A stretch of 55,061 bases of DNA, taken from IMG/VR virus record IMGVR_UViG_3300030109_000603, positions 1 to 55,061 of that record. One strand, given 5' to 3'. The notes beneath the pieces are model-generated. The model ran no database searches and had not been told where the DNA came from. It was given only the letters and a program-made list of their open reading frames with translations. The stretch comes from a virus. Of this stretch, positions 1-55,061 are shown piece after piece; the stretch's first letter is position 1, and every line of letters begins with the position of its first letter. Made by a program: the position numbers and the translations under genes.

Positions 1-98
1 ACATCTATTAAGTACTCCTTACGTCCACCAGCATACTGAAACACTCTTGCTTCAGGCCAGCATGTCTTACGATACTCACAACCAGAACAAGCATAAGA
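1..98. repeat. Terminal direct repeat, copy 1 (circular join)
   Basis: The 98 bases at 1-98 recur exactly at 54963-55060. The following base differs (g at 99, a at 55061). A gene reads through the join without a break, so this is most simply an assembly overlap of a circular or circularly permuted genome of about 54,962 bp. A short physical terminal repeat cannot be excluded from sequence alone. Confidence 0.9.
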
Positions 99-818
99 GA
101 GCTTAGTGTTCTCTGATGTATCTGATTGTGGTACAGGTGCTATTCGTTCTTCTGGTAGATCACCAGATACAACCTGTTTAATCTGTGTCACTTCTTTCTT
201 TTTATTTTTAATCTCTTTACTAAAGTCGTATGTATCTAAGCACAATTCAAAACTATCTTTTTGTACGACAAGAAAAGCACCACGTTTTTTATCTGTTACT
301 AGTGGATCATCTTTACCTGCATATACATAAGAACTTAGCTGACTGATATAACCATAGGGATCATCATCACGTAGTGTATGATTCTTAAACTTCTGCATTC
401 CATATCGTGAAGCAGACTTTACATCAATAGTCATACCATCAATGACTGCATCCCTATGACCTTTAATACCATGAACAGATAAACGATCCTGCTCACCTTG
501 TACATCGTGTCCTGCAGCTTTTGCTAGTGCAAGGACTAGGGTTTCTAAAAGATCCCCGTAAAAGAAAAGACCAAGTAGTTGAGGTTTAAGCGGTGCAGCT
601 TCCTCTGTTTTATTTATTCTATACCAAGTCTTTCTTTTACAGGGTGAACCCACAGAGGATAAACTTAAATACCCTCTGGGTTTCTGAGGTTCCTTAAACC
701 TATCGTGTGCAACATCAGCTATATTACGTGCTAAGTATTCCGTAATTGTTCTATCCCACCCACCCTTTCCTTCAATTACAGAATAAATATCTTCTACAAG
801 TGTGTTTATGTTAGGCAT
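1..818 (-). CDS. RecB/Cas4-like PD-(D/E)XK nuclease (N-terminal 272 codons; rest across the circle join)
   Basis: Starts at the ATG at 818-816 behind the strong Shine-Dalgarno AAGGAG, reads off position 1 and continues at 54962 to a TGA at 54926. The full protein is 284 residues. Nuclease signs are GHRDAVIDG, whose Asp is the likely metal ligand, followed by IDVKS, the D-x-K half of the PD-(D/E)XK motif. Near the C-terminus lies a cysteine cluster, C-x2-C-x5-C (ACSGCEYRKTC), like the iron-sulfur or zinc clusters of Cas4/AddB-type exonucleases. It lies directly downstream of the single-stranded DNA binding protein and next to a second nuclease. This suggests a role in recombination or host DNA degradation during replication. 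The family assignment rests on motifs only. Confidence 0.7.
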   Translation of the reverse strand, partial: MPNINTLVEDIYSVIEGKGGWDRTITEYLARNIADVAHDRFKEPQKPRGYLSLSSVGSPCKRKTWYRINKTEEAAPLKPQLLGLFFYGDLLETLVLALAKAAGHDVQGEQDRLSVHGIKGHRDAVIDGMTIDVKSASRYGMQKFKNHTLRDDDPYGYISQLSSYVYAGKDDPLVTDKKRGAFLVVQKDSFELCLDTYDFSKEIKNKKKEVTQIKQVVSGDLPEERIAPVPQSDTSENTKLSYACSGCEYRKTCWPEARVFQYAGGRKEYLID

Positions 819-828
819 AACCTACTCC

Positions 829-1368
829 TTAAAATGGGATTTCTTCTGAGGCAAGCTCAACACTATTGGTTTGTGTAGCTGCTACACTACCTGACGTAAT
901 ATCCTTAGTAAAAGGATCTGGGCCAGACATACCTGATGCACCATCATATGATACATGCTTCGTTACTTTAACACGCTCTAATCGTGTAGTAACAGTACTG
1001 TACTGTTTGTTCTTGTAGATATCTAGTTCTACCAGAACTTCAGAACCATTGCCGATAGGACCATCAGCTTCAAAATCCCAGACAGTACCATCTGGTTTGT
1101 ACACCGCAGGTGCTCCACCATCCCAATCATTAGGGGTGTCAAACTTACGTGTAAACTTGAAGGCACGTCCTCGTCCTTCTGGATCATCCTTACCTGATGA
1201 CATACAGCCAGCAGCTTTAATACGTGCTGTATTCTCCTCGTCAAGAATCATCTCAATTGTACACCGTCCATCGGTATCACGCCATTGACCCTGATACCCA
1301 TCAAGGTCACGGTTTTCTTCAAATACTTTTGCCCATTGAGCAATACCTGTTACTGTTATTTTAGCCAT
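829..1368 (-). CDS. ssb: Single-stranded DNA binding protein (T7 gp2.5-like)
   Basis: A 179-residue protein with an acidic, hydrophobic C-terminal tail ending EEIPF, the tail by which SSB-type proteins bind polymerase and helicase. The N-terminal 130 residues have the beta-rich, aromatic composition of an OB fold, but I cannot align it in detail. It lies just downstream of the DNA polymerase and upstream of the nuclease, which supports a replication role coating single-stranded DNA at the fork. The start has the Shine-Dalgarno AAAAGGAG. A possible promoter lies immediately upstream (1398-1427). Confidence 0.75.
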   Translation of the reverse strand: MAKITVTGIAQWAKVFEENRDLDGYQGQWRDTDGRCTIEMILDEENTARIKAAGCMSSGKDDPEGRGRAFKFTRKFDTPNDWDGGAPAVYKPDGTVWDFEADGPIGNGSEVLVELDIYKNKQYSTVTTRLERVKVTKHVSYDGASGMSGPDPFTKDITSGSVAATQTNSVELASEEIPF

Positions 1369-1397
1369 TAGCTACTCCTTTTAAAGTTTAGAATTGA

Positions 1398-1427
1398 ATT
1401 GTAGCATGTATTAAAAAGAACATGCAA
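1398..1427 (-). promoter_or_regulatory. Putative leftward promoter before the SSB gene
   Basis: On the minus strand, TTGCAT (1427-1422) and TACAAT (1403-1398) are separated by 18 bp in the 67-bp gap between polymerase and SSB. The spacer contains GCATGT...ACATGC, a 6-bp inverted repeat with a 10-nt loop, so the region could also act as a hairpin. It would allow extra SSB transcription relative to polymerase. Confidence 0.4.
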
Positions 1428-1435
1428 GAACTTTT

Positions 1436-3268
1436 TTAATGTATCTCGGAATATTTATTTCCGAACTGTACATCTATACCTAGATCAACATTTAGATTTA
1501 ACTCCTCATTTAGTTTATTAATAGCATTGACAAGCCTACGTTGGTGTCGTTCTTCATCACCTTTTTTAACAAGATTAATTGATTCATCATGGAACTGACC
1601 TACAATATTAGGTCTTGCTACACGATAATAAGCTACCCACTTATCAAAACAGTAAGCACCTGTAGATTGGTTGAGTGTAGAGAATACATCCTTCTCATAT
1701 CGAAGAGTATGCCAGAACTTACTAACAGGATTTTGTACCCACATCTGTCCATTGATAAGTTTAACTTTCTTTAGGTTGTCTGCAGAAAACTGTGCGACAG
1801 CCCAGTTACGTTGCCAGTATGCATTCAAAAGTTTCTTAGCTTCTGCTTCTGTCATACCAGTTTCTCTGGATAACTTAGCTGCACCAACACCGTAAGTTGC
1901 AGAATAGTTAACCACCTTATAGTTTTTACGAAGTGTTTTTAAACTGATCTGACCTGCATTATGTTTGTTAATGTCATCTTGTGTGACTGCTCCTGCATGT
2001 TTAGCTAAGTCTAAGTGTGGATCAAACCCATCCTGAGACATTTCTTCTACATACTTAGGGTCGTATGGTTTCATATAGTGTCGCTTGGTTGTATCTTCAA
2101 GTGATGTCATATCTGCACCACATAATACATAACCTTCTGGTGCTACAAGACAACCACGTATTTCCTTGCCCCAAGGTTTATCTATACCGGGAAGATTTAC
2201 TAAAGGCTTTCTATGTTTAAAGCGTAATGTATTAGTAAGGCCATCAATCTCTGCCTTAACATACCCATTCACTTCACAATCAAGCATACCTTCAAAGATA
2301 CCTAGTCTATGTTGGATTACTGTAAGCCCATCAAGTACACCTACTGTAGGATTATTATTAATTAATAATTTAACTGAGCTAGTAAGCTCACCATTCTTTC
2401 GTACCTGTGGGATCTTACGATCTTCAACAAACTTAAATGTACAAGGCTTCCAACCTAGATCGAACAGCCATGCTTTTACCTGATCACTTGACTTAGGATT
2501 AGGTTCCTCAACTCCTTTTACTATTTCTATTTCACCGATATAGTCAGAGGGATGCATGTGCTCTAGAAGTAAAGCATTCCATTCAGCACCCTGTTTAGAT
2601 AGGGAACCATCTTTCTTGTACATTACCTTTGGCTTTGACTTCTTTCTAAACAAAGTACGCATAGGCATTACTGTTTTTAACTCAGTAATCTTTTGCTCTT
2701 GTTCAGCTTTCAGTTTAGCTACACAATCTTTAGCAAGATTAATGTCAAGCTTCCAACCACTTTCCTCTGCAGCATACGCACACTTCATCTTGAAAGTAAG
2801 ATACTGCAAGAATCTATCAAGATTATCTTTATCTTTATAGACCATCATAAATCTTTGGATAAGATTTTTCCACAAAGAACAGGTAATCCTTACATCTTCA
2901 ATACATCTTTTCTCATACTCTTGTCGAGACAAGTTTTGCCAATCATCAATCTTTGGTTTAGGTATACCAAAGTCTTCACCAAAAGTATCAAGATTGTGTT
3001 TGGGTCTATCAGTATTAATTACCCACGACATAGGTAATGTATCATACAACTTAGCTTTGATCTTAATGCCTAAGATCTTTTCAAGTAATGGTACATCATA
3101 ACGTACAATGTTATGACCTATCAAAACCTTTTGATATTGTAGTATTTGCCTAATAAGTTTTTCATCGTGAGTTGTCTTTACTGTAACTCCATTGTTATCA
3201 GACCAAGACATGCAATGTATTTTAGTGGCATCTTCTAAAAGGCCATCTGCTTCTATATCAAATATCAT
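1436..3268 (-). CDS. DNA polymerase, family A (T7-like) with 3'-5' exonuclease
   Basis: A replicative polymerase of 610 residues. The exonuclease domain is intact: Exo I D4/E6 (FDIEADG), Exo II around N53/D58 (GHNIVRYD), Exo III Y118...D125. Polymerase motif A is D386 (GADMTSLED). Motif B has R447, K451, Y455 and Y459-G460. Motif C is H570-D571-E572. Y455 falls at the position of E. coli Phe762, as in T7 polymerase. A tyrosine here allows ready dideoxynucleotide incorporation and, in viral polA surveys, is linked with virulent phages. The start ATG overlaps the primase-helicase stop by one base (TAATG), so the two are translationally coupled. No DnaJ-type zinc insert is present between the exonuclease and polymerase domains. 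Confidence 0.95.
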   Translation of the reverse strand: MIFDIEADGLLEDATKIHCMSWSDNNGVTVKTTHDEKLIRQILQYQKVLIGHNIVRYDVPLLEKILGIKIKAKLYDTLPMSWVINTDRPKHNLDTFGEDFGIPKPKIDDWQNLSRQEYEKRCIEDVRITCSLWKNLIQRFMMVYKDKDNLDRFLQYLTFKMKCAYAAEESGWKLDINLAKDCVAKLKAEQEQKITELKTVMPMRTLFRKKSKPKVMYKKDGSLSKQGAEWNALLLEHMHPSDYIGEIEIVKGVEEPNPKSSDQVKAWLFDLGWKPCTFKFVEDRKIPQVRKNGELTSSVKLLINNNPTVGVLDGLTVIQHRLGIFEGMLDCEVNGYVKAEIDGLTNTLRFKHRKPLVNLPGIDKPWGKEIRGCLVAPEGYVLCGADMTSLEDTTKRHYMKPYDPKYVEEMSQDGFDPHLDLAKHAGAVTQDDINKHNAGQISLKTLRKNYKVVNYSATYGVGAAKLSRETGMTEAEAKKLLNAYWQRNWAVAQFSADNLKKVKLINGQMWVQNPVSKFWHTLRYEKDVFSTLNQSTGAYCFDKWVAYYRVARPNIVGQFHDESINLVKKGDEERHQRRLVNAINKLNEELNLNVDLGIDVQFGNKYSEIH

Positions 3269-4866
3269 TACGCCACCTGCGATTCTTGTGTGAACAAGTC
3301 CTCTCTCAGTATGGTTGTGGATGGGTCATAGTATACCGATCCTGCCCTACCTAACTTAGCAAAGGGTCTGTTTTTATCTACGATAAAGTTTGTTGTGTTC
3401 TGTTCTACTTCGTCCTCACTTTCTGCTGTACGTTCTAGCTTGATACAAATGATTGCCTCTTCCTCAAGTGATGCAGCATACTTGGTACGCCCATCGTCAT
3501 TGACCTGAGAGATAAAGATAACACCAATGTTTAACTCCTTAGCCAACTGAGCCATGCGTGAGCCTAGTGTAGTAAGTGTACTGGTAGCACCATCTACACC
3601 TGAGTTAGATAGGTAGGCTAGACGTTGTACATGGTCGATAAAGATATAACCTGCACCATACACCGTAACAGCTAGACGTACATAGTCGAGCAGCTTGAGT
3701 GGATCATCGTGTGACATCATCTCAAAGATGATTGTCTTCTCACCCTTGGTTGCAATCTTAGCAGCCTCAATAACATTCTTCTCTGATACATTGTTGTTAG
3801 CAGCATCTTCTTTAGTTCTAACGTTAACACCTAGCTCATAGGTAGCCATAGCACGGTAGGTAGTAGACTTCATCTCTTCCATGTGTAGCATAGCTATAGC
3901 ATTGTCACCGTTATTCAGTAAGCCTGTCTCAAAGTATCTGATTACTTCTGTCTTACCTGTACCACGAGGAGCTTTGATAAAGGTGAGTCCACCCTTGACC
4001 ATGCCACGTATCTTATCATCCAAACCAGTATGACCTGTAGGTACATACTCGTAGGGATTCTCATTAATAATAGCTGCCTCAACATCAGCATCAGAACAAA
4101 AGAAGTTCTCTGGTGTATAACGTTGTGGTGATCGTGCAGCCCACATAAGTTTTTCATGCTTGCCTGTCTCAAGGAACTCATTAGCATCTTTGCATTCTGT
4201 CATAGGTACAAAATAAAACTTCTCTGGAAATGCCTGATACAACTTATCTGCAGCCCTACGTCCAGCATCATCTAGCTCACCTGCATACACTATCTCTTTA
4301 AACGATGATAGGTATTTAAGATTGTGTTTGATGAACTTCTCACCAATGGATGCAGAGGGTAGTGACTTAACAGGGAATGTCTTACCAAGTATCTGATACA
4401 AGCTAGCTGCATCAAACTCACCCTCAGTAATATAAATACGTTTACCTGTACCTGCATTAAACTCAGGGCCAAACAGGTGATTCATACCTACACCACGATC
4501 TTTGATCCATGATTTAGATTTGTCATTACACATGCGATATTTAATAGTATGGGGATACTTGTATGCATATCGTACATCTTCACCATTCGGGCCTGTCTGT
4601 ATTTGTATGCCGTACAGCTTACATACATCAGGATCAATGCCCCTGATGCCATCATACTTAACACCAGTAACCTGCACATTCTGTGGCTGTATACGTTCTT
4701 TTAGTGGGTAATCTTGCTTAACCCAATCGTAAGTTTCTGGCATGTTCTTCATTGGATATGCCCTACTGCATGAGTGGCAGTGACCGTAGCCATCATCATT
4801 CCAATTGAATGCATCTGATGAACCGCAGTCTGTATAAGGACATGGTGAATGTGGATTATCTGACAT
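3268..4866 (-). CDS. DNA primase-helicase (T7 gp4-like)
   Basis: A bifunctional replication protein of 532 residues. The N-terminal zinc ribbon has C9, C14, C30 and C33. The Toprim primase core has TEGEFDA (E148, D152) and the acidic pair near D199-D200 (GELDD). The C-terminal RecA-like helicase has Walker A APRGTGKT (299-306) and Walker B IFIDH (408-412). It unwinds DNA and primes the lagging strand for the family A polymerase encoded immediately downstream. Length and domain order fit the T7 gp4 family. The start has GGAAAAACAAATG upstream and overlaps the end of a small membrane-protein gene. Confidence 0.95.
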   Translation of the reverse strand: MSDNPHSPCPYTDCGSSDAFNWNDDGYGHCHSCSRAYPMKNMPETYDWVKQDYPLKERIQPQNVQVTGVKYDGIRGIDPDVCKLYGIQIQTGPNGEDVRYAYKYPHTIKYRMCNDKSKSWIKDRGVGMNHLFGPEFNAGTGKRIYITEGEFDAASLYQILGKTFPVKSLPSASIGEKFIKHNLKYLSSFKEIVYAGELDDAGRRAADKLYQAFPEKFYFVPMTECKDANEFLETGKHEKLMWAARSPQRYTPENFFCSDADVEAAIINENPYEYVPTGHTGLDDKIRGMVKGGLTFIKAPRGTGKTEVIRYFETGLLNNGDNAIAMLHMEEMKSTTYRAMATYELGVNVRTKEDAANNNVSEKNVIEAAKIATKGEKTIIFEMMSHDDPLKLLDYVRLAVTVYGAGYIFIDHVQRLAYLSNSGVDGATSTLTTLGSRMAQLAKELNIGVIFISQVNDDGRTKYAASLEEEAIICIKLERTAESEDEVEQNTTNFIVDKNRPFAKLGRAGSVYYDPSTTILREDLFTQESQVA

Positions 4867-4996
4867 TTGTTTTTCCTTTTATCAAAGGTTTAATAATTCT
4901 GAAAGCCAAGTATAACAGCCAAAGAGGAATGAATGCAAGGCTTATCAATACGACAGACAAAGAAATTAAATGTGGAATGTTCTCAATCCCCAACAA
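4856..4996 (-). CDS. Small membrane protein (46 aa), TTG start
   Basis: A short reading frame starting with tandem TTG codons (4996 and 4993), with AAAGGA eight bases upstream. It ends at a TAA inside the first codons of the primase gene. Residues 11-37 are strongly hydrophobic (ISLSVVLISLAF then IPLWLLYLAF), followed by a basic end (KPLIKGKTNVR). This predicts one transmembrane helix with a positive cytoplasmic tail. It fills an otherwise empty gap and overlaps both neighbours slightly, as the other genes in this operon do. No function is recognised. The non-ATG start is the main doubt. Confidence 0.5.
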   Translation of the reverse strand: MLGIENIPHLISLSVVLISLAFIPLWLLYLAFRIIKPLIKGKTNVR

Positions 4997-5216
4997 AAGT
5001 TCTATTCCTTTGAGTAGATCTTGTGCGTTCTTCCTTTGTCATAGGTCTTATGTATCGTTCATAGTCTACTACGATACCTGTATTCCATCTTGTTAATTCA
5101 TCCTCTGCTTCTGCTCTTGTTTTAAACAAAAGAACTTCTGAATCGTAAGTCCAAGGGTTCTCTTTTCGTACTAAAGTGTACTCACCTTTTTCTATTTCAA
5201 TCTGAACTGCATACAT
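4983..5216 (-). CDS. Hypothetical protein (77 aa)
   Basis: The start has a strong Shine-Dalgarno (GAAAGGAGTAAAGATG). The protein is soluble, mixed alpha/beta in look and basic at the C-terminus (KEERTRSTQRNR). It overlaps the upstream 56-residue gene at its 5' end and the small membrane-protein gene at its 3' end. I do not recognise the family. Confidence 0.65.
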   Translation of the reverse strand: MYAVQIEIEKGEYTLVRKENPWTYDSEVLLFKTRAEAEDELTRWNTGIVVDYERYIRPMTKEERTRSTQRNRTFVGD

Positions 5217-5367
5217 CTTTACTCCTTTCTGATTCTAAACCTCGCTTTACTAACTCAACAAAGCCAACATCAAAGATAGCCATAAAAGTTTCTGGATCAC
5301 ACTCTACTTGTAGTGTAGCACTACCATCCTCGTGTTCTTCTATATCAGTTATTTTTATTTCATTCAT
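5197..5367 (-). CDS. Hypothetical protein (56 aa)
   Basis: ATG at 5367, TGA at 5197-5199, fitting between two neighbours with short overlaps. The product is acidic at the start (MNEIKITDIEEHEDG) and amphipathic after that. AAGGAGT and GTGATG lie just upstream of the start. No family is recognised. Confidence 0.55.
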   Translation of the reverse strand: MNEIKITDIEEHEDGSATLQVECDPETFMAIFDVGFVELVKRGLESERSKDVCSSD

Positions 5368-5515
5368 CACTTACTCCTATACATGGTAATAAAATAGTCT
5401 GCTTACAGTAACGTGGGAACTCGTCATAAGTCATAGCAATTAATATTGGTAGACCTGCTATTATAAATGCTACAATAGCTGATGCCTTGATTGCTCCATT
5501 AATATTACCTCTCAT
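5360..5515 (-). CDS. Small membrane protein (51 aa)
   Basis: The chosen start is the ATG at 5515-5513, which shares one base with the ThyX stop (TAATG) and has GGGAG nine bases upstream. A longer frame from 5542 exists but lies within thyX. Residues 10-28 (IKASAIVAFIIAGLPILIA) form one transmembrane helix. The remainder contains two cysteines. No function is assigned. Confidence 0.6.
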   Translation of the reverse strand: MRGNINGAIKASAIVAFIIAGLPILIAMTYDEFPRYCKQTILLPCIGVSDE

Positions 5516-6168
5516 TATACGTTCTCCCTTAATGCTTTCCACGACACAGGAAATAGGTCAATCATCGTATGGTCAATCTCCAACGCTACTTGTTGTGTCT
5601 CAACTTGTGTATCATACGAACAACGAAGCTTACACATGTCAGCAAAGGCATCTAAGCTACCTGACCAGTACCACTCAGTCATCATAGACTGAGGCAGAAC
5701 CATACGGGCTTGCTCAGGGCATACGCCTATATCTAACAGAAGTCTATACCGTCCAATAGCTTCATCGTATACATCCTCTACAATATCATTTGATATAGTT
5801 ATGGTACCTTCAGACCCCTGCTTCTTATCTTCACTACGTCCACGCCAATCTGTAGGTACATAAAACTCAGGCTCACTGTCCACATACCTACGACTAATCT
5901 CATTCCAACGTAGGAACTTATGCTTAACTAGCTGACGTGCCACAAAGACAGGGGCTTTAACATGAAAGGATGCGAAGCAATGCCCAAAGGGGCTGATGTG
6001 CTTATGCTTGGCTAAGTAACGAATAAGCTTGGCATCCTTGTCTTTCAACTTAGGTGGACCCCATACGTCACTCGTATCCATTTCACTTTTCTTACCAAAG
6101 CTTACACGAGCAGCATTAGCTACTGTCAAGTCAGTACCCATGTGATCTATACATGTTACTTCAATCAT
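5515..6168 (-). CDS. thyX: Flavin-dependent thymidylate synthase ThyX
   Basis: Makes dTMP from dUMP using FAD, NADPH and methylene-tetrahydrofolate. The 217 residues cover the family: N-terminal VANAARVSFG, the central region HISPFGHCFASFHVKAP, and the C-terminal ARMVLPQSMMTEWYWSGSL block with KLRCSYDTQVETQ. The signature RHRxxSxNExSxRY is divergent at residues 82-95: RHR reads K82-H83-K84 and the first Ser reads R87, while N89-E90, S92 and R94-Y95 are kept. The gene is part of a nucleotide-supply set with class II ribonucleotide reductase, MazG and DUF3310. Confidence 0.93.
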   Translation of the reverse strand: MIEVTCIDHMGTDLTVANAARVSFGKKSEMDTSDVWGPPKLKDKDAKLIRYLAKHKHISPFGHCFASFHVKAPVFVARQLVKHKFLRWNEISRRYVDSEPEFYVPTDWRGRSEDKKQGSEGTITISNDIVEDVYDEAIGRYRLLLDIGVCPEQARMVLPQSMMTEWYWSGSLDAFADMCKLRCSYDTQVETQQVALEIDHTMIDLFPVSWKALRENV

Positions 6169-6374
6169 TAATAATCTCCTACGTTAGTAGGTGAGTAAAC
6201 CTCACCATTATACTTACTACCAGTTGCATTCTTACCTGTTTCAACACCGTTGTTACACCCAACAATTACGACAAGTAAACCTACACCAATCCATGTACAT
6301 GCAATTTTTGTCCATCGTAGAAACTCAACGTATGTTTTTTCTGCTTCTATTTGTGCAGCTTCTCTAGGTGTCAT
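6168..6374 (-). CDS. Membrane or lipoprotein-like small protein (68 aa)
   Basis: Residues 24-40 form a hydrophobic segment ending IVGC, which fits a lipobox (I-V-G-C). The 40-residue leader is long for a signal peptide, so a plain membrane anchor is equally possible. The remaining 28 residues are polar (NNGVETGKNATGS). It overlaps thyX downstream and the 70-residue gene upstream by one base each (TAATG). Confidence 0.6.
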   Translation of the reverse strand: MTPREAAQIEAEKTYVEFLRWTKIACTWIGVGLLVVIVGCNNGVETGKNATGSKYNGEVYSPTNVGDY

Positions 6375-6586
6375 TAGTTTCTACCCTCTTCTTCAGGATC
6401 TACATAATTGTAATTACTTACATCACCACCCAATAAACTTATAGCATCTATTAAATTATTATGTATATCATAGTACAAACAGCCATGTATTGATGATACA
6501 GCATTACTACTAAGTACATCATCACTACCATCAAGCAAATACTTTAATGATCTTATAACAGTTTCTGGACTATGTTCTTTCATCAC
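6374..6586 (-). CDS. Hypothetical protein (70 aa)
   Basis: Starts with ATGATG at 6586 behind AGGAAAGAG. It is a soluble acidic protein with an acidic tail (YVDPEEEGRN). It is embedded in a chain of one-base and short overlaps typical of this operon. No family is recognised. Confidence 0.6.
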   Translation of the reverse strand: MMKEHSPETVIRSLKYLLDGSDDVLSSNAVSSIHGCLYYDIHNNLIDAISLLGGDVSNYNYVDPEEEGRN

Positions 6587-6701
6587 TCTTTCCTTTGTGT
6601 TTTTCTTTTCGTTTAGGTACAGGTTTTTTCTTATCAGGTATTACCTGTTGTTTATACTTAGGTTGCCTAAGATCTTTAGCCATTGGGTTAGGTTTTTTCA
6701 T
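6570..6701 (-). CDS. Small basic protein (43 aa)
   Basis: ATG at 6701 with GGAGAAAGGGTA upstream, stop TAG at 6570-6572. About a third of the residues are lysine or arginine, with motifs MKKPNPMAKDLRQPKYKQ and KRKEKHKGK. Short basic proteins of this look recur in marine phages as far as I remember. A nucleic-acid-binding role is plausible but unproven. It overlaps the integrase stop and the following gene's start. Confidence 0.6.
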   Translation of the reverse strand: MKKPNPMAKDLRQPKYKQQVIPDKKKPVPKRKEKHKGKSDERT

Positions 6702-7785
6702 TACCCTTTCTCCTATCTAATGCAGACTTAGCTGCAGCATAAGTATGCTTATGGTATGGATTAAGTGACGAGATATTCTGATGTCCTGTCACTGACATAA
6801 TAGCTAGATGATCTACCTCTGAGTCAATCATTTCCACAATGGCACTCTTTCGCAAGTCACCAACACGTAAGTCATCAGGTAGTTCAGCAGCAGCTTTAAC
6901 TTGGTTAGCGAGTACCGATACCTGACCAATGTTTAACGGCCTGTAAGCACCATCAGATGGCCTCTGGTGGGGAACTACATAGTCTTGGAACCCCCAATCT
7001 TTCTCCTGCTGAGTGAGCATCTCCATTATCTCGTCAGAGATGGGTAACTCTACCTCTGCCCCACGTTTAGTTTGTTTTATCTTAACCTTTTTATCTTTAA
7101 AGTTTATCGAAGACCACTTCAATAATCTTATATCAGTAGGTCTTTGCGCCCACTCATAGCACATCAATACAATCAGCCCTACATTACGCCAATCAAAATC
7201 AGTAAATGCAGTATCAAGAAACTTTTCTACCTGTTCTTGTGTCCATGTTGTATTCCTTGTTTCATGCTTTCTCTTACGAACTTTAGACATAGGGTTATAC
7301 ATAATTAAATCAATAGATATACAAAAATTTATTAGTAATGAAAATATTCTTGAACACTGATTCCCTTTTGACACACTCACACTTTCACACCATTCTTCGT
7401 AGGCTTCTGTGCAGTGTAAGGAAGTAAGATCTTTAATCTTAATATTACCTAGCTTCTTACTGCCTATGTTTGTGTTAGCAATAGCATCCATAGTATTATC
7501 ATAAGTTCTCTGTGAGTTGTATGCCAACTGTCTAAAGTGTGTAGTGGTCACATAGTATTTGTATATCTGCAATATCGTAGAGTTAGAGCCAATGTTACCT
7601 GCGACAATATCCCCACGTCTAAAGGCTTCTACCTTTTCTACTAGTCTAGGTATTTCATACCTAGCAGCCCTACCATCACGAAAGGTTTGTCTTTGTACAA
7701 CACCAGCATCAATGGCATCTTGTGGTGGCAAGAACTTCCATGCAGGGCCAGTCTTTAAGACTACCTTCTTAGTATATTTATACAT
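6688..7785 (-). CDS. int: Tyrosine recombinase / integrase
   Basis: A 365-residue protein with an N-terminal SAM-like core-binding domain (about 85-185) and a C-terminal catalytic domain. Catalytic residues visible: R215 (AQRPTDIRLLKW), R312 (GDLRKSA), H335 (TGHQ) and nucleophile Y344 (NPYHKHT), nine residues after H335 as expected. The His of the usual HxxR is Gly (G309-D310-L311-R312), which I think also occurs in some marine podophage integrases. It suggests a temperate lifestyle, or a relic of one, although the polymerase looks T7-like. A putative promoter and a 15-bp imperfect inverted repeat lie immediately upstream and may be the attachment site or an operator. Confidence 0.9.
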   Translation of the reverse strand: MYKYTKKVVLKTGPAWKFLPPQDAIDAGVVQRQTFRDGRAARYEIPRLVEKVEAFRRGDIVAGNIGSNSTILQIYKYYVTTTHFRQLAYNSQRTYDNTMDAIANTNIGSKKLGNIKIKDLTSLHCTEAYEEWCESVSVSKGNQCSRIFSLLINFCISIDLIMYNPMSKVRKRKHETRNTTWTQEQVEKFLDTAFTDFDWRNVGLIVLMCYEWAQRPTDIRLLKWSSINFKDKKVKIKQTKRGAEVELPISDEIMEMLTQQEKDWGFQDYVVPHQRPSDGAYRPLNIGQVSVLANQVKAAAELPDDLRVGDLRKSAIVEMIDSEVDHLAIMSVTGHQNISSLNPYHKHTYAAAKSALDRRKGNEKT

Positions 7786-7807
7786 AATAGTTAATCCTTA
7801 AAAGATA

Positions 7808-7848
7808 AGTATAGCATAACAGGATACTGTAAAACAATACCCTGTTAT
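7808..7848 (-). promoter_or_regulatory. Integrase promoter with 15-bp inverted repeat (operator or attP candidate)
   Basis: Minus strand: TTGTTT (7837-7832), 18-bp spacer, TATACT (7813-7808), then AAGGA before the integrase ATG. The -35 and spacer are overlaid by an inverted repeat: ATAACAGGATACTGT (7816-7830) and its partner on the other strand (7848-7834), differing at 2 of 15 positions with a 3-bp centre. Paired arms beside int fit a repressor operator or recombinase core sites. The sequence alone does not choose. Confidence 0.45.
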
Positions 7849-7852
7849 TTAT

Positions 7853-8053
7853 TTATACTTTGAAGCCATCATCTTTCCAAGACATAACCTCACTGATCTT
7901 CTCAATGTCACATAAACTTTTTATACATTCGTATATTTTTACATGACAATCTTGATAAGATACTTTGTTAGCAAAGTCTACGCTATCCGAAAGTAGATCC
8001 TGATAGGTAGTCGCTACTGTTTCATCCTTATGGGTTACTTCTACATAATACAT
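7853..8053 (-). CDS. Hypothetical protein (66 aa)
   Basis: Starts at MYYVEVTHKDE. Soluble, with cysteines at about 36, 43 and 48. It lies just upstream of the integrase promoter and four bases downstream of the next leftward gene. No family is recognised. Confidence 0.6.
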   Translation of the reverse strand: MYYVEVTHKDETVATTYQDLLSDSVDFANKVSYQDCHVKIYECIKSLCDIEKISEVMSWKDDGFKV

Positions 8054-8057
8054 AACA

Positions 8058-8318
8058 CTAACGTTTACCCCCTTGTATCACAATTAGTTGTGGACTTTTT
8101 GGTTTTGAAGTTAATACGCTTCTCAATTCTTCGTACCTTTCTAAGTTGTAGTCTCGCATTTTTATTACAGGCTCAGTATCCATGATGTCAAAGACTGCAT
8201 TAGGAAATGCTTCTTCTAGTTTTTCACAGATAAGACTAGCACTTTCAATAGTAGAGCACCGCATAACAAGACACTCTTCTAGTTCATCTACATACATTTC
8301 TACTACGTAGTAATCCAT
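8058..8318 (-). CDS. Hypothetical protein (86 aa)
   Basis: ATG at 8318 behind AGAAAGGTAACAG. Acidic, with an N-terminal beta-like segment (MDYYVVEMYVDE) and an ending LIVIQGGKR. It overlaps the end of the 45-residue gene by 16 bases. No family is recognised. Confidence 0.6.
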   Translation of the reverse strand: MDYYVVEMYVDELEECLVMRCSTIESASLICEKLEEAFPNAVFDIMDTEPVIKMRDYNLERYEELRSVLTSKPKSPQLIVIQGGKR

Positions 8319-8440
8319 CTGTTACCTTTCTCTATTGCCTTTGCATATTCAATAGCAACGTTTTTATTAGTGCATATGATGACGATTTTACCATCGTCAC
8401 CATATACAATCCACTTAGATTTTCTCTGCACTAAGTACAT
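8303..8440 (-). CDS. Hypothetical protein (45 aa)
   Basis: ATG at 8440, directly abutting the TAG of the upstream gene (TAGATG), and stop TAG at 8303-8305. The product begins MYLVQRKSKWIVYGDDG and looks like a small beta-hairpin plus helix. Its position between two tightly spaced genes and a clean reading frame support it. Confidence 0.5.
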   Translation of the reverse strand: MYLVQRKSKWIVYGDDGKIVIICTNKNVAIEYAKAIEKGNRWITT

Positions 8441-8659
8441 CTACCCTGCAAAGTGATATAGCTTACGCCCATAAGCATGTTCAACATACAGGCTACGCTT
8501 ACCAAGGTGGTAGGCATTCATAGTACCTAAAGGTTCATACTTAAACCAGCCACGAGATTTGTGGTTACGCTTACGGTATAATCCTTTTACACCTAAGATG
8601 TTGAAACGAAACCCTTTTGTTCCGTCATTGAGTGGTTTAGTTGCTACTAGTACAAACAT
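8441..8659 (-). CDS. Hypothetical protein (72 aa)
   Basis: ATG at 8659 with AAAGGAG upstream. Strongly basic and aromatic (YRKRNHKSRGWFKYEP, GRKLYHFAG), so nucleic acid binding is possible. No family is recognised. Confidence 0.6.
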   Translation of the reverse strand: MFVLVATKPLNDGTKGFRFNILGVKGLYRKRNHKSRGWFKYEPLGTMNAYHLGKRSLYVEHAYGRKLYHFAG

Positions 8660-8681
8660 GTTTTTCTCCTTTGTGTTTGTA

Positions 8682-8948
8682 TTAAGAATAATAAGGGTGA
8701 TTGCAGAGGTGAGGAAATGCCATTCTTAACCTACTTTCTGCTCTAGATATACTTCTAGCATCATCTATCGTAATGTCAAACATTTCGTTAAGATTGCCTT
8801 CCGCTTCTTGTATTGTTTCATAGGCAAATTTAATTGCAGTTATTTGTTCTTCTGTCAAGTTACTGCACTTTTCTTCAAGCTCTATCCTACGTGCTTCTCG
8901 TTTGTCTGCCCACTCTTGATGGTTCTTTGCGATTTCTTCTGGTGTCAT
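8682..8948 (-). CDS. Hypothetical helical protein (88 aa)
   Basis: I start it at the ATG at 8948-8946 because AAAGGA stands six bases upstream. An in-frame ATG at 8963 lies against the palindrome at 8963-8983 and has no separate Shine-Dalgarno. The protein is charged and predicted helical (EWADKREARRIELEEK), with an acidic middle. No family is recognised. Confidence 0.6.
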   Translation of the reverse strand: MTPEEIAKNHQEWADKREARRIELEEKCSNLTEEQITAIKFAYETIQEAEGNLNEMFDITIDDARSISRAESRLRMAFPHLCNHPYYS

Positions 8949-8962
8949 TGTAGTTCCTTTCA

Positions 8963-8983
8963 TTCTCGGAAATTCCGTGATTA
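8963..8983. repeat. Intercistronic palindrome 1 (core 8967-8977)
   Basis: Core CGGAAATTCCG. On the minus strand the first three bases of the element are the TAA stop of the DUF932 gene, and an ATG follows it directly at 8963-8961. Confidence 0.85.
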
Positions 8984-9820
8984 AGCTGCTAGTAAAAAGC
9001 GATCATCGCTAACCCATTTAGATACCTCCTGTTCTCTACCCCACATAGAGGTAGCTTGTGTGTCATTACCTGTATTACGCAGATTAAAACCATTACGATT
9101 GTCTGCATAAGATGCATAGTTAGTAAAGGCAGAGTACAAAGCCCACTTGTTTTCACCACGAGTAAATGCTTCTGAACGATATAGCTGATACATCTTCTTA
9201 GCCTTACGTTCTGATGGTATCATTGCTTCTAGCAATGCCTCTACATCTACACCTTTGAGGCTAGTCTGCGCCCATGTTTTCATTTTGATAGCTTGCTCAT
9301 AGAAGTCAGACCGTAGGTTAGACAGTTCATCTATAAATGAACTGAGTGAGAAGTTAGATGTATTCTTCCTGCGGATCTTATCATGTTCACCACTGATGCA
9401 CCCATTGGTGCAGAAGCCATCAATAGCACCAAAGAATACTTGGTTACTACATGACCCATCAATACCATGTAATGATATGATACGGTTCTTTACCTCAGTC
9501 TGATGTCGGTCAGTTTCTATAACTGATTTCATACTAGGTAATGTGATGTCGAGCATAGCCCAAGCACCACCACGAGCAGTGCGAAAGTTAAACTGTGCAT
9601 CATGCATGTCACCATCTTGTAACTCCTGAGTCGCAGTGTCTACGACATTACGAAAGAAATCACCATGATTAGCACAAGTAAAGTCCTTGCCAACAATACC
9701 AAGGTATTCACCTGTGTTGGCATTGATTACATACTTCTTGTCTTTGAATTTAGTTTCCTCGAACTCTACCTCAAAGTCCAAGTGCTCTGGTACGAATGAT
9801 GTTGTTGTATCAAAAGGCAT
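8981..9820 (-). CDS. DUF932 phage/plasmid-like protein (279 aa)
   Basis: Matches the DUF932 family (TIGR03299-like) by layout: beta-rich N-terminal half with YVINANTGEYLGIVGKDF, central GFCTNGCISG, and the diagnostic ENKWALYSAFTNYASY near residues 220-240. The function of the family is not established; it occurs on plasmids and phages, often near replication genes. The start at 9820 has AAGGAGAAACAAA upstream. It is followed by palindrome 1, and lies next to a GP88-like gene also flanked by the palindrome. Confidence 0.8.
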   Translation of the reverse strand: MPFDTTTSFVPEHLDFEVEFEETKFKDKKYVINANTGEYLGIVGKDFTCANHGDFFRNVVDTATQELQDGDMHDAQFNFRTARGGAWAMLDITLPSMKSVIETDRHQTEVKNRIISLHGIDGSCSNQVFFGAIDGFCTNGCISGEHDKIRRKNTSNFSLSSFIDELSNLRSDFYEQAIKMKTWAQTSLKGVDVEALLEAMIPSERKAKKMYQLYRSEAFTRGENKWALYSAFTNYASYADNRNGFNLRNTGNDTQATSMWGREQEVSKWVSDDRFLLAA

Positions 9821-9831
9821 TTTGTTTCTCC

Positions 9832-10530
9832 TTAATGCTCAGATAAGTGTACGATTTGTGTACGGTTGATAGTCTTTTGTGCAAAGCAACCTGCCTTGCA
9901 GTCCTTGCAGTGACCCTTGAGATCCTTGTGGGTCTTAGGGCATAGGAACATTCTTGTTCCATAGGCAGGATCAGATGTCAAGTTATCATCACCATAGAAC
10001 ATAATATTCCAATCATCATCAATCAACATTTTCCATTCAGCTTTGCTGTTGGATGGGTCGAGTGATGCATTAATGGCACAGTTAGGTAGAGACATAAGCT
10101 CTTTCTCAATCAAAGCTTTGAGGCGTGGGTTACGCCATGCTCTGGTAGGAATCCACCATGTGATGTCAGGATTCAGTAAGCACATAGTCTTAACACGGTA
10201 TACATCTACTATATCTTTGAAGGCTTCACCTCTGGTCATGTGACGAACACGACTAGTATCATACCGTTTACGACTAAAGTATTGAGTGAAGTCAGAATTA
10301 GACTTGTTTAGTTTCTGCCAGATAGCCTCGCATCTGTCATCACGTTTAGCCATGTTAGGGTATATCCTATATAACTTAACGTTATAACAAGTTTCATCGC
10401 AGTAATCTGTTCTGTGGTCACAAGAACCATCGTGATTTTCAGTCTCGTTAATTGGCCTAGCAGATGCAGCCATGCCTATATCTGGATTATATTTAAGTAG
10501 ATCATTTAGTTCTTGAGTTGTTAAGGTCAT
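9832..10530 (-). CDS. GP88-like cysteine-rich phage protein (232 aa)
   Basis: The N-terminal cluster CDHRTDYCDETCYNVK, a central stretch ending PNCAINASLDPS, and the C-terminal cluster CPKTHKDLKGHCKDCKAGC match what I remember of the phage 'gene product 88' family: two cysteine clusters around a domain with a 'lp.N..i..S.D' motif. The clusters suggest bound zinc or iron-sulfur. The function is unknown. The start ATG (10530-10528) directly follows palindrome 2 and has no separate good Shine-Dalgarno, so the palindrome may supply or control initiation. Confidence 0.55.
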   Translation of the reverse strand: MTLTTQELNDLLKYNPDIGMAASARPINETENHDGSCDHRTDYCDETCYNVKLYRIYPNMAKRDDRCEAIWQKLNKSNSDFTQYFSRKRYDTSRVRHMTRGEAFKDIVDVYRVKTMCLLNPDITWWIPTRAWRNPRLKALIEKELMSLPNCAINASLDPSNSKAEWKMLIDDDWNIMFYGDDNLTSDPAYGTRMFLCPKTHKDLKGHCKDCKAGCFAQKTINRTQIVHLSEH

Positions 10531-10550
10531 TCTCGGAATCTCCGTGATTA
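10528..10550. repeat. Intercistronic palindrome 2 (core 10534-10544)
   Basis: Core CGGAATCTCCG, one mismatch from a perfect palindrome. On the minus strand it ends exactly at the ATG of the GP88-like gene. Confidence 0.8.
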
Positions 10551-10560
10551 GATGTTTCGT

Positions 10561-10953
10561 TTAAGTTCTGAATACCTTTATGACAGGTTTATTTTGTTTG
10601 TCAAGGTATAGATAAGCTACCTCGGCATGATAGATCGGCTCATCATGCTCATCTACAAATGTGTTTGCATGATATGGGTTATACCTGACACGCTCAAGCC
10701 TGTCTATGTCAGGGTCATGTGAGTAGTCAGGATCTTGAAACCACAGGTCGGCATCCACCTCAATGCTTTGAGGTCTAACAAACGCATGTACATTCTTGAC
10801 CCTTTCATCTTGAGTCTTTGCCCACCCTGCAGGTTGCACCGCAAACACAGGCTTGTGTGCTATGATACTATTAGTATGCCATTGAACCTTGCCGTTTCTT
10901 TTCCTTACAGAAAAGACATGCTTGTGTAGGTTATAATATATCTCGGTTTTCAT
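10561..10953 (-). CDS. Hypothetical protein (130 aa)
   Basis: Chosen start is ATG 10953-10951, preceded by GGAGAATCAA. An ATG at 10965 abuts palindrome 3 and would add four residues. The protein has the segments NSIIAHKPVFAVQPAGWAK and VRYNPYHANTFVDEHDEP. It is soluble, with no known fold. No family name is recognised. Confidence 0.65.
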   Translation of the reverse strand: MKTEIYYNLHKHVFSVRKRNGKVQWHTNSIIAHKPVFAVQPAGWAKTQDERVKNVHAFVRPQSIEVDADLWFQDPDYSHDPDIDRLERVRYNPYHANTFVDEHDEPIYHAEVAYLYLDKQNKPVIKVFRT

Positions 10954-10962
10954 TTGATTCTC

Positions 10963-10985
10963 CATTCTCGGAATTTCCGTGATTA
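10963..10985. repeat. Intercistronic palindrome 3 (core 10969-10979)
   Basis: Core CGGAATTTCCG. On the minus strand it begins with the TAA of the 132-residue gene (10985-10983) and ends at the ATG at 10965, the same arrangement as copy 1. Confidence 0.85.
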
Positions 10986-11381
10986 CAATTTGCTGCCTAG
11001 TACTAGCTTTCGTGATAGCTCATGCCAGCCAGTAGGCATACATAGATACGCCTTGTTCTGCTGTAGATGTACAATTATATTACCTACAGATAGGCTAGTA
11101 TCACCCTTAGCAAGGGTGGTAACCTTAGCCTTACCATAGCCATTACCTGCATCAAAGACAGCTTCCAATGGGTCAACAGATTCAGATAGCACACCCAGAT
11201 GCAGGAACTTGGTTGGATAATACATGTTATGAAACAGGGCATCATTGACACTCTGTTCTGCTGATTTCTCATTGAGAAGCCTCAGATCAAAAGCAATCCT
11301 TGCTACCTCTGATTGAGGGTTCTCATTGATTATGTCATAGACTTCTGGTCTGAACTGATAAACGAGGTATGATCTGGACAT
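10983..11381 (-). CDS. Hypothetical protein (132 aa)
   Basis: ATG at 11381 behind AAGGAGTTAAGCCA. It is a soluble alpha/beta protein with no cysteine cluster or membrane segment. Its stop codon forms the first three bases of palindrome 3. No family is recognised. Confidence 0.65.
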   Translation of the reverse strand: MSRSYLVYQFRPEVYDIINENPQSEVARIAFDLRLLNEKSAEQSVNDALFHNMYYPTKFLHLGVLSESVDPLEAVFDAGNGYGKAKVTTLAKGDTSLSVGNIIVHLQQNKAYLCMPTGWHELSRKLVLGSKL

Positions 11382-11536
11382 TGGCTTAACTCCTTGTTGC
11401 CATGAATTTCCTTAGTTCTGTCACAATATGAAACAGATGTCAAGGGTTTTGTTTTGAATAGCATCTGTCGATGCCATATAGACCGCCAATATTTGTCGGC
11501 ACGTAGGGCAGACCTGTCACGTTTGTTAATGTGCAT
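11330..11536 (-). CDS. Hypothetical basic protein (68 aa)
   Basis: ATG at 11536 with the strong Shine-Dalgarno GGAGG six bases upstream. The N-terminal half is basic and aromatic (KRDRSALRADKYWRSIWHRQ). It overlaps the next gene by 52 bases, longer than usual here, so its C-terminal part is less certain. Confidence 0.5.
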   Translation of the reverse strand: MHINKRDRSALRADKYWRSIWHRQMLFKTKPLTSVSYCDRTKEIHGNKELSQCPDHTSFISSDQKSMT

Positions 11537-11657
11537 CTTCATCCTCCATATTTAAAAACATTTCTGAGCACACTTCGCATAGATCACCACACTCATACCC
11601 CCATTCTGTATAATACAGAACTTCTTCTTCGTCACCACAGTTCTCACACTTAGGCAT
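11526..11657 (-). CDS. Small zinc-ribbon protein (43 aa)
   Basis: ATG at 11657 (start MPKCENCGDEEEV), stop TAA at 11526-11528. Two pairs, C4-x2-C7 and a later cluster C-x3-C-x2-C (YECGDLCEVC), make a four-cysteine zinc ribbon nearly certain, with an acidic tail. It is probably a regulator or adaptor binding nucleic acid or protein. It overlaps the next gene's start by 11 bases. Confidence 0.65.
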   Translation of the reverse strand: MPKCENCGDEEEVLYYTEWGYECGDLCEVCSEMFLNMEDEDAH

Positions 11658-11660
11658 AGC

Positions 11661-11894
11661 TTAATCCTCTTCACCAAACATATCATTCCATTCACGAGGT
11701 GTAATGCCTGACATCAAGAACTCACGCTGATTATCATTTAGATCAGGCATGACATCCTGAATCAGTTTACCTGATTCAATCCAGTATTCTATCTTACCTT
11801 GAGTCGTAGGTAATAGCATAGAGTTTACCCTACCTGATACCGTAGACTTCTTGTGAACAAGAACCTTGTTCTCTGCAATGTGTTCTATATGCAT
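11661..11894 (-). CDS. Hypothetical phage protein (77 aa)
   Basis: ATG at 11894 with AAGGAGAATAACT upstream. The C-terminal half (PDLNDNQREFLMSGITPREW) resembles a motif seen in many phage small proteins of unknown function. No membrane or metal motif. Confidence 0.65.
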   Translation of the reverse strand: MHIEHIAENKVLVHKKSTVSGRVNSMLLPTTQGKIEYWIESGKLIQDVMPDLNDNQREFLMSGITPREWNDMFGEED

Positions 11895-11896
11895 AG

Positions 11897-12136
11897 TTAT
11901 TCTCCTTTCGCATATGCTTTTGCTTTTACCAAAGCAATTAATAATTTGTCGGCATCCAGATACCGCACCACATCATCATAGTCTTTATCTAATTCAATAT
12001 TGGAATAATACCAATAGCTAGTATCAACAAAATTGTCATCATGTAGAAGTGCTACTTCTACTTTATTTTTATCTAGCCATTCTTGTGCTATGGATAGCCT
12101 GTACCCATCGCCTAGATTTATAGATACGTTACTCAT
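11897..12136 (-). CDS. Hypothetical acidic protein (79 aa)
   Basis: Start placed at ATG 12136, with AAGGAGAATAAA upstream; the frame is open a little further. It is acidic, with YWYYSNIELDKDYDDVVRYLD in the middle. It begins one base after the TAA of the preceding gene. No family is recognised. Confidence 0.6.
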   Translation of the reverse strand: MSNVSINLGDGYRLSIAQEWLDKNKVEVALLHDDNFVDTSYWYYSNIELDKDYDDVVRYLDADKLLIALVKAKAYAKGE

Positions 12137-12137
12137 T

Positions 12138-12302
12138 TTATTCTCCTTTTCTTTCACGAAATTCTACTTCGTAGCCACGCTTTTCCCATCTATTTTTTGC
12201 ATTCTTCATAGCTTGCCCAGCTATCTCACAGTCGCCATCATATGGCCCACTATCAAAGATAACTTCACCATTTTTATTCAACACAAGTATAGCATAATTC
12301 AT
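12138..12302 (-). CDS. Hypothetical protein (54 aa)
   Basis: Start placed at ATG 12302 (GGAGAATAAAATG). A GTG inside palindrome 4 (12323) is an upstream in-frame alternative. The sequence MNYAILVLNKNGEVIFDSGPYDG looks like a beta hairpin, followed by a basic helix. No family is recognised. Confidence 0.6.
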   Translation of the reverse strand: MNYAILVLNKNGEVIFDSGPYDGDCEIAGQAMKNAKNRWEKRGYEVEFRERKGE

Positions 12303-12316
12303 TTTATTCTCCATTT

Positions 12317-12339
12317 CATTCACGGATTTTCCGTGATTA
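12317..12339. repeat. Intercistronic palindrome 4 (core 12323-12333)
   Basis: Core CGGATTTTCCG within the 15-bp palindrome CACGGA-TTT-TCCGTG. On the minus strand the TGA stop of the 42-residue gene lies in its distal arm. Confidence 0.8.
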
Positions 12340-12448
12340 GTTTTGCATTATTAGGGAAACGTTTTAGTATCTTCGATACTTGCCGCATATCACGACAGGT
12401 AAGATAAGAAAACATAAACCCTTCGTCATCATAGAAACATACACGCAT
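12320..12448 (-). CDS. Hypothetical protein (42 aa)
   Basis: ATG at 12448 with GGAGGTAATC upstream, which overlaps the end of the previous gene. Its last codons and TGA are built from palindrome 4. The sequence MRVCFYDDEGFMFSYLTCRD is followed by a basic helix. It is unrecognised, but strong initiation signals support it. Confidence 0.55.
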   Translation of the reverse strand: MRVCFYDDEGFMFSYLTCRDMRQVSKILKRFPNNAKLITENP

Positions 12449-12450
12449 GA

Positions 12451-12684
12451 TTACCTCCAATCAAAAGCTAAAACAGAAAGTAATACTACTAAAGGTAATA
12501 ATGATAGTAATATCACAGGACTGATAGTAGTATAAGCTACTATTAATAATATACTTGTAGTAGATACAAGTATTAACAACCAAGCGAAAAATAATACAAA
12601 ATGCACGGCATGTACTCCTATTTTTGATAGACTTTTGTCGGCATGTAATCGAGTGATCACATACAAAAAGAAAAAATCAATCAC
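12451..12684 (-). CDS. Small multi-pass membrane protein (77 aa), GTG start in a palindrome
   Basis: The only plausible start is a GTG (12684-12682) inside the perfect 25-bp palindrome 12677-12701. The GGAA of the palindrome arm could serve as a weak Shine-Dalgarno. Hydrophobic segments are at about residues 2-11, 28-50 and 53-73, giving two or three transmembrane helices. It could be an inner-membrane modifier of the host, but no family is recognised. Confidence 0.55.
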   Translation of the reverse strand: MIDFFFLYVITRLHADKSLSKIGVHAVHFVLFFAWLLILVSTTSILLIVAYTTISPVILLSLLPLVVLLSVLAFDWR

Positions 12685-12701
12685 GGAATTTCCGTGATTG
12701 A
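12677..12701. repeat. Intercistronic palindrome 5 (perfect 25 bp)
   Basis: Arms of 12 bp (12677-12688, reading TCAATCACGGAA, and 12690-12701) around a central T. It is the longest and most perfect copy, holds the GTG start of the membrane-protein gene, and marks the left edge of the dense hairpin region. Confidence 0.9.
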
Positions 12702-12720
12702 CTATACTTCAAAGAAGTAT

Positions 12721-12750
12721 AAACAAAAAAAAGCTCCCCGAAGGGAGCTT
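12721..12750 (-). terminator. Intrinsic terminator (leftward)
   Basis: Minus strand: stem AAGCTCCC / GGGAGCTT (12750-12743 and 12738-12731) closed by a TTCG tetraloop, followed by a run of eight T. It lies just after the stop of the 61-residue gene at 12754. It probably reduces, rather than ends, readthrough into the rest of the arm. Confidence 0.8.
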
Positions 12751-12753
12751 CTT

Positions 12754-12939
12754 TTATATTTCACCAAGAGCAATCAAACAATCTATAAAGCCTTCAGCTT
12801 TATGTTTGTTAACCCAATGGTCATTCTCCCTTTTAAGGAGAACTGGGAAATCATGTTTGTCGTTTATTAAACGACCTTGATAGCAAAAACAGTATTCAGT
12901 ATTTGAATACTCCAAGATTTCAACTCCACAATATTCCAT
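12754..12939 (-). CDS. Hypothetical protein (61 aa)
   Basis: ATG at 12939, two bases after a perfect hairpin that displays GGA of its Shine-Dalgarno in the loop. The protein has three cysteines near the N-terminus (YCGVEI, YCFCYQ) and an HWVNKHKAEGF segment. At least four hairpins lie within the coding sequence. A terminator follows. No family is recognised. Confidence 0.6.
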   Translation of the reverse strand: MEYCGVEILEYSNTEYCFCYQGRLINDKHDFPVLLKRENDHWVNKHKAEGFIDCLIALGEI

Positions 12940-12941
12940 AT

Positions 12942-12960
12942 TTTAAATCTCCGATTTAAA
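12942..12960 (-). promoter_or_regulatory. Shine-Dalgarno in a hairpin loop
   Basis: A perfect 8-bp stem (TTTAAATC / GATTTAAA) with the 3-nt loop GGA on the minus strand. GGA plus the next G form the Shine-Dalgarno of the gene starting at 12939. The fold could mask the ribosome site or present it, so translation may depend on structure, temperature or a GGA-binding protein. Confidence 0.6.
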
Positions 12961-12966
12961 GTTATT

Positions 12967-12981
12967 CTCGGAATTTCCGAG
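12967..12981. repeat. Intercistronic palindrome 6
   Basis: Perfect 15-bp palindrome, CTCGGAA-T-TTCCGAG (core 12969-12979), between the 204-residue gene and the 61-residue gene. Confidence 0.85.
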
Positions 12982-12987
12982 ATTGAA

Positions 12988-13007
12988 TAGCCCCCCGAAG
13001 GGGGCTA
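12988..13007 (-). terminator. GC-rich hairpin after the 204-aa gene
   Basis: Stem TAGCCCCC / GGGGGCTA with a TTCG tetraloop on the minus strand, seven bases past the stop of the gene at 13014. The following sequence (ATTCAATC) is only weakly T-rich, so it may be a partial terminator or a 3'-end stabiliser. Confidence 0.5.
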
Positions 13008-13013
13008 AATGAT

Positions 13014-13628
13014 TTACTTGAAGAGCTTTGCAAGCTCTTTTGCGAATGTGGATCTGCTAAAGCCTCCGGCTTCAAGAGCATCATAAACTTGCTCTGCAAG
13101 TTCCTTTTCGTTTTTCGCAACCACTGTCTCAAAGACAGTGTTCTTGACTACCTCTTCAGCCTTATTAGGCTGTTCAGAAGCCTTCGGCTTGCCCTTCGAG
13201 GTGTTCCCTGCCGAAGAAGCTTTAGGCTTCTTACGAAGCTCAGGATGAGCTTCCAGAACAATCTTCCGAATGGAAGATACTCCCAAGCTGTTAAGCTTGC
13301 CAGCTTTGTTTAACCTCTGGACTTTAGTCCAGTGAGTGGCGATCCACTTGGCATCATACTTATCAGCAGAGCTGATGTTTTCGTTGCTGAGATCAGTTCC
13401 ACTGATAAATGAGCCGTAGGCTTTCTTGTCACCACCAAACAGATTTTCAATCTGAAGCAGGATGTTTCCAAGCTCTCTGTAGAGAGCCAACTGATCCTCT
13501 TGGATCAGGTAAAGCTTGTCATAACAAGCTACGGCATGACTAATACCATTAGTCAGAGTGTAGGACTTACGTCCTAGCTTGAAGGTTGAGTCCAAAGTTA
13601 CCGTAGGTAAAGCTGCTGATTTTGCCAT
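13014..13628 (-). CDS. Unknown protein (204 aa), first gene of the leftward arm, hairpin-filled coding sequence
   Basis: The first gene leftward of the divergent control region, so a likely immediate-early product. The N-terminal 130 residues are helical (QLALYRELGNILLQIENLF, KWIATHWTKVQRLNKAGKL). A basic, Ser/Ala/Pro-rich linker follows (about 130-155) and then a helical acidic domain ending AKELAKLFK. The layout suggests a DNA-binding or regulatory protein, but I do not recognise the family. The coding sequence holds about 24 short hairpins with no fixed relation to codon phase. The ATG at 13628 stands one base after a hairpin that exposes its Shine-Dalgarno. Confidence 0.8.
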   Translation of the reverse strand: MAKSAALPTVTLDSTFKLGRKSYTLTNGISHAVACYDKLYLIQEDQLALYRELGNILLQIENLFGGDKKAYGSFISGTDLSNENISSADKYDAKWIATHWTKVQRLNKAGKLNSLGVSSIRKIVLEAHPELRKKPKASSAGNTSKGKPKASEQPNKAEEVVKNTVFETVVAKNEKELAEQVYDALEAGGFSRSTFAKELAKLFK

Positions 13629-13629
13629 T

Positions 13630-13646
13630 TTAATTCTCCGAATTAA
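13630..13646 (-). promoter_or_regulatory. Shine-Dalgarno in a hairpin loop
   Basis: A perfect 7-bp stem (TTAATTC / GAATTAA) with loop GGA on the minus strand, one base before the ATG at 13628. Same design as the hairpin at 12942-12960 but different stem bases, which argues that the structure is selected. Confidence 0.6.
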
Positions 13647-13690
13647 GTTAAGGTTGCTGCTTCACCGATTTGCCGATGAAGCCCTTACAA

Positions 13691-13718
13691 AGTAACACTG
13701 ATTCGTTTGGATTGTCAA
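13691..13718 (-). promoter_or_regulatory. Putative leftward early promoter
   Basis: Minus strand TTGACA (13718-13713), 16-bp spacer, GTTACT (13696-13691). The -35 is perfect and the -10 is poor. It would start transcripts about 60 bases before the 204-residue gene. Palindrome 7 lies 25 bp upstream of the -35. Confidence 0.4.
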
Positions 13719-13740
13719 CCCCTTTAGGGGGTTGGTCATT

Positions 13741-13755
13741 CTCGGAATTTCCGAG
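13741..13755. repeat. Palindrome 7, upstream of the leftward arm
   Basis: Perfect 15-bp palindrome identical to copy 6 (CTCGGAA-T-TTCCGAG; core 13743-13753). It lies upstream of the first leftward gene and its putative promoter, consistent with an operator. Confidence 0.85.
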
Positions 13756-14332
13756 GTTAACTTTCCCTTTAGGGAAAACTTTCTGATCTTTTGGTGCGCA
13801 TTATGCGCAAGGAAAAGCTAGGGGTATACCTCTGCGCCTTGACCCTTTAGGGTTGACCATAGCTTAACCCCTTGGGGTTACCTCCAAAAATTCCCCTTAA
13901 AATACTTGTATTTTAGAGAACAAGAATCCCTTATTGTTTTAAAAAACAATAGATAACAATGCTTTAGCATTGTAGGTAGCTCAAAATCCTACGGATTCAG
14001 ACACGCATAGCCTCTTCAGAGGCCGGGGGCATGGGCCACTGGGGGGATACCCGTATGCGTATACACTCAATGACAGAGGGGGGTATTTTTTAAGTGTTAA
14101 CTACAATAAATATAGGCCCATATATAGTATTCTCTATAGAAAACAGGGGGTTAACCCTGCAGTTGGTACGAAAGGTAGACATACTTTTAGAGTATTGTAA
14201 AGATATGTTACAGTGTTTGTAACAATTTGTGATTAACTGGACTTATACTTTGTAGTAACTGGCTATATGTAGAGTATTAATAATGTTAATACTAATTATG
14301 AATATTATTCATATTAATTCTTACTTTAAGTG

Positions 14333-14360
14333 TTGACAAATATTAAAAGTGCGGTATAAT
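14333..14360 (+). promoter_or_regulatory. Strong rightward sigma70-type promoter
   Basis: Perfect TTGACA (14333-14338) and TATAAT (14355-14360), with a 16-bp spacer. Two copies of TATACTTA follow at once (about 14360-14380), a possible operator at the start of the transcript. Confidence 0.8.
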
Positions 14361-14389
14361 ATACTTAAAGGATATACTTAGAGTATGTC

Positions 14390-14437
14390 TTAAATACTAA
14401 ATACTATTAATAATTATAATTAATAATTAGTATTTAA
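14390..14437. repeat. Long AT-rich inverted repeat
   Basis: Arms TTAAATACTAA (14390-14400) and TTAGTATTTAA (14427-14437), perfect over 11 bp, with a 26-bp A/T spacer that itself is nearly palindromic. It lies between the two rightward promoters. It could be a melting or cruciform element at an origin, or a leader hairpin. Confidence 0.6.
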
Positions 14438-14489
14438 AGAAATCCTTTAAGGATAGTGTGAATTTTTTTACTGTCGTAGGTAAAAAGTA

Positions 14490-14517
14490 TTGACTTCCCA
14501 TTTTAAAATAGTATAAC
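14490..14517 (+). promoter_or_regulatory. Rightward promoter next to the first late gene
   Basis: TTGACT (14490-14495), 16-bp spacer, TATAAC (14512-14517). The expected start point, about 14524, falls only a few bases before the GTG at 14531, so the transcript would be almost leaderless. AATAGTATAACTA is shared exactly with the promoter at 29736-29763. Confidence 0.7.
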
Positions 14518-14530
14518 TAAGGACAATCAA

Positions 14531-14776
14531 GTGCCAAAGATGTATTCTGATGATAATGTGCTAGTAGAGTTCTACAAAGCTCTAGCTGATGAAGACGAAG
14601 GTAGGCTACGTAGAGTACACATCCCCAGATCTGATGTATTCTACGTAAGAGAAAAAATATTTCAAGACACTGGCGTTAAGTATTCCCTAGATAGAGTAGA
14701 AAGAGCTATGTATCTAGAGGGTCATCTTAGTGCCAGTGATGTATTTCAACCTAATGTAAAAAGGGAATGGGAATGA
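14531..14776 (+). CDS. Hypothetical protein (81 aa), first rightward gene
   Basis: GTG start behind AAGGA. It is a soluble charged protein with a helix-turn-helix-like C-terminal half (VKYSLDRVERAMYLEGHL) that I cannot assign. It ends in an ATGA overlap with the next gene and heads the holin-endolysin cluster. Confidence 0.65.
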   Translation: MPKMYSDDNVLVEFYKALADEDEGRLRRVHIPRSDVFYVREKIFQDTGVKYSLDRVERAMYLEGHLSASDVFQPNVKREWE

Positions 14777-14979
14777 CGATAGCAATGGAACGTATATTAG
14801 CTTGGAAGATTATGCCCCGGCTAATGATGTTAGTAATGACTTGGATGTATATTGAAGTTTTGTTTTGGTTTATGTCGTTATCTTCTGCTGACATGACTTC
14901 TCAAGCTACTGCACTTACAGCTACAGTAACTGGTGCCATGACAGGTGCATTTGCTGTTTGGTTAGGACATGAGAAATGA
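14773..14979 (+). CDS. Small membrane protein near the holin (68 aa)
   Basis: Start set at ATG 14773, in an ATGA overlap with the upstream stop; a second ATG six bases earlier is an alternative. Two transmembrane helices (about 15-33 and 45-64, with TATVTGAMTGAFAVWLG). Its position directly before a holin suggests a holin partner or antiholin, but this is inference. Similar proteins occur in marine phages as far as I remember. Confidence 0.65.
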   Translation: MTIAMERILAWKIMPRLMMLVMTWMYIEVLFWFMSLSSADMTSQATALTATVTGAMTGAFAVWLGHEK

Positions 14980-15368
14980 TACAGGCATTAATAGGTCCAG
15001 TATCAAGTTTAGTAGGAACGTGGTTAAATGGAAAAGTTGAAACTAAAGCTGCAGAAACTAAAGCAAAAGTTGCCAAAGCTGAAGCTGAAGCGCAAATTAT
15101 GCTGTCTCGTGCAACCAGTGAGGCAGATTGGGAAAAAATTATGGCGCAAGGTAGTCAGTCTTCGTGGAAAGATGAATGGCTAACTATTTTGTTTTCTATC
15201 CCATTGATTCTAGTTTTCACTGGCAATTGGGGTAGAGAGATTGTGGCAAATGGTTTTGTCGCATTAGAGACAATGCCTGAGTGGTATCAGTATACACTAG
15301 GCGTAATTGTAGCAGCAAGTTTTGGTGTACGCTCTGCTACCAGATTTTTTAATGGGAAAAATAAATAA
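14976..15368 (+). CDS. Holin, GTA-type three-TM family
   Basis: Matches the 'holin of 3TMs, for gene-transfer release' family. It has an N-terminal hydrophobic segment (IQALIGPVSSLVGTWLNG) and a charged Ala/Lys/Glu helix (KAAETKAKVAKAEAEA). Then comes the conserved SWKDEWLTILFSIPLILVF and a final hydrophobic helix with GVRSATRFF. It forms holes in the inner membrane at lysis. It overlaps both neighbours by 1-4 bases and precedes the endolysin, a standard lysis cassette. Confidence 0.85.
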   Translation: MIQALIGPVSSLVGTWLNGKVETKAAETKAKVAKAEAEAQIMLSRATSEADWEKIMAQGSQSSWKDEWLTILFSIPLILVFTGNWGREIVANGFVALETMPEWYQYTLGVIVAASFGVRSATRFFNGKNK

Positions 15369-15820
15369 TGTTTAAACTAAGCAGACGTAGCCTTGACAGG
15401 CTTGAAGGTGTAGATGAACGCATGGTAACAGCAGTTAAACATGCTATTACAGCAACAAATACTGATTTTGGAGTTATTCAAGGTATGCGAACTTTAGAGC
15501 AACAGAAAGAACTGGTTGCAAAAGGCGCAAGTCAAACCATGAAGAGTAAGCACTTAGAAGGACTAGCAGTTGACCTGATGGCTTATATTAATGGTCGTGG
15601 CTCTTGGGAGCTAAACCTGTACGATGATCTAGCTGATGCTATGAAAGAAGGTGCTAACTTTGCTGGGTGTAAAATCCGCTGGGGTGCAGCATGGCACATA
15701 GATAATATTGGTGAGTATGAAGGTACTATGGAAGATGCTATGAATGAGTACATTGATTTACGTAGGTCACAAGGACGTAGACCATTTATTGATGGACCTC
15801 ATTTTGAACTAATGGTTTGA
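15368..15820 (+). CDS. Endolysin, peptidase M15 (L-alanyl-D-glutamate or D,D-carboxypeptidase type)
   Basis: A 150-residue zinc peptidase. Metal-binding motif SKHLEGLAVDLM (S-x-H-x3-G-x-A-x-D) near residues 58-70 and the final DGPHFEL histidine fit the M15 fold. It cuts the peptide cross-bridge of peptidoglycan. No signal peptide is present, so release depends on the holin encoded just upstream. TAATG overlap with the holin gene. Confidence 0.9.
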   Translation: MFKLSRRSLDRLEGVDERMVTAVKHAITATNTDFGVIQGMRTLEQQKELVAKGASQTMKSKHLEGLAVDLMAYINGRGSWELNLYDDLADAMKEGANFAGCKIRWGAAWHIDNIGEYEGTMEDAMNEYIDLRRSQGRRPFIDGPHFELMV

Positions 15821-15844
15821 CGATTAAATTTATTTACATATAAT
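15817..15844 (+). promoter_or_regulatory. Rightward promoter after the lysis cassette
   Basis: TTGACG (15817-15822, overlapping the endolysin stop), 16-bp spacer, TATAAT (15839-15844). It would drive the small-gene run beginning at 15911. Confidence 0.7.
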
Positions 15845-15856
15845 AAATATTATAAG

Positions 15857-15895
15857 TGTAAGGGTAAATAGTGAATCGTCCACGTTCCCCTTACA
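15857..15895 (+). promoter_or_regulatory. Leader hairpin
   Basis: TGTAAGGG (15857-15864) pairs with CCCTTACA (15888-15895) over a 23-nt loop, in the leader between the promoter at 15817 and the ATG at 15911. No T tract follows, so it is a leader structure rather than a terminator. Confidence 0.5.
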
Positions 15896-15910
15896 AATAA
15901 AGGATTAAAG

Positions 15911-16204
15911 ATGTCTATACCTGAACGGGTCAAAAATAAGATGAAGGAAGAGGGGCTAAAGGGTGTTAATAAACCTAAGCGTACTCCTAACCATCCTAAG
16001 AAATCACACTGTGTTATGGCAAAAGAAGGTGATACATATAAGTTTATCCGATTTGGTCAACAGGGTGTAAAAGGCGCAGGGAAAAATCCTACATCTAAAA
16101 AAGATAAGGCTCGTAAGAAAAGTTATTATGCAAGGCATGATGCACAAGACTCTAAGCCAAGTAAATTAAGTGCTCGTTATTGGAGCCACAAAGTAAAATG
16201 GTAA
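15911..16204 (+). CDS. Conserved small basic phage protein (97 aa)
   Basis: ATG behind AAAGGATTAAAG. Basic throughout (about 30% Lys+Arg), with KFIRFGQQGVKGAGKNP, SYYARHDAQ and the ending SARYWSHKVKW. I recall such proteins in marine phages without a known function. It could be a DNA-associated virion or packaging protein, but this is not established. Confidence 0.65.
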   Translation: MSIPERVKNKMKEEGLKGVNKPKRTPNHPKKSHCVMAKEGDTYKFIRFGQQGVKGAGKNPTSKKDKARKKSYYARHDAQDSKPSKLSARYWSHKVKW

Positions 16205-16218
16205 AAAGGAAACCTAAA

Positions 16219-16578
16219 ATGAAAACTCTAGCAACTATCTTGGCTTTAACAGCTACAACTGCAACAGCAGCAGACTTTCCTATGTGGGGTCAAACAGTAT
16301 CTATTGGTGCTGAATCAGACACAAGCTACACCACTGGTGTAGAAGATTGGAAATGGGAACTAACTCCTTATGCTGGTATCAGCATGATGGGAGTAGGTCT
16401 AACTGTAGAAACAGAAATTGACATGCTTAAACTAGATGAAGATGATATCTTTACTGGTATAGATGTAACTTTGAATTATGTAGTGCCACAAACTAATATG
16501 AATCTTTATTCTGAAGTTTCTTCGGATAAAGACTTTAAATTTGGTGATGTAGAAATTGGGGCGAAGATTAAGTTCTAA
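16219..16578 (+). CDS. Secreted, outer-membrane barrel-like protein (119 aa)
   Basis: Start set at ATG 16219 (AAGGAAACCTAAA upstream), which gives a textbook signal peptide: MKTLATILALTATTATAA, cut before DFPMWG. The mature part alternates polar and hydrophobic residues as in short beta strands and ends in Phe (IGAKIKF), the C-terminal signature of outer membrane barrels. It is probably exported to the periplasm or outer membrane of the host. A role in superinfection exclusion or envelope change is a guess. No family is recognised. Confidence 0.65.
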   Translation: MKTLATILALTATTATAADFPMWGQTVSIGAESDTSYTTGVEDWKWELTPYAGISMMGVGLTVETEIDMLKLDEDDIFTGIDVTLNYVVPQTNMNLYSEVSSDKDFKFGDVEIGAKIKF

Positions 16579-16829
16579 TGACATTAATATCTCATTTCCC
16601 TTTACCTAACTTTCCTTTTCAAACTCACGAAAATATTGTCTTTGAAAAAGCAGATAAAGATAGGTCTAGTAGAAATAACCAAGAGTATAAACCAGAAGAA
16701 CCTAATAGGATTACTCCTGATACACCAGTAGAAGATCTTAAACTGGTTAATCAGATGTATGCTTACAACCCTAATCCTAACAAACTACGTACACCCACTG
16801 GACAAATAGTAGACTTTATTGTGGCATGA
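16578..16829 (+). CDS. Hypothetical protein (83 aa)
   Basis: TAATG overlap with the upstream gene. It is rich in Pro, Asn and charged residues (NNQEYKPEEPNRITPDTPVEDL) and probably disordered. No family is recognised. Confidence 0.6.
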   Translation: MTLISHFPLPNFPFQTHENIVFEKADKDRSSRNNQEYKPEEPNRITPDTPVEDLKLVNQMYAYNPNPNKLRTPTGQIVDFIVA

Positions 16830-17122
16830 AAAAGAAAGATCCTAAAGTAGGTACTGGTAAAAAACCTAAAGGCTCAGGCCGCAGGTTATATACAGACGAG
16901 AATCCTAAAGATACGGTATCAATTAAGTTTGCTACTATGGACGATGCAAAGGCCACAATAGCAAAAGTAAAAAGAATTAAAAAACCTTACGCAAGAAAAA
17001 TTCAGATCTTGACAGTAGCAGAACAACGTGCTAGAGTAATGAAGAAAACTGCAATAGCTAATTTATTTAAAGCCGCTAAAGCAGACTTGCGAAGGAAACA
17101 TAATGCCGTATCTAACAAGTAG
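16826..17122 (+). CDS. DUF5872-like basic protein (98 aa)
   Basis: Overlaps the upstream gene by four bases (ATGA). The N-terminus KVGTGKKPKGSGRRLYTDEN followed by PKDTVSIKFAT matches what I recall of DUF5872, and the C-terminus is basic and helical (TVAEQRARVMKK). Function unknown; a nucleic-acid role is suggested by charge only. Confidence 0.6.
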   Translation: MKKKDPKVGTGKKPKGSGRRLYTDENPKDTVSIKFATMDDAKATIAKVKRIKKPYARKIQILTVAEQRARVMKKTAIANLFKAAKADLRRKHNAVSNK

Positions 17123-17783
17123 TATACCGTACTTTAAAGCATGGGTAAGAAAAGAGTATACAAATAATTTAGAGGATTATCATGGAGAGTATCTCCACTG
17201 CATGGTCATTGGCGTCACTACTATGCCAAACAGGACTCTCAGCTTTCAAGTTATTTTTACTGGCTGCGAGTCTGACTTTGATGATGGTCCCAATATACAT
17301 GGTGGTGCGATGTGGGCTAGACTACCTCTTGTAGCTTTAGTTGCAGACACACCACTAGAAGAATGGCCCGAAGAATTACCACCTTATTTAGCCCAGCCTT
17401 GGGATTGCATGTCGCACACACACTCTGTGTATAAGTTAGAACGTGCAAGTCCTGCCCCTTGGATAGCAAAGGTAGATGGAAATTTTTATCCAGCTAAATA
17501 TTATTTTACTGTAGATTATACAGATAATGAAGTAGCTGATGATCCTGCACAACATAAACAATCTCATGTACTTGAGTTGTTAGACGCAGGTAAATACACT
17601 GGTAACATTGTTGCGTTGCCCAATAACAGAGTGAGAGTAACTCACCCAGCATGGTTTGAAGTAGGAGAAGGTGCTCCAGACTTTAAACCTAATCAACATA
17701 TATACAACTCGAAAGAAAACGTAGACTATGTTTGGGATACGCAACGAGTGTTTAATAATCTATACAGTGAGGAAGAATCATGA
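17103..17783 (+). CDS. Conserved hypothetical protein (226 aa)
   Basis: A soluble, acidic, beta-rich protein with several Trp and Pro (GGAMWARLPLVAL, PWDCMSHTHSVYKLERASPAPWIAKV). The composition fits a structural or virion-associated protein, but no family is recognised. It overlaps both neighbours slightly, in the same transcript as the small basic genes. Confidence 0.65.
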   Translation: MPYLTSSIPYFKAWVRKEYTNNLEDYHGEYLHCMVIGVTTMPNRTLSFQVIFTGCESDFDDGPNIHGGAMWARLPLVALVADTPLEEWPEELPPYLAQPWDCMSHTHSVYKLERASPAPWIAKVDGNFYPAKYYFTVDYTDNEVADDPAQHKQSHVLELLDAGKYTGNIVALPNNRVRVTHPAWFEVGEGAPDFKPNQHIYNSKENVDYVWDTQRVFNNLYSEEES

Positions 17784-18064
17784 TGAAGAAAAAAGGATAT
17801 GCTAAAGGTGGTATGCCTATGACCACAGTAAATGGTAAAAAAGTACCTAAGTTTGCAGCAGATGGAAAAGGTGCAAACGATATGAAAAAAGGTATGCGTA
17901 AAGGCGGCATGGCTAAAAAAGGTTATGCTAAAGGCGGTGCTATGATGAAAAAGAAAGCATACGCTAAAGGTGGTAAAGTAGCTATGTATAATCAGGGTGG
18001 CATGGTTAAGTCTACAGGAACAATTCCTACTGGAATTAACAACCCTAAAAATACTTATAAGTAA
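17780..18064 (+). CDS. Lys/Gly-rich KGG-repeat protein (94 aa)
   Basis: Contains at least four copies of (Y)AKGG-type motifs (KKGYAKGGMP, MRKGGMAKKGYAKGG, KKAYAKGG) and an NQGGMVK motif. It is highly basic and probably disordered. The same motif recurs in the virion proteins at 24058 and 41297 and at the end of the 91-residue protein at 19320, which suggests a shared binding partner. Confidence 0.7.
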   Translation: MMKKKGYAKGGMPMTTVNGKKVPKFAADGKGANDMKKGMRKGGMAKKGYAKGGAMMKKKAYAKGGKVAMYNQGGMVKSTGTIPTGINNPKNTYK

Positions 18065-18073
18065 GGAAGAAAA

Positions 18074-18574
18074 ATGGCTGTAACATTACGCACATATTTA
18101 AACAACCAACTAAAGGCAAAAGGTTTAACTGTCGCCCAAGCTAAAAAGAATGCCAGCAAATATAAAAGTATTGCTGCAGCTAAAAAGGCTGGATCACTTT
18201 ACTACACAGATAAGAATGGTAAAGTAATGGCTGCTGTATATGCAGAAGATCTTAAAAAACCTTTGACCAGTTCTGTACGTCCTAAAGCTAAACCTAAAAA
18301 GAAACCCGGAAAACCCCAAGGTCCAACAAGACTTGGTGCTATGACACTAGCTGAAAAAGTAGAAGTAGAGGCAGCTAATAAAGCTAATAAAGCAGCACGT
18401 AAAAAAATGGGTGAACTTCCATCATTACCAAAGGGTACAGATACTAAACTACCTAGTCAATCTGCAGCATTTACTGCTTTCTTTAAAAAGAATAAAGCTA
18501 AGTTTAAAAAAGAAAGTGGTAAAGGATACAATATGGGTGCGGCTTTAAAAGCCTTTAATAAGCAAAAGAAATAA
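18074..18574 (+). CDS. Basic hypothetical protein (166 aa)
   Basis: A Lys/Ala-rich protein. The N-terminal part has TLRTYLNNQLKAKGLTVAQA and SLYYTDKNGKVMAAVYAEDL, followed by a disordered KPKAKPKKKPGKPQGP linker and a basic helical C-terminus. It may be a DNA-binding or internal virion protein. No family is recognised. Confidence 0.65.
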   Translation: MAVTLRTYLNNQLKAKGLTVAQAKKNASKYKSIAAAKKAGSLYYTDKNGKVMAAVYAEDLKKPLTSSVRPKAKPKKKPGKPQGPTRLGAMTLAEKVEVEAANKANKAARKKMGELPSLPKGTDTKLPSQSAAFTAFFKKNKAKFKKESGKGYNMGAALKAFNKQKK

Positions 18575-18939
18575 TGGCTACAGTAACTACAGCTAAGTAT
18601 TTTACTAAGTCAAAAGACTTATCTGCTACGTCAGGTGGGGCAAGTGGTGATGTTATATACACTTGTCCTGCTAATTTTATTTCTCTTATTAAATTTTTAC
18701 ATGTATCTAGTGGATCTAGTGCCACAAAGAAATACAGTCTCCAGTGGTACGAAGCTGCAACAACTACTTATCATTTTATTATAGATGAACATAGTGTAGC
18801 AGGTAATGGTATCGAAGAAGTTGTAGAAGGTGGTGCATATCTTGCACTAGCTGCTGGCGATAAGATAGTAGGATTTGAAGAAAGCAGTTCTGACTTTCAT
18901 GTGATTATATCAGGTGAGGAACATTTTCAACCTACTTAA
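18574..18939 (+). CDS. Beta-rich, possibly structural protein (121 aa)
   Basis: TAATG overlap with the upstream gene. Ser/Thr/Gly-rich beta segments (FISLIKFLHVSSGSS, KIVGFEESSSDFHVIISG) resemble small capsid-decoration or fibre-associated proteins. No catalytic motif. Assignment is tentative. Confidence 0.6.
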   Translation: MATVTTAKYFTKSKDLSATSGGASGDVIYTCPANFISLIKFLHVSSGSSATKKYSLQWYEAATTTYHFIIDEHSVAGNGIEEVVEGGAYLALAAGDKIVGFEESSSDFHVIISGEEHFQPT

Positions 18940-18951
18940 TGCATAACGGGG

Positions 18952-18980
18952 TTGCAATATTATCTGTAGTATGTTATAAC
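18952..18980 (+). promoter_or_regulatory. Rightward promoter before the DUF1127 gene
   Basis: TTGCAA (18952-18957), 17-bp spacer, TATAAC (18975-18980), continuing TATAACTA as at 14512 and 29758. It serves the DUF1127 gene and the terminase cluster. Confidence 0.6.
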
Positions 18981-19025
18981 TAAATGTGTAAAACTACTCC
19001 TGCACAAATAAAAAGGAGTGGTGCT

Positions 19026-19166
19026 ATGTTAAAAAGAATATTTAAAAAGATTCAAGAGAATCAACAACGAAGAGCAGACTATTGGATACTCATGAACTTG
19101 AGTGATAAGGATCTGCACGATATGGGGATCAGTCGTGGCGAAATCAGGCAAAAAATCTACGGTTAA
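19026..19166 (+). CDS. DUF1127-domain small protein (46 aa)
   Basis: Start at ATG 19026 behind AAGGAGTGGTGCT; an upstream ATG at 18984 lacks a Shine-Dalgarno. The C-terminal half, LMNLSDKDLHDMGISRGEIRQKI, is a clear DUF1127 motif. The N-terminus is basic (KRIFKKIQ). In alphaproteobacteria, DUF1127 proteins are small Arg-rich regulators, some shown to bind RNA. On a phage, with its own promoter just before the terminase genes, it may reprogramme host RNA metabolism or copy a host regulator. That role is inference. Confidence 0.8.
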   Translation: MLKRIFKKIQENQQRRADYWILMNLSDKDLHDMGISRGEIRQKIYG

Positions 19167-19320
19167 TGCGGCAGGAAATTATACTAAGCCTACTATGCGT
19201 AAACGTCTTGTTGCATCCGTTAAAGCTGGCAGCAAAGGTGGAAAACCCGGACAGTGGAGTGCAAGGAAGGCCCAAATGGTCGCAAAACAATATAAAGCAA
19301 AAGGTGGGGGCTATAAGTAA
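19135..19320 (+). CDS. Small basic protein (61 aa), GTG start
   Basis: GTG at 19135 with GGGGA seven bases upstream, overlapping the DUF1127 gene by 32 bases. The product begins MAKSGKKSTVNAAGNYTK and ends GGKPGQWSARKAQMVAKQYK plus AKGGGYK. I recall near-identical endings in other marine phages. It probably binds nucleic acid, unproven. Confidence 0.6.
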   Translation: MAKSGKKSTVNAAGNYTKPTMRKRLVASVKAGSKGGKPGQWSARKAQMVAKQYKAKGGGYK

Positions 19321-19595
19321 TGGCCCTTGCTAAATCCCAAAAAAGTTTAAAATCTTGGACGAAACAAAAGTGGAGGACCAAGAGTGGGAAACCTAGTGCT
19401 AAAACTGGTGAACGGTATCTACCTGATAAGGCTATTAAGTCTCTTAGCGATGCTGAGTATGCCTCTACAACCAGAGCTAAACGAAAAGGCACTAAGGCAG
19501 GTAAGCAGCATGTGGCTCAACCTAAAAGCATTGCAAAGAAAACGAAACCCTTTAGAGCCTCTAAGGGTGGAATGGTAAGAAAGAAAAAGAAATGA
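19320..19595 (+). CDS. Conserved basic phage protein (91 aa)
   Basis: TAATG overlap upstream. Motifs SLKSWTKQKWRTKSGKPS and GERYLPDKAIKSLSDAEY look like those of small proteins found beside terminase in other marine phages. It ends with a KGG motif (RASKGGMVRKKKK). Function unknown. Confidence 0.65.
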   Translation: MALAKSQKSLKSWTKQKWRTKSGKPSAKTGERYLPDKAIKSLSDAEYASTTRAKRKGTKAGKQHVAQPKSIAKKTKPFRASKGGMVRKKKK

Positions 19596-19957
19596 GCCGT
19601 AATCTAACGGAAAAACAACAAAAGTTTCTTGATGTATTATTTGAAGAAGCTCAAGGTAATTTATCTCAGGCAAGAAAGTTGGCTGGGTATGCTGAGACTG
19701 TGGCAACTTCATCTATTGTAAATTCTTTACAAGATGAAATTGCAGATCTTACTAAACGGTTTATTGCATCTAGTGCTACTAAAGCTGCATATTCTATGAA
19801 ACAAATTATGGATAGTCCAACTGATTTGGGTAATAAAGAAAAAATGGCAGCAGCAAAAGATGTATTAGACCGCAGTGGATTTAAAGCATCTGATAGAGTA
19901 GAGGTTACCGCAGCAAGTCCTTTATTTATTTTACCGCCTAAAAATGAAGAAGATTGA
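19592..19957 (+). CDS. terS: Terminase small subunit
   Basis: The N-terminus LTEKQQKFLDVLFEEAQGN is the typical helix-turn-helix start of TerS proteins, followed by SQARKLAGYAE, a long helical middle and a VLDRSGFKASDRVEV region that fits terminase small subunits. It recognises the packaging site and recruits TerL. It overlaps its neighbours by 4 and 14 bases. Confidence 0.8.
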   Translation: MSRNLTEKQQKFLDVLFEEAQGNLSQARKLAGYAETVATSSIVNSLQDEIADLTKRFIASSATKAAYSMKQIMDSPTDLGNKEKMAAAKDVLDRSGFKASDRVEVTAASPLFILPPKNEED

Positions 19958-20354
19958 TAGAGTCTGGACATTACCTGCACCAAAGCCAGATGAAAAATTT
20001 GAGTGGAGAAAAGTTGTTAGGGTTGGCAGAGTAGTGCCTTTTGGGTATAGACAAGACCCTGATGATTGTGATATACTCTTACCTATCCCAGAAGAGCTAG
20101 ATCTCTTAGAGGAAGCTAAAAAATACCTAAGACAATATAGCTACAGAGATGTAGCAGCTTGGTTAACCGAAGAATCAGGTAGATATATATCTCATGTAGG
20201 TTTAATGAAGAGAGTTCAAATTGAGCGAAAACGTAAGAGAGAAGCTTCAAACCAACGCTACCTCGCTGAAAAATATAAAAAAGCCCTCGAAAAAGCGCAG
20301 AAACTTGAAGAAGAAAGACTTGGTGGAAAAGAAACCAGAGCCTCTTCAGATTGA
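19944..20354 (+). CDS. Hypothetical protein between terminase subunits (136 aa)
   Basis: An N-terminal beta segment, then a helix-turn-helix-like stretch YSYRDVAAWLTEESGRYISH, and a long basic coiled coil (KRKREASNQRYLAEKYKKALEKAQKL). The position between TerS and TerL and the likely DNA-binding fold suggest a packaging accessory. It overlaps TerL by about 30 bases at its 3' end. Confidence 0.65.
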   Translation: MKKIDRVWTLPAPKPDEKFEWRKVVRVGRVVPFGYRQDPDDCDILLPIPEELDLLEEAKKYLRQYSYRDVAAWLTEESGRYISHVGLMKRVQIERKRKREASNQRYLAEKYKKALEKAQKLEEERLGGKETRASSD

Positions 20355-21768
20355 ATATGCAGAAGAATTTAATACTAGGGAAGTTATTTTTGAGCCTAAT
20401 CCCGGTCCACAAACAGAGTTCTTAGCTTCTACTGAACAAGAAGTATTGTATGGTGGTTCTGCTGGTGGTGGTAAATCGTATAGTCTAGTAGCAGATCCTG
20501 TACGTTATTTAAATAACCCTAATGCTAGAATGCTTTTAGTACGTAGAAGTACTGAAGAACTAAGAGAACTTATCTCTGTATCTAAACAATTATACCCTAA
20601 AGCAATTCCCGGTATTAAGTTCATGGAAAGAGATAAGACTTGGGTAGCTCCGAGTGGAGCAACACTCTGGATGTCTTACTTGGATCGTGATGACGATGTG
20701 ATGCGATATCAAGGTCAGGCATTCAACTGGATCGGTTTTGACGAATTAACGCAATGGCCTACACCCTATCCTTGGAACTATATGAGGTCACGTCTTCGGA
20801 CAACCAAAGCCAGTGGACTACCTTTATATATGAGGGCAACAAGCAACCCCGGAGGTCCGGGCCATCAATGGGTAAAGAAGACTTTCATTGACCCTAATAC
20901 TCCTAATGAAGCTTTTTGGGCTACGGATACAGACAGTGGTGAAATTATATGCTGGCCTAAAGGTCATAGTAAAGAAGGTCAGCCCTTATTTAGACGTAGG
21001 TTTATCCCTGCTACCTTATTCGATAATCCTTATCTAGCAGAAGATGGTATGTATGAAGCTAATCTTTTGTCGTTACCTGAGCATCAGCGTAGGCAACTAT
21101 TAGAAGGTGATTGGGATATAAATGAGGGAGCAGCATTCCCTGAGTTTAATCGTAAAGAACATGTAATAGAATCATACGATATACCTAGTAGCTGGGCTAG
21201 ATTTAGAGCTTGTGACTATGGCTACGGTTCTCATACAGGAGTTGTGTGGATTGCAGTAACTCCAGCAGAACAGCTAGTTGTATACAGAGAAATGTATGTA
21301 TCTAAGGTTACTGCTACCGATTTAGCAGATATGATATTAGAAGCTGAAGATGGTGAGAAAATACGATATGGTGTTCTCGATTCTAGTTTATGGCATAATC
21401 GTGGTGATACTGGCCCATCATTGGCTGAACAAATGATTATGAAAGGTTGCCGTTGGAGGCCATCTGATAGATCTAGGGGATCTCGTGTAGCAGGTAAAAA
21501 TGAAATACATAGACGATTACAGATTGATGAATTTACAGAAGAACCTAGATTGGTATTTTTTAACAGTTGTGTCAATACCATTTCTCAGCTACCTGCCTTA
21601 CCTCTTGATAAAAATAATCCAGAGGATGTAGATACAAATGCAGAAGATCACTTGTATGATGCGTTGAGGTATGGTGTTATGACTAGACCACGTAGTAATT
21701 TATTTGACTTTGATTCAAATAATCACCGTACAGGGTTTCAAGTTTCAGATGCAACCTTTGGATATTAA
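20323..21768 (+). CDS. terL: Terminase large subunit
   Basis: The packaging motor: Walker A GGSAGGGKSY, Walker B IGFDELTQW, then a coupling-type TSNPGGPGH segment. The C-terminal RNase H-like nuclease has its acidic residues at RACDYGYGSH, YGVLDSSLWH and the final HLYDALRYG. The start is uncertain: the frame is open to 20221, but that would overlap the upstream gene by 134 bases. I choose GTG 20323 (about 481 residues), with TTG 20320 as an alternative. Confidence 0.93.
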   Translation: MEKKPEPLQIEYAEEFNTREVIFEPNPGPQTEFLASTEQEVLYGGSAGGGKSYSLVADPVRYLNNPNARMLLVRRSTEELRELISVSKQLYPKAIPGIKFMERDKTWVAPSGATLWMSYLDRDDDVMRYQGQAFNWIGFDELTQWPTPYPWNYMRSRLRTTKASGLPLYMRATSNPGGPGHQWVKKTFIDPNTPNEAFWATDTDSGEIICWPKGHSKEGQPLFRRRFIPATLFDNPYLAEDGMYEANLLSLPEHQRRQLLEGDWDINEGAAFPEFNRKEHVIESYDIPSSWARFRACDYGYGSHTGVVWIAVTPAEQLVVYREMYVSKVTATDLADMILEAEDGEKIRYGVLDSSLWHNRGDTGPSLAEQMIMKGCRWRPSDRSRGSRVAGKNEIHRRLQIDEFTEEPRLVFFNSCVNTISQLPALPLDKNNPEDVDTNAEDHLYDALRYGVMTRPRSNLFDFDSNNHRTGFQVSDATFGY

Positions 21769-21777
21769 GGATAAGAT

Positions 21778-23874
21778 ATGGAAGAAGATTTTGAAGAAAT
21801 GATCATGGATAGAGAAGAAACTACATCTATAGAAGATGTGGAAGAAGAAAGCTATTCAGATCCATCAGCAGGACAGATTGTTAGTTTTGTTAGAGAAAAA
21901 TATTCTAAAGCTGAAACTGCACGAGAGCTAGATGAACAACGTTGGATTCAAGCTTATCGTAACTATCGTGGTATCTATGGCCCTGATGTACAATTTACTT
22001 CTACAGAAAAATCTAAAGTATTTGTTAAAGTAACTAAGACTAAAGTACTAGCTGCATATGGTCAAATTGCAGAAGTATTGTTTGGCGGTAATAAATTTCC
22101 TATTACTATTGATCCTACAATTTTACCTGATGGAGTTGAAGAAACAGTAAACTTTGAGTCTAATGCAGATCAACGAAAGGCAAATGAAAGTTTGCCAGAT
22201 TTACTTCCGGGTGAAACGTACCAAGATTTTAAAGAACGTCTTGCAGGTATGCAGTCAAACTTAGAGCCAGTAATGGAGTATCTACAACCCGGACCTGCTA
22301 AAACTCCTACTTCTCCACAGTTTTACCCTGCTGAAGTTGCAGCTAAAAAGATGGAAAAGAAAATACATGACCAACTAGAAGAGTCTCACGCAAAGAAACA
22401 TCTTCGTGCTGCAGCTTTTGAGGCAGCGTTATTTGGTACTGGTATTATGAAAGGTCCATTTGCAGTAGATAAAGAATATGCAAATTGGGATGATGAGGGT
22501 AATTATTCTCCTGTATTTAAAACTATTCCACAAACTAGCTCTGTATCTATATGGAACTTTTATCCTGATCCAGATGCGGCTACTATGGAAGAAGCAGAGT
22601 ATATTATAGAACGTCACAAGATGTCACGTTCACAACTACGTGGTTTAAAAAATCGTCCATACTTCCGTGAAAATGCAATTGATAATGCATTGCGTTTAGG
22701 TGAATCCTACAATAAAGAATGGTGGGAACATGTAATGGAAGATAACTCAGAACAAGATCAAGCAGATCGTTTTGAGGTATTAGAGTTCTGGGGTTTTGTA
22801 GACACTGAGTTATTAGAAGAACAAGCTATTGATATCCCTGATGACCTAAAAGGTGCGGAGCAATTAAGTGTAAACGTTTGGATTTGTAATGGACAAGTAC
22901 TTCGTTTAGTAATGAACCCATTTACTCCAGCTTATATTCCATACTTTACTGCACCATATGAAATGAATCCCTATAGTATCTTTGGTGTTGGTATTGCTGA
23001 AAATATGGATGATACACAAACATTAATGAATGGCTTTATGCGTATGGCTGTAGATAATGCTGCACTATCAGGTAACTTACTTATTGAGATTGATGAAACA
23101 AACCTAGTTCCGGGGCAAGACCTATCTGTATATCCGGGTAAGGTATTCCGTAGACAGGGCGGTGCTCCGGGTCAAGCAATCTTTGGAACTAAGTTCCCTA
23201 ATGTAAGTAATGAAAATATGCAGATGTTTGATAAAGCAAGGGTATTATCTGATGAATCAACTGGTTTCCCATCTTTCGCACATGGTCAGACAGGCGTTAC
23301 TGGTGTGGGCCGTACTGCTTCTGGTATTTCTATGCTTATGTCTGCTGCTAACGGTAGTATACGGAATGTAGTCAAAAATATAGACGATTACTTACTAGCA
23401 CCGCTAGGCAAAGCTTTCTTTAACTTTAACATGCAGTTTAATTTTGATTCTGAGATTAAAGGTGATCTTGAAGTAAAAGCTCGTGGTACAGAAAGTTTAA
23501 TGGCTAATGAGGTACGTAGTCAACGATTGATGCAGTTTTTACAAGTTGTACAGAATCCAGCATTAGCACCGTTTGCACGTATGGATTACATTGTACGTGA
23601 GATTGCTAAGTCTATGGATCTTGATCCTGATAAGGTTGGGAACAATATGACACAAGCAGCAGTACAAGCTGAGATACTAAAGAAGTTCCAAGAAGCTAAT
23701 CCACCTGAACCACAACCGGGTGTTCCACCACAAGGTGGCCCTGAGAGCGCACCTGCTGGCGCTCAGGTTCAGGATACCTCTGGGGCAGGGGGAGGTACTA
23801 TAGGTACTGGTACAGCCCCCCAGCCGGGAGAACAGGGCTTCTCAGGTAATACTGGTGGAGATACTATACAGTGA
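21778..23874 (+). CDS. Portal protein (698 aa)
   Basis: A large acidic N-terminus, then a region rich in portal-like features: SIWNFYPDPDAATMEEAEYIIERH, the central hub EMNPYSIFGVGIAENMDDTQ and ATG-type helices (GRTASGISMLMSAAN). A Gly/Pro/Gln-rich disordered tail follows (about 640-698). Size and position between TerL and scaffold fit a podovirus portal, the ring through which DNA enters and leaves the head. Confidence 0.9.
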   Translation: MEEDFEEMIMDREETTSIEDVEEESYSDPSAGQIVSFVREKYSKAETARELDEQRWIQAYRNYRGIYGPDVQFTSTEKSKVFVKVTKTKVLAAYGQIAEVLFGGNKFPITIDPTILPDGVEETVNFESNADQRKANESLPDLLPGETYQDFKERLAGMQSNLEPVMEYLQPGPAKTPTSPQFYPAEVAAKKMEKKIHDQLEESHAKKHLRAAAFEAALFGTGIMKGPFAVDKEYANWDDEGNYSPVFKTIPQTSSVSIWNFYPDPDAATMEEAEYIIERHKMSRSQLRGLKNRPYFRENAIDNALRLGESYNKEWWEHVMEDNSEQDQADRFEVLEFWGFVDTELLEEQAIDIPDDLKGAEQLSVNVWICNGQVLRLVMNPFTPAYIPYFTAPYEMNPYSIFGVGIAENMDDTQTLMNGFMRMAVDNAALSGNLLIEIDETNLVPGQDLSVYPGKVFRRQGGAPGQAIFGTKFPNVSNENMQMFDKARVLSDESTGFPSFAHGQTGVTGVGRTASGISMLMSAANGSIRNVVKNIDDYLLAPLGKAFFNFNMQFNFDSEIKGDLEVKARGTESLMANEVRSQRLMQFLQVVQNPALAPFARMDYIVREIAKSMDLDPDKVGNNMTQAAVQAEILKKFQEANPPEPQPGVPPQGGPESAPAGAQVQDTSGAGGGTIGTGTAPQPGEQGFSGNTGGDTIQ

Positions 23875-24071
23875 GTCAACTAAAACTAGTCGTAAATAAT
23901 AAGCCACAGTGGGATGCAATGCTAGAAGAAATTTACTTTCGTATTGCATTCGCACATAAACAATTAGAACAATATGACGATCCTTCAGAAATATATCGTT
24001 TTCAAGGTGAGATTCGTGCATTAAGATCTTTGACTAAACTTAGGGATAAAATAAACAATGACCAATCTTGA
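23871..24071 (+). CDS. Small helical protein (66 aa), GTG start
   Basis: Overlaps the portal stop as GTGA. It is predicted all helical (WDAMLEEIYFRIAFAHKQLE, IRALRSLTKLRDKI). It probably takes part in virion assembly given its place between the portal and large virion genes. No family is recognised. Confidence 0.65.
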   Translation: MSQLKLVVNNKPQWDAMLEEIYFRIAFAHKQLEQYDDPSEIYRFQGEIRALRSLTKLRDKINNDQS

Positions 24072-27000
24072 TCAACAAATGAAAAAAGGTATGGGTTATG
24101 GTGAACTGATTGTAGATAATATACTTGGTTTAGATAACGAATATGAATCATTTGGTGAAAAATTAGGTAAAGCAATTAATGAGGATGAAATAGGATTCCT
24201 CAAAGATGCTGCTGTTGGTATCTATGAGGGGGCTAAAGAGTTTGTTACTAGCCCAATAGAAACAACTAAAGAAGTTATTACAAATATTAAAGACAGTGTA
24301 CAAAGGCTTGGTAGTGAAGATTTAGATACAAGACTACAAAGTATGTACGGTGTATCATACGATCAAGCTACAGATCAACAAGTAACTGCTGCAAGAGAAG
24401 CTGTTATTGGTGATGCTATGACTGCATTGGAATTAATTCCTGCAGCTAAGGCAGCAACAGTTACTGCAAAAGCAGCAAGCTCTGCTATACCTAGTGGAGT
24501 TAAAGCTGATATAGTAGGTCAAACCAAAGCAGTCTTTGGTGGTGACATGGAGTTTTTAAAAGGTACACCAACAGAACGTTCTGGTACTGTAGGTGTTGGT
24601 GCAGAAGTAGTTGGTCAAGATGATGTAAGTCTTGATGATATTACTGATTATATGGATTCAGAAGTAACACCTACTAAATCTAAAAAAGAAACAAACCCTT
24701 TAGTTAGAAGTGTAAATGCTAGTAATGTAGAGGTTCAAGCAGATTTAGCAGATTTTCGTAGTTCTGTTTTAGGTTCTTTAGACAATCTTGCCATTGGTAA
24801 AGATGGTATGTCTGGCTTTCAAATTAAAAAGTTTTTAGAAAAGAGAGCACCAAAAATAAATAAAACAGAATTGTATTGGTCAGGTCTTTTAGAAAACTTA
24901 GACGATAACAAAAAATATTCTAAACAACAATTAAAAACTCTTGCAGATAGAAATGTACCCAGAGTAGATATAGAAGTTCTTGATGGAAGTTATGCACGAT
25001 ATCGTGATCAGCAAAGAGTAGCTTTAAATGTTAATAACAATGTTATGCAGCCTTTAGATGGTTACAAAGAAATAGTTATTGTAAATAAAAATACTAAAGG
25101 AACTGAATACAGTGCAGGTCATTATGACATTATGTTTCAACCTGACGGTAATGTTTTAGCTCATGTAAGAGGTAGTTTTGTAGAAAATAATGAACCAGAC
25201 TTTCCAATAAAAGAAAAGTTTTTTCTTGTTGAAGAATTGCAAAGTGATGCTGTACAACAACATACGGTAGCAGATAAAGCAATTGCTAAGAAAATTAAAG
25301 AAGAAAAAGCATCTAAACCAACTTTAGGTGATATAGGTCTTCACTATCAAACAAAAATAAATGAAGCAGTTTTTGATTACCTTATGAACGGCCTTGAGTT
25401 TACGGATAAATTTATAAAAGATATAGATAGTTATAATTACCATTTTAGATATATAGGAGATCAAGACACTGCAGAGCAAGCTACACATTTAGGTTTAACT
25501 AATATCATAGATGATATGACAAGGTTAAAAAGTCGTTTCTTAGATGGTAATACTAGTAAAGATGCAATTGTATTGCAATTAAGTCAGAAATACGGTTTAA
25601 AAGAAAGATCAATTACAAGAAGAAGCATAGAAGAACTAGATGAAGTTGATAATATTTTTGCAAATGTTTTAGGTGATTATGTTTTTGGAAAGACTGCTGT
25701 AAGAAAATTTAATAAAGAAAATAATAATAAATTTAAAGAAGATTTAATAAACATCTTTAAAGGTATAAATATTGACACTGGTTTAGAAAAAGATTTAGTT
25801 CCAGCTAAATTATCTGATACAATTAGGATGTCTTTGCTTGCTGTAATTAGAGAATCTAAAAGTGAGGGTGTAAATAAAATATATATCCCTACCCCTGAAG
25901 TTATATCTAAAGCTCATGATTTAAGTTTAGAAGCTGCTAAAAATACCTATAGTGATGGGGTTAGAAAAGTTTTAAGAACACTTAATAATGAAACAAATGG
26001 TAAGATAAAATTTAAAAATAAAAATCCAGAGGGTATATCTTATTATGAAAATAAAGACGCAGTAGGAATAGAAATAGACATTACAGATTTTGATTTACCA
26101 GATAACCCACAGTTTAGATTTGATAGAGGTGGACTAGCTGTAAGTCAAACAGAACAAATGATGGGTATGCCTACTATGAGAGATCCTGCTGTCATAGATC
26201 CAACAACAGGACAACCGTATGATGCTTTAGGCTCTATGCGACAGCAAGCAGAACAAACTCGTCAAGCAGAAGTTAAAGAAGAATTTGAAAAGTTAAAACT
26301 TCCAGAAGATATTCAAGAAGAAGCTGAAGAAATTCTTAGACCTAAGTTAAGACCTGAAGGTTTACCTAATGTTTATGAAACTAAAACTGCAGTAGATAAA
26401 GTATTAGATTTAGGATATCTTTTAAAAGAAAAACAAAAAACTGGAGGTGGTCTTAGTAGAATTGTTTCTGGTTTAGATGAAAATAATCCTGTTCATCAAA
26501 AAATTATTAAAGGTTTTTTTGACAATGCAGTAGGTGGAGACACAGGATTTAATCCTACTAAAGACGCTTGGTGTGCTGCTTTTGTAAATCACGTACTTAC
26601 AGAACTTGGTGCAGACCTTATAAATTCTAAAGATCGTTATGATAGGATCAGAGCAAATAAATATAAAAACTATGGGCAGCCTGTAGATATTAATAATATC
26701 CAAGAAGGTGATATTGTTGTATTTGATTTTGATAAAGATGGTACTGCTGATCATGTAACTTTTTACGCAGGTGGTAGAATAACAAGTCAAGGTGAAGGTC
26801 AGTATATAAATGTAATTGGTGGTAATCAAGCTGGTGAAGTTTCTATAAGAGAAAATCATCCCTTGTATACATTAGATAATGTGGCTGCAATTAGAAGAAT
26901 TACTTATGATGGTGATGCATATGAAATAGCTCAAAGCCATAAAGATTCTGACCCAATATTTAAAACCTTCTTACCAGAAGAACATGAAGACTATGCCTTT

Positions 27001-28803
27001 AATTTACAAGGTAATTATAACAAAGGTGGAATGACTATGAATGGACAAATGGAAATGGCATTTATGCAAGATGGTGGATTAAAAGATGATGGGATGAAAA
27101 AAGATCCGATATCAGGTAATCCAATCCCTAATGGCTCTATGGCTAAAGAGGTGCGAGATGATATTCCTGCCCAACTGTCTGAAGGTGAGTATGTTGTACC
27201 TGCTGATGTCGTAAGATACCTTGGTGTAAAACACTTTGAGGATTTACGTGATAGAGCAAAAAGTGGCTTGCAGAATATGGAAGCAAATGGTAGAATAGGT
27301 GGAGAGCCAATTCCACCAATGCAACCACAGATGGCTGATGGTGGTGATCTTACTCCACAAGAAATGAATGAAATTACTAATATGATGAACCAAGGTGGTA
27401 TGGCTCGTAAAGGATACTATGGTGGTGGGTTTTCTAATACTGGTGGTGGTACTAGTTTTTATGATCCAGACCCTGCTAAAACTGCAAAAGCAATTGCTAC
27501 ACCAACAAAATATACTGGCTCATTTAGTAATGTAAATAGGCCAGTTGGTACAGGTACTGTTGTTCAAGATAGTCCTGTTACTTTGTATGGACCTAATGGA
27601 CAAGTAGTAACTGTACAGCTACCTTCACAACAAGAAGCTTATAATAATTATCTTACACAAGGTTATTCAACTACACCTCCGGGTACTACAAGTATTACAC
27701 AACCTCAAACAAGAAGCTCTAGTGATAGAGATGATGCTAAAGCAGAAAAGAAACGACTAGCTGATATGGTTGCAGAACAAGAAAGAGCTAGTCGAGTTGC
27801 AATATCAGATATGACTAAAGAACAAGCCCTTGAAGCATATCAAGGTGTAGAAATGGCTAAGTATGTTACTTCTGGTATGGTAGCTTTAAATCCAGCTATT
27901 GCTATTATTGGTAGACTATTTGCTGGTAATGAAAGCAAAAAAATTGAAGAACGTTTAAAAGAACTAGGTGTAACTGAATTACCAAAAGTTGACTATAAAA
28001 AAGGTGGTATAATAGGTAATATACTAGGTGGTAATAGTCTATTAGATGTATTAGATAATGCTATTACAGGACTACAAGAAGGTAAAATTGGTGCTGGTAA
28101 ATCTACATATGTAGCACAATTTAAACCTTCTAACTCTGGAGAGTATGGAAATAATTTGCAACAGTCTACAGGCAGTCTGTGGGGCAGTGAACAGGAAGCA
28201 TATGATCATGCAGTTAAAAGTGGTAACTATCATGTAGCAAATCACTTTGATGCTGTTAATCGTTTACGTGGTAAACAAAATAATTTTTATGAGTCAACTA
28301 AAGGTATGAGTAAAACTGCTGCATATGCTGAAGGACGTAAACTTGGACTATCTGTACATGACATGGATCAAGCATTTAAATATGGTGGTAGTTTAGGTAG
28401 AGCTATTTCTCAAGGTGTTGTTAAAAAAGAAGGTTTCTTTGGCACATATGAATTTATAGAAGGTAAAACAGTAGCTGATGTACAGGGTGGAACTACACCT
28501 GATCCTAGCAAACCTACAACTCCACAAGATAAAATTACTCCTGTTAAATCTGAGGATAATAATAAAGGACCATCTCATTCAGAGATTATGGCTCAACATA
28601 ATGCAATGAGAGAAAAAACTAAAAAAGCAGGTGAAACAGCACAAAAAAGTTTAGATACTTATAAAAAACAAACTGCAGGTCTTTCTAAATCAGATCAACA
28701 AAAAGAAGCAGAAAAAAGAACAGAGTCTGTTATAAGTGATATGCAAAGAGGAATACAACGAGGATTTAAAAAAGGTGGTTTAGCATCTAAACCTAAAAAA
28801 TAA
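24058..28803 (+). CDS. Giant virion protein with CHAP/NlpC-P60-like peptidoglycan hydrolase domain (1581 aa)
   Basis: The largest protein of the phage. Residues 1-200 are Ala-rich and helical; the middle is charged and partly disordered. A papain-like amidase domain spans about 815-950, with catalytic C839 (DAWCAAFVNH), NIQEGDIVVFDF and H899 (ADHVTFYAG), and then VIGGNQ. C-terminal to it are several KGG motifs (NKGGMTMNG, NQGGMARKG, YKKGGIIG, FKKGGLAS). It is probably carried in the virion to open the cell wall during DNA ejection, and its place between portal and scaffold agrees. The remaining segments are unrecognised. Confidence 0.75.
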   Translation: MTNLDQQMKKGMGYGELIVDNILGLDNEYESFGEKLGKAINEDEIGFLKDAAVGIYEGAKEFVTSPIETTKEVITNIKDSVQRLGSEDLDTRLQSMYGVSYDQATDQQVTAAREAVIGDAMTALELIPAAKAATVTAKAASSAIPSGVKADIVGQTKAVFGGDMEFLKGTPTERSGTVGVGAEVVGQDDVSLDDITDYMDSEVTPTKSKKETNPLVRSVNASNVEVQADLADFRSSVLGSLDNLAIGKDGMSGFQIKKFLEKRAPKINKTELYWSGLLENLDDNKKYSKQQLKTLADRNVPRVDIEVLDGSYARYRDQQRVALNVNNNVMQPLDGYKEIVIVNKNTKGTEYSAGHYDIMFQPDGNVLAHVRGSFVENNEPDFPIKEKFFLVEELQSDAVQQHTVADKAIAKKIKEEKASKPTLGDIGLHYQTKINEAVFDYLMNGLEFTDKFIKDIDSYNYHFRYIGDQDTAEQATHLGLTNIIDDMTRLKSRFLDGNTSKDAIVLQLSQKYGLKERSITRRSIEELDEVDNIFANVLGDYVFGKTAVRKFNKENNNKFKEDLINIFKGINIDTGLEKDLVPAKLSDTIRMSLLAVIRESKSEGVNKIYIPTPEVISKAHDLSLEAAKNTYSDGVRKVLRTLNNETNGKIKFKNKNPEGISYYENKDAVGIEIDITDFDLPDNPQFRFDRGGLAVSQTEQMMGMPTMRDPAVIDPTTGQPYDALGSMRQQAEQTRQAEVKEEFEKLKLPEDIQEEAEEILRPKLRPEGLPNVYETKTAVDKVLDLGYLLKEKQKTGGGLSRIVSGLDENNPVHQKIIKGFFDNAVGGDTGFNPTKDAWCAAFVNHVLTELGADLINSKDRYDRIRANKYKNYGQPVDINNIQEGDIVVFDFDKDGTADHVTFYAGGRITSQGEGQYINVIGGNQAGEVSIRENHPLYTLDNVAAIRRITYDGDAYEIAQSHKDSDPIFKTFLPEEHEDYAFNLQGNYNKGGMTMNGQMEMAFMQDGGLKDDGMKKDPISGNPIPNGSMAKEVRDDIPAQLSEGEYVVPADVVRYLGVKHFEDLRDRAKSGLQNMEANGRIGGEPIPPMQPQMADGGDLTPQEMNEITNMMNQGGMARKGYYGGGFSNTGGGTSFYDPDPAKTAKAIATPTKYTGSFSNVNRPVGTGTVVQDSPVTLYGPNGQVVTVQLPSQQEAYNNYLTQGYSTTPPGTTSITQPQTRSSSDRDDAKAEKKRLADMVAEQERASRVAISDMTKEQALEAYQGVEMAKYVTSGMVALNPAIAIIGRLFAGNESKKIEERLKELGVTELPKVDYKKGGIIGNILGGNSLLDVLDNAITGLQEGKIGAGKSTYVAQFKPSNSGEYGNNLQQSTGSLWGSEQEAYDHAVKSGNYHVANHFDAVNRLRGKQNNFYESTKGMSKTAAYAEGRKLGLSVHDMDQAFKYGGSLGRAISQGVVKKEGFFGTYEFIEGKTVADVQGGTTPDPSKPTTPQDKITPVKSEDNNKGPSHSEIMAQHNAMREKTKKAGETAQKSLDTYKKQTAGLSKSDQQKEAEKRTESVISDMQRGIQRGFKKGGLASKPKK

Positions 28804-28850
28804 TAAGGCTACTCAGCTACGGCTGACCCCAACATAAAAGGAGATAGGAT

Positions 28851-29732
28851 ATGCCTGAACTAGCAGAAGTGGAAGCACCAAAAACTGCAGGATTTGTAGA
28901 TCGTGGATATAGTTACGAGAAACGAAAAAAGAAAATAGAAGATGAAGAAAAGGAGATAGCAGAGCTTGAAGCCCAACAACGTGGTGAATCTGAAGAAGTC
29001 GAAGAAGAAACCAAAGAGGAAGAGGCCAATACAGAAGCTGAAGAAGAAACGTTATCTGCAGAAGAAAAATCTTTTAAAAAACGTTATGGTGATCTAAGAC
29101 GCCATATGCAGCAGAAAGAAAAAGAATGGGATGCAAAGCTTGAAAAGCTACAAACTTCTAAATCAAGTGTTATCCCACCTAAGTCTGATGAAGACATAGA
29201 AGCATGGGCAGAAAAATATCCTGACGTTGCTGGTATAGTAGAAACTATCGCAACTAAAAAAGCACAGGAGATGTTTGAGAAAGCTGATACTCGACTAAAA
29301 GAACTAGACGAAGCTCAATCAGAAGCTAATCGAGTTAAAGCTGAGAATAAAATACGTGAGTCACATTCTGACTTTGATAAACTACGTGAGTCAGACGAGT
29401 TTCATAATTGGGCTGACGAACAACCTAAGTGGGTTAAAGATGCACTTTATGAAAATGCAGATGACCCAGCTTCAGTAGTACGTGTTATTGATCTTTATAA
29501 AATAGATAAAGGTCTTACTATTAAAGATAAAAAAGCAAATAAAAAAGCAGCAGCTTCACCAGTTACTAAACGTAGCAAAACACAAGTTGATGTAGCTGAT
29601 GCTAATGAAATGATCCGTGAGTCAGATGTTGCTAGAATGTCTGATAAAGAATTTGAAGAACGCTCAGATGAAATTACTAAAGCAATGCGTAATGGTAAAT
29701 TTATCTATGACGTGTCTGGTAATGCCAGATAA
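28851..29732 (+). CDS. Scaffolding protein
   Basis: A 293-residue, Glu/Lys-rich, almost wholly helical protein (EEVEEETKEEEANTEAEEE near the N-terminus, LEKLQTSKS, ATKKAQEMFEKAD), placed directly before the major capsid gene. Composition, length and position fit podovirus scaffolds that template head assembly and then leave. The Shine-Dalgarno AAAGGAGATAGGAT precedes it. Confidence 0.85.
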   Translation: MPELAEVEAPKTAGFVDRGYSYEKRKKKIEDEEKEIAELEAQQRGESEEVEEETKEEEANTEAEEETLSAEEKSFKKRYGDLRRHMQQKEKEWDAKLEKLQTSKSSVIPPKSDEDIEAWAEKYPDVAGIVETIATKKAQEMFEKADTRLKELDEAQSEANRVKAENKIRESHSDFDKLRESDEFHNWADEQPKWVKDALYENADDPASVVRVIDLYKIDKGLTIKDKKANKKAAASPVTKRSKTQVDVADANEMIRESDVARMSDKEFEERSDEITKAMRNGKFIYDVSGNAR

Positions 29733-29735
29733 CTA

Positions 29736-29763
29736 TTGACAAATAAAAAATCAATAGTATAAC
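29736..29763 (+). promoter_or_regulatory. Promoter for the major capsid transcript
   Basis: TTGACA (29736-29741), 16-bp spacer, TATAAC (29758-29763), just past the scaffold stop. AATAGTATAACTA is shared with the promoter at 14490-14517. It provides extra capsid mRNA. Confidence 0.75.
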
Positions 29764-29969
29764 TAGGGAGTATGAAACAAAAGCCTCTTGTGACTACCTT
29801 TTGTTTTATACTTATTTCCAATAAAGTCTAAACTAGGAAGAACTACCTGTTCGAGTATAGGCCCGTATGTTTAACGGTTGGCCGACTGTTAGCCTTACGC
29901 ACCCTAGAAAAGCAACAGCCTCTTATTGGTATTAGCTTTTAAGTAAGCCAACTATCAGGAGGATTTATT
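29764..29969 (+). other. Long structured leader of the capsid mRNA (about 200 nt)
   Basis: The gap between promoter and capsid gene has no convincing gene. It holds paired segments ACAAAAG / CTTTTGT (about 29778-29806) and AAAAGC / GCTTTT (about 29908-29941), and a tiny frame of 19 codons at 29772 (MKQKPLVTTF...). The capsid start has AGGAGG. A leader this long suggests RNA stability or translational control. A tRNA was looked for and not found. Confidence 0.5.
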
Positions 29970-31043
29970 ATGGCTTTTACAACTGCAGGGGGATACGGTA
30001 ACTTACCTAACGGTAATTTTAGTTCCGTAATCTACTCCAAAAAAGTACAACTTGCATTCCGCAAGAGTACTGTTTGTGGTGATATCACTAACTCTGATTA
30101 TTTTGGGGAAATTGCTGCCCAAGGTGATACGGTGAAAATCATCAAAGAACCTGAGATTTCAGTCTCGTCTTATGCACGAGGTACACAGGTTTCAGCACAA
30201 GATCTTGACGATGAGGATTTTTCTCTTGTAGTCGATAAAGCAAACTATTTTGCTTTTAAGATTGACGATATTGAGGAAGCTCACTCACATGTTAACTTTA
30301 TGGATCTTGCAACTAACCGTGCAGCATATCGTTTGGCTGACCAACATGACCAAGAAGTTCTTGGCTATTTGGCAGGTTTCAAACAGTCATCTTTGCACTC
30401 GCAAGCAGATACAGCTAATGACGTTGTAAACGGATCAAAAGCTGTTTCAACTGCTGGTTCTAACGAATTGCTTTCAAGTATGCAATTGAAAAAGGGTGAC
30501 TTCGGTAACATCACAACTGGTTCTGCTGGAGATCATTCGATCCCACTAGCAGCACGTTTGCCGGGTGCTACTGCACTACCAACTGCTACAGCTTCACCAG
30601 CAATGGTTGTTGCTCGTATGGCACGTCTACTTGATCAACAACAAGTTGATAAAGCTGGACGGTGGCTTGTAGTTGATCCAGTATTCATGGAACTTCTTGC
30701 TGACGAAGACTCACGTTTCTTCAATGCAGATTTCGGTGAATCAGGTGGACTACGTAATGGTCTTGTCTTGAATAACTTCCACGGTTTCCGTGTATACACT
30801 TCAAGCAATTTGCCAGCAGTAGGTACAGGACCGGGTACAACAGGTTCTGCAAACCAAAACACTAACTATGGTGTTATTGTCGCTGGTCATGATTCTGCAG
30901 TAGCAACTGCAGAGCAGATCAACAAAACTGAAACATATCGTGACCCTGACTCATTTGCAGACATTGTTCGTGGTATGCATCTATATGGTCGCAAGATCCT
31001 TCGTCCAGAAGCTCTTGTTAATGCCAAGTATAACGCAGCGTAA
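29970..31043 (+). CDS. Major capsid protein (357 aa)
   Basis: Starts MAFTTAGGYGNLPNGNFSS and contains the capsid-like stretches DTVKIIKEPEISVSSYARG and VDKANYFAFKIDDIEEAH, then NRAAYRLADQHDQEVLGYLA and RWLVVDPVFMELLADED. The layout is that of HK97-fold capsid proteins of marine podophages. It has its own promoter, a long leader and a strong AGGAGG site, as expected for the most abundant virion protein. The scaffold gene is immediately upstream. Confidence 0.92.
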   Translation: MAFTTAGGYGNLPNGNFSSVIYSKKVQLAFRKSTVCGDITNSDYFGEIAAQGDTVKIIKEPEISVSSYARGTQVSAQDLDDEDFSLVVDKANYFAFKIDDIEEAHSHVNFMDLATNRAAYRLADQHDQEVLGYLAGFKQSSLHSQADTANDVVNGSKAVSTAGSNELLSSMQLKKGDFGNITTGSAGDHSIPLAARLPGATALPTATASPAMVVARMARLLDQQQVDKAGRWLVVDPVFMELLADEDSRFFNADFGESGGLRNGLVLNNFHGFRVYTSSNLPAVGTGPGTTGSANQNTNYGVIVAGHDSAVATAEQINKTETYRDPDSFADIVRGMHLYGRKILRPEALVNAKYNAA

Positions 31044-31057
31044 GGGAGGATTGAATT

Positions 31058-31549
31058 ATGGCATTAGGTGATAACACACTCCAATCTGCACGAGGAGCGA
31101 ACAGCAATCCGGGTAGAAAACCTTACATGGTTCAAACTGTATTGAACCTAGCAACTGCTTTGTCAGACAAAGGTTCTGCTCTTGCAGCATCCGATGTTGT
31201 TCCTGTAATTGCTGTACCAAAAGGTACAATGATTTTGAATGCAGGTATTGAAGTTGACACAGCATCAGATGGTTCTACATTTACTGTAGACCTTGGAACT
31301 GGTGTAGATGCTGACGTATTCGTTGATGGTTTTGACGGTACATCTGCAGCAGCGGTAGTTGCACAAAATCCTGCAGCATATCAGCCAGTAATGGCTGTAG
31401 CTAATGACAACATTGATCTGACAATTGCTACATTGTCTGGTGGTGCTGTTACTACAGGTAAATTCCGTATCTGGGCAGTAATGATGGATTGCACAGATGC
31501 AGGTAAAGACGGTACTGCTCAAGAAGTAGACCGTGATTTACTAGCATAA
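31058..31549 (+). CDS. Capsid decoration / minor head protein (163 aa)
   Basis: Ala/Val/Asp-rich beta protein (VLNLATALSDKGSALAASDVV, FTVDLGTGVDADVFVDGF) immediately after the capsid gene with a good Shine-Dalgarno (GGAGG). Position, size and composition fit a head-decoration or stabilising protein. No specific family is recognised. Confidence 0.65.
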   Translation: MALGDNTLQSARGANSNPGRKPYMVQTVLNLATALSDKGSALAASDVVPVIAVPKGTMILNAGIEVDTASDGSTFTVDLGTGVDADVFVDGFDGTSAAAVVAQNPAAYQPVMAVANDNIDLTIATLSGGAVTTGKFRIWAVMMDCTDAGKDGTAQEVDRDLLA

Positions 31550-31555
31550 AATAAC

Positions 31556-31587
31556 TTTAAGGGGCTGCTTTAAGGTGGCCCCTTAAA
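31556..31587 (+). terminator. Hairpin after the capsid operon (partial terminator or processing site)
   Basis: TTTAAGGGGC (31556-31565) pairs perfectly with GCCCCTTAAA (31578-31587) over a 12-nt loop. There is no strong T run after it, so it would damp transcription or protect the 3' end of the capsid mRNA and lower expression of the tail genes. Confidence 0.6.
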
Positions 31588-31608
31588 CTTAACTAGAGGA
31601 TTCCAAAC

Positions 31609-32046
31609 ATGGGCATTACAACAGCAATGTGTACAAGTTTTAAAGGTGAACTGCTTGGCGGTATCCATGATTTGGATACCCATACTATTAAACTTGCATT
31701 AATTAAAGCTTCACCTTCTGGTACATATAATGCAGCAACAACTAATTATTCAGATGTAACGGGTAACTCTGATGAAGCATCTGGTACAAATTACTCTGCA
31801 GGTGGTCAAAACCTAGATAGTCCAGCTATTACTACATCTGGAACTACTGCAATGGTAGACTTTGCAGATGAAGTATTTTCAAACGTAACAACATCAGCAG
31901 ATGGGTGTATTATATATAATTCATCTGCATCTAATAAAGCCATTGCTGTAATTGATTTTGGTGGTACAGTTAGTGCTACAGCAGGTGATCTAACTATTGA
32001 GTTTCCAGCAGTAGGAACAAGCACTGCAGTAATTCGTATTGCCTAA
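31609..32046 (+). CDS. Beta-rich structural protein (145 aa)
   Basis: The N-terminus SFKGELLGGIHDLDTHTIKLALI and the later YSAGGQNL motif resemble a family of small phage virion proteins of unclear role. Ser/Thr/Ala-rich, beta-stranded, without catalytic motifs. It is probably a head or tail accessory. Confidence 0.6.
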   Translation: MGITTAMCTSFKGELLGGIHDLDTHTIKLALIKASPSGTYNAATTNYSDVTGNSDEASGTNYSAGGQNLDSPAITTSGTTAMVDFADEVFSNVTTSADGCIIYNSSASNKAIAVIDFGGTVSATAGDLTIEFPAVGTSTAVIRIA

Positions 32047-32056
32047 GAGATAAACT

Positions 32057-32779
32057 ATGGCTGTTATAAAGGCTTCAGCAAGATACGGTACAGGTAGATA
32101 TGGAGTATCTGCTTATGGTGTTGAAGACATATCAATTACTCTTGCTAGTGTTGCAGCTACAGGCGCAGTAAATACAGTAGAAGAAAAACCTACTGAAGTT
32201 CTTAACAGTGTAAGTGCAACAGGTGCAGTTAATACTGTAACTGTAAATATACAAGAAGACATAGCTGGTGTAAGTGCAACTGGTGCTTTAGGCACAGTAG
32301 GTATTAGTAACACTGTAACACTCACTGGTATAGCAGGTACAATAGCAGTAGAATCTGTATCTGCTGGTGGTTTTGAAATTGACATTACAGAACGTATTAG
32401 TACAAGCGTAGTTGCAACAGGTGCTATTGGTACTGTAAAACTACAAGTAGATGAAAACTTAAATAGTGTAAGTTCTACAGGCTCTATTGGAACTCTTGTA
32501 CTACACGCAGATTCACAAATAACATTAATAGGTGTTACAGCCACAGCTTCGGTAAACGAAGTAGAAGATCAAACAACTGAAAAACTTGATAGTGTATCGG
32601 CAACAGGTACAGTACAGGCATTAGCACAAGTTAAAATATCAGAACGTTTAGCATCTGCATCAGCTACAGGAACTATAGGATTTAGTGCAACTAATGTAAC
32701 AGCCGTTAGTCCTAACTTTAATACATTTGCTGAAAATTATAGCCGTAGACGTACAGTTATATTACCAAAGGCAGCATAA
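32057..32779 (+). CDS. Tandem-repeat structural protein, SATGAxGTV repeats (240 aa)
   Basis: About eight repeats of roughly 20-24 residues built on (V)SATGA-x-(G/N)TV (SVAATGAVNTV, SVSATGAVNTV, GVSATGALGTV, VVATGAIGTV, SVSSTGSIGTL and others). The N-terminus is KASARYGTGRYGVSAYG. Regular beta repeats suggest a fibrous virion protein or decoration. Repeat number may vary between related phages. Confidence 0.7.
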   Translation: MAVIKASARYGTGRYGVSAYGVEDISITLASVAATGAVNTVEEKPTEVLNSVSATGAVNTVTVNIQEDIAGVSATGALGTVGISNTVTLTGIAGTIAVESVSAGGFEIDITERISTSVVATGAIGTVKLQVDENLNSVSSTGSIGTLVLHADSQITLIGVTATASVNEVEDQTTEKLDSVSATGTVQALAQVKISERLASASATGTIGFSATNVTAVSPNFNTFAENYSRRRTVILPKAA

Positions 32780-32955
32780 TGTCTACAGGATTTGATAGGA
32801 CAATAAGAGTAAGATCAGAGCAACGTTTAGTTTATATAGATGGTGCAACAACTACAACTACAAAAGAAAGAACTATAATAGTTCAAAAAGAAAATAGAGT
32901 AGTTCTTCCTAAAAGAGAAACAACTGCTTTAGACAGAACCATACGTATAGGTTAG
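32779..32955 (+). CDS. Small virion-associated protein (58 aa)
   Basis: TAATG overlap with the repeat-protein gene. The protein is basic and Thr-rich: both ends carry a similar motif (FDRTIRVR at the start, LDRTIRIG at the end), with a beta-like middle. It is probably structural. No family is recognised. Confidence 0.6.
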   Translation: MSTGFDRTIRVRSEQRLVYIDGATTTTTKERTIIVQKENRVVLPKRETTALDRTIRIG

Positions 32956-32963
32956 GATTAAAG

Positions 32964-33329
32964 ATGAGTTTTCGGTGGCCTAGTAAAGACCCAGATGAAC
33001 AGCTAGATTACAGTGTAGATTGGTCACGATTTCTTGACGATGGTACAGTTACACCCCCAACAATTACTGCTGTAACTTGGTTTATTCAATCTACTTTGTA
33101 TAATACAAAAACACAAATAGATGCAGGTGAAACATTTACAACTGCTTCAAGTAGTGCAACAACAGATAGTATGCAGAATGTATCTCAAACAAATACAGGA
33201 ACTGTTGCAACTATAAATCTTGCTGGTGGGCAAAATAATGTAGAGTATACACTTACATGCCGTATTACTTTTGGTGCAACAAATAGAATTGCAGAACGAA
33301 CTGTTAAATTAAAAGTGAAGGAACGTTAA
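32964..33329 (+). CDS. Beta-sandwich structural protein (121 aa)
   Basis: Starts MSFRWPSKDPDEQLDYSVDW and continues with Thr-rich strands up to TVKLKVKER, like an immunoglobulin-type virion domain. The ATG follows GGATTAAAG. Likely part of the head-tail or tail assembly by location. No family name is recognised. Confidence 0.6.
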   Translation: MSFRWPSKDPDEQLDYSVDWSRFLDDGTVTPPTITAVTWFIQSTLYNTKTQIDAGETFTTASSSATTDSMQNVSQTNTGTVATINLAGGQNNVEYTLTCRITFGATNRIAERTVKLKVKER

Positions 33330-33330
33330 T

Positions 33331-34053
33331 ATGGCATATGATTACATTGGATTAGTCAATGACATAAACCGTAGGATTAATGAAGTTGAATTAACTTCTA
33401 GTAACTTTGCAACTGCATCTGGTGAGTATGCAATGGTAAAAGATGCGGTTAACTCTTCTATTCGTTATATTAATCAACATGAATATGAGTGGCCCTTTAA
33501 TCATGTAGAAACAACAGAAACATTAACTGCAGGTATTACACGTTATGCATACCCTTCAGATGCAAAAACTTTAGACTTCGATAGTTTTCGTATTAAACGT
33601 AATGACACTTTTGGTAACGAAACTAAAAAACTAAGAATAATGTCTTATGAGGAGTATTTAGAAAATTTTGTAGATGCTGAATATAATACATCTACTGCAC
33701 TTCGTGGTTTACCTGATTATGTTTTTAGAACACCTAGCTCAGAGTTTGGTTTATCAAAAACACCAGATAAAGCTTATGAGCTAGTATATGAATACTATAG
33801 ACTACCTGTAGATTTATCTAATAACACTGATGTGCCATCTATACCAGAACAGTTTCGTTATATTATTGTAGATGGTGCAATGCATTATGTTTATATGTTC
33901 CGTGGTGAAACACAAGAAGCACAAATTATGCAAGCTAAATATTTAGACGAGATAAAAAGTATGCGTAGCTTGTATGTTAATCGTTATGATTATTTAAGAT
34001 CGCCAGTAATAAATCAAACAAATACTTCCTTTAATACTATTAGGGTTTCTTAA
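33331..34053 (+). CDS. Head-tail adaptor / tail tubular A-like protein (240 aa)
   Basis: N-terminal helical domain (LVNDINRRINEVELTSSNF, MVKDAVNSSIRYINQHEYEW) with TRYAYPSDAKTLDFDSFRI and the C-terminal QFRYIIVDGAMHYVYMFRGE. This is the layout of podovirus adaptor proteins (T7 gp11 / P22 gp4 class) that join portal and tail. It directly precedes the tail nozzle gene, which agrees. Confidence 0.7.
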   Translation: MAYDYIGLVNDINRRINEVELTSSNFATASGEYAMVKDAVNSSIRYINQHEYEWPFNHVETTETLTAGITRYAYPSDAKTLDFDSFRIKRNDTFGNETKKLRIMSYEEYLENFVDAEYNTSTALRGLPDYVFRTPSSEFGLSKTPDKAYELVYEYYRLPVDLSNNTDVPSIPEQFRYIIVDGAMHYVYMFRGETQEAQIMQAKYLDEIKSMRSLYVNRYDYLRSPVINQTNTSFNTIRVS

Positions 34054-34056
34054 TAC

Positions 34057-36039
34057 ATGCCAACAACTCGTCAAACATACCCTATAGAATTTAAGGGTGG
34101 ACTTGTTACTAATATGAGTCCTTTGCAGCAAGGTATTAATGCACCGGGATCTGCAAGAACTCTTAGAAACTTTGAACCATCTATTGAAGGTGGCTATCGT
34201 AGGATTGAAGGGTATACAAAATACAATAGTAGTATTATACCACCGTATGGTGCTCCTGTAGTACATGGAGCTAGTCAATCTGGCACTACCCTTATTATAG
34301 GTAATATACATCAAACACCAGAAGCAGGTGATACACTTACAATAACAGGTGTAACAGGAACATATACTATTGCATCTGGTGGTGTAACATACGATGCTAC
34401 AAATAATAGAGCTACATTAACTCTTACAGGTTCTCTTGCTAGTTCTCCTGCAAATGCAGCAGCAGTTACATTTGCTACAACAACCAGTAATTATCTTATG
34501 CTTGGTTGTGGTGTATTCTTAGACAGAGTTATTGTTGCTAAAAACGATGATCTTTTTAAAGTATCTTCTAGTACAATAACACATATCAATGTACCTAATT
34601 ATGGTACTGTACTTGTGAATGGTGCATCACAAACTGGATCAAGTCTTATTGTAGATGGTTTAACTGCAGCCCCACAAGCAGGTGATGTATTTAAAGTAGC
34701 AGGTATAGATAAAGTATATACTGTAACTTCAGATGCATCTGTAAGTTCTGGTGGTTCTACATTAGCCATAAACCCTGCATTAGCTAGTTCACCAGCAGAT
34801 GATGCTGCAATAACTTTTTTAAGTACATCAAGAGAAAGTGCTGGTAAAACTAGATTTGCACGATATAACTATACAGGAACAGAAAAAATAGCTATAGTAG
34901 ATGGTACTAATGTTCCTGCATTATATGATAACAGTACGTTTACTGCACTTAACGATGCTCCTACAGATGTTAATGGTGCAAGTTTTGTAGTCAACTTTAA
35001 AAACCAACTGTTCTTTGGCAAAAGTAATTTATTAACTTTTACTGCTCCATATACAGATAATGACTTTACAGCAGCTAATGGTTCTGGTACAATCTCTTTA
35101 GGGGCGACAATAACAGGACTAGTAGTATTTAGACAACAGTTAATTATTTTTACTGAGTCTTCTATATTTCAATTAGTTGGCAATACAATATCAGACTTCC
35201 AACTTCAACCAGTAACAACAGATATTGGCTGTGTAGATACAGATACTATTCAAGAGGTTGGTGGTGATGTAATGTTTTTAGGTCCAGACGGACTTAGATT
35301 ACTAAGTGCTACAGATCGTATCGGTGACTTTGGTTTAGGTGTCGTATCTAAAACAATACAAAAAGAAGTAACAAGTTTTATTTCTACTAATACTTCTTTT
35401 GCTAGTGTAGTTATTCGTGACAAATCACAATATCGCATATTAGGATACAACACTAACATCACACAAGAAAACGCTCAAGGTATACTAGGCACACAGTTTT
35501 CTGGTCAAGGTGGTGAAGGAATGGCTTGGGGTGAGTTACGTGGCATTAGAGCTTATGTAGCAGATAGTAGATTTTATCAAAACACAGAAACAATTGTATT
35601 TGGTAATGACGATGGTTATTTATACCAAATGGAAGATGGTAATAATTTTGATGGGGCTAATATACAAACTACTTTTGCTACTCCGTTTATGCCAATTAAT
35701 GATCCACGAGTTCGTAAGACATTTTATAAAGCATTTTTGTATACAGATCCACAAGGTAGTGTATCATTTGATATGAGCCTTAAATTAGACTTTGACCAAA
35801 AAGATAGTATACAACCAACAGAAATAAATTTTGATAATAATACAGGACAAGTTGCATTTTATGGTACAGCAGCATTTGGATCATCTGCAGTATATAGCAC
35901 TAAACTTTTAACTTTATTTGAGACACAATTAATTGGATCAGGATTTACAGGGTCCATACAGTTTGAATCAGACAGTACAGACCCACCATTTTCTCTTGAT
36001 GCAATCACAATAGAATTTGGTAATAACACGAGAAGGTAA
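34057..36039 (+). CDS. Tail nozzle / DNA stabilisation protein (660 aa)
   Basis: Starts TYPIEFKGGLVTNMSPLQQG then RTLRNFEPSIEGGYRRIEGY, typical of the tail nozzle (T7 gp12-like) or P22 gp10-like family. A beta-propeller-like body follows (KNQLFFGKSNLLTF, TDIGCVDTDTIQEVGGDVMFL). A domain of about 65 residues is present twice (near 68-128 and 186-246), each starting with VxxGASQ(S/T)G and ending SLASSPA or ALASSPA. It seals the tail and guides DNA out. Confidence 0.8.
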   Translation: MPTTRQTYPIEFKGGLVTNMSPLQQGINAPGSARTLRNFEPSIEGGYRRIEGYTKYNSSIIPPYGAPVVHGASQSGTTLIIGNIHQTPEAGDTLTITGVTGTYTIASGGVTYDATNNRATLTLTGSLASSPANAAAVTFATTTSNYLMLGCGVFLDRVIVAKNDDLFKVSSSTITHINVPNYGTVLVNGASQTGSSLIVDGLTAAPQAGDVFKVAGIDKVYTVTSDASVSSGGSTLAINPALASSPADDAAITFLSTSRESAGKTRFARYNYTGTEKIAIVDGTNVPALYDNSTFTALNDAPTDVNGASFVVNFKNQLFFGKSNLLTFTAPYTDNDFTAANGSGTISLGATITGLVVFRQQLIIFTESSIFQLVGNTISDFQLQPVTTDIGCVDTDTIQEVGGDVMFLGPDGLRLLSATDRIGDFGLGVVSKTIQKEVTSFISTNTSFASVVIRDKSQYRILGYNTNITQENAQGILGTQFSGQGGEGMAWGELRGIRAYVADSRFYQNTETIVFGNDDGYLYQMEDGNNFDGANIQTTFATPFMPINDPRVRKTFYKAFLYTDPQGSVSFDMSLKLDFDQKDSIQPTEINFDNNTGQVAFYGTAAFGSSAVYSTKLLTLFETQLIGSGFTGSIQFESDSTDPPFSLDAITIEFGNNTRR

Positions 36040-36045
36040 ACCAAG

Positions 36046-39000
36046 ATGGGAACAGGTTACACTAGAAACGATACATCTAATAACATTGCTGATGGTAACA
36101 TTATTAATGCTGCAGACTTAGATGGTGAATTTGACGCAATTGAAAGTGCTTTTGGTACAAGTGGACACACACATGATGGAACATCTGCAGAAGGTGGTCC
36201 TATTACTGTGCTTGGTCCTGTCCAAGACTTTGTAGCAAGTGCCACTGAAATTAAACCTAAGACTACCAATACACTTGATATTGGTACAAATAGTCTTTTG
36301 TTTAAGGATATGTTCTTAGATGGTGTAGCTACACTTGGTAGTATTAAAATTGATAATGCTGGTACAATTGGTTCTGCTTCTGATAGTGATGCTATTGCTA
36401 TTTCTTCTGGTGGTGTTGTTTCCTTCTCACAAAACACTATTGGTAAGACAGGCTCTGGTCACGTACTTTCAATTCAAACATCACACACAACTATGGAATC
36501 AGGCGATGTACTAGGTAAGATTGAGTTTAGTGCTCCTGATGAAGCTAGTGGTACAGATGCCATACTTGTTGGTGCATCTATTGAAGCATTAGCAGAAGAT
36601 ACATTTAGTTCTTCTGTAAACTCTAGTGCTCTTGTATTTAAAACCAATACATCTGCAGCAGCTACAGAGCGTATGCGGATTAAGTCTACTGGTGAAATGT
36701 CATTTACTGGTGCTGCAGAAATATCCAACACTTCAGGTGATTTTACTCTTGATGTAGCAGGTGATATTATCCTTGATGCTGCTGGTGGTGAGGTTCGTTT
36801 TGCAGATGGTAGTCAACAAGAATTTGTAGTTGATATGAATGATGCAGCAACAAAAACGATTTTAAGAACTTTAGTTTCTGATGCTGATTTGGTTTTTGAA
36901 GGTAATGATGGTGGTGCAGGTTTTACTGCCCTTACCCTTGATATGTCTGAGGCTGGTGCTGCTACGTTTAATTCGGCAATAGGGGTTGGTAGTGCGGCTG
37001 CAACTGGTTATGCCGTTGATGTAACAGGTCTATCTGGCTATGACGATATTATGCGGTTGACTGCGGTTGGTACAAATATTGGTGCAAGAATAAACCTTAC
37101 CAGCACAGGCACAGGCGTTAATAGAATTAATGCTACGAATAACAGCCTTGCTTTGCAGACTGGTGGCACATCTCGCATAACCATAGACAGCAGCGGTAAT
37201 GTTGGGATTGGGCAATCTCCAAATATGAAGCTAAACATTCTTCATGCTGATGAAGATGGAATAAGATTAAATACTGCAGATGGTGCAGCAAGTTTTATAG
37301 ATTTTGGTGATGCAAGTGATAACGATATAGGTCGGATTAGCTACGACCATGCAGACAATCACATGGCATTTCGCACTAATAACGCAGAACGCATGCGCAT
37401 CGACAGCAGCGGTAATGTCGGCATCGGCACAAATTTGCCAGACACCCTTTTGCATCTGTCAGGTGCAGATACAGCGGTAATTCGTCTTGAAAATAGTGAT
37501 AGCTCCCTTGTGGCTGATCAACTTATTGGTGGTCTTGAGTTTGAGAAAACCGATGGCTCTGGCGCTGGTGTAGGTGTTGTTGGTGGTGTGCGAATGCACT
37601 CAGAGGGTAGCATTGGGCAAAGCACATATTTAGCTTTTAGCGTTGCATCATCATCTTCAAATAATTATGAAGCCATGCGCATTGATAGCCTTGGCGATAT
37701 TGGGATTGGTACAACCGATCCAAGGCATAGATTGGATATAGAAGATAGCGCAACTGGAGCCATTCCGACAAATGCTGATATGGGCGCATCTAATGAAAAC
37801 GGCAATTATTTCTCATTTCACAACGAAAATAACTCTGCAACATTTTCTGGACTGGCATTAGAAACAAGAACATCTGGTGCTTCAAAGTGGTTAATTGCTA
37901 ATGAATGGCAGAGTACTTACCTTGGTGACTTAGTATTTAGAGTTAGAGATGGTGGCACTTCTTCCTCTGAAGTTATGCGCATCGACAGCAGTGGTCGAGT
38001 GGGAATTGGAGGAACTCCTAACACTAGTTGGCGTGATGATATAGCAAATCAAAAAGTTCTTATGCTTGGTACAGAGGCTACTCTTTTTTCAGATGCAGGA
38101 GTAACAACTGAACTTTATAATAATGCGCTTGTAAATGACAGCGATACAATCGTAAACATATCTACACGAGGGGCTTCTCGTTATTATCAATATCAAGGGG
38201 CGCATAAGTGGTATACCGCAGCTTCTGCTAGTGCAGGGTCAAATATAAACACTGAAATGACCACTCCAAAGATGACACTGGATGTAAGCGGTAATGTTGG
38301 AATTGGGGCTACCACCGTTGATGAAATGCTCCACTTGGAGAAAACATCTGGCACAACCTTGGTTAAAACAGAAGTAGGCGGTAATTCTACTGTAGGTTTT
38401 GAAATTAAAAAGACTGGTTCTACTACTAGCAACTGGAGAATCGTAGACGGTCAAACGGTTAACGGCAAGTTAGAGATATACGATGTAACAGACAGTCGTT
38501 CTATTATGACGTTTGATGGCGATGGCAACGTAGGCATTGGGACGATAAGTCCGATTGCTGATCTATCCATCGTTGATAGCAGCACAGGCTCAGGGATTGA
38601 AATCCAACCAGAGGTAACAACCAATACAAACAGAATTACAAACTATGACCGTGTAGAAAGTGCTTATAAAAAGTTTCGCCTAGATGCGCTTGAGCATGCT
38701 TTCTACGTTAGCGGAACAGAGCGTATCCGTATCGAGGATACAGGCAGCACTGTACGCTTTGGCGGTACTACAAATGCAGGATACGTTGATTTTGATAGTT
38801 CAAGTCTTCAACTAAATACCCAACGTAATCCAAACACTGGTAGTTTTACGAACACAGGCAGGGCGCATACTTCTATTACCCTGTCTGATGGTAATGGCAC
38901 AGCCGCTAATTCTTACATTAGATTTATGACTTCAGAATCTAATAATACCACTGCAACAGAGCGTGTGCGAATAAAAGCAAACGGCAACGTAGGAATCGGA

Positions 39001-39972
39001 ACAACAAGCCCAGCCTCTCGTCTCCATCTAAATGCTAGTTCTGGTGTTGATATGATGATGACTAGAACATCAGGAGCAACTTCAGGACAACTAGGAAATA
39101 TTAGATTTGGCAACACAAATGTTGACAGTAACTTAGCAAACATTGGAGCGCATCAAGACGGTGCGACAGATGCCGCATATTTAACTTTTGAAACACAAGC
39201 AACAGGCGCAGCTACGGCTGAACGAATGCGTATTCTAAGCACTGGCGACATAAGAATGTCTACAAACAGTCAAACAACTGCTTTTTACTTGGACCACAGT
39301 AGTGATGATATTATTTTTGGGTCATCCTCAACAGGAAATAGCAATGCATACTTTGGTAATTTACATAGTGCTGACAATTTCTTTTATGCAGCAAATAATT
39401 CTTCTAACACAACAACACCACCTATATTTGTAAATCGTCAAAATAATGACGGTCTTTTAATTTTATTTAGGCAGGGCGATTCGGATGAAGGCAGCATTGA
39501 GGTTAGTGGTTCTACTGTTTCACTAAACGGTTTTTCAGGTAAACACGAAAGCTCTGGTATTTCTACGAGTGTAGAGATTGGCACTGTAGTAAGTACTATT
39601 GATGAATTGGATGTTTATCCAAATACACAACTTGACGTGAAAACAGGAGAAGAAATACCTAATCCCAAAGCAGGGCAAACTAGAACAGACCACGCAAAAG
39701 TAAAAGTCTCTGACAGAGAAGGTGATACAAGAGTTTATGGGGTGGTAAACAAATTTACACCAGAAAATAAAGTTATGGTTACTTCTCTTGGCATTGGATC
39801 AGTAAAAGTAACAGGTGCCTGTGCTGGTGGTGATCTGTTAGAAAGTAATGGCGATGGTACTGCTAAGGTTCAGTCGGATGACATTATAAGAAGTAAAACA
39901 ATCGGAAAAGTAACAATAGGAAACAGCAACACAGGTGTTAAACTTGTGTCTTGTGTCCTGTATTGCGGATAA
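36046..39972 (+). CDS. Tail fibre protein (1308 aa)
   Basis: The N-terminal 40 residues (TRNDTSNNIADGNIINAADL) look like the tail-attachment domain. The shaft has many repeats of MRIDSSGNVGIGT plus xxP-type turns, about one per 60-100 residues, as in trimeric fibres. The C-terminal 130 residues (from about 1180) form a compact domain with VYGVVNKFTPENKVMVTSLG and a final CVLYCG. It recognises the host surface. The middle of the gene uses GC-richer codons than either end, suggesting exchange of the shaft with another phage. Confidence 0.85.
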   Translation: MGTGYTRNDTSNNIADGNIINAADLDGEFDAIESAFGTSGHTHDGTSAEGGPITVLGPVQDFVASATEIKPKTTNTLDIGTNSLLFKDMFLDGVATLGSIKIDNAGTIGSASDSDAIAISSGGVVSFSQNTIGKTGSGHVLSIQTSHTTMESGDVLGKIEFSAPDEASGTDAILVGASIEALAEDTFSSSVNSSALVFKTNTSAAATERMRIKSTGEMSFTGAAEISNTSGDFTLDVAGDIILDAAGGEVRFADGSQQEFVVDMNDAATKTILRTLVSDADLVFEGNDGGAGFTALTLDMSEAGAATFNSAIGVGSAAATGYAVDVTGLSGYDDIMRLTAVGTNIGARINLTSTGTGVNRINATNNSLALQTGGTSRITIDSSGNVGIGQSPNMKLNILHADEDGIRLNTADGAASFIDFGDASDNDIGRISYDHADNHMAFRTNNAERMRIDSSGNVGIGTNLPDTLLHLSGADTAVIRLENSDSSLVADQLIGGLEFEKTDGSGAGVGVVGGVRMHSEGSIGQSTYLAFSVASSSSNNYEAMRIDSLGDIGIGTTDPRHRLDIEDSATGAIPTNADMGASNENGNYFSFHNENNSATFSGLALETRTSGASKWLIANEWQSTYLGDLVFRVRDGGTSSSEVMRIDSSGRVGIGGTPNTSWRDDIANQKVLMLGTEATLFSDAGVTTELYNNALVNDSDTIVNISTRGASRYYQYQGAHKWYTAASASAGSNINTEMTTPKMTLDVSGNVGIGATTVDEMLHLEKTSGTTLVKTEVGGNSTVGFEIKKTGSTTSNWRIVDGQTVNGKLEIYDVTDSRSIMTFDGDGNVGIGTISPIADLSIVDSSTGSGIEIQPEVTTNTNRITNYDRVESAYKKFRLDALEHAFYVSGTERIRIEDTGSTVRFGGTTNAGYVDFDSSSLQLNTQRNPNTGSFTNTGRAHTSITLSDGNGTAANSYIRFMTSESNNTTATERVRIKANGNVGIGTTSPASRLHLNASSGVDMMMTRTSGATSGQLGNIRFGNTNVDSNLANIGAHQDGATDAAYLTFETQATGAATAERMRILSTGDIRMSTNSQTTAFYLDHSSDDIIFGSSSTGNSNAYFGNLHSADNFFYAANNSSNTTTPPIFVNRQNNDGLLILFRQGDSDEGSIEVSGSTVSLNGFSGKHESSGISTSVEIGTVVSTIDELDVYPNTQLDVKTGEEIPNPKAGQTRTDHAKVKVSDREGDTRVYGVVNKFTPENKVMVTSLGIGSVKVTGACAGGDLLESNGDGTAKVQSDDIIRSKTIGKVTIGNSNTGVKLVSCVLYCG

Positions 39973-39985
39973 AAAGGAGAATAAA

Positions 39986-40294
39986 ATGGCAGTTTCATAC
40001 ACATGGTTAGTATCAAACACTGAACGCAACTTATCAGACGGTGGTGTAACAGTAGCACACTGGCGTTGTACAGGAGTAGAAGGTGACAATAGTGCATCTT
40101 CTTATGGTACAGCAGGTTTCACACCTGATGCATCAGCAGATGGTTTTGTAGCCTATGATAGCTTAACTGAAGCAAATGTACTTGCTTGGGTATGGGGTCA
40201 AAGTGAAACATGGAAAGCTGATGTAGAAGCATCTATTGCAACTAAGATTGATGCAATAGCTAACCCCACCACAGGCACAGGAGTGCCTTGGTAA
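39986..40294 (+). CDS. Small conserved protein after the tail fibre (102 aa)
   Basis: Start at ATG 39986 behind AAAAAGGAGAATAAA; the frame is open further upstream inside the fibre gene. MAVSYTWLVSNTERNL, then HWRCTGVEGDNSASSYGTAGF and LAWVWGQSETWKADVEASI. I recall this type of protein following tail fibres in marine phages. A role in fibre function or assembly is possible but unproven. Confidence 0.65.
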   Translation: MAVSYTWLVSNTERNLSDGGVTVAHWRCTGVEGDNSASSYGTAGFTPDASADGFVAYDSLTEANVLAWVWGQSETWKADVEASIATKIDAIANPTTGTGVPW

Positions 40295-40321
40295 TTTGTC
40301 AACTTAAAAAGGAGAAAACAG

Positions 40322-40543
40322 ATGGCAGAGAAAAAAACAACGCCTATTGTTATTGATGACGTAGAATATCAATATGAGGATATGACACAGGAGCAGCAAG
40401 TTCTTGTTAATCACGTAGCAGATTTGGATCGTAAGATTAAATCTACACAGTTTAATTTAGATCAGTTAAATGTTGGTCGTGGGGCATTTATGAATGCACT
40501 TACAAATGCATTAACTGTAGAGCCAGAAGAAAAGGCCGCATAA
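40322..40543 (+). CDS. DUF6447-like coiled-coil protein (73 aa)
   Basis: Begins with a short beta element around IVIDDVEYQYEDM, then a helical coiled coil (EQQVLVNHVADLDRKIKS, QLNVGRGAFMNALTNAL). This is the layout of DUF6447 from phages and cyanobacteria, recalled rather than searched. AAAAGGAGAAAACAG precedes the start. Function unknown. Confidence 0.6.
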   Translation: MAEKKTTPIVIDDVEYQYEDMTQEQQVLVNHVADLDRKIKSTQFNLDQLNVGRGAFMNALTNALTVEPEEKAA

Positions 40544-40544
40544 T

Positions 40545-40811
40545 ATGCAAGAGGGTTGGCACTTATCAAAGTCTGTACCAGTTACATTCATTTTAGCAAT
40601 TGTAATGCAAACGGTAGCATTAGTTTGGTATGTGTCAACTCTTGACGCAGCAATCAAAAACAATTCTCGTGAACTAGCTAGACAAGAAGCAAGGTTAGAA
40701 ACTGTAGAAAAAACAGTGCAGTCACAAGCTGTAATGCTTGGTCGTATAGATGAAAACATAAAAGCAATAAGATCATCTGTAGAAAAGATGGCAAATAGAG
40801 ATGATAATTAA
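40545..40811 (+). CDS. Membrane-anchored coiled-coil protein, spanin-like (88 aa)
   Basis: One transmembrane helix (about 10-29, VPVTFILAIVMQTVALVWYV) followed by a long coiled coil (AAIKNNSRELARQEARLETV and more). This is the shape of an inner-membrane spanin, but the usual partner lipoprotein is not evident nearby. It lies far from the holin-endolysin pair, so a tail role is also possible. Confidence 0.6.
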   Translation: MQEGWHLSKSVPVTFILAIVMQTVALVWYVSTLDAAIKNNSRELARQEARLETVEKTVQSQAVMLGRIDENIKAIRSSVEKMANRDDN

Positions 40812-40822
40812 GGTTTGCCATA

Positions 40823-41290
40823 ATGATAGAAGTATTAGCCTTAGCAGGTGCAGTAACTAAGATAGCTGGTGCAGTTAGCTCATCTATTAAAGCTGGTGGT
40901 GATGTAGCAAGTTTACTTCCTCATTTTGGTAAATTAGCTAAATTAGAAGCTGACATTAATTTAGCTGAACAGGGTAGACACAAAGGCCCACTAGGTAGGT
41001 TAAGTTCATCTGAAGAAGAAGGCTTTGCAATTGCACAAGCCAAGATGAAACACAAAGAAGCACAGAACGAATTACGTGAAGTGTGTAGACTATATGGCCC
41101 TCCCGGTATGTGGGATCTTGTTGTAAAAGAACAAGCTGCCGCTAGGGTAAGACAAAAAGAAGCACTAGAGGCACAAGCTAAAGCAAGAGACAGATTGTTT
41201 TGGGGTATATCAGTAGCAATAGGTGTGACATTTTTTGTTGTTGGATTAACCGCAATGATCTGGGGTCTTAACGAAGTAGTGAATGGATAA
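40823..41290 (+). CDS. Conserved phage protein with C-terminal membrane helix (155 aa)
   Basis: N-terminal Ala/Gly-rich hydrophobic stretch, then EQGRHKGPLGRLSSSEEEGF and a charged helix, with a transmembrane helix near the end (FWGISVAIGVTFFVVGLTAMIW). I have seen this pattern in marine phages, function unknown. It follows the spanin-like gene, so both may act at the envelope. Confidence 0.6.
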   Translation: MIEVLALAGAVTKIAGAVSSSIKAGGDVASLLPHFGKLAKLEADINLAEQGRHKGPLGRLSSSEEEGFAIAQAKMKHKEAQNELREVCRLYGPPGMWDLVVKEQAAARVRQKEALEAQAKARDRLFWGISVAIGVTFFVVGLTAMIWGLNEVVNG

Positions 41291-41296
41291 AATATA

Positions 41297-44200
41297 ATGG
41301 GATTTTGGAGTGACTTATCAATGGGTTTAGGTGTAACACCTAAGACTCAAGACTATGTAGATCGTACAGCAAGAACAATTGAAAGAACTCAAGGTTCTAA
41401 TAATGCTAGTACTTATTCAAATCAAATGACTAATAAAGTTAATGAAAATACAGGTCAAAACTTTCAAAATAACTACACTCCTAGTGAAGGATCTCAAGCT
41501 GTTGTAAATCAATTTAATGATAATGATGACAACGATAGATCTACAACTACTACTACATCAACATCACAACCAGACAGATCAACAATGTTTGGTGGTAATT
41601 TAAAAGATTATTCATATTTAAATAATAATCGTTTTCAAGCAAATGATTTAACTAGCGATGGTAATATGGTTGGCTATTCAAAGTATGGTCAATCTGTAGG
41701 TTCTAGTATTATTATTACTCCAGAAGGAAAATATCAATTAAATCCTAGTGAGGCTGTTAAAGACAGGCTAGGTGTAGCTGCAACAGATTTTGATACATTA
41801 GACGAAGCATTTAATATGCTTGATAGATTTAATGATGAACCATCAAATACTTTTGCTAGATATAATGCAGCTATACAACAGGGTTTAGATGATACTAAAG
41901 CTAGTATCTATGCAAACAATACTAGTTTTGGTAATCCCTCAGAGGTAACTGATGATGATGTAGGAGAAATGCAAGGTCCAGTTTATGAACCTGACGATCT
42001 AGAGGGAACTAGTGAACCCGATACTTCTGAACCTTTTCGTAGAGAAGGTGTTAATTATGTTGAACATGATGGAAAGATGGTTCCAGAAGAAGTTAAAAAT
42101 GGTTTAGAAATGCTTGTTGGGCTTCGTGATACTGACCTAAGCTATGATGTTAATGGTGATGGTAAGGTTGATATGAACGATATCTTAGGGTTTATAAGAT
42201 ATGGCACAGGTTTAAGTCAAGATGAAGCTACTGAAACCTTTATGCAAAACTTTTATACACCAAAAGATGAACCAGAAGAAACTATAGTAGAACCTGAAGA
42301 GCCTGATGTTGGTGAAGTTATGGATGATGTAGAAGAACCTGAACCAGATCCTACACCAGAACCAGTAGTTCAACCAGAACCTCAACTAGAACCTCAACCA
42401 GAACCTCAACCAGTAGTTCAACCAGAGATAATAACTCGTCCTGTCGTATCAGGAACTGATGCAGTTTATAAACCATTGCCACAAACAGACAGTGGTACAT
42501 ATACTGCTACACCTTATGATCCTGCAACACCTACATATTCAATCCCTGCACAAGTACAGCCACAAACTACACAATTCAGTCCTCAGTATGTAGCTGGACC
42601 TGTACAACAAACCGTAAGTTTACCAACTGCAGGTACTCCAACAGGTCAAACTAGGACAATTATGTATAGAAATCAAAGAGGTCAACAAATACCAATAACA
42701 GAAATAGATGGTAAGCCTATGACTTATGTACCACCCGGATATACAAGAGTTGGGGCAAGCCAACCTTTTAATCAAGGTGGACCAGTTGGTTATGCAGAAG
42801 GTGGTGATACTAGTCTAGATGCAGAGTATAACTTAGCAACTAAATTTCTTGGTTATAAAGGGCCAAAATCTAGATCTTCACTTAATGATTTTATGGAAGC
42901 CAACCCCGGTGCTGCTGCTCGTATGGGTAAGTATCAACAAGCTATGAGAGGTATGTATAAAGGTGGGGTTGTATATGCTTATGAGGGTACAGATGTAGGA
43001 CTTACTGATGGTGGTACTGCAGATGCTGGTATCTCTGGTGAAGGTGATGAATACTACGACACAACATTACCACAGTTTTTTGATGCTGTTAGCCAGACTA
43101 TGCAGCCAATGCAGTCTACTTATTCTACTATTGGCTACGATCCTAATCAAGCTATAGCAGGTACTGCAGGTCAAGTAGGAACTTATGCTCCTACAGTTGA
43201 TGCTGCACAAGTAGGTAGGGTAGAACAAGCAACTACACCAACATATACCCCTACAGCAACTTACGGTGCAGCTACTACTGCAGGTCAAGTAAGAGATGAA
43301 ACTGGTCGGTTACAACCTGTTGCAGGTCAAGTAAGTCGTGAAGCTCAAGTAGATGCAGCACAAGGTAGGTCAACATTAGATATTAATGCAGCCCAAGGTA
43401 CTGCAACAATGATGACTAACCCTGTAACTAGGGAGATACAATCAGGTGAATTAATTAGTGGTGCTGCAGACGCTCAGAAGGCCGCTAAGTTCACTGAACA
43501 GATTCAGGCTGCTCAAGCTACCCCAAGTAAACAAGCCACTGTACAGGGCCAATTAGAAGGTCTTATGCAGCAGTTTGAAGGTGGTGATACACCTGCATGG
43601 GCTGCTGGTGCAATGCGTAATGCTATGGGAGCTATGGCTGCTCGTGGTTTAGGTGCTTCTAGCCTTGCTGGACAAGCTGCTGTACAGGCAGCAATGGAAT
43701 CAGCATTACCTATTGCTCAAGCTGATGCACAAACAATTGCATCTTTTGAAGCTCAGAACTTGTCAAACCGTCAACAACGTGCTATGCTTGCGGCACAACA
43801 ACGTGCTCAGTTTATGGGTCAAGAGTTTGACCAAGCATTCCAAGCACGGGTACAAAACTCTGCACGTATTGCTGACATAGCTAATATGAACTTTACTGCA
43901 GAGCAACAGGTAGCATTAGAGAACTCTCGTGCTGTTAATACAATGAACCTAGCTAACCTATCTAATAAGCAAGCAGGTATTATGGCTGAAGCTGCTGCTA
44001 TTGCTAACATGGATATGGCTAACTTAAATAATCGCCAACAAGCTGCAGTACAAAATGCTCAGAACTTTATGGCAATGGACATGTCTAATCTTGACAGAGC
44101 ACAACAGACTGCATTGTTTAGATCACAACAGAATATACAAGCAATGTTTACTGATCAAGCTGCTGAGAATGCTGCACTACAGTTTAATGCTTCAAGTGAA

Positions 44201-44692
44201 AATCAAACTAAACAATTCTTTGCATCACTGTCTAGCCAAACTTCACAGTTTAATGCAGCACAAACTAATGCAGTAAATCAGTTTAATGTAAATTCTGTTA
44301 ATGCTATCCGTGAGTTTAATGCTAACTTACAACAACAACGAGATACCTTTAATGCTACTAATGGTTTGGTCGTAGCACAAGCTAATGCTCAATGGAGACA
44401 AAACCTTGCTACATTAAATACTGCTGCTGCTAATGAAAGTAATATGGCTTTTGCTGCAGCTATTAATGGTATGACATCAAAGAATATTGATGCTATATGG
44501 CAACGTGAACGTGATCTAATGAGTTATAATATTACATCAGTAGAATCTGGTAAAGATCGTGCCTTACAAGTTCTTTTAGGTGAGCAAACACTAGAAGCAT
44601 TAAGAGAAAAAATTGGTTATTCAGAAGATGCAGCAGAGTCAGAGTTTATGATGAGATTTTTATTCGGTGATTTTGGGGATCTCTTCGATTAA
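41297..44692 (+). CDS. Large internal virion-like protein with EF-hand/dockerin-like loop (1131 aa)
   Basis: Asn/Ser-rich N-terminus. A calcium-binding loop DVNGDGKVDMND (D284-N286-D288...D295) sits in a dockerin-like setting. A Pro/Glu/Gln linker lies at about 340-375, with KGG-type motifs (FNQGGPVGYAEGG, MYKGGVVYAY) after it. The C-terminal 400 residues are Ala/Gln/Asn-rich heptad-like helices (QAAVQNAQNFMAMDMSNLD). Size, position and the helical half fit an internal or ejection protein forming a channel in the cell envelope. No family is recognised. Confidence 0.65.
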   Translation: MGFWSDLSMGLGVTPKTQDYVDRTARTIERTQGSNNASTYSNQMTNKVNENTGQNFQNNYTPSEGSQAVVNQFNDNDDNDRSTTTTTSTSQPDRSTMFGGNLKDYSYLNNNRFQANDLTSDGNMVGYSKYGQSVGSSIIITPEGKYQLNPSEAVKDRLGVAATDFDTLDEAFNMLDRFNDEPSNTFARYNAAIQQGLDDTKASIYANNTSFGNPSEVTDDDVGEMQGPVYEPDDLEGTSEPDTSEPFRREGVNYVEHDGKMVPEEVKNGLEMLVGLRDTDLSYDVNGDGKVDMNDILGFIRYGTGLSQDEATETFMQNFYTPKDEPEETIVEPEEPDVGEVMDDVEEPEPDPTPEPVVQPEPQLEPQPEPQPVVQPEIITRPVVSGTDAVYKPLPQTDSGTYTATPYDPATPTYSIPAQVQPQTTQFSPQYVAGPVQQTVSLPTAGTPTGQTRTIMYRNQRGQQIPITEIDGKPMTYVPPGYTRVGASQPFNQGGPVGYAEGGDTSLDAEYNLATKFLGYKGPKSRSSLNDFMEANPGAAARMGKYQQAMRGMYKGGVVYAYEGTDVGLTDGGTADAGISGEGDEYYDTTLPQFFDAVSQTMQPMQSTYSTIGYDPNQAIAGTAGQVGTYAPTVDAAQVGRVEQATTPTYTPTATYGAATTAGQVRDETGRLQPVAGQVSREAQVDAAQGRSTLDINAAQGTATMMTNPVTREIQSGELISGAADAQKAAKFTEQIQAAQATPSKQATVQGQLEGLMQQFEGGDTPAWAAGAMRNAMGAMAARGLGASSLAGQAAVQAAMESALPIAQADAQTIASFEAQNLSNRQQRAMLAAQQRAQFMGQEFDQAFQARVQNSARIADIANMNFTAEQQVALENSRAVNTMNLANLSNKQAGIMAEAAAIANMDMANLNNRQQAAVQNAQNFMAMDMSNLDRAQQTALFRSQQNIQAMFTDQAAENAALQFNASSENQTKQFFASLSSQTSQFNAAQTNAVNQFNVNSVNAIREFNANLQQQRDTFNATNGLVVAQANAQWRQNLATLNTAAANESNMAFAAAINGMTSKNIDAIWQRERDLMSYNITSVESGKDRALQVLLGEQTLEALREKIGYSEDAAESEFMMRFLFGDFGDLFD

Positions 44693-44724
44693 TAAAGTGA
44701 GTGCTGACAGGAGTTTTAATTTCA

Positions 44725-45489
44725 ATGGCAATGTATACTAAATCCTACAATGATATGCAAAAGGTTTTACAAGACCCAAGCATGTTAAGAAATATATCTA
44801 AAGATAAAACAGAGTCTACTGGATTAGCGTCTAGGCTTAAGTCTGCTGCTGCTTCAACAGATGTTGAAGATCCTGCATCAGGTTTAGATCCTGCACCAGA
44901 GCTAATGCGTAGGATGCAAAAGTATAAAGGATATACGGATAATGCTGCTGAATCCAGAAAACAAATGATGGATAAAATTAAAGTTCAAAAAGCTTCTCTT
45001 GAAGAGCCAATTGAAACAGAAGATAATACTGCTACTTCTTCGTCTGAAACCTTAATGCCTAAACCTAGTAATGTTACAAGTCTTATTGATTTTATTATTG
45101 GAGAAGAAGGCTTTAAAGAAAAAGCTTATTGGGATGTAAAGCAGTACACTATTGGTTATGGAACTAAAGCTAAAAGTGCAGATGAAACTATAACAAAAGA
45201 AGAGGCTCTTAAACGTCTTAATGAAGAACTAGAGGTTGCTAAAAAAGCAGTGAGTAATTTAGAAAAAGGTTATGATGAAAAATTTACTGCTGGACAAAGA
45301 AAAGCATTAACTAGTTTTGCATATAATGCAGGTCAAGGAAACCTTAAAAAACTATCAGACAATGGAACTAGAGGCATTGAAGAAATAGGTGATATGCTGC
45401 TTGAGTATGTATATGCTGATGGAAAGAAACTTCCGGGCTTAGTTAAAAGACGACAAAAAGAATACGAATTATTTAACGAGGGTAACTAA
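44725..45489 (+). CDS. Lysozyme, GH24 (T4-lysozyme-like), probably virion-associated
   Basis: I start at ATG 44725 with AGGAG upstream; GTG 44701 and ATG 44731 are alternatives. The N-terminal 115 residues are a charged linker. The C-terminal lysozyme domain has EEGFKEKAYWD and YTIGYGT (catalytic Glu, Asp, Thr, with one residue fewer than T4 between Asp and Thr) and later TAGQRKALTSFAYNAG. It cuts the glycan strand. Its place among tail and internal genes, far from the holin, suggests it acts during entry. Confidence 0.85.
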   Translation: MAMYTKSYNDMQKVLQDPSMLRNISKDKTESTGLASRLKSAAASTDVEDPASGLDPAPELMRRMQKYKGYTDNAAESRKQMMDKIKVQKASLEEPIETEDNTATSSSETLMPKPSNVTSLIDFIIGEEGFKEKAYWDVKQYTIGYGTKAKSADETITKEEALKRLNEELEVAKKAVSNLEKGYDEKFTAGQRKALTSFAYNAGQGNLKKLSDNGTRGIEEIGDMLLEYVYADGKKLPGLVKRRQKEYELFNEGN

Positions 45490-46019
45490 TGAGCATTATA
45501 TTTGCAGCACCAATCCCCGGTCAGTCACTAACCACTGAACCAAAGAACATGCCTTTTGAAAGACCACCAGAGATAGTTGATCCTATCGAAGCTCTTGATA
45601 TGCACATCGAAAACATTACTAAAGTAGAAGCATTAGAAGATGCATTTTATTTTCTTGAGCAAGGATTAACACTAACTGCTTTAGTAGAGGGAGTTCTTCG
45701 TAGTGCTGTTATGGAAGGAATGCATAGTATAGATGTTAGTCTTATTATTGCACCAGTATTACATGAATACATTAAAGGTTTAGCTACTGAGGCTGAAGTA
45801 GATTTTGATGAAGGGTTTGACAATCCAGAGCGTAAGAAAGCAATGACTTATGAAAGGGATCGTTCTCGTGCTAGGGAAATGTTAAACGAACTTCGTAAAG
45901 AAACTGGTGAGTTTCCTGAAGAGATGCCAAAGGATCTTGTAACAGAAGAACCTGCAATGGAAGAACCAAAGGTAGAGGCTGAACAACCAGCCCCCCAAGG
46001 CTTGATGGCAAGGAGATAG
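45489..46019 (+). CDS. Conserved virion-associated protein (176 aa)
   Basis: TAATG overlap with the lysozyme gene. The N-terminus IIFAAPIPGQSLTTEPKN followed by FERPPEIVDPIEALDMH, then SAVMEGMHSIDVSLIIAPVL, are motifs I remember from marine podophages without known function. The C-terminus is acidic and Pro-rich. Probably structural. Confidence 0.65.
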   Translation: MSIIFAAPIPGQSLTTEPKNMPFERPPEIVDPIEALDMHIENITKVEALEDAFYFLEQGLTLTALVEGVLRSAVMEGMHSIDVSLIIAPVLHEYIKGLATEAEVDFDEGFDNPERKKAMTYERDRSRAREMLNELRKETGEFPEEMPKDLVTEEPAMEEPKVEAEQPAPQGLMARR

Positions 46020-46022
46020 TAG

Positions 46023-47036
46023 ATGGGATGGAGTTGGGCAGGAGCTTTAAGTGGCATTGATAAGATGCAAGAAAAAGCTTTAAAACAAAAAGAATTAGAA
46101 GATGAACGTGAACAAAGCTTACTTGGTTTATATCTTGCTAAGTTAGAGAAACAAGCAGCAACTAAAACTGGTGATAAGTATCGTAATGCTGCACAGTCTG
46201 CAATGAAACTACAAAAAAGAATTAGTGGTGCAGATCTTAGTGAGGAAGATTTAGCTTTCTTTAATAATATTATTGATGATCCATTTGCTGCAGAAGAGGT
46301 TCTTAACTTCTTAGATACTAATGTTGGTGTTACAGGAGCACCTATTCCATTATCGGATGTCAGATCAATGATGAATATTGTTCAATCTAATATCCCTGAA
46401 GAAGAAAAGATAGATTACATGAGTTTAATTACTGGTGCTGATCTTTCTGATAAAAGTAAATACTATGAACTAGCTACACAGTTAACTAATATTACTACTA
46501 CTCCGGGTCGTACAATTCTTACTGATGTTAAACCTGAAGCTAGGGTTATACCAAAAACTCAAGAAGAACTTTTTGAAAGACAGTTAGGTATCGTTTCAGG
46601 TAATCTATTAAGAAATGCTAAACAATTTGTTAAAGATCAAAATTATGATACTAACAATCAACAAGTTGTTAAGATACAAAGTGCTATTGATATGATTAAT
46701 AGTGGTAATAAAGATTCTATTCAGGTTGGTAGAGAAATATTAATGGAAGAATATTTAACTCCTGAAAACTTTAGACAAGACTTTTTAGAAAACCACCCTG
46801 ATGCGTTTAGAGGATGGGAGAAAAACTATTACTTACCACCTTCGTTAAAAGCTGGATCAGAACCTACTGAAACACCTGCACCAAAACCAAAAGCAACCTC
46901 AGTACCTGAAGCAGCTATAGATGATTTACTTCAAAACAGAAGTGACCCACAAGTTATAAAAGACTTTAATGATGCCTTTGGTCACTTAGGAACTTCAGCA
47001 GAAGAATATATAAGACAAAGAACACGAGAGCGATAA
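46023..47036 (+). CDS. Helical internal virion-like protein (337 aa)
   Basis: Starts MGWSWAGALSGIDKMQEKAL and continues as a charged helix (KQKELEDEREQSLLGLYLAK), mostly helical overall, with a Pro-rich linker near 275-295. It overlaps the next gene by one base (TAATG). Its location in the ejection-protein cluster suggests an internal virion protein. No family is recognised. Confidence 0.6.
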   Translation: MGWSWAGALSGIDKMQEKALKQKELEDEREQSLLGLYLAKLEKQAATKTGDKYRNAAQSAMKLQKRISGADLSEEDLAFFNNIIDDPFAAEEVLNFLDTNVGVTGAPIPLSDVRSMMNIVQSNIPEEEKIDYMSLITGADLSDKSKYYELATQLTNITTTPGRTILTDVKPEARVIPKTQEELFERQLGIVSGNLLRNAKQFVKDQNYDTNNQQVVKIQSAIDMINSGNKDSIQVGREILMEEYLTPENFRQDFLENHPDAFRGWEKNYYLPPSLKAGSEPTETPAPKPKATSVPEAAIDDLLQNRSDPQVIKDFNDAFGHLGTSAEEYIRQRTRER

Positions 47037-50000
47037 TGACAAATTACTTTGATAAGTATCTTGAAACAGAGCCTGTAGATACTGAAGAAGAAGAAGAAAA
47101 GGATCGTGAAAACTACTTTGATAAATATATAACAGAAGATATTAAAGTAGATTCTTCTCCTGCATTACCAGAGGCTGGTACATATACTCAAGATGACATA
47201 GTAGAAAATGACTATGCCTATTCTATTGTAGAGGGGTATATGCGTGACAGATATGGTGATGAATCTATAAAAGATGAAACCAAAGAATCTGTTGTTGATA
47301 GTTTTTTAAATAATCGTAGAGGTGTAGTATCAGGAAACTCCGTAAGGGGTTTAGCTGAGATGGATTACATTAACGACATAAAAGATGATGCAGATAAAAA
47401 GGCTAGGGCCGCTAAAGCATACCAGTTGTATGAGAATATGGCTGGTATTTTTAGTAAAGAAACATCTTTTGCTGAAAAAGCTGAAGGACTAATGGACTTT
47501 AGTAGAAGTGTAATACTTGATCCAGTAAACCTTGTTGGTGGTTTAATTGGTAAAGCTGTTGCTGGTGGATCTCTTCGTGTAGGAACTAAGGGCGCACAAA
47601 AAGTTGCTCTTGAAGCAATGAAAAAAGAAGCTACAAAAGAGACAGCTAAAAAAGTAGGCACTAAAGTATTTAGTGATGGAGTAAAAGCTGCACGTACTGC
47701 CACTAAAGGTAAGATAGCTGCATACTCACAAAATGTATTAGGTAAAACTGCAGCACAAAGACTAGCTACTAGGGCAGCTATTACAGAGATAGGTGTTGTA
47801 ACTAGTATTGATGCTATGGTTGGTGCAGGTACAGAATATATGTATCAAGAAGGTATGGTTGATGTAGAAGCACAAGAGGATATCAGTTATTTGTCAGTAG
47901 GTATTGCTGCACTTGGTGGTATTCTTCTTGGTGGAGTTCAAGCAGGATTAATTGCTAGACGAGGTGTATCAGATACAGCATTACCTAGTACACTAATACC
48001 TGAAGGAAAGACTGAGGGTTTTGTTTCTGAAGTATCTAAAACTATTGATAATTATGTAAAACAAGATAAAGTAGAAATAGGTAGAGATTGGAAAACAAAA
48101 TTAAAAAGTGGTGCAGTACTATCTAAAGATAGTAAAGATTTTGGTGTAGAGTTTGTACAAAACTTATTGTTTGGTCATGCTGATGAAGAAGGTAATGTTA
48201 TCTTAAAGGGTATGACTCAGGTTGCATATGAACGTGGATTCGTATGGGCTAAACGTTTTGAAGATGATAAATTTAGTAACTGGATGGCAGATCTAATTGC
48301 TGAAGTAAGTGATAAAGAAGCTCAAGGACTACTACGTTCTATAGAAAAAGCAACTGGCAATAAAATTAAGGTTCGAGGTGATGATGGTAAGATCATACCA
48401 AGATCTAAAGTTACTGGTCGTGACATAGGCGATATCTTTGCTTACAAACTATCTGAAGCAGGTACTGCACTTGGTGCAGCAGGTAATTCAGCCAGACAAT
48501 TAGGTATGTCTATTACTGATAAAGAGCTTAAAGATTTATACGACTCAGCTATAGATGGTGGCTTTGTAAAAGATCCTAAAGCAAAGCCCTCTGAACCTAG
48601 TAAGTTTATGGAAGGTAGTGCTAAACTTCAAAATAGATTGATCAGACTACTTGTTGCACATCCATCTACCAGTGCATTAAATGTAATTGGTTGGGGTGCT
48701 AATAGTGCATTACAAAGTGCATCAGATATGTCTGTAGCATTAATCTATGCAGGTAAAGGTACGCTACAAAAACTTGCTGGTGAGGTAGAAAAAGGTGCTA
48801 ATACACAACGTATAGCTAAAGCACTTATAGAAGCTAACGCACAAAGAGTTAGATTTTTATTAGATGCTGATATGACTTATACCGCTTTTGAATCAGCACT
48901 ACAAAGAAACTCTGAAGCTTTAGAAAAATTAAACAGTGTTCTTCCCGGTGGGATAGAAAACACAAATCAACTTTTAACTGGTGGTAAGTTTAGTGTAGAT
49001 CAAAAGCTTACTGGTTTAGCTATTGATGATAAGATTGATTTAATTCAAAAACTATCTTTAGTGCAAGCACAAGATGCATTTACTAAGTCGCAAGAGTTTT
49101 TATTTCAGATGGATAAAAAACTTAGAATTGCTACAGGTAAAGGTTGGAATGATTTTTATCGGTCAAAAAACATTGGAGATATGACACTTCAAAAGTACAT
49201 GGCATCAAAAGAATATCGTGATATAGAAGCTAGTGCTGTTGATGATACAATAGAAGCAATATTCTCTAAGTCGTATAAGGCTAGTGATGGTATAGGTAAA
49301 CTGGCTGGTTATTTAGAAGATGCCAGAAACATGCCGGGTCTTGGTATGATGGTTCCTTTTGGAAGATTTTTTAATAACACTTTAGGTTTCTTAGGTAAGA
49401 ACACTACAGGTGTAAATGTCTTATTAAAAATGGCAGGTAAGTATGAAAATATGTCATACGAGGAAGCGGTATCTAGGTCACTAGTTACTGCTGGTATTAT
49501 CTATCAACTGTCTGAACAAGAAATAAAAAATATAGGTCAAGGCTTACCTATGTATGCAGGTCAAGATCCTTTAACAGGTGAAACGTTTAGTCAACAGTAT
49601 GACTTTCCTGTTTCAGCATACAGGGCTGCAGCAAGAATTGTTGCATTAAGTAGAATGGGTGAAAGTGAACAAGCTTTAAAAGCTTTCGGTCAATTTACTC
49701 AAGACTTTGGCCTTTCAGGTTTGCTTAGAAACTTAGATAAGACACAACGTGATACATTAGAAGCTATTAAATTTATGGCTGATCCTGAAAGAAGAGATGT
49801 AATTAAAGGTATGGAAATAGTTCGTAATACCTTAGCAACTCAGTACGTTAACCCATTGATCAGACCACTAGAACCATTAAATATTCTAGCTGGTGTTGCA
49901 AGGGGTGAGGATGCAGCACCAATTGATAGGGTTCAAAATAATAAATTAATTAACAATGCATTTCGTTATGTTGATAATATTATTCCTCTGTTTACAGGTA

Positions 50001-50551
50001 AACCACTAGCAGAGCCTAGAGAGACTGCAGCAGGTGGTAGGGCTGATATACAATCAACTAAAGTATTGGGTGCTAGAATCATTAGACTTACTGACACACA
50101 ACGTGTAATGAATAAAATGGGTCTTAGAGATTTTGATTTAAATACTGCTAAGAAGATAAGAGATCAAGCACCTAAAGCAGCTAATGCTCTTAATGGTATT
50201 GTGTTTGATATTATGGAAGCTGAGTCTAGCCTACTATTAGAAAGTAGTTGGTTCGATAAATTAACTCAACAAGAAAAACTAGATCATTGGAATGGTGATG
50301 TTGTACCAAGAGTAAAAGACTTAGCTAAAACATTTTTAAGAATGCAATACTCTGGTCCTGAAGAAGTAATATCATTACAGTACGACATAACATCTAAGCA
50401 CTCTAAAAAAGATATTGAAAAAGCTAGAAAAGAATTAGACTTAGAGGAAATAGAAGATTTAGAACAAAGTGAACTGTTTATTTTACAACAGTATTTAAAA
50501 ACTGAAAAGTCGTTAAGGGATATGTCAAGATTCCAAAAGATGACACAATAG
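47036..50551 (+). CDS. Large internal virion / ejection protein (1171 aa)
   Basis: The last rightward gene, ending just before the terminator. Long and mostly helical, with an acidic N-terminus (YLETEPVDTEEEEEKDREN). One or two hydrophobic segments are present (YLSVGIAALGGILLGGVQAGL near 280). FVQNLLFGHADEEGN and VAYERGFVWAKRF lie in the middle. Size and position match the largest ejection protein of podophages (T7 gp16 role), although no transglycosylase motif is visible; the GH24 and CHAP genes may cover that step. Confidence 0.7.
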   Translation: MTNYFDKYLETEPVDTEEEEEKDRENYFDKYITEDIKVDSSPALPEAGTYTQDDIVENDYAYSIVEGYMRDRYGDESIKDETKESVVDSFLNNRRGVVSGNSVRGLAEMDYINDIKDDADKKARAAKAYQLYENMAGIFSKETSFAEKAEGLMDFSRSVILDPVNLVGGLIGKAVAGGSLRVGTKGAQKVALEAMKKEATKETAKKVGTKVFSDGVKAARTATKGKIAAYSQNVLGKTAAQRLATRAAITEIGVVTSIDAMVGAGTEYMYQEGMVDVEAQEDISYLSVGIAALGGILLGGVQAGLIARRGVSDTALPSTLIPEGKTEGFVSEVSKTIDNYVKQDKVEIGRDWKTKLKSGAVLSKDSKDFGVEFVQNLLFGHADEEGNVILKGMTQVAYERGFVWAKRFEDDKFSNWMADLIAEVSDKEAQGLLRSIEKATGNKIKVRGDDGKIIPRSKVTGRDIGDIFAYKLSEAGTALGAAGNSARQLGMSITDKELKDLYDSAIDGGFVKDPKAKPSEPSKFMEGSAKLQNRLIRLLVAHPSTSALNVIGWGANSALQSASDMSVALIYAGKGTLQKLAGEVEKGANTQRIAKALIEANAQRVRFLLDADMTYTAFESALQRNSEALEKLNSVLPGGIENTNQLLTGGKFSVDQKLTGLAIDDKIDLIQKLSLVQAQDAFTKSQEFLFQMDKKLRIATGKGWNDFYRSKNIGDMTLQKYMASKEYRDIEASAVDDTIEAIFSKSYKASDGIGKLAGYLEDARNMPGLGMMVPFGRFFNNTLGFLGKNTTGVNVLLKMAGKYENMSYEEAVSRSLVTAGIIYQLSEQEIKNIGQGLPMYAGQDPLTGETFSQQYDFPVSAYRAAARIVALSRMGESEQALKAFGQFTQDFGLSGLLRNLDKTQRDTLEAIKFMADPERRDVIKGMEIVRNTLATQYVNPLIRPLEPLNILAGVARGEDAAPIDRVQNNKLINNAFRYVDNIIPLFTGKPLAEPRETAAGGRADIQSTKVLGARIIRLTDTQRVMNKMGLRDFDLNTAKKIRDQAPKAANALNGIVFDIMEAESSLLLESSWFDKLTQQEKLDHWNGDVVPRVKDLAKTFLRMQYSGPEEVISLQYDITSKHSKKDIEKARKELDLEEIEDLEQSELFILQQYLKTEKSLRDMSRFQKMTQ

Positions 50552-50553
50552 AT

Positions 50554-50580
50554 AAGGGGGCTTGCGCCCCCTTTATTTAT
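50554..50580. terminator. Strong terminator at the meeting point of the two arms
   Basis: Stem AAGGGGGC (50554-50561) / GCCCCCTT (50566-50573) with the 4-nt loop TTGC, followed by TATTTATT on the plus strand. It lies three bases after the last rightward stop and overlaps the last leftward stop, so it separates the converging transcripts. Confidence 0.9.
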
Positions 50581-50795
50581 TCTATATCATCGTCTAGCAT
50601 ATAGTCTGCCCACTCATATGCTTCACGTTTTATATCTGCCTTATGTGTATGACCCGAAGATCTAGACAACAATGCCGCCATAGCTTGACCAGCCATAAAC
50701 CTACGTGCAGTTAGTGGCTTGGTTTTAGTTGGCGGCTTTTTGTTTTTCTGCCTGTATTTTTTGGCTTCCTCTTCTAAGTTTAAGTTTTTGCTCAT
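50577..50795 (-). CDS. Hypothetical protein (72 aa), last leftward gene
   Basis: Basic N-terminus (KYRQKNKKPPTKTKPLTARR), then a helical domain ARRFMAGQAMAALLSRSS and KREAYEWADYMLDDD. The C-terminal motif recurs in phages as far as I recall. It overlaps the upstream gene by 71 bases. Confidence 0.6.
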   Translation of the reverse strand: MSKNLNLEEEAKKYRQKNKKPPTKTKPLTARRFMAGQAMAALLSRSSGHTHKADIKREAYEWADYMLDDDIE

Positions 50796-50937
50796 GTAGT
50801 TTTACCTTCTCAAGGTTAAGGAAGTAGGCTTTGTTAAAGCCCAACTCCCAATCCCTGTTTTGTTTTGTATTTGTAGGGTGGGGATTACCCAGCTTACCAG
50901 TTTTAAAAGCTTTCATACCTGCATCATATGGTTTCAT
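50725..50937 (-). CDS. Ribosome-modulation-factor-like small protein (70 aa)
   Basis: ATGA overlap with the DUF3310 stop and AAGGAG upstream. MKPYDAGMKAFKTGKLGNPH and RDWELGFNKAYFLNL keep the spacing of G-x2-A...G...NP...W-x-x-GF seen in RMF-type proteins, followed by a basic helix. RMF dimerises ribosomes in stationary phase; whether this one acts on ribosomes is a guess. Confidence 0.5.
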   Translation of the reverse strand: MKPYDAGMKAFKTGKLGNPHPTNTKQNRDWELGFNKAYFLNLEKVKLHEQKLKLRRGSQKIQAEKQKAAN

Positions 50938-51167
50938 TTATGCATCTCCTTCATAACTTCCAACATTTTTCGTAAGTACCATTCAGCTTTTTCCATATCC
51001 TCAACAGGTTTATTTTTGTAACCATGTCGATGTTGATATTTAATTAAGTTACCATGACAATAACCTTTAAACTCTTGTGGTGTTAAGACTTGTTTAATGT
51101 AATCAATACATTCAATACCATCACCTAGTTTGTAATGTGCTGGATTGTTTACAGGATCATAACTCAT
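50934..51167 (-). CDS. DUF3310 protein (T7 gp1.7-related)
   Basis: A 77-residue protein covering the DUF3310 motif: VNNPAHYKLGDGIECIDYIK, FKGYCHGNLIKYQHRHGYK, then EDMEKAEWYLRKM. The best-known member, T7 gp1.7, is a nucleotide kinase, which would fit the nucleotide-supply set in this arm. ATGA-type overlaps with both neighbours. Confidence 0.85.
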   Translation of the reverse strand: MSYDPVNNPAHYKLGDGIECIDYIKQVLTPQEFKGYCHGNLIKYQHRHGYKNKPVEDMEKAEWYLRKMLEVMKEMHK

Positions 51168-51637
51168 TTGATTTCTACTAGCTCCGCTTCTGTGTAAGGG
51201 ATGTGAAAGAAGTGTTCATAACGTCTAGCATTGGTTAGCCATACTTCCTTTGCACAATCTTTTGTAAGTTGAAAGTCTTTGATTCTCCATGCTTGTTTAC
51301 AGTCATTACGTATTACGTAAAAGTTACAATAAGTATTGTTACCTTCTACATCTTTATATTTATTTATAAGTCTGTACTTTCGGTAAGGTATACGTATTTC
51401 TTTCCACTTAGGGTTCCAATCACCTCTCCACTGATTCTTCATTTCTACTTCAGAAAAGTACATACCATTTTTCTTTTCACTTTTTATGTCAAAAGAAAAG
51501 TCTTCTTCAGTGTCAAGGATAGTATGCCCATGACTTTCTAAGTAACTTGTTATTGCATTCTTAGCTTTACTGTCATTTTCCTTATACGATTGAGGTTGAA
51601 ACTTTCTGTAGTACGATCCTTTAATTGGTTGTAACAT
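51164..51637 (-). CDS. Putative PD-(D/E)XK endonuclease (157 aa)
   Basis: Start set at ATG 51637, with AAGGAAGCGTA upstream; the frame extends 19 codons further without a better signal. DFSFDIKSEKKNG followed by YFSEVEMKNQWRG gives D-x(n)-E-x-K, the core of the PD-(D/E)XK fold, and RIPYRKYRLI follows. It could resolve or degrade DNA. It overlaps the DUF3310 gene by four bases. The fold call rests on this single motif. Confidence 0.5.
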   Translation of the reverse strand: MLQPIKGSYYRKFQPQSYKENDSKAKNAITSYLESHGHTILDTEEDFSFDIKSEKKNGMYFSEVEMKNQWRGDWNPKWKEIRIPYRKYRLINKYKDVEGNNTYCNFYVIRNDCKQAWRIKDFQLTKDCAKEVWLTNARRYEHFFHIPYTEAELVEIK

Positions 51638-51666
51638 TACGCTTCCTTTTTGTAGTGAGATTTGAA

Positions 51667-51855
51667 TTATATACTTTCTGGTATTTGAAAGCAATAGGTA
51701 TTTACAGTTGCATCTGGTGCAGGTCTAGTACTCATTAATCGTTGTCGCATACTTTGACTTACTTGAGTACAGGTTTCCCAATTTGGGAACAGGGAGGGAA
51801 AAGACTGAACTCTTACATCACCTTGAAAACTCATAATGAGTACTAAAACATACAT
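51667..51855 (-). CDS. Hypothetical, possibly exported protein (62 aa)
   Basis: ATG at 51855 behind AAAGGAGAATAAT. The N-terminus is hydrophobic (MYVLVLIMSF) but short for a signal peptide. Two cysteines (ETCTQ, NTYCFQI) could pair if exported. No family is recognised. Confidence 0.55.
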   Translation of the reverse strand: MYVLVLIMSFQGDVRVQSFPSLFPNWETCTQVSQSMRQRLMSTRPAPDATVNTYCFQIPESI

Positions 51856-51866
51856 ATTATTCTCCT

Positions 51867-53774
51867 TTAGGTTATATCTACTATTTCACACACATCTCCA
51901 GTACATGCCATTGTTTGCATTGAAACTGTGTTGTCTTCACTTTCATATGCAGCAAGCTTAGTCCAATCAATTTTATCTGGCATACAAGATAACAAAGTTT
52001 TGTAATCGTGTTTACCTATCTCTTGATAGGGTGCTTGTTGATATGTGTGTTCATTATAAGGTAAGAAAGATACACCTGACATTTCATCAAAGTGCTCATA
52101 AACAAATGCACCTACCTCGAACCATTCTTCTTTTTTAACATTGATTGTAACACTAGGTTTATGTTCACACCAATGCCGTTGGTAAGTTAGCCACATTTCT
52201 AATTGCTCTATAGCAGTCATATCTGACGTTACGACAGAGCCTTTAGGCGACTGAACAGGAAAGCTGAATACTGTTGTTTGATCTGGCTTCATAACACAAG
52301 GCTCACTAGGTATCCTCTGATCAATCATAAACTGTGTTAGTGGATCTTTATTATCACCACGGACAGTACGGATATAATAGGAACTATGGCGAGCATGTAT
52401 GCCAGAGGAACTATCCACCAGTTGTGATACCGTTCCCGAAGGTTTGCAACATGTAATCGCAGTAGCAACAGGTATACCAAGACGGTCAGCCCATTCAGCA
52501 TTAGTAGAAATAGCAACGCTACGAAGATGTTCAAGAGTCTTATCCAATCCTTTATTCTTTTTAGTCATTAACGGGTTATCCATTATCCCTGTGAGTGACA
52601 CACCAAGCAGTCGTTCTTCTTCTGTATTTCTAGACCACACCTTTCGCAAGTAGGGGAATTTAGTGTATGTGGATTGGATAGTTCCCAGAATTGTTGCCAG
52701 ACGGACTTTTCGTTCAAGATCATCCAGACTGTCTGTGGCACGGACAACAACCTCTGTAAGATTACAGAACTGATATGGACGCAAAATGATTTCACTGCAT
52801 GGGTTAGTTCCAAACTCGTAGTCTGTATTACGTCTGCCATTTTTAGCAGCTTGTGTTTTACTTGCTTGACGGTTAAATACGCCACGTTCACCACTCCCTG
52901 ATTCTACTAATGCCATCCACTCTCGCATGAAAGATACAGCATCTGGTTTCTCTGTGTATGCCACAGAATTATTAGCTAAGGCACGTTGTGGATCATTCTC
53001 CCACCAAGCACCTGACTTAGCATGACGCATACGGTCATCGCTTAGATTAGATAGAGATATCATTGCTGATCTACGCACTCCACCTACTACAACTACCTCA
53101 CCAATCTTACACATGATGTCATGGCATTCAATGCTAGATAATTTACGTCCTTGTGCAGATCTAAATGTATTAGTTACAAAATTAAATAGATCTACAAGAG
53201 GTGCAGGGCCAGAGGCTCTACCACCAAATGTCTTTAGTTTAGCACCAGCAGGTCGAACTTTAGACACATCCCACTTGGGAACCTCACCACTATATAGGAG
53301 TGCAATCAATTGTCTAAGACCCTTAGCCCAAGCTTCCTTGGAGTCACCAACAACAATAGTAGTCTCACTGTCGAACAAGTCAGGAACCTCTGGGAGCTTG
53401 CTGATGAACTGCCGTTCAACACTGAAGCCGACACCAGTACCACAGAGAAGGACGAACATAGCTTCATCGAAGGACTTAGGGTCATCTACGGGTAGATAGC
53501 TACAGTTATACATACAAGTGTTATCACGGTTAGCAGCAGGACCAGCAGTCATCATTGCTCTCATAGATGGCATAACTTCTAGACCAAGGATAGCTTGCTC
53601 TATTTCTTCTGCAGTATGTGGGTTATCATCATTAATAACTGGCCCGACAATATTATCTACATAACGAGATACTGTTTCATCCCATGTTTCTCTTCGTCCT
53701 TCTTCTTCTAGCCATCGTGCATATCGTGAGGTATGAATGAATGCTTGATAGTCTGTTGGTAAATAGTTGTTCAT
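51867..53774 (-). CDS. Class II (adenosylcobalamin-dependent) ribonucleotide reductase, monomeric type
   Basis: Reduces ribonucleoside triphosphates to deoxy forms using vitamin B12, independent of oxygen. A 635-residue protein of the Lactobacillus RTPR type. Active-site residues: C91 (MYNCSY) and the NPCSE motif with C326 (thiyl radical) and E328, then C337 (QFCNL), exactly 11 residues after C326 as in the reference enzyme. The C-terminal pair CTGDVC re-reduces the active site. It lies with MazG, ThyX and DUF3310 in the leftward arm. The host must take up or make cobalamin. Confidence 0.95.
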   Translation of the reverse strand: MNNYLPTDYQAFIHTSRYARWLEEEGRRETWDETVSRYVDNIVGPVINDDNPHTAEEIEQAILGLEVMPSMRAMMTAGPAANRDNTCMYNCSYLPVDDPKSFDEAMFVLLCGTGVGFSVERQFISKLPEVPDLFDSETTIVVGDSKEAWAKGLRQLIALLYSGEVPKWDVSKVRPAGAKLKTFGGRASGPAPLVDLFNFVTNTFRSAQGRKLSSIECHDIMCKIGEVVVVGGVRRSAMISLSNLSDDRMRHAKSGAWWENDPQRALANNSVAYTEKPDAVSFMREWMALVESGSGERGVFNRQASKTQAAKNGRRNTDYEFGTNPCSEIILRPYQFCNLTEVVVRATDSLDDLERKVRLATILGTIQSTYTKFPYLRKVWSRNTEEERLLGVSLTGIMDNPLMTKKNKGLDKTLEHLRSVAISTNAEWADRLGIPVATAITCCKPSGTVSQLVDSSSGIHARHSSYYIRTVRGDNKDPLTQFMIDQRIPSEPCVMKPDQTTVFSFPVQSPKGSVVTSDMTAIEQLEMWLTYQRHWCEHKPSVTINVKKEEWFEVGAFVYEHFDEMSGVSFLPYNEHTYQQAPYQEIGKHDYKTLLSCMPDKIDWTKLAAYESEDNTVSMQTMACTGDVCEIVDIT

Positions 53775-54157
53775 CGGTTATCCCCACTTCCTTTTAGTAC
53801 GCCACGTTGTTGTCTATCGTTTAACTTATCCATGTTCATTTCCATGATCTTACGTAAGTTACCACCGAAAATATTTGATAGTGCTACTGTATAAAATAAT
53901 ACGTCACCTAGTTCTTTTAAAACTTCTTCATCTGAAAACTTACCCTTGTCTCTGAATATCTTTTTTATCTTTTCTGATACCTCTCCAGCCTCACCAACAA
54001 GACCCAAAGTATTTTCAATCAACCTCTCACGTCCTTTAGTAAATATTTTATCCTCTACAAATTGACTGTAAAAACGTACAGGATCTTTATCATAGTCGGG
54101 GCTGTTCTGAAACATATCAAAATACCCAAAAGCTTCTAGGTCAGTCTTATTTATCAT
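53771..54157 (-). CDS. MazG-like nucleotide pyrophosphohydrolase
   Basis: Helical core with GLVGEAGEVSEKIKK (the E-x-x-E metal half) and EVLKELGDVLFYTVAL (the E-x-x-D half), the MazG signature. 128 residues, a single-domain phage form. It hydrolyses NTPs or ppGpp-like alarmones and is common in marine phages, where it may delay the host starvation response. ATGA overlap with the ribonucleotide reductase gene. Confidence 0.85.
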   Translation of the reverse strand: MINKTDLEAFGYFDMFQNSPDYDKDPVRFYSQFVEDKIFTKGRERLIENTLGLVGEAGEVSEKIKKIFRDKGKFSDEEVLKELGDVLFYTVALSNIFGGNLRKIMEMNMDKLNDRQQRGVLKGSGDNR

Positions 54158-54320
54158 TTGGCGTTACCTCACAATTCTTTACGGTTATGTCATCTAAATC
54201 ATACAAGCAATCTTGTATCATCTCCTGAAGTACATCTAAGTCATGTGCAATACTTCGATCTACCCCAAGAAAGTTTGCATCAGGATCTACTTTAATATTA
54301 ATAGTAACTTCATAATGCAT
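54147..54320 (-). CDS. Hypothetical acidic protein (57 aa)
   Basis: ATG at 54320 (start MHYEVTINIKVDPDAN), stop TAA at 54147-54149. The first strand pair and the following acidic helix (HDLDVLQEMIQDCLYDLDD) look like a small alpha/beta fold. Upstream is AGGAGTTTCCGAT. It fits exactly between its neighbours with an 11-base overlap to mazG. Confidence 0.55.
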   Translation of the reverse strand: MHYEVTINIKVDPDANFLGVDRSIAHDLDVLQEMIQDCLYDLDDITVKNCEVTPNDK

Positions 54321-54358
54321 ATCGGAAACTCCTAGTTATACTCATTTAGAACTCCATG

Positions 54359-54592
54359 TCAATCTTCAAATTCGAGTTCTATTGGCTCAATATTTTTTTG
54401 AAAATATTTTACCATTTCGTAAGCGTCATTAAAGCTATCGAAAAAATATTCCATTGACTCTACCTTGCCATCAATCTCTATCTTACACAAATTAAAATGC
54501 ACATCTTCTACACCGGGAAGATCACATGGGTACGGCCCTGATATAACATCCCAAATCTTAACTTGTTTATTTCTAAGGTCACTGTTTGTCAT
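54359..54592 (-). CDS. Hypothetical acidic protein (77 aa)
   Basis: ATG at 54592, overlapping the nuclease gene by 14 bases. Acidic, with VHFNLCKIEIDGKVESMEYF and a helical end. No family is recognised. Confidence 0.6.
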   Translation of the reverse strand: MTNSDLRNKQVKIWDVISGPYPCDLPGVEDVHFNLCKIEIDGKVESMEYFFDSFNDAYEMVKYFQKNIEPIELEFED

Positions 54593-54929
54593 CTTTATTC
54601 CTAAGCAATTGTATATAGTGATCTAACTCAGTTACTACCAACCATTTCTGTCTATCAGAACGATAGAAAACTACAGGTGGATTATCTGTATGATTGTCTG
54701 CTTGTGACATCCAAGCATATACTGTTTTTAAAGCTGACTTTCTCCTTTTAACTTCTATTGATATAGGTATTAACTTACGTGCTGCAGGTGATAGCTGTAT
54801 ATCTGCACCAGTATCACCCATAACTGTTGACTTGATATCATCAGGCTCAAGTTCAGGAAATGCCTGTAGTAAAGCATCTCTGATTTCTTGTTGGCCTAAT
54901 CTACCCTTCTGTTTAGCTTGCTTACTCAA
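54579..54929 (-). CDS. VRR-NUC/Holliday-resolvase-like PD-(D/E)XK nuclease (116 aa), TTG start
   Basis: Start TTG at 54929 in a TTGA overlap with the stop of the adjoining nuclease; no ATG is nearby. KQKGRLGQQEIRDALLQAF is the conserved N-terminal helix, then GDTGADIQLSP and ISIEVKRR form the D...E-x-K active site. Such small nucleases resolve DNA branches or degrade host DNA. The replication-recombination context supports that. Confidence 0.7.
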   Translation of the reverse strand: MSKQAKQKGRLGQQEIRDALLQAFPELEPDDIKSTVMGDTGADIQLSPAARKLIPISIEVKRRKSALKTVYAWMSQADNHTDNPPVVFYRSDRQKWLVVTELDHYIQLLRNKDDKQ

Positions 54930-55061
54930 TCTATTAACTCAGGTACTTTGGGCTTCTTAACCACATCTATTAAGTACTCCTTACGTCCACCAGCATACTG
55001 AAACACTCTTGCTTCAGGCCAGCATGTCTTACGATACTCACAACCAGAACAAGCATAAGAA
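54926..55061 (-). CDS. C-terminal part of the PD-(D/E)XK nuclease (continues at 818-1)
   Basis: This is the end of the gene described at 1-818: the reading frame enters from the circle join and stops at TGA 54926-54928 after VVKKPKVPELID. Bases 54963-55060 duplicate 1-98, so only 54926-54962 adds new sequence. The last base (55061, a) differs from base 99 (g) and is probably an assembly-end error. Confidence 0.75.
   Translation of the reverse strand, partial: SYACSGCEYRKTCWPEARVFQYAGGRKEYLIDVVKKPKVPELID
54963..55060. repeat. Terminal direct repeat, copy 2
   Basis: Exact copy of 1-98; see the first copy. Confidence 0.9.

Follow-up and report, generated by a model that had tools for sequence, protein, structure and literature searches.

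About 40 short perfect hairpins packed into a leftward unit bounded by predicted terminators in a lineage of HMO-2011-like phages

Selection on nucleic acid structure normally preserves particular helices. Single-stranded DNA hairpins with a defined function are known from the early promoters of phage N4, the attC sites of integrons, Frpo of the F plasmid and mitochondrial OriL. Palindromic repeats such as REP/BIME, the Rickettsia palindromic elements and the organellar palindromes form families whose members share their sequence. The hairpin field described here can be set beside all of these. With the GORS of RNA viruses it has in common a structure that runs through coding and non-coding sequence, goes beyond codon choice and tolerates sequence turnover; it differs in consisting of local perfect mini-hairpins, confined to one 1.35-kb unit of a double-stranded DNA phage, that favour neither strand and contain few G-U pairs. 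Functional hairpins formed in single-stranded DNA are likewise short and small-looped but act at one or a few defined sites, whereas the field comprises about 40 unrelated hairpins and conserves density rather than sites. Palindromic repeat elements also bring many short palindromes, some of them into genes, but the stems of the field differ from each other save for one family of three to four copies. At quasi-palindromic template-switch sites inverted repeats are perfected in a transcription-linked manner as well; these are rare mutational events (PMC3820800), whereas the field is conserved, slowly evolving and covarying. Intrinsic terminators, finally, are perfect GC-rich hairpins and two predicted ones end the unit, whereas most hairpins of the field lack T runs.

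We know of no described phage element or constraint of this kind. The same had been stated when the region was first noticed in a reading of the sequence alone, and nothing similar was present in the libraries searched. A limited literature search on hairpin-rich phage regions gave no match, and in the published accounts of HMO-2011-type phages that it covered hairpins are not mentioned. The survey of hairpin density covered about 1 Mb of related DNA, and the claim of novelty rests on this limited search.

Hairpin content of the leftward unit

The window, i.e. the whole stretch of 55,061 nucleotides analyzed here, is a virus record of the HMO-2011-like group. Genes for RNR, PolA, primase-helicase, ThyX and a tyrosine integrase are oriented leftward, those for terminase, portal and capsid rightward, and the hairpin field sits where the two sets diverge. 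The minimum of the cumulative GC skew lies at 13-14 kb; since the coding strand switches there as well, it is weak evidence for an origin. Leader, P0001 and P0002 (Table 1) constitute a leftward unit that is probably early and the promoters of which are putative.

Table 1. Positions of the hairpin field, its genes and adjoining features in the window (minus, leftward strand)
Feature	Positions	Strand	Remarks
Hairpin field	12677..14023	.	37 non-overlapping perfect hairpins, stem at least 6 bp, loop 2-7 nt
Non-coding upstream part of the field	13716..14023	-	From hairpin count
Hairpins of the upstream part	13716-13734, 13741-13755, 13762-13777, 13795-13809, 13842-13853 (5 bp), 13865-13880
Hairpins of the upstream part (continued)	13898-13915, 13932-13951, 13956-13973, 13985-13997 (5 bp), 14010-14023
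P0001	13014..13628	-	204-codon orphan gene with SAGN[T/V]SKGK motif; 17 hairpins in coding sequence
P0002	12754..12939	-	61-codon gene with hairpins inside; codon-shuffle counts
First predicted intrinsic terminator of the unit	12726..12755	-	GCTCCC-TTCG-GGGAGC and T run
Second predicted intrinsic terminator, in tandem	12675..12703	-	11-bp stem and T run; here the dense field has its last hairpin
Promoter-like TTGACA-N17-TTACTT	13690..13718	-	Read from sequence and alignments
Hairpin with likely P0001 Shine-Dalgarno in loop and 3' arm	13630..13646	-	TTAATTC-GGA-GAATTAA
Hairpin with likely P0002 Shine-Dalgarno	12942..12960	-	TTTAAATC-GGA-GATTTAAA
Compensated hairpin (helix 11)	13561..13576	-	TAGGAC-GTAA-GTCCTA; TAGGTC-GTAA-GACCTA in L002/L004/L005/L007
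Compensated hairpin (helix 12)	13537..13555	-	TGACTAAT-GGT-ATTAGTCA; TGACTGAT-GGA-ATCAGTCA in L005
Conserved hairpin-poor block, adjoining the field upstream	14028..14086	-	CCCCTCTGTCATT...TGGCCCATGC on the leftward strand; alignments
Thin tail past the terminators	12320..12573	.	Hairpins at 12320, 12366, 12524 and 12551; weaker 5-bp ones between

Counted without overlap and with loops of 2-7 nt, the perfect hairpins of the field number 43, 37, 27 and 13 at stem lengths of at least 5, 6, 7 and 8 bp, respectively. The corresponding means of 200 dinucleotide shuffles were 7.7, 2.2 (+/- 1.4), 0.6 and 0.2, and the maxima 15, 6, 4 and 2. The dense field of about 40 hairpins, nearly one every 30 bases, that had been described from the sequence alone is thus borne out, with a spacing of about one per 30-35 nt. 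Inside P0001, 17 hairpins face a mean of 1.9 (maximum 6) in 200 synonymous-codon shuffles, and inside P0002 four face 1.15 (maximum 3), so that hairpin folding in P0001 exceeds codon-preserving controls. Neither kind of shuffled control, both of which the sequence-only reading had asked for, reaches the observed counts, and chance or base composition are thereby ruled out as the cause. Density amounts to 26 hairpins per kb at 13-14 kb as compared to about 0-8, usually 1-5, in the remainder of the 55-kb genome. Codon phase is mostly ignored, as had been claimed, but one pairing register is under-used (30 versus 46 and 55).

The single true gap in the field, 13647-13715, contains the promoter-like sequence, the TTGAC of which is retained in related leaders. 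This site is absent from the output of a consensus promoter scan; that it serves as promoter ahead of P0001 is only a suggestion from its sequence. The likely Shine-Dalgarno sequences of P0001 and P0002 both lie within the loop and 3' arm of a hairpin, and the P0001 hairpin persists in relatives in AATC-GGA-GATT forms.

Among 13 genomes, 223 different hairpin cores were collected, 70 with stems of 6 bp, 90 of 7, 54 of 8 and nine of 9 bp or more. Over half of the stem pairs are A-T. Loops mostly comprise 3 nt, followed by 2 and 4 nt; they are very diverse with frequent GNA triloops, and hairpins are enriched at loop lengths of about 1-6 nt only, whereas arms spaced more widely occur at near-chance frequency. 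The 223 differing cores rule out sequence repeats or mobile palindromes except for a small family, TCnCGGA-nnn-TCCGnGA. The stems had been described as unrelated, which holds for most of them but not for this family, which recurs three to four times in intergenic sequence; it is the only recurring one, and a palindromic repeat family of the REP, RPE or MITE type, defined by shared sequence, was accordingly rejected. Intrinsic terminators do not provide a full account either, as a T run follows only a few hairpins of the field. The common GGA triloop had suggested a decoy for a CsrA-type protein, against which the diversity of the loops speaks. Rfam gave no match at gathering score across the whole 55-kb stretch and a tRNA search none.

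P0001 has no accepted match in Pfam or PHROG. The first structure model of the protein was poor and a second acceptable for the N-domain; structure searches gave no significant PDB or viral-fold match, and middling similarities (all Z <6) were discarded, since unrelated models reached the same level. The protein carries a conserved basic SAGN[T/V]SKGK segment. Relatives were found neither by tblastn in public phage records nor in bacterial and archaeal genome contigs; gp74 of HMO-2011, which matches the P0001 profile with 81% probability, is likely a distant homologue.

Occurrence in relatives and turnover of stems

IMG/VR contains 38 loci with P0001 homologues, the tree of which resolves into three groups. 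The full field, with 9-17 hairpins per complete gene, is present in group F (protein identity down to 42-45%, GC 0.39-0.54). Its sister clade, group H (38-41% identity), has about half that density with 6-9 hairpins, and group N (31-39% identity, same SAGN[T/V]SKGK motif) 0-2 hairpins. Two changes on the tree, some branches of which are weakly supported, can explain this pattern. The homologues of group N, lacking the field, indicate that the hairpins are no by-product of the protein family. Proteins kept without stems, the finding that the sequence-only reading had regarded as adverse, do therefore occur, but in the deeper clade only; all homologues in P0001's own clade retain the field. With loss of stems confined in this way, the field is lineage-specific rather than false. 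The sequences stem mostly from metagenomic assemblies, and separate assemblies agree. Relatives are non-independent samples, so that counts across them overstate n, a problem partly addressed by the shuffles, slid controls and reciprocal comparisons.

Phages that share the primase and the right-hand neighbour gene, but in which a different gene comes first in the early region, are without the field. Its absence despite the same primase shows that the field tracks the unit of P0001 rather than the genes for replication. In two group H phages polymerase and helicase are of the HMO-2011 type instead; with a different polymerase in the half-density clade, the field is not bound to one replication machinery. 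HMO-2011 itself has a weaker field around gp74 (6-8 hairpins per 500 bp). In a survey of 80 loci from related phages, comprising about 1 Mb, clear fields are found at P0001-type loci only, locus L072 being marginal with 10 hairpins per kb.

Compensatory changes, another check proposed at the outset, were sought in an eight-sequence alignment with the hairpins of this phage as structure and 500 shuffles. Pairs changed on both sides number 30 versus 17.4 +/- 2.4 expected, a value reached by 0/500 shuffles, and covariation is 0.133 versus 0.092 +/- 0.006 after shuffling and 0.03-0.07 in slid controls. Base pairing is possible in 87% of the paired alignment cells and in 34-43% in slid controls; since the structure was drawn from one of the aligned sequences, the unslid count is favoured, and more weight attaches to the pairs changed on both sides. 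Shuffles and covariation thus agree with the original view that the field is not due to chance.

Among close relatives, stems usually accumulate 3-4 times fewer changes than spacers, in coding as well as in non-coding sequence. Between this phage and L006, 2.6% of stem versus 9.5% of spacer positions differ in non-coding and 4.7% versus 12.8% in coding sequence; for L004 and L006 the coding values are 1.3% and 11.5% (p=1e-6). The step from L004 to L002 is an exception in the non-coding part, where stems change more than spacers, and for distant relatives stems and spacers mostly do not differ in rate. Particular stems are nevertheless exchanged. At one leader site the relatives carry TAACCCC, TTGGTCT, CTAGGTAA or TTGGTAC in differing stems; from this phage to L006, CAAGCT-TAAC-AGCTTG is lost and an overlapping AAAGCT-GGTA-AGCTTT gained; and L036, at about 43% protein identity, has equal density with largely different stems. 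Orthologous stems are mostly either perfect (694) or else well degraded (456 with two to seven non-Watson-Crick pairs), and 155 contain one such pair. As density is retained while stems covary or get replaced, selection appears to keep the density or presence of hairpins and not particular hairpins.

Single-stranded DNA or messenger RNA as candidate folded molecules

A heavily folded early transcript, a single-strand role at the DNA level near an origin and a mutational process perfecting palindromes had all been considered from the start. Selection is supported by the above, a purely mutational process is argued against by covariation and by slow stems in most close comparisons, and the evidence for RNA or DNA is split. 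The explanation that we tentatively favour is a comb of Watson-Crick mini-hairpins that would fold when the strands of the unit are single-stranded. A whole transcription unit of a double-stranded DNA phage, genes included, would then possibly be selected for local self-complementarity, with density conserved and stems replaceable. The selected object would be the DNA of the leader-P0001-P0002 unit while its strands are separated, be it by transcription bubbles, by R-loops or where replication might start, close to the point at which the gene sets diverge and the cumulative GC skew is minimal. Each exposed strand would collapse into a comb of mini-hairpins and few long free single-strand stretches would be left. 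The weakest step concerns the benefit, which may consist in controlling what binds or re-anneals to the exposed strand: the bubble could be kept from closing so that a helicase can load or priming take place, or the single strand could be denied to nucleases, RecA-type proteins and guide-directed host defences.

A bias for a 5'-pyrimidine and a 3'-purine in the loop-closing pair and GNA triloops are stability rules of DNA mini-hairpins, with both of which the hairpins of the field agree. For loops of at least 3 nt, the closing pair is C-G in 84 cases, T-A in 55, A-T in 31 and G-C in nine; 2-nt loops are closed by 40 Y-R and three R-Y pairs, as compared to 43 and 37 in background hairpins of the same phages. 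TTCG and GTAA, tetraloops stable in RNA, are also among the loops of the sense strand, several of the TTCG ones in terminator-like hairpins.

G-U pairs cost little in RNA. Perfect 7-bp arms number 191, and mismatches at positions 1-4 from the loop comprise ten G-U (4.5 expected) and ten A-C (4.1 expected). Deduplicated interior mismatches amount to 15 G-U versus 17 A-C, and orthologous single mismatches to seven and eight. Pairwise single events in close relatives, duplicates included and mostly located at stem ends, show 18 G-U versus eight A-C, a weak hint to the contrary. Terminator-like hairpins of the same phages do not show a G-U excess either, a calibration with little power. Hairpin energy is -6.25 kcal/mol for sense and antisense alike (difference -0.006 kcal/mol, p=0.92), and the whole unit folds similarly as sense (-363 kcal/mol) or antisense (-357 kcal/mol). 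The sense strand is not favoured, as it would be in a GORS-like mRNA; pairing is almost only of the Watson-Crick type and without strand preference, as expected for a comb of DNA. Near-strict Watson-Crick stems, intolerance of G-U and strand symmetry point to DNA or to both strands.

Against the comb stands the extent of the field, which is bounded by predicted terminators and most simply read as a property of RNA. The dense field ends at the predicted terminators in the group F genomes that reach them, at about +880 to +1000, and in group H its end shifts with the terminator (+630 in L122 versus +883 in L127). That the dense field ends at the predicted terminators of one unit points to transcription or RNA. 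An early mRNA studded with local hairpins formed co-transcriptionally, which would guard it against RNase E-type single-strand nucleases, Rho loading or RNA-targeting defences with stems below RNase III length, is the main alternative, if somewhat less probable than the comb. It agrees with the even coverage of leader and coding parts, with stems seldom exceeding 8 bp, with the apparent selection on the hairpins and with the excess of single G-U events in close relatives, but overall G-U mismatches are as rare as A-C, the sense strand is no more stable than the antisense strand at the level of hairpins or of the whole unit, and the hairpins of 13716-14023 lie upstream of the promoter-like site adjoining P0001. 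Folding of DNA strands parted by transcription or in an R-loop would reconcile DNA-like pairing with the terminator-bounded extent; an origin might do so, too.

It is improbable that the hairpins are functionless products of a hotspot at which transcription-associated template switching perfects imperfect palindromes. In yeast, template-switch mutation at quasi-palindromes has been reported for highly transcribed DNA and was seen only under high transcription (PMC3820800). Such a process would account for the perfect Watson-Crick arms, for the lack of a preferred strand, for the restriction to one transcription unit and for stems being replaced as a whole. However, copying of arms should let stems evolve about as fast as spacers or faster, whereas they are usually slower in close relatives; palindromes with a single mismatch are not depleted below background; and two different DNA polymerases are represented among the phages with the field, which other phages lack. 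Part of this contrary evidence could be mimicked by a correction that tends to restore the former state. Similarly improbable is a binding platform whose mini-hairpins would be recognized, whatever their sequence, by P0001 or by a protein of the host, for autoregulation, as decoy or as scaffold: the field accompanies only the P0001 family among the examined loci, in two of its three groups, weakly so beside gp74 of HMO-2011, and the basic segment of P0001 is conserved, but deeper homologues with the same motif lack the field and no fold or family match points to nucleic-acid binding.

In the present case selection apparently holds the density of perfect hairpins over 1.35 kb including coding sequence, with the hairpins being continually replaced. 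If it acts on DNA, double-stranded DNA phages would be under selection for the folding of single strands in an early region, perhaps in connection with the start of replication or with defence by the host; should it act on RNA, the unit would represent an extreme case of mRNA armour. The natural series of clades with full, half and no field allows the role of the field to be addressed directly, and the marine phage group concerned is reported to be dominant and broadly distributed (PMC9038755).

Sequences adjoining the unit

The sequence-only reading had the field stop past the two genes and their flanks. Its dense part does end, but a thinner tail with two to three times background density continues leftward for 1-4 kb. 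In L045, which has a small gene similar to P0002, the P0002 end of a field is located at the contig start. The conserved hairpin-poor block at the other side of the field is perhaps a promoter or operator. Further upstream, AT-rich hairpins are present at 14206-14450.

A recurring hairpin family

The copies of one hairpin family lie between leftward genes (Table) and change their letters jointly within a single genome, such that every copy found in the related phage contigs L010 and L045 reads TCATGGA. Judged by this joint change, the family resembles a specific site, putatively for binding or processing. Several copies of another hairpin, AGTCCG-ACAG-CGGACT, surround the early region of the isolated phage HMO-2011 (L017 / L001), in which a weaker hairpin field is present in the vicinity of gp74, the probable distant homologue of P0001.

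Features in and around the hairpin field
Feature	Position	Strand	Remark
TCnCGGA-nnn-TCCGnGA hairpin family	12320, 12681, 12966, 13741		last copy is a 6-bp form
P0001 gene	13014-13628	-	204 codons
Sigma-70 consensus promoter, TTGACA-N16-TATAAT	14333-14360	+ (rightward)	perfect; sequence match

Surroundings of the hairpin field

Several related contigs (L002, L010, L011, L012, L045, L117 and L120) end in or near the hairpin field, which suggests that assembly is broken there by the hairpins or by strain variation. Hairpin density also rises locally, to 8 per kb, in the structural genes at 31000-32000. The minimum of the genome's cumulative GC skew (13001-14000) coincides with the switch of coding strand, and the rightward promoter sequence is mostly retained in relatives.

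A conserved segment of P0001

The segment SAGN[T/V]SKGK is almost invariant across the P0001 family and is placed by the structural model in an otherwise low-confidence linker joining two predicted helical parts.

Follow-up and report, generated by a model that had tools for sequence, protein, structure and literature searches.

A predicted promoter-in-hairpin leader ahead of the DUF1127 gene of HMO-2011-type marine phages

The window analysed here is the whole of one virus record, 55,061 bp in length, and the DUF1127 gene that it carries would be the first gene of the packaging/portal stretch, standing behind a promoter-in-hairpin switch. We consider it probable, on balance, that this switch times translation of the gene, the Shine-Dalgarno sequence (SD) being closed in long RNA and open in RNA that starts at a local promoter, P2. 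Computation supports the identity of the gene, the selection acting on it, its synteny, a co-varying helix over its SD, a -10 box in one arm of that helix and a conserved box nearby. The leader, conserved and readable in the sequence itself, yields a model, specific and open to testing, of the moment at which one phage gene is translated; it implies that untimely production of DUF1127 would be costly to the phage, and leader and gene together offer a natural setting in which to study the function of DUF1127 proteins.

The gene lies at 19026..19166 on the plus strand, and its 46-residue translation, MLKRIFKKIQENQQRRADYWILMNLSDKDLHDMGISRGEIRQKIYG, scores 29.9 bits against the Pfam family PF06568 (DUF1127), whose gathering cut-off is 23.3; the match has E 4.7e-7 and covers 36 of the 37 profile positions. 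The original prediction had recognized a clear DUF1127 motif in this protein and had named the failure of a profile search as a possible refutation; the search returned DUF1127, above the Pfam cut-off. Every one of the 40 proteins in our alignment A3 hits the family with E <= 0.01. A comparison of 47 distinct viral DUF1127 sequences gives a pN/pS of about 0.24, so the reading frame is under purifying selection. The predicted fold consists of three helices (mean pLDDT 90.8), and a Foldseek search found no solved structure in the PDB that matches it (best E 4.9). Host DUF1127 proteins, such as the SDPs of A. tumefaciens, E. coli YjiS and R. sphaeroides CcaF1, have the same domain and are also small and basic, and the core LSD-(R/K)-(E/D)-L-x-D-(I/M)-G is common to phage and host members. 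However, the phage proteins form a group of their own, 35-48% identical to the host proteins with which they were compared, and are set apart from them by a first helix of the QQRRADYW type. Viral sequences also cluster (82/87) in a protein tree of low resolution, which was built from few columns and in which two viral proteins, L100 and L101, are labelled as host. The window gene is thus a phage-lineage member of DUF1127.

The large terminase subunit (TerL) of the window, at 20221..21768 on the plus strand (phrog_979, E 4.7e-61; exact start uncertain), is 83.5% identical to that of Roseobacter phage CRP-13 and 66.6% identical to that of Puniceispirillum phage HMO-2011, and because of these identities the window is assigned by sequence to the HMO-2011-type phages, a widespread and dominant group of marine phages (PMC9038755). 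Besides the related terminase and portal, the latter of SU10 type by its Pfam profile match, genome size and gene content are similar as well, and Roseobacter-like hosts are proposed. The genome further carries a ribonucleotide reductase gene (51867-53774, minus strand) that resembles the RTPR family of adenosylcobalamin-dependent enzymes (E 1.1e-90, a little short of the curated cut-off), and a tyrosine recombinase/integrase-like gene (6688-7785, minus strand), owing to which the phage may be capable of lysogeny. A small Lys/Gly-rich protein with KGGM/KKGYAKGG repeats is encoded at 17780-18064, and similar [KQ]GG stretches are present in two large predicted structural proteins (24058-28803 and 41297-44692).

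Downstream of the DUF1127 gene, and overlapping its 3′ end, follows a 61-aa gene with a GTG start (19135..19320, plus strand; phrog_17747, E 1e-32), then another small Lys-rich frame (19320-19595), and then the small terminase subunit TerS (19592..19957, plus strand; phrog_2538, E 2.6e-7; Pfam Terminase_2, E 4.9e-5, just under the cut-off). The placement just before the terminase genes that had been given for DUF1127 is therefore right, with two small Lys-rich frames, 19135-19320 being likewise Lys-rich, intervening before TerS. The arrangement recurs in relatives, as the proposed search for DUF1127 beside terminase in phages confirmed. By tblastn the gene was found in 10 Roseobacter CRP phages, with CRP-9 gp62 as a further member, and it occupies the same position upstream of TerS/TerL in 11 of 11 listed HMO-2011-type Roseobacter CRP phages, where it is mostly annotated as a hypothetical protein and, in CRP-603, as DUF1127. 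A scan of viral contigs with the DUF1127 family yielded 274 confirmed loci, 80 of which we retained, and a separate IMG/VR scan, based on TerL and hence without selection for DUF1127, counted loci with at least 1.5 kb upstream and recovered the gene in 54 of 56; the two TerL relatives without it lack the leader box too. There is no DUF1127 gene beside the terminase of HMO-2011, of the Pelagibacter phages HTVC033P and HTVC115P or of ctYwJ313, nor in the terminase neighbourhood of the Rhizobium and Sinorhizobium TerL relatives. Methylophilales phage Melnitz and Sinorhizobium phages phiM12 and Phosso also encode DUF1127-like proteins, some Melnitz copies carrying that annotation, although these are weak matches (E 4-9) in genomic contexts that differ from that of the window. 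Among the papers searched, none of those that mention DUF1127 together with phage describes a phage DUF1127 gene in its title or abstract, and the main texts of those on HMO-2011-type isolates mention neither the gene family nor any promoter.

The gene has a good SD (GGAG, 19015-19018), and this SD is part of an inverted repeat whose left arm, ACTACTCCT, spans 18993..19001 and whose right arm, AGGAGTGGT, which contains the SD, spans 19014..19022, both given on the plus strand. The original prediction included neither this hairpin nor the second -10 box that it contains, both being located a short way upstream of the stretch covered there. An inverted repeat with the SD in its right arm was present in all 8 phage leaders first examined. 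Between relatives the arm sequences differ and the pairing is kept, as in ACTATCTCC/GGAGATAGT, ACTACCTC/GAGGTAGT and ATAATTACCT/AGGTAATTAT, with complementarity likewise retained in TGGTATAACT/AGTTATACCA and AAACTCTCCTTAGT/ACTAAGGAGAGTTT, and several different compensating changes are visible between the arms. The leader set, including the TerL-selected loci, comprises 107 distinct leaders, 105 of them scorable; CRP-2 and CRP-603 were left out of the counts on 105 leaders, as the start used gave no SD in range, and on visual inspection ATGTTC pairs with GAACAT around their start. In a MAFFT alignment of the joined arms the registers shift between clades, and a count of structure pairs for which only three pairs were specified was uninformative; an arm-swap test was used instead. 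Own arms pair at -10.98 kcal/mol vs -8.17 +/- 0.24 for swapped arms, and none of 20,000 swaps was as good; the leaders are related and not fully independent, so that the number of separate events is overstated, and the result is unchanged with one leader per left-arm core. It was reproduced in 34 new leaders found by TerL rather than by DUF1127. In many relatives the helix covers the start codon as well as the SD. An Rfam search of the window returned nothing.

A dyad that overlaps a promoter could also act at the DNA level, as an operator to which a dimeric regulator of that promoter binds, rather than as an RNA helix. Yet the arms are separated by widely differing distances, about 12 to 30 nt or more, they stay complementary as their sequences change, and one arm always includes the SD; variable spacing and covariation led us to reject this reading, to which we assign very little probability. 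It would also be conceivable that an ordinary promoter and a 5′ hairpin that merely stabilises the mRNA precede an unimportant passenger gene, given that stabilising 5′ hairpins exist in phages and that the gene is not seen at the equivalent place in HMO-2011 and the Pelagibacter phages. However, the other SD sites of the same genomes are mostly open (mean unpaired probability 0.55 for the window, 0.54 for related loci) and the helix specifically covers that of DUF1127, which is the most buried of 29 SDs in the window (0.00 against the mean of 0.55), the hairpin ranking first as an SD-blocking stem across the 30 starts that have an SD. In addition, the gene is under purifying selection, and gene and leader are kept or lost together. 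A passenger gene, or a chance helix, was accordingly rejected on the SD controls, the shuffling of upstream sequence and pN/pS, and we regard it as improbable. Burial of this kind is less complete in phiM12 (0.25) and Melnitz (0.22) than in the HMO-2011-type leaders. Host DUF1127 leaders give mixed values of SD closure, and the Bradyrhizobium ones examined are GC-rich, with a match that is not at an obvious gene start. Elsewhere in the window, a gap of about 237 nt (29733-29969) with a strong promoter site precedes a 357-aa frame at 29970, by its position probably the major capsid gene, and forms a structured leader in which the SD is also largely buried (0.03).

Directly after the stop codon of the upstream gene stands a conserved box, GCATAACGGGGTTGCAA(T), at 18942..18958 on the plus strand, a candidate activator site and/or the -35 element of a promoter, P1. 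The box GCATAACGGGGTTGCAAT, just ahead of the promoter region, is kept in most leaders, including those without P1; CGGG-N-[TA]TGCA is found in 35 of 47 non-redundant leaders vs 0.000 in shuffles, and the CGGGGTTGCAAT part of the box has one exact copy in the window. P1 itself, at 18952..18980 on the plus strand, is read from sequence and conservation as TTGCAA, 17 nt and TATAAC, with TGn before the -10 box, and TTGCAN-17-TATAAC is present in 51 of the 107 leaders (non-redundant 19/47, vs 0.000 in shuffles). The P2 -10 box, in the window of TAAAAC form, lies at 18989..18994 on the plus strand and overlaps the left arm, with a predicted start near 19001. Where both promoters are present it is 14-15 nt downstream of that of P1. 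Among the 105 leaders its hexamer is TATAAC in 69, TAAAAC in 27 and TATAAT in 9, all of sigma70-like appearance, and all 47 of the 47 non-redundant leaders have a -10 hexamer where one is expected, vs 0.13 in shuffles. The window by itself gives a signal at chance level: a consensus promoter scan listed neither P1 nor P2, and TTG-N20-TATAAC occurs once vs 1.28 times expected. The case for a promoter of the gene's own, which had been claimed for the window, is for this reason made, and made convincing, by conservation across leaders. In the window P1 (TTGCAA-17-TGTTATAAC) looks stronger than the TAAAAC form of P2, which is not a private defect of the window since it is kept in 27 leaders. Exact copies of TTGACN17TATAAC at 14490-14517, 29736-29763 and 54335-54362 (minus strand) each stand before a gene, two of them in clear intergenic gaps, and look like the general sigma70-type promoters of the phage. 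In two relatives (L070 and L064) a further promoter-like site, GTTATAACTACATAT, precedes the ATGs at 3915 and 3179 by about 120 nt; this site, downstream of DUF1127 and near the terminase genes, belongs to some relatives only.

RNAs with different 5′ starts were folded, with the predicted probability that the SD is unpaired as the readout. Averaged over the 105 leaders, this probability is 0.04 when the RNA reads through and 0.06-0.14 when it begins between -20 and +5 relative to the P2 -10 box, and it then rises to 0.56 at +9 and 0.76-0.85 at +10 to +15, the interval in which bacterial transcription is expected to start relative to a -10 box. The 45 non-redundant leaders give 0.06 for read-through vs 0.81 for the P2 start, and shuffling of the upstream sequence gives 0.44. 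Some leaders are by prediction only partly closed, for example CRP-345 (0.43). In the window the values are 0.00 in read-through and P1 RNA and 0.86 in P2 RNA. Read-through RNA is to be expected, since the genes upstream of DUF1127 lie on the same strand, no terminator-like site on the plus strand is listed between 15000 and 19000, and rightward promoter-like sites are present upstream at 14490 and 15817. RNA reading in from these promoters would hold both arms and bury the SD, and DUF1127 would be poorly translated from it. With the P2 -10 box in the left arm, or downstream of the arm in some clades, P2 RNA would be without the arm and its SD open, so that the protein would be made mainly once P2 fires, perhaps with the help of a factor at the adjacent conserved box. 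The use of P2, the exact start sites and the timing are what we infer here; the leader architecture makes controlled expression of DUF1127 likely, and late timing is suggested by position and leader.

Two features of the window count against the switch: its P1 RNA is predicted to be closed, and its P2 is of the weaker TAAAAC form. A rival reading is that the closed hairpin belongs to the main mRNA, made from P1, and is opened or stabilised in trans, whether by DUF1127 as an RNA-binding autoregulator, by temperature, by a ligand or by ribosome availability, P2 then being no promoter at all. In its favour, 51 of 107 leaders have a well-formed P1, whose RNA is predicted to be closed, RNA binding is known for a Rhodobacter DUF1127 protein (PMC12501420), and a Sinorhizobium DUF1127 gene has structured-leader control, though in the form of uORF-dependent attenuation (PMC12218461). 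Nevertheless, about half of the leaders have no P1 and in these P2 and the helix persist; in the CRP-235, CRP-738, L075 and L098 types the left arm is wholly upstream of the only -10 box, so that local RNA cannot contain it; and the arms and loop do not show the sequence conservation expected for a protein or ligand site. We hold opening in trans to be unlikely, and prefer the switch at P2. A more elaborate form of the switch, in which P1 RNA is closed, P2 RNA is open and a phage or host factor at GCATAACGGGGTTGCAAT chooses between them, so that a host-mimicking DUF1127 is released at a single point during infection and acts on phosphate signalling or RNA turnover in the host, is a speculative proposal that we would not expect to hold in full; if true, it would mean that a T4-like timing device arose independently in abundant marine phages and controls a host-takeover protein.

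As to what the protein may do, host DUF1127 proteins of Agrobacterium and E. coli have been shown to bind the sensor kinase PhoR and to lower the expression of phosphate-uptake genes, and the Rhodobacter protein CcaF1 binds RNA, whereas Salmonella YjiS shows no RNA binding (PMC12501420; PMC11707872). By analogy, the phage protein is most likely a small basic adaptor acting on a host regulator, as the host proteins do on PhoR or RNA. Kinase-type protein binding, itself well short of an even chance, is placed only slightly ahead of RNA binding, because a dampened Pho response would not be an obvious benefit for a marine phage, and the rest of the probability falls to other modes of action. It had been suggested that the phage copy redirects host small-RNA or mRNA metabolism; the DUF1127 identity (PF06568), the own promoter (by conservation) and the packaging-gene neighbourhood (by synteny) on which this interpretation was built have stood, and the RNA-redirecting role itself may hold by analogy.

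Known leaders offer two comparisons. In S. meliloti, duf1127_1 is subject to Rho-dependent transcription attenuation via an upstream ORF in its leader (PMC12218461); both it and, by prediction, the phage gene are DUF1127 genes under mRNA-leader control, although the phage leader differs in burying the SD with a promoter in the arm and has no conserved upstream ORF that we could see. Closer is phage T4, where the long RNAs of genes e, soc, 49 and I-TevI have the SD and/or start codon buried in a helix, and a promoter within the stretch encoding the 5′ arm yields local transcripts that are without the arm and are translated (PMC3014915). By prediction the DUF1127 leaders would have this layout too, with long transcripts closed and those from the local promoter open. 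T4 uses gp55-dependent late promoters (TATAAATA), whereas the DUF1127 leaders have sigma70-like TATAAC/TAAAAC/TATAAT -10 boxes, and the T4 effect was shown by experiment, whereas the phage DUF1127 leader is known here from sequence and predicted folding. The gene is a different one and the phage group is unrelated to T4, and we found no report of a T4-like hairpin timing device in HMO-2011-type Roseobacter viruses. The DUF1127 leader thus appears, from its sequence, to be a variant of T4 promoter-in-hairpin control that is new for HMO-2011-type phages, suggesting that phages unrelated to T4 arrived at a T4-type solution a second time.
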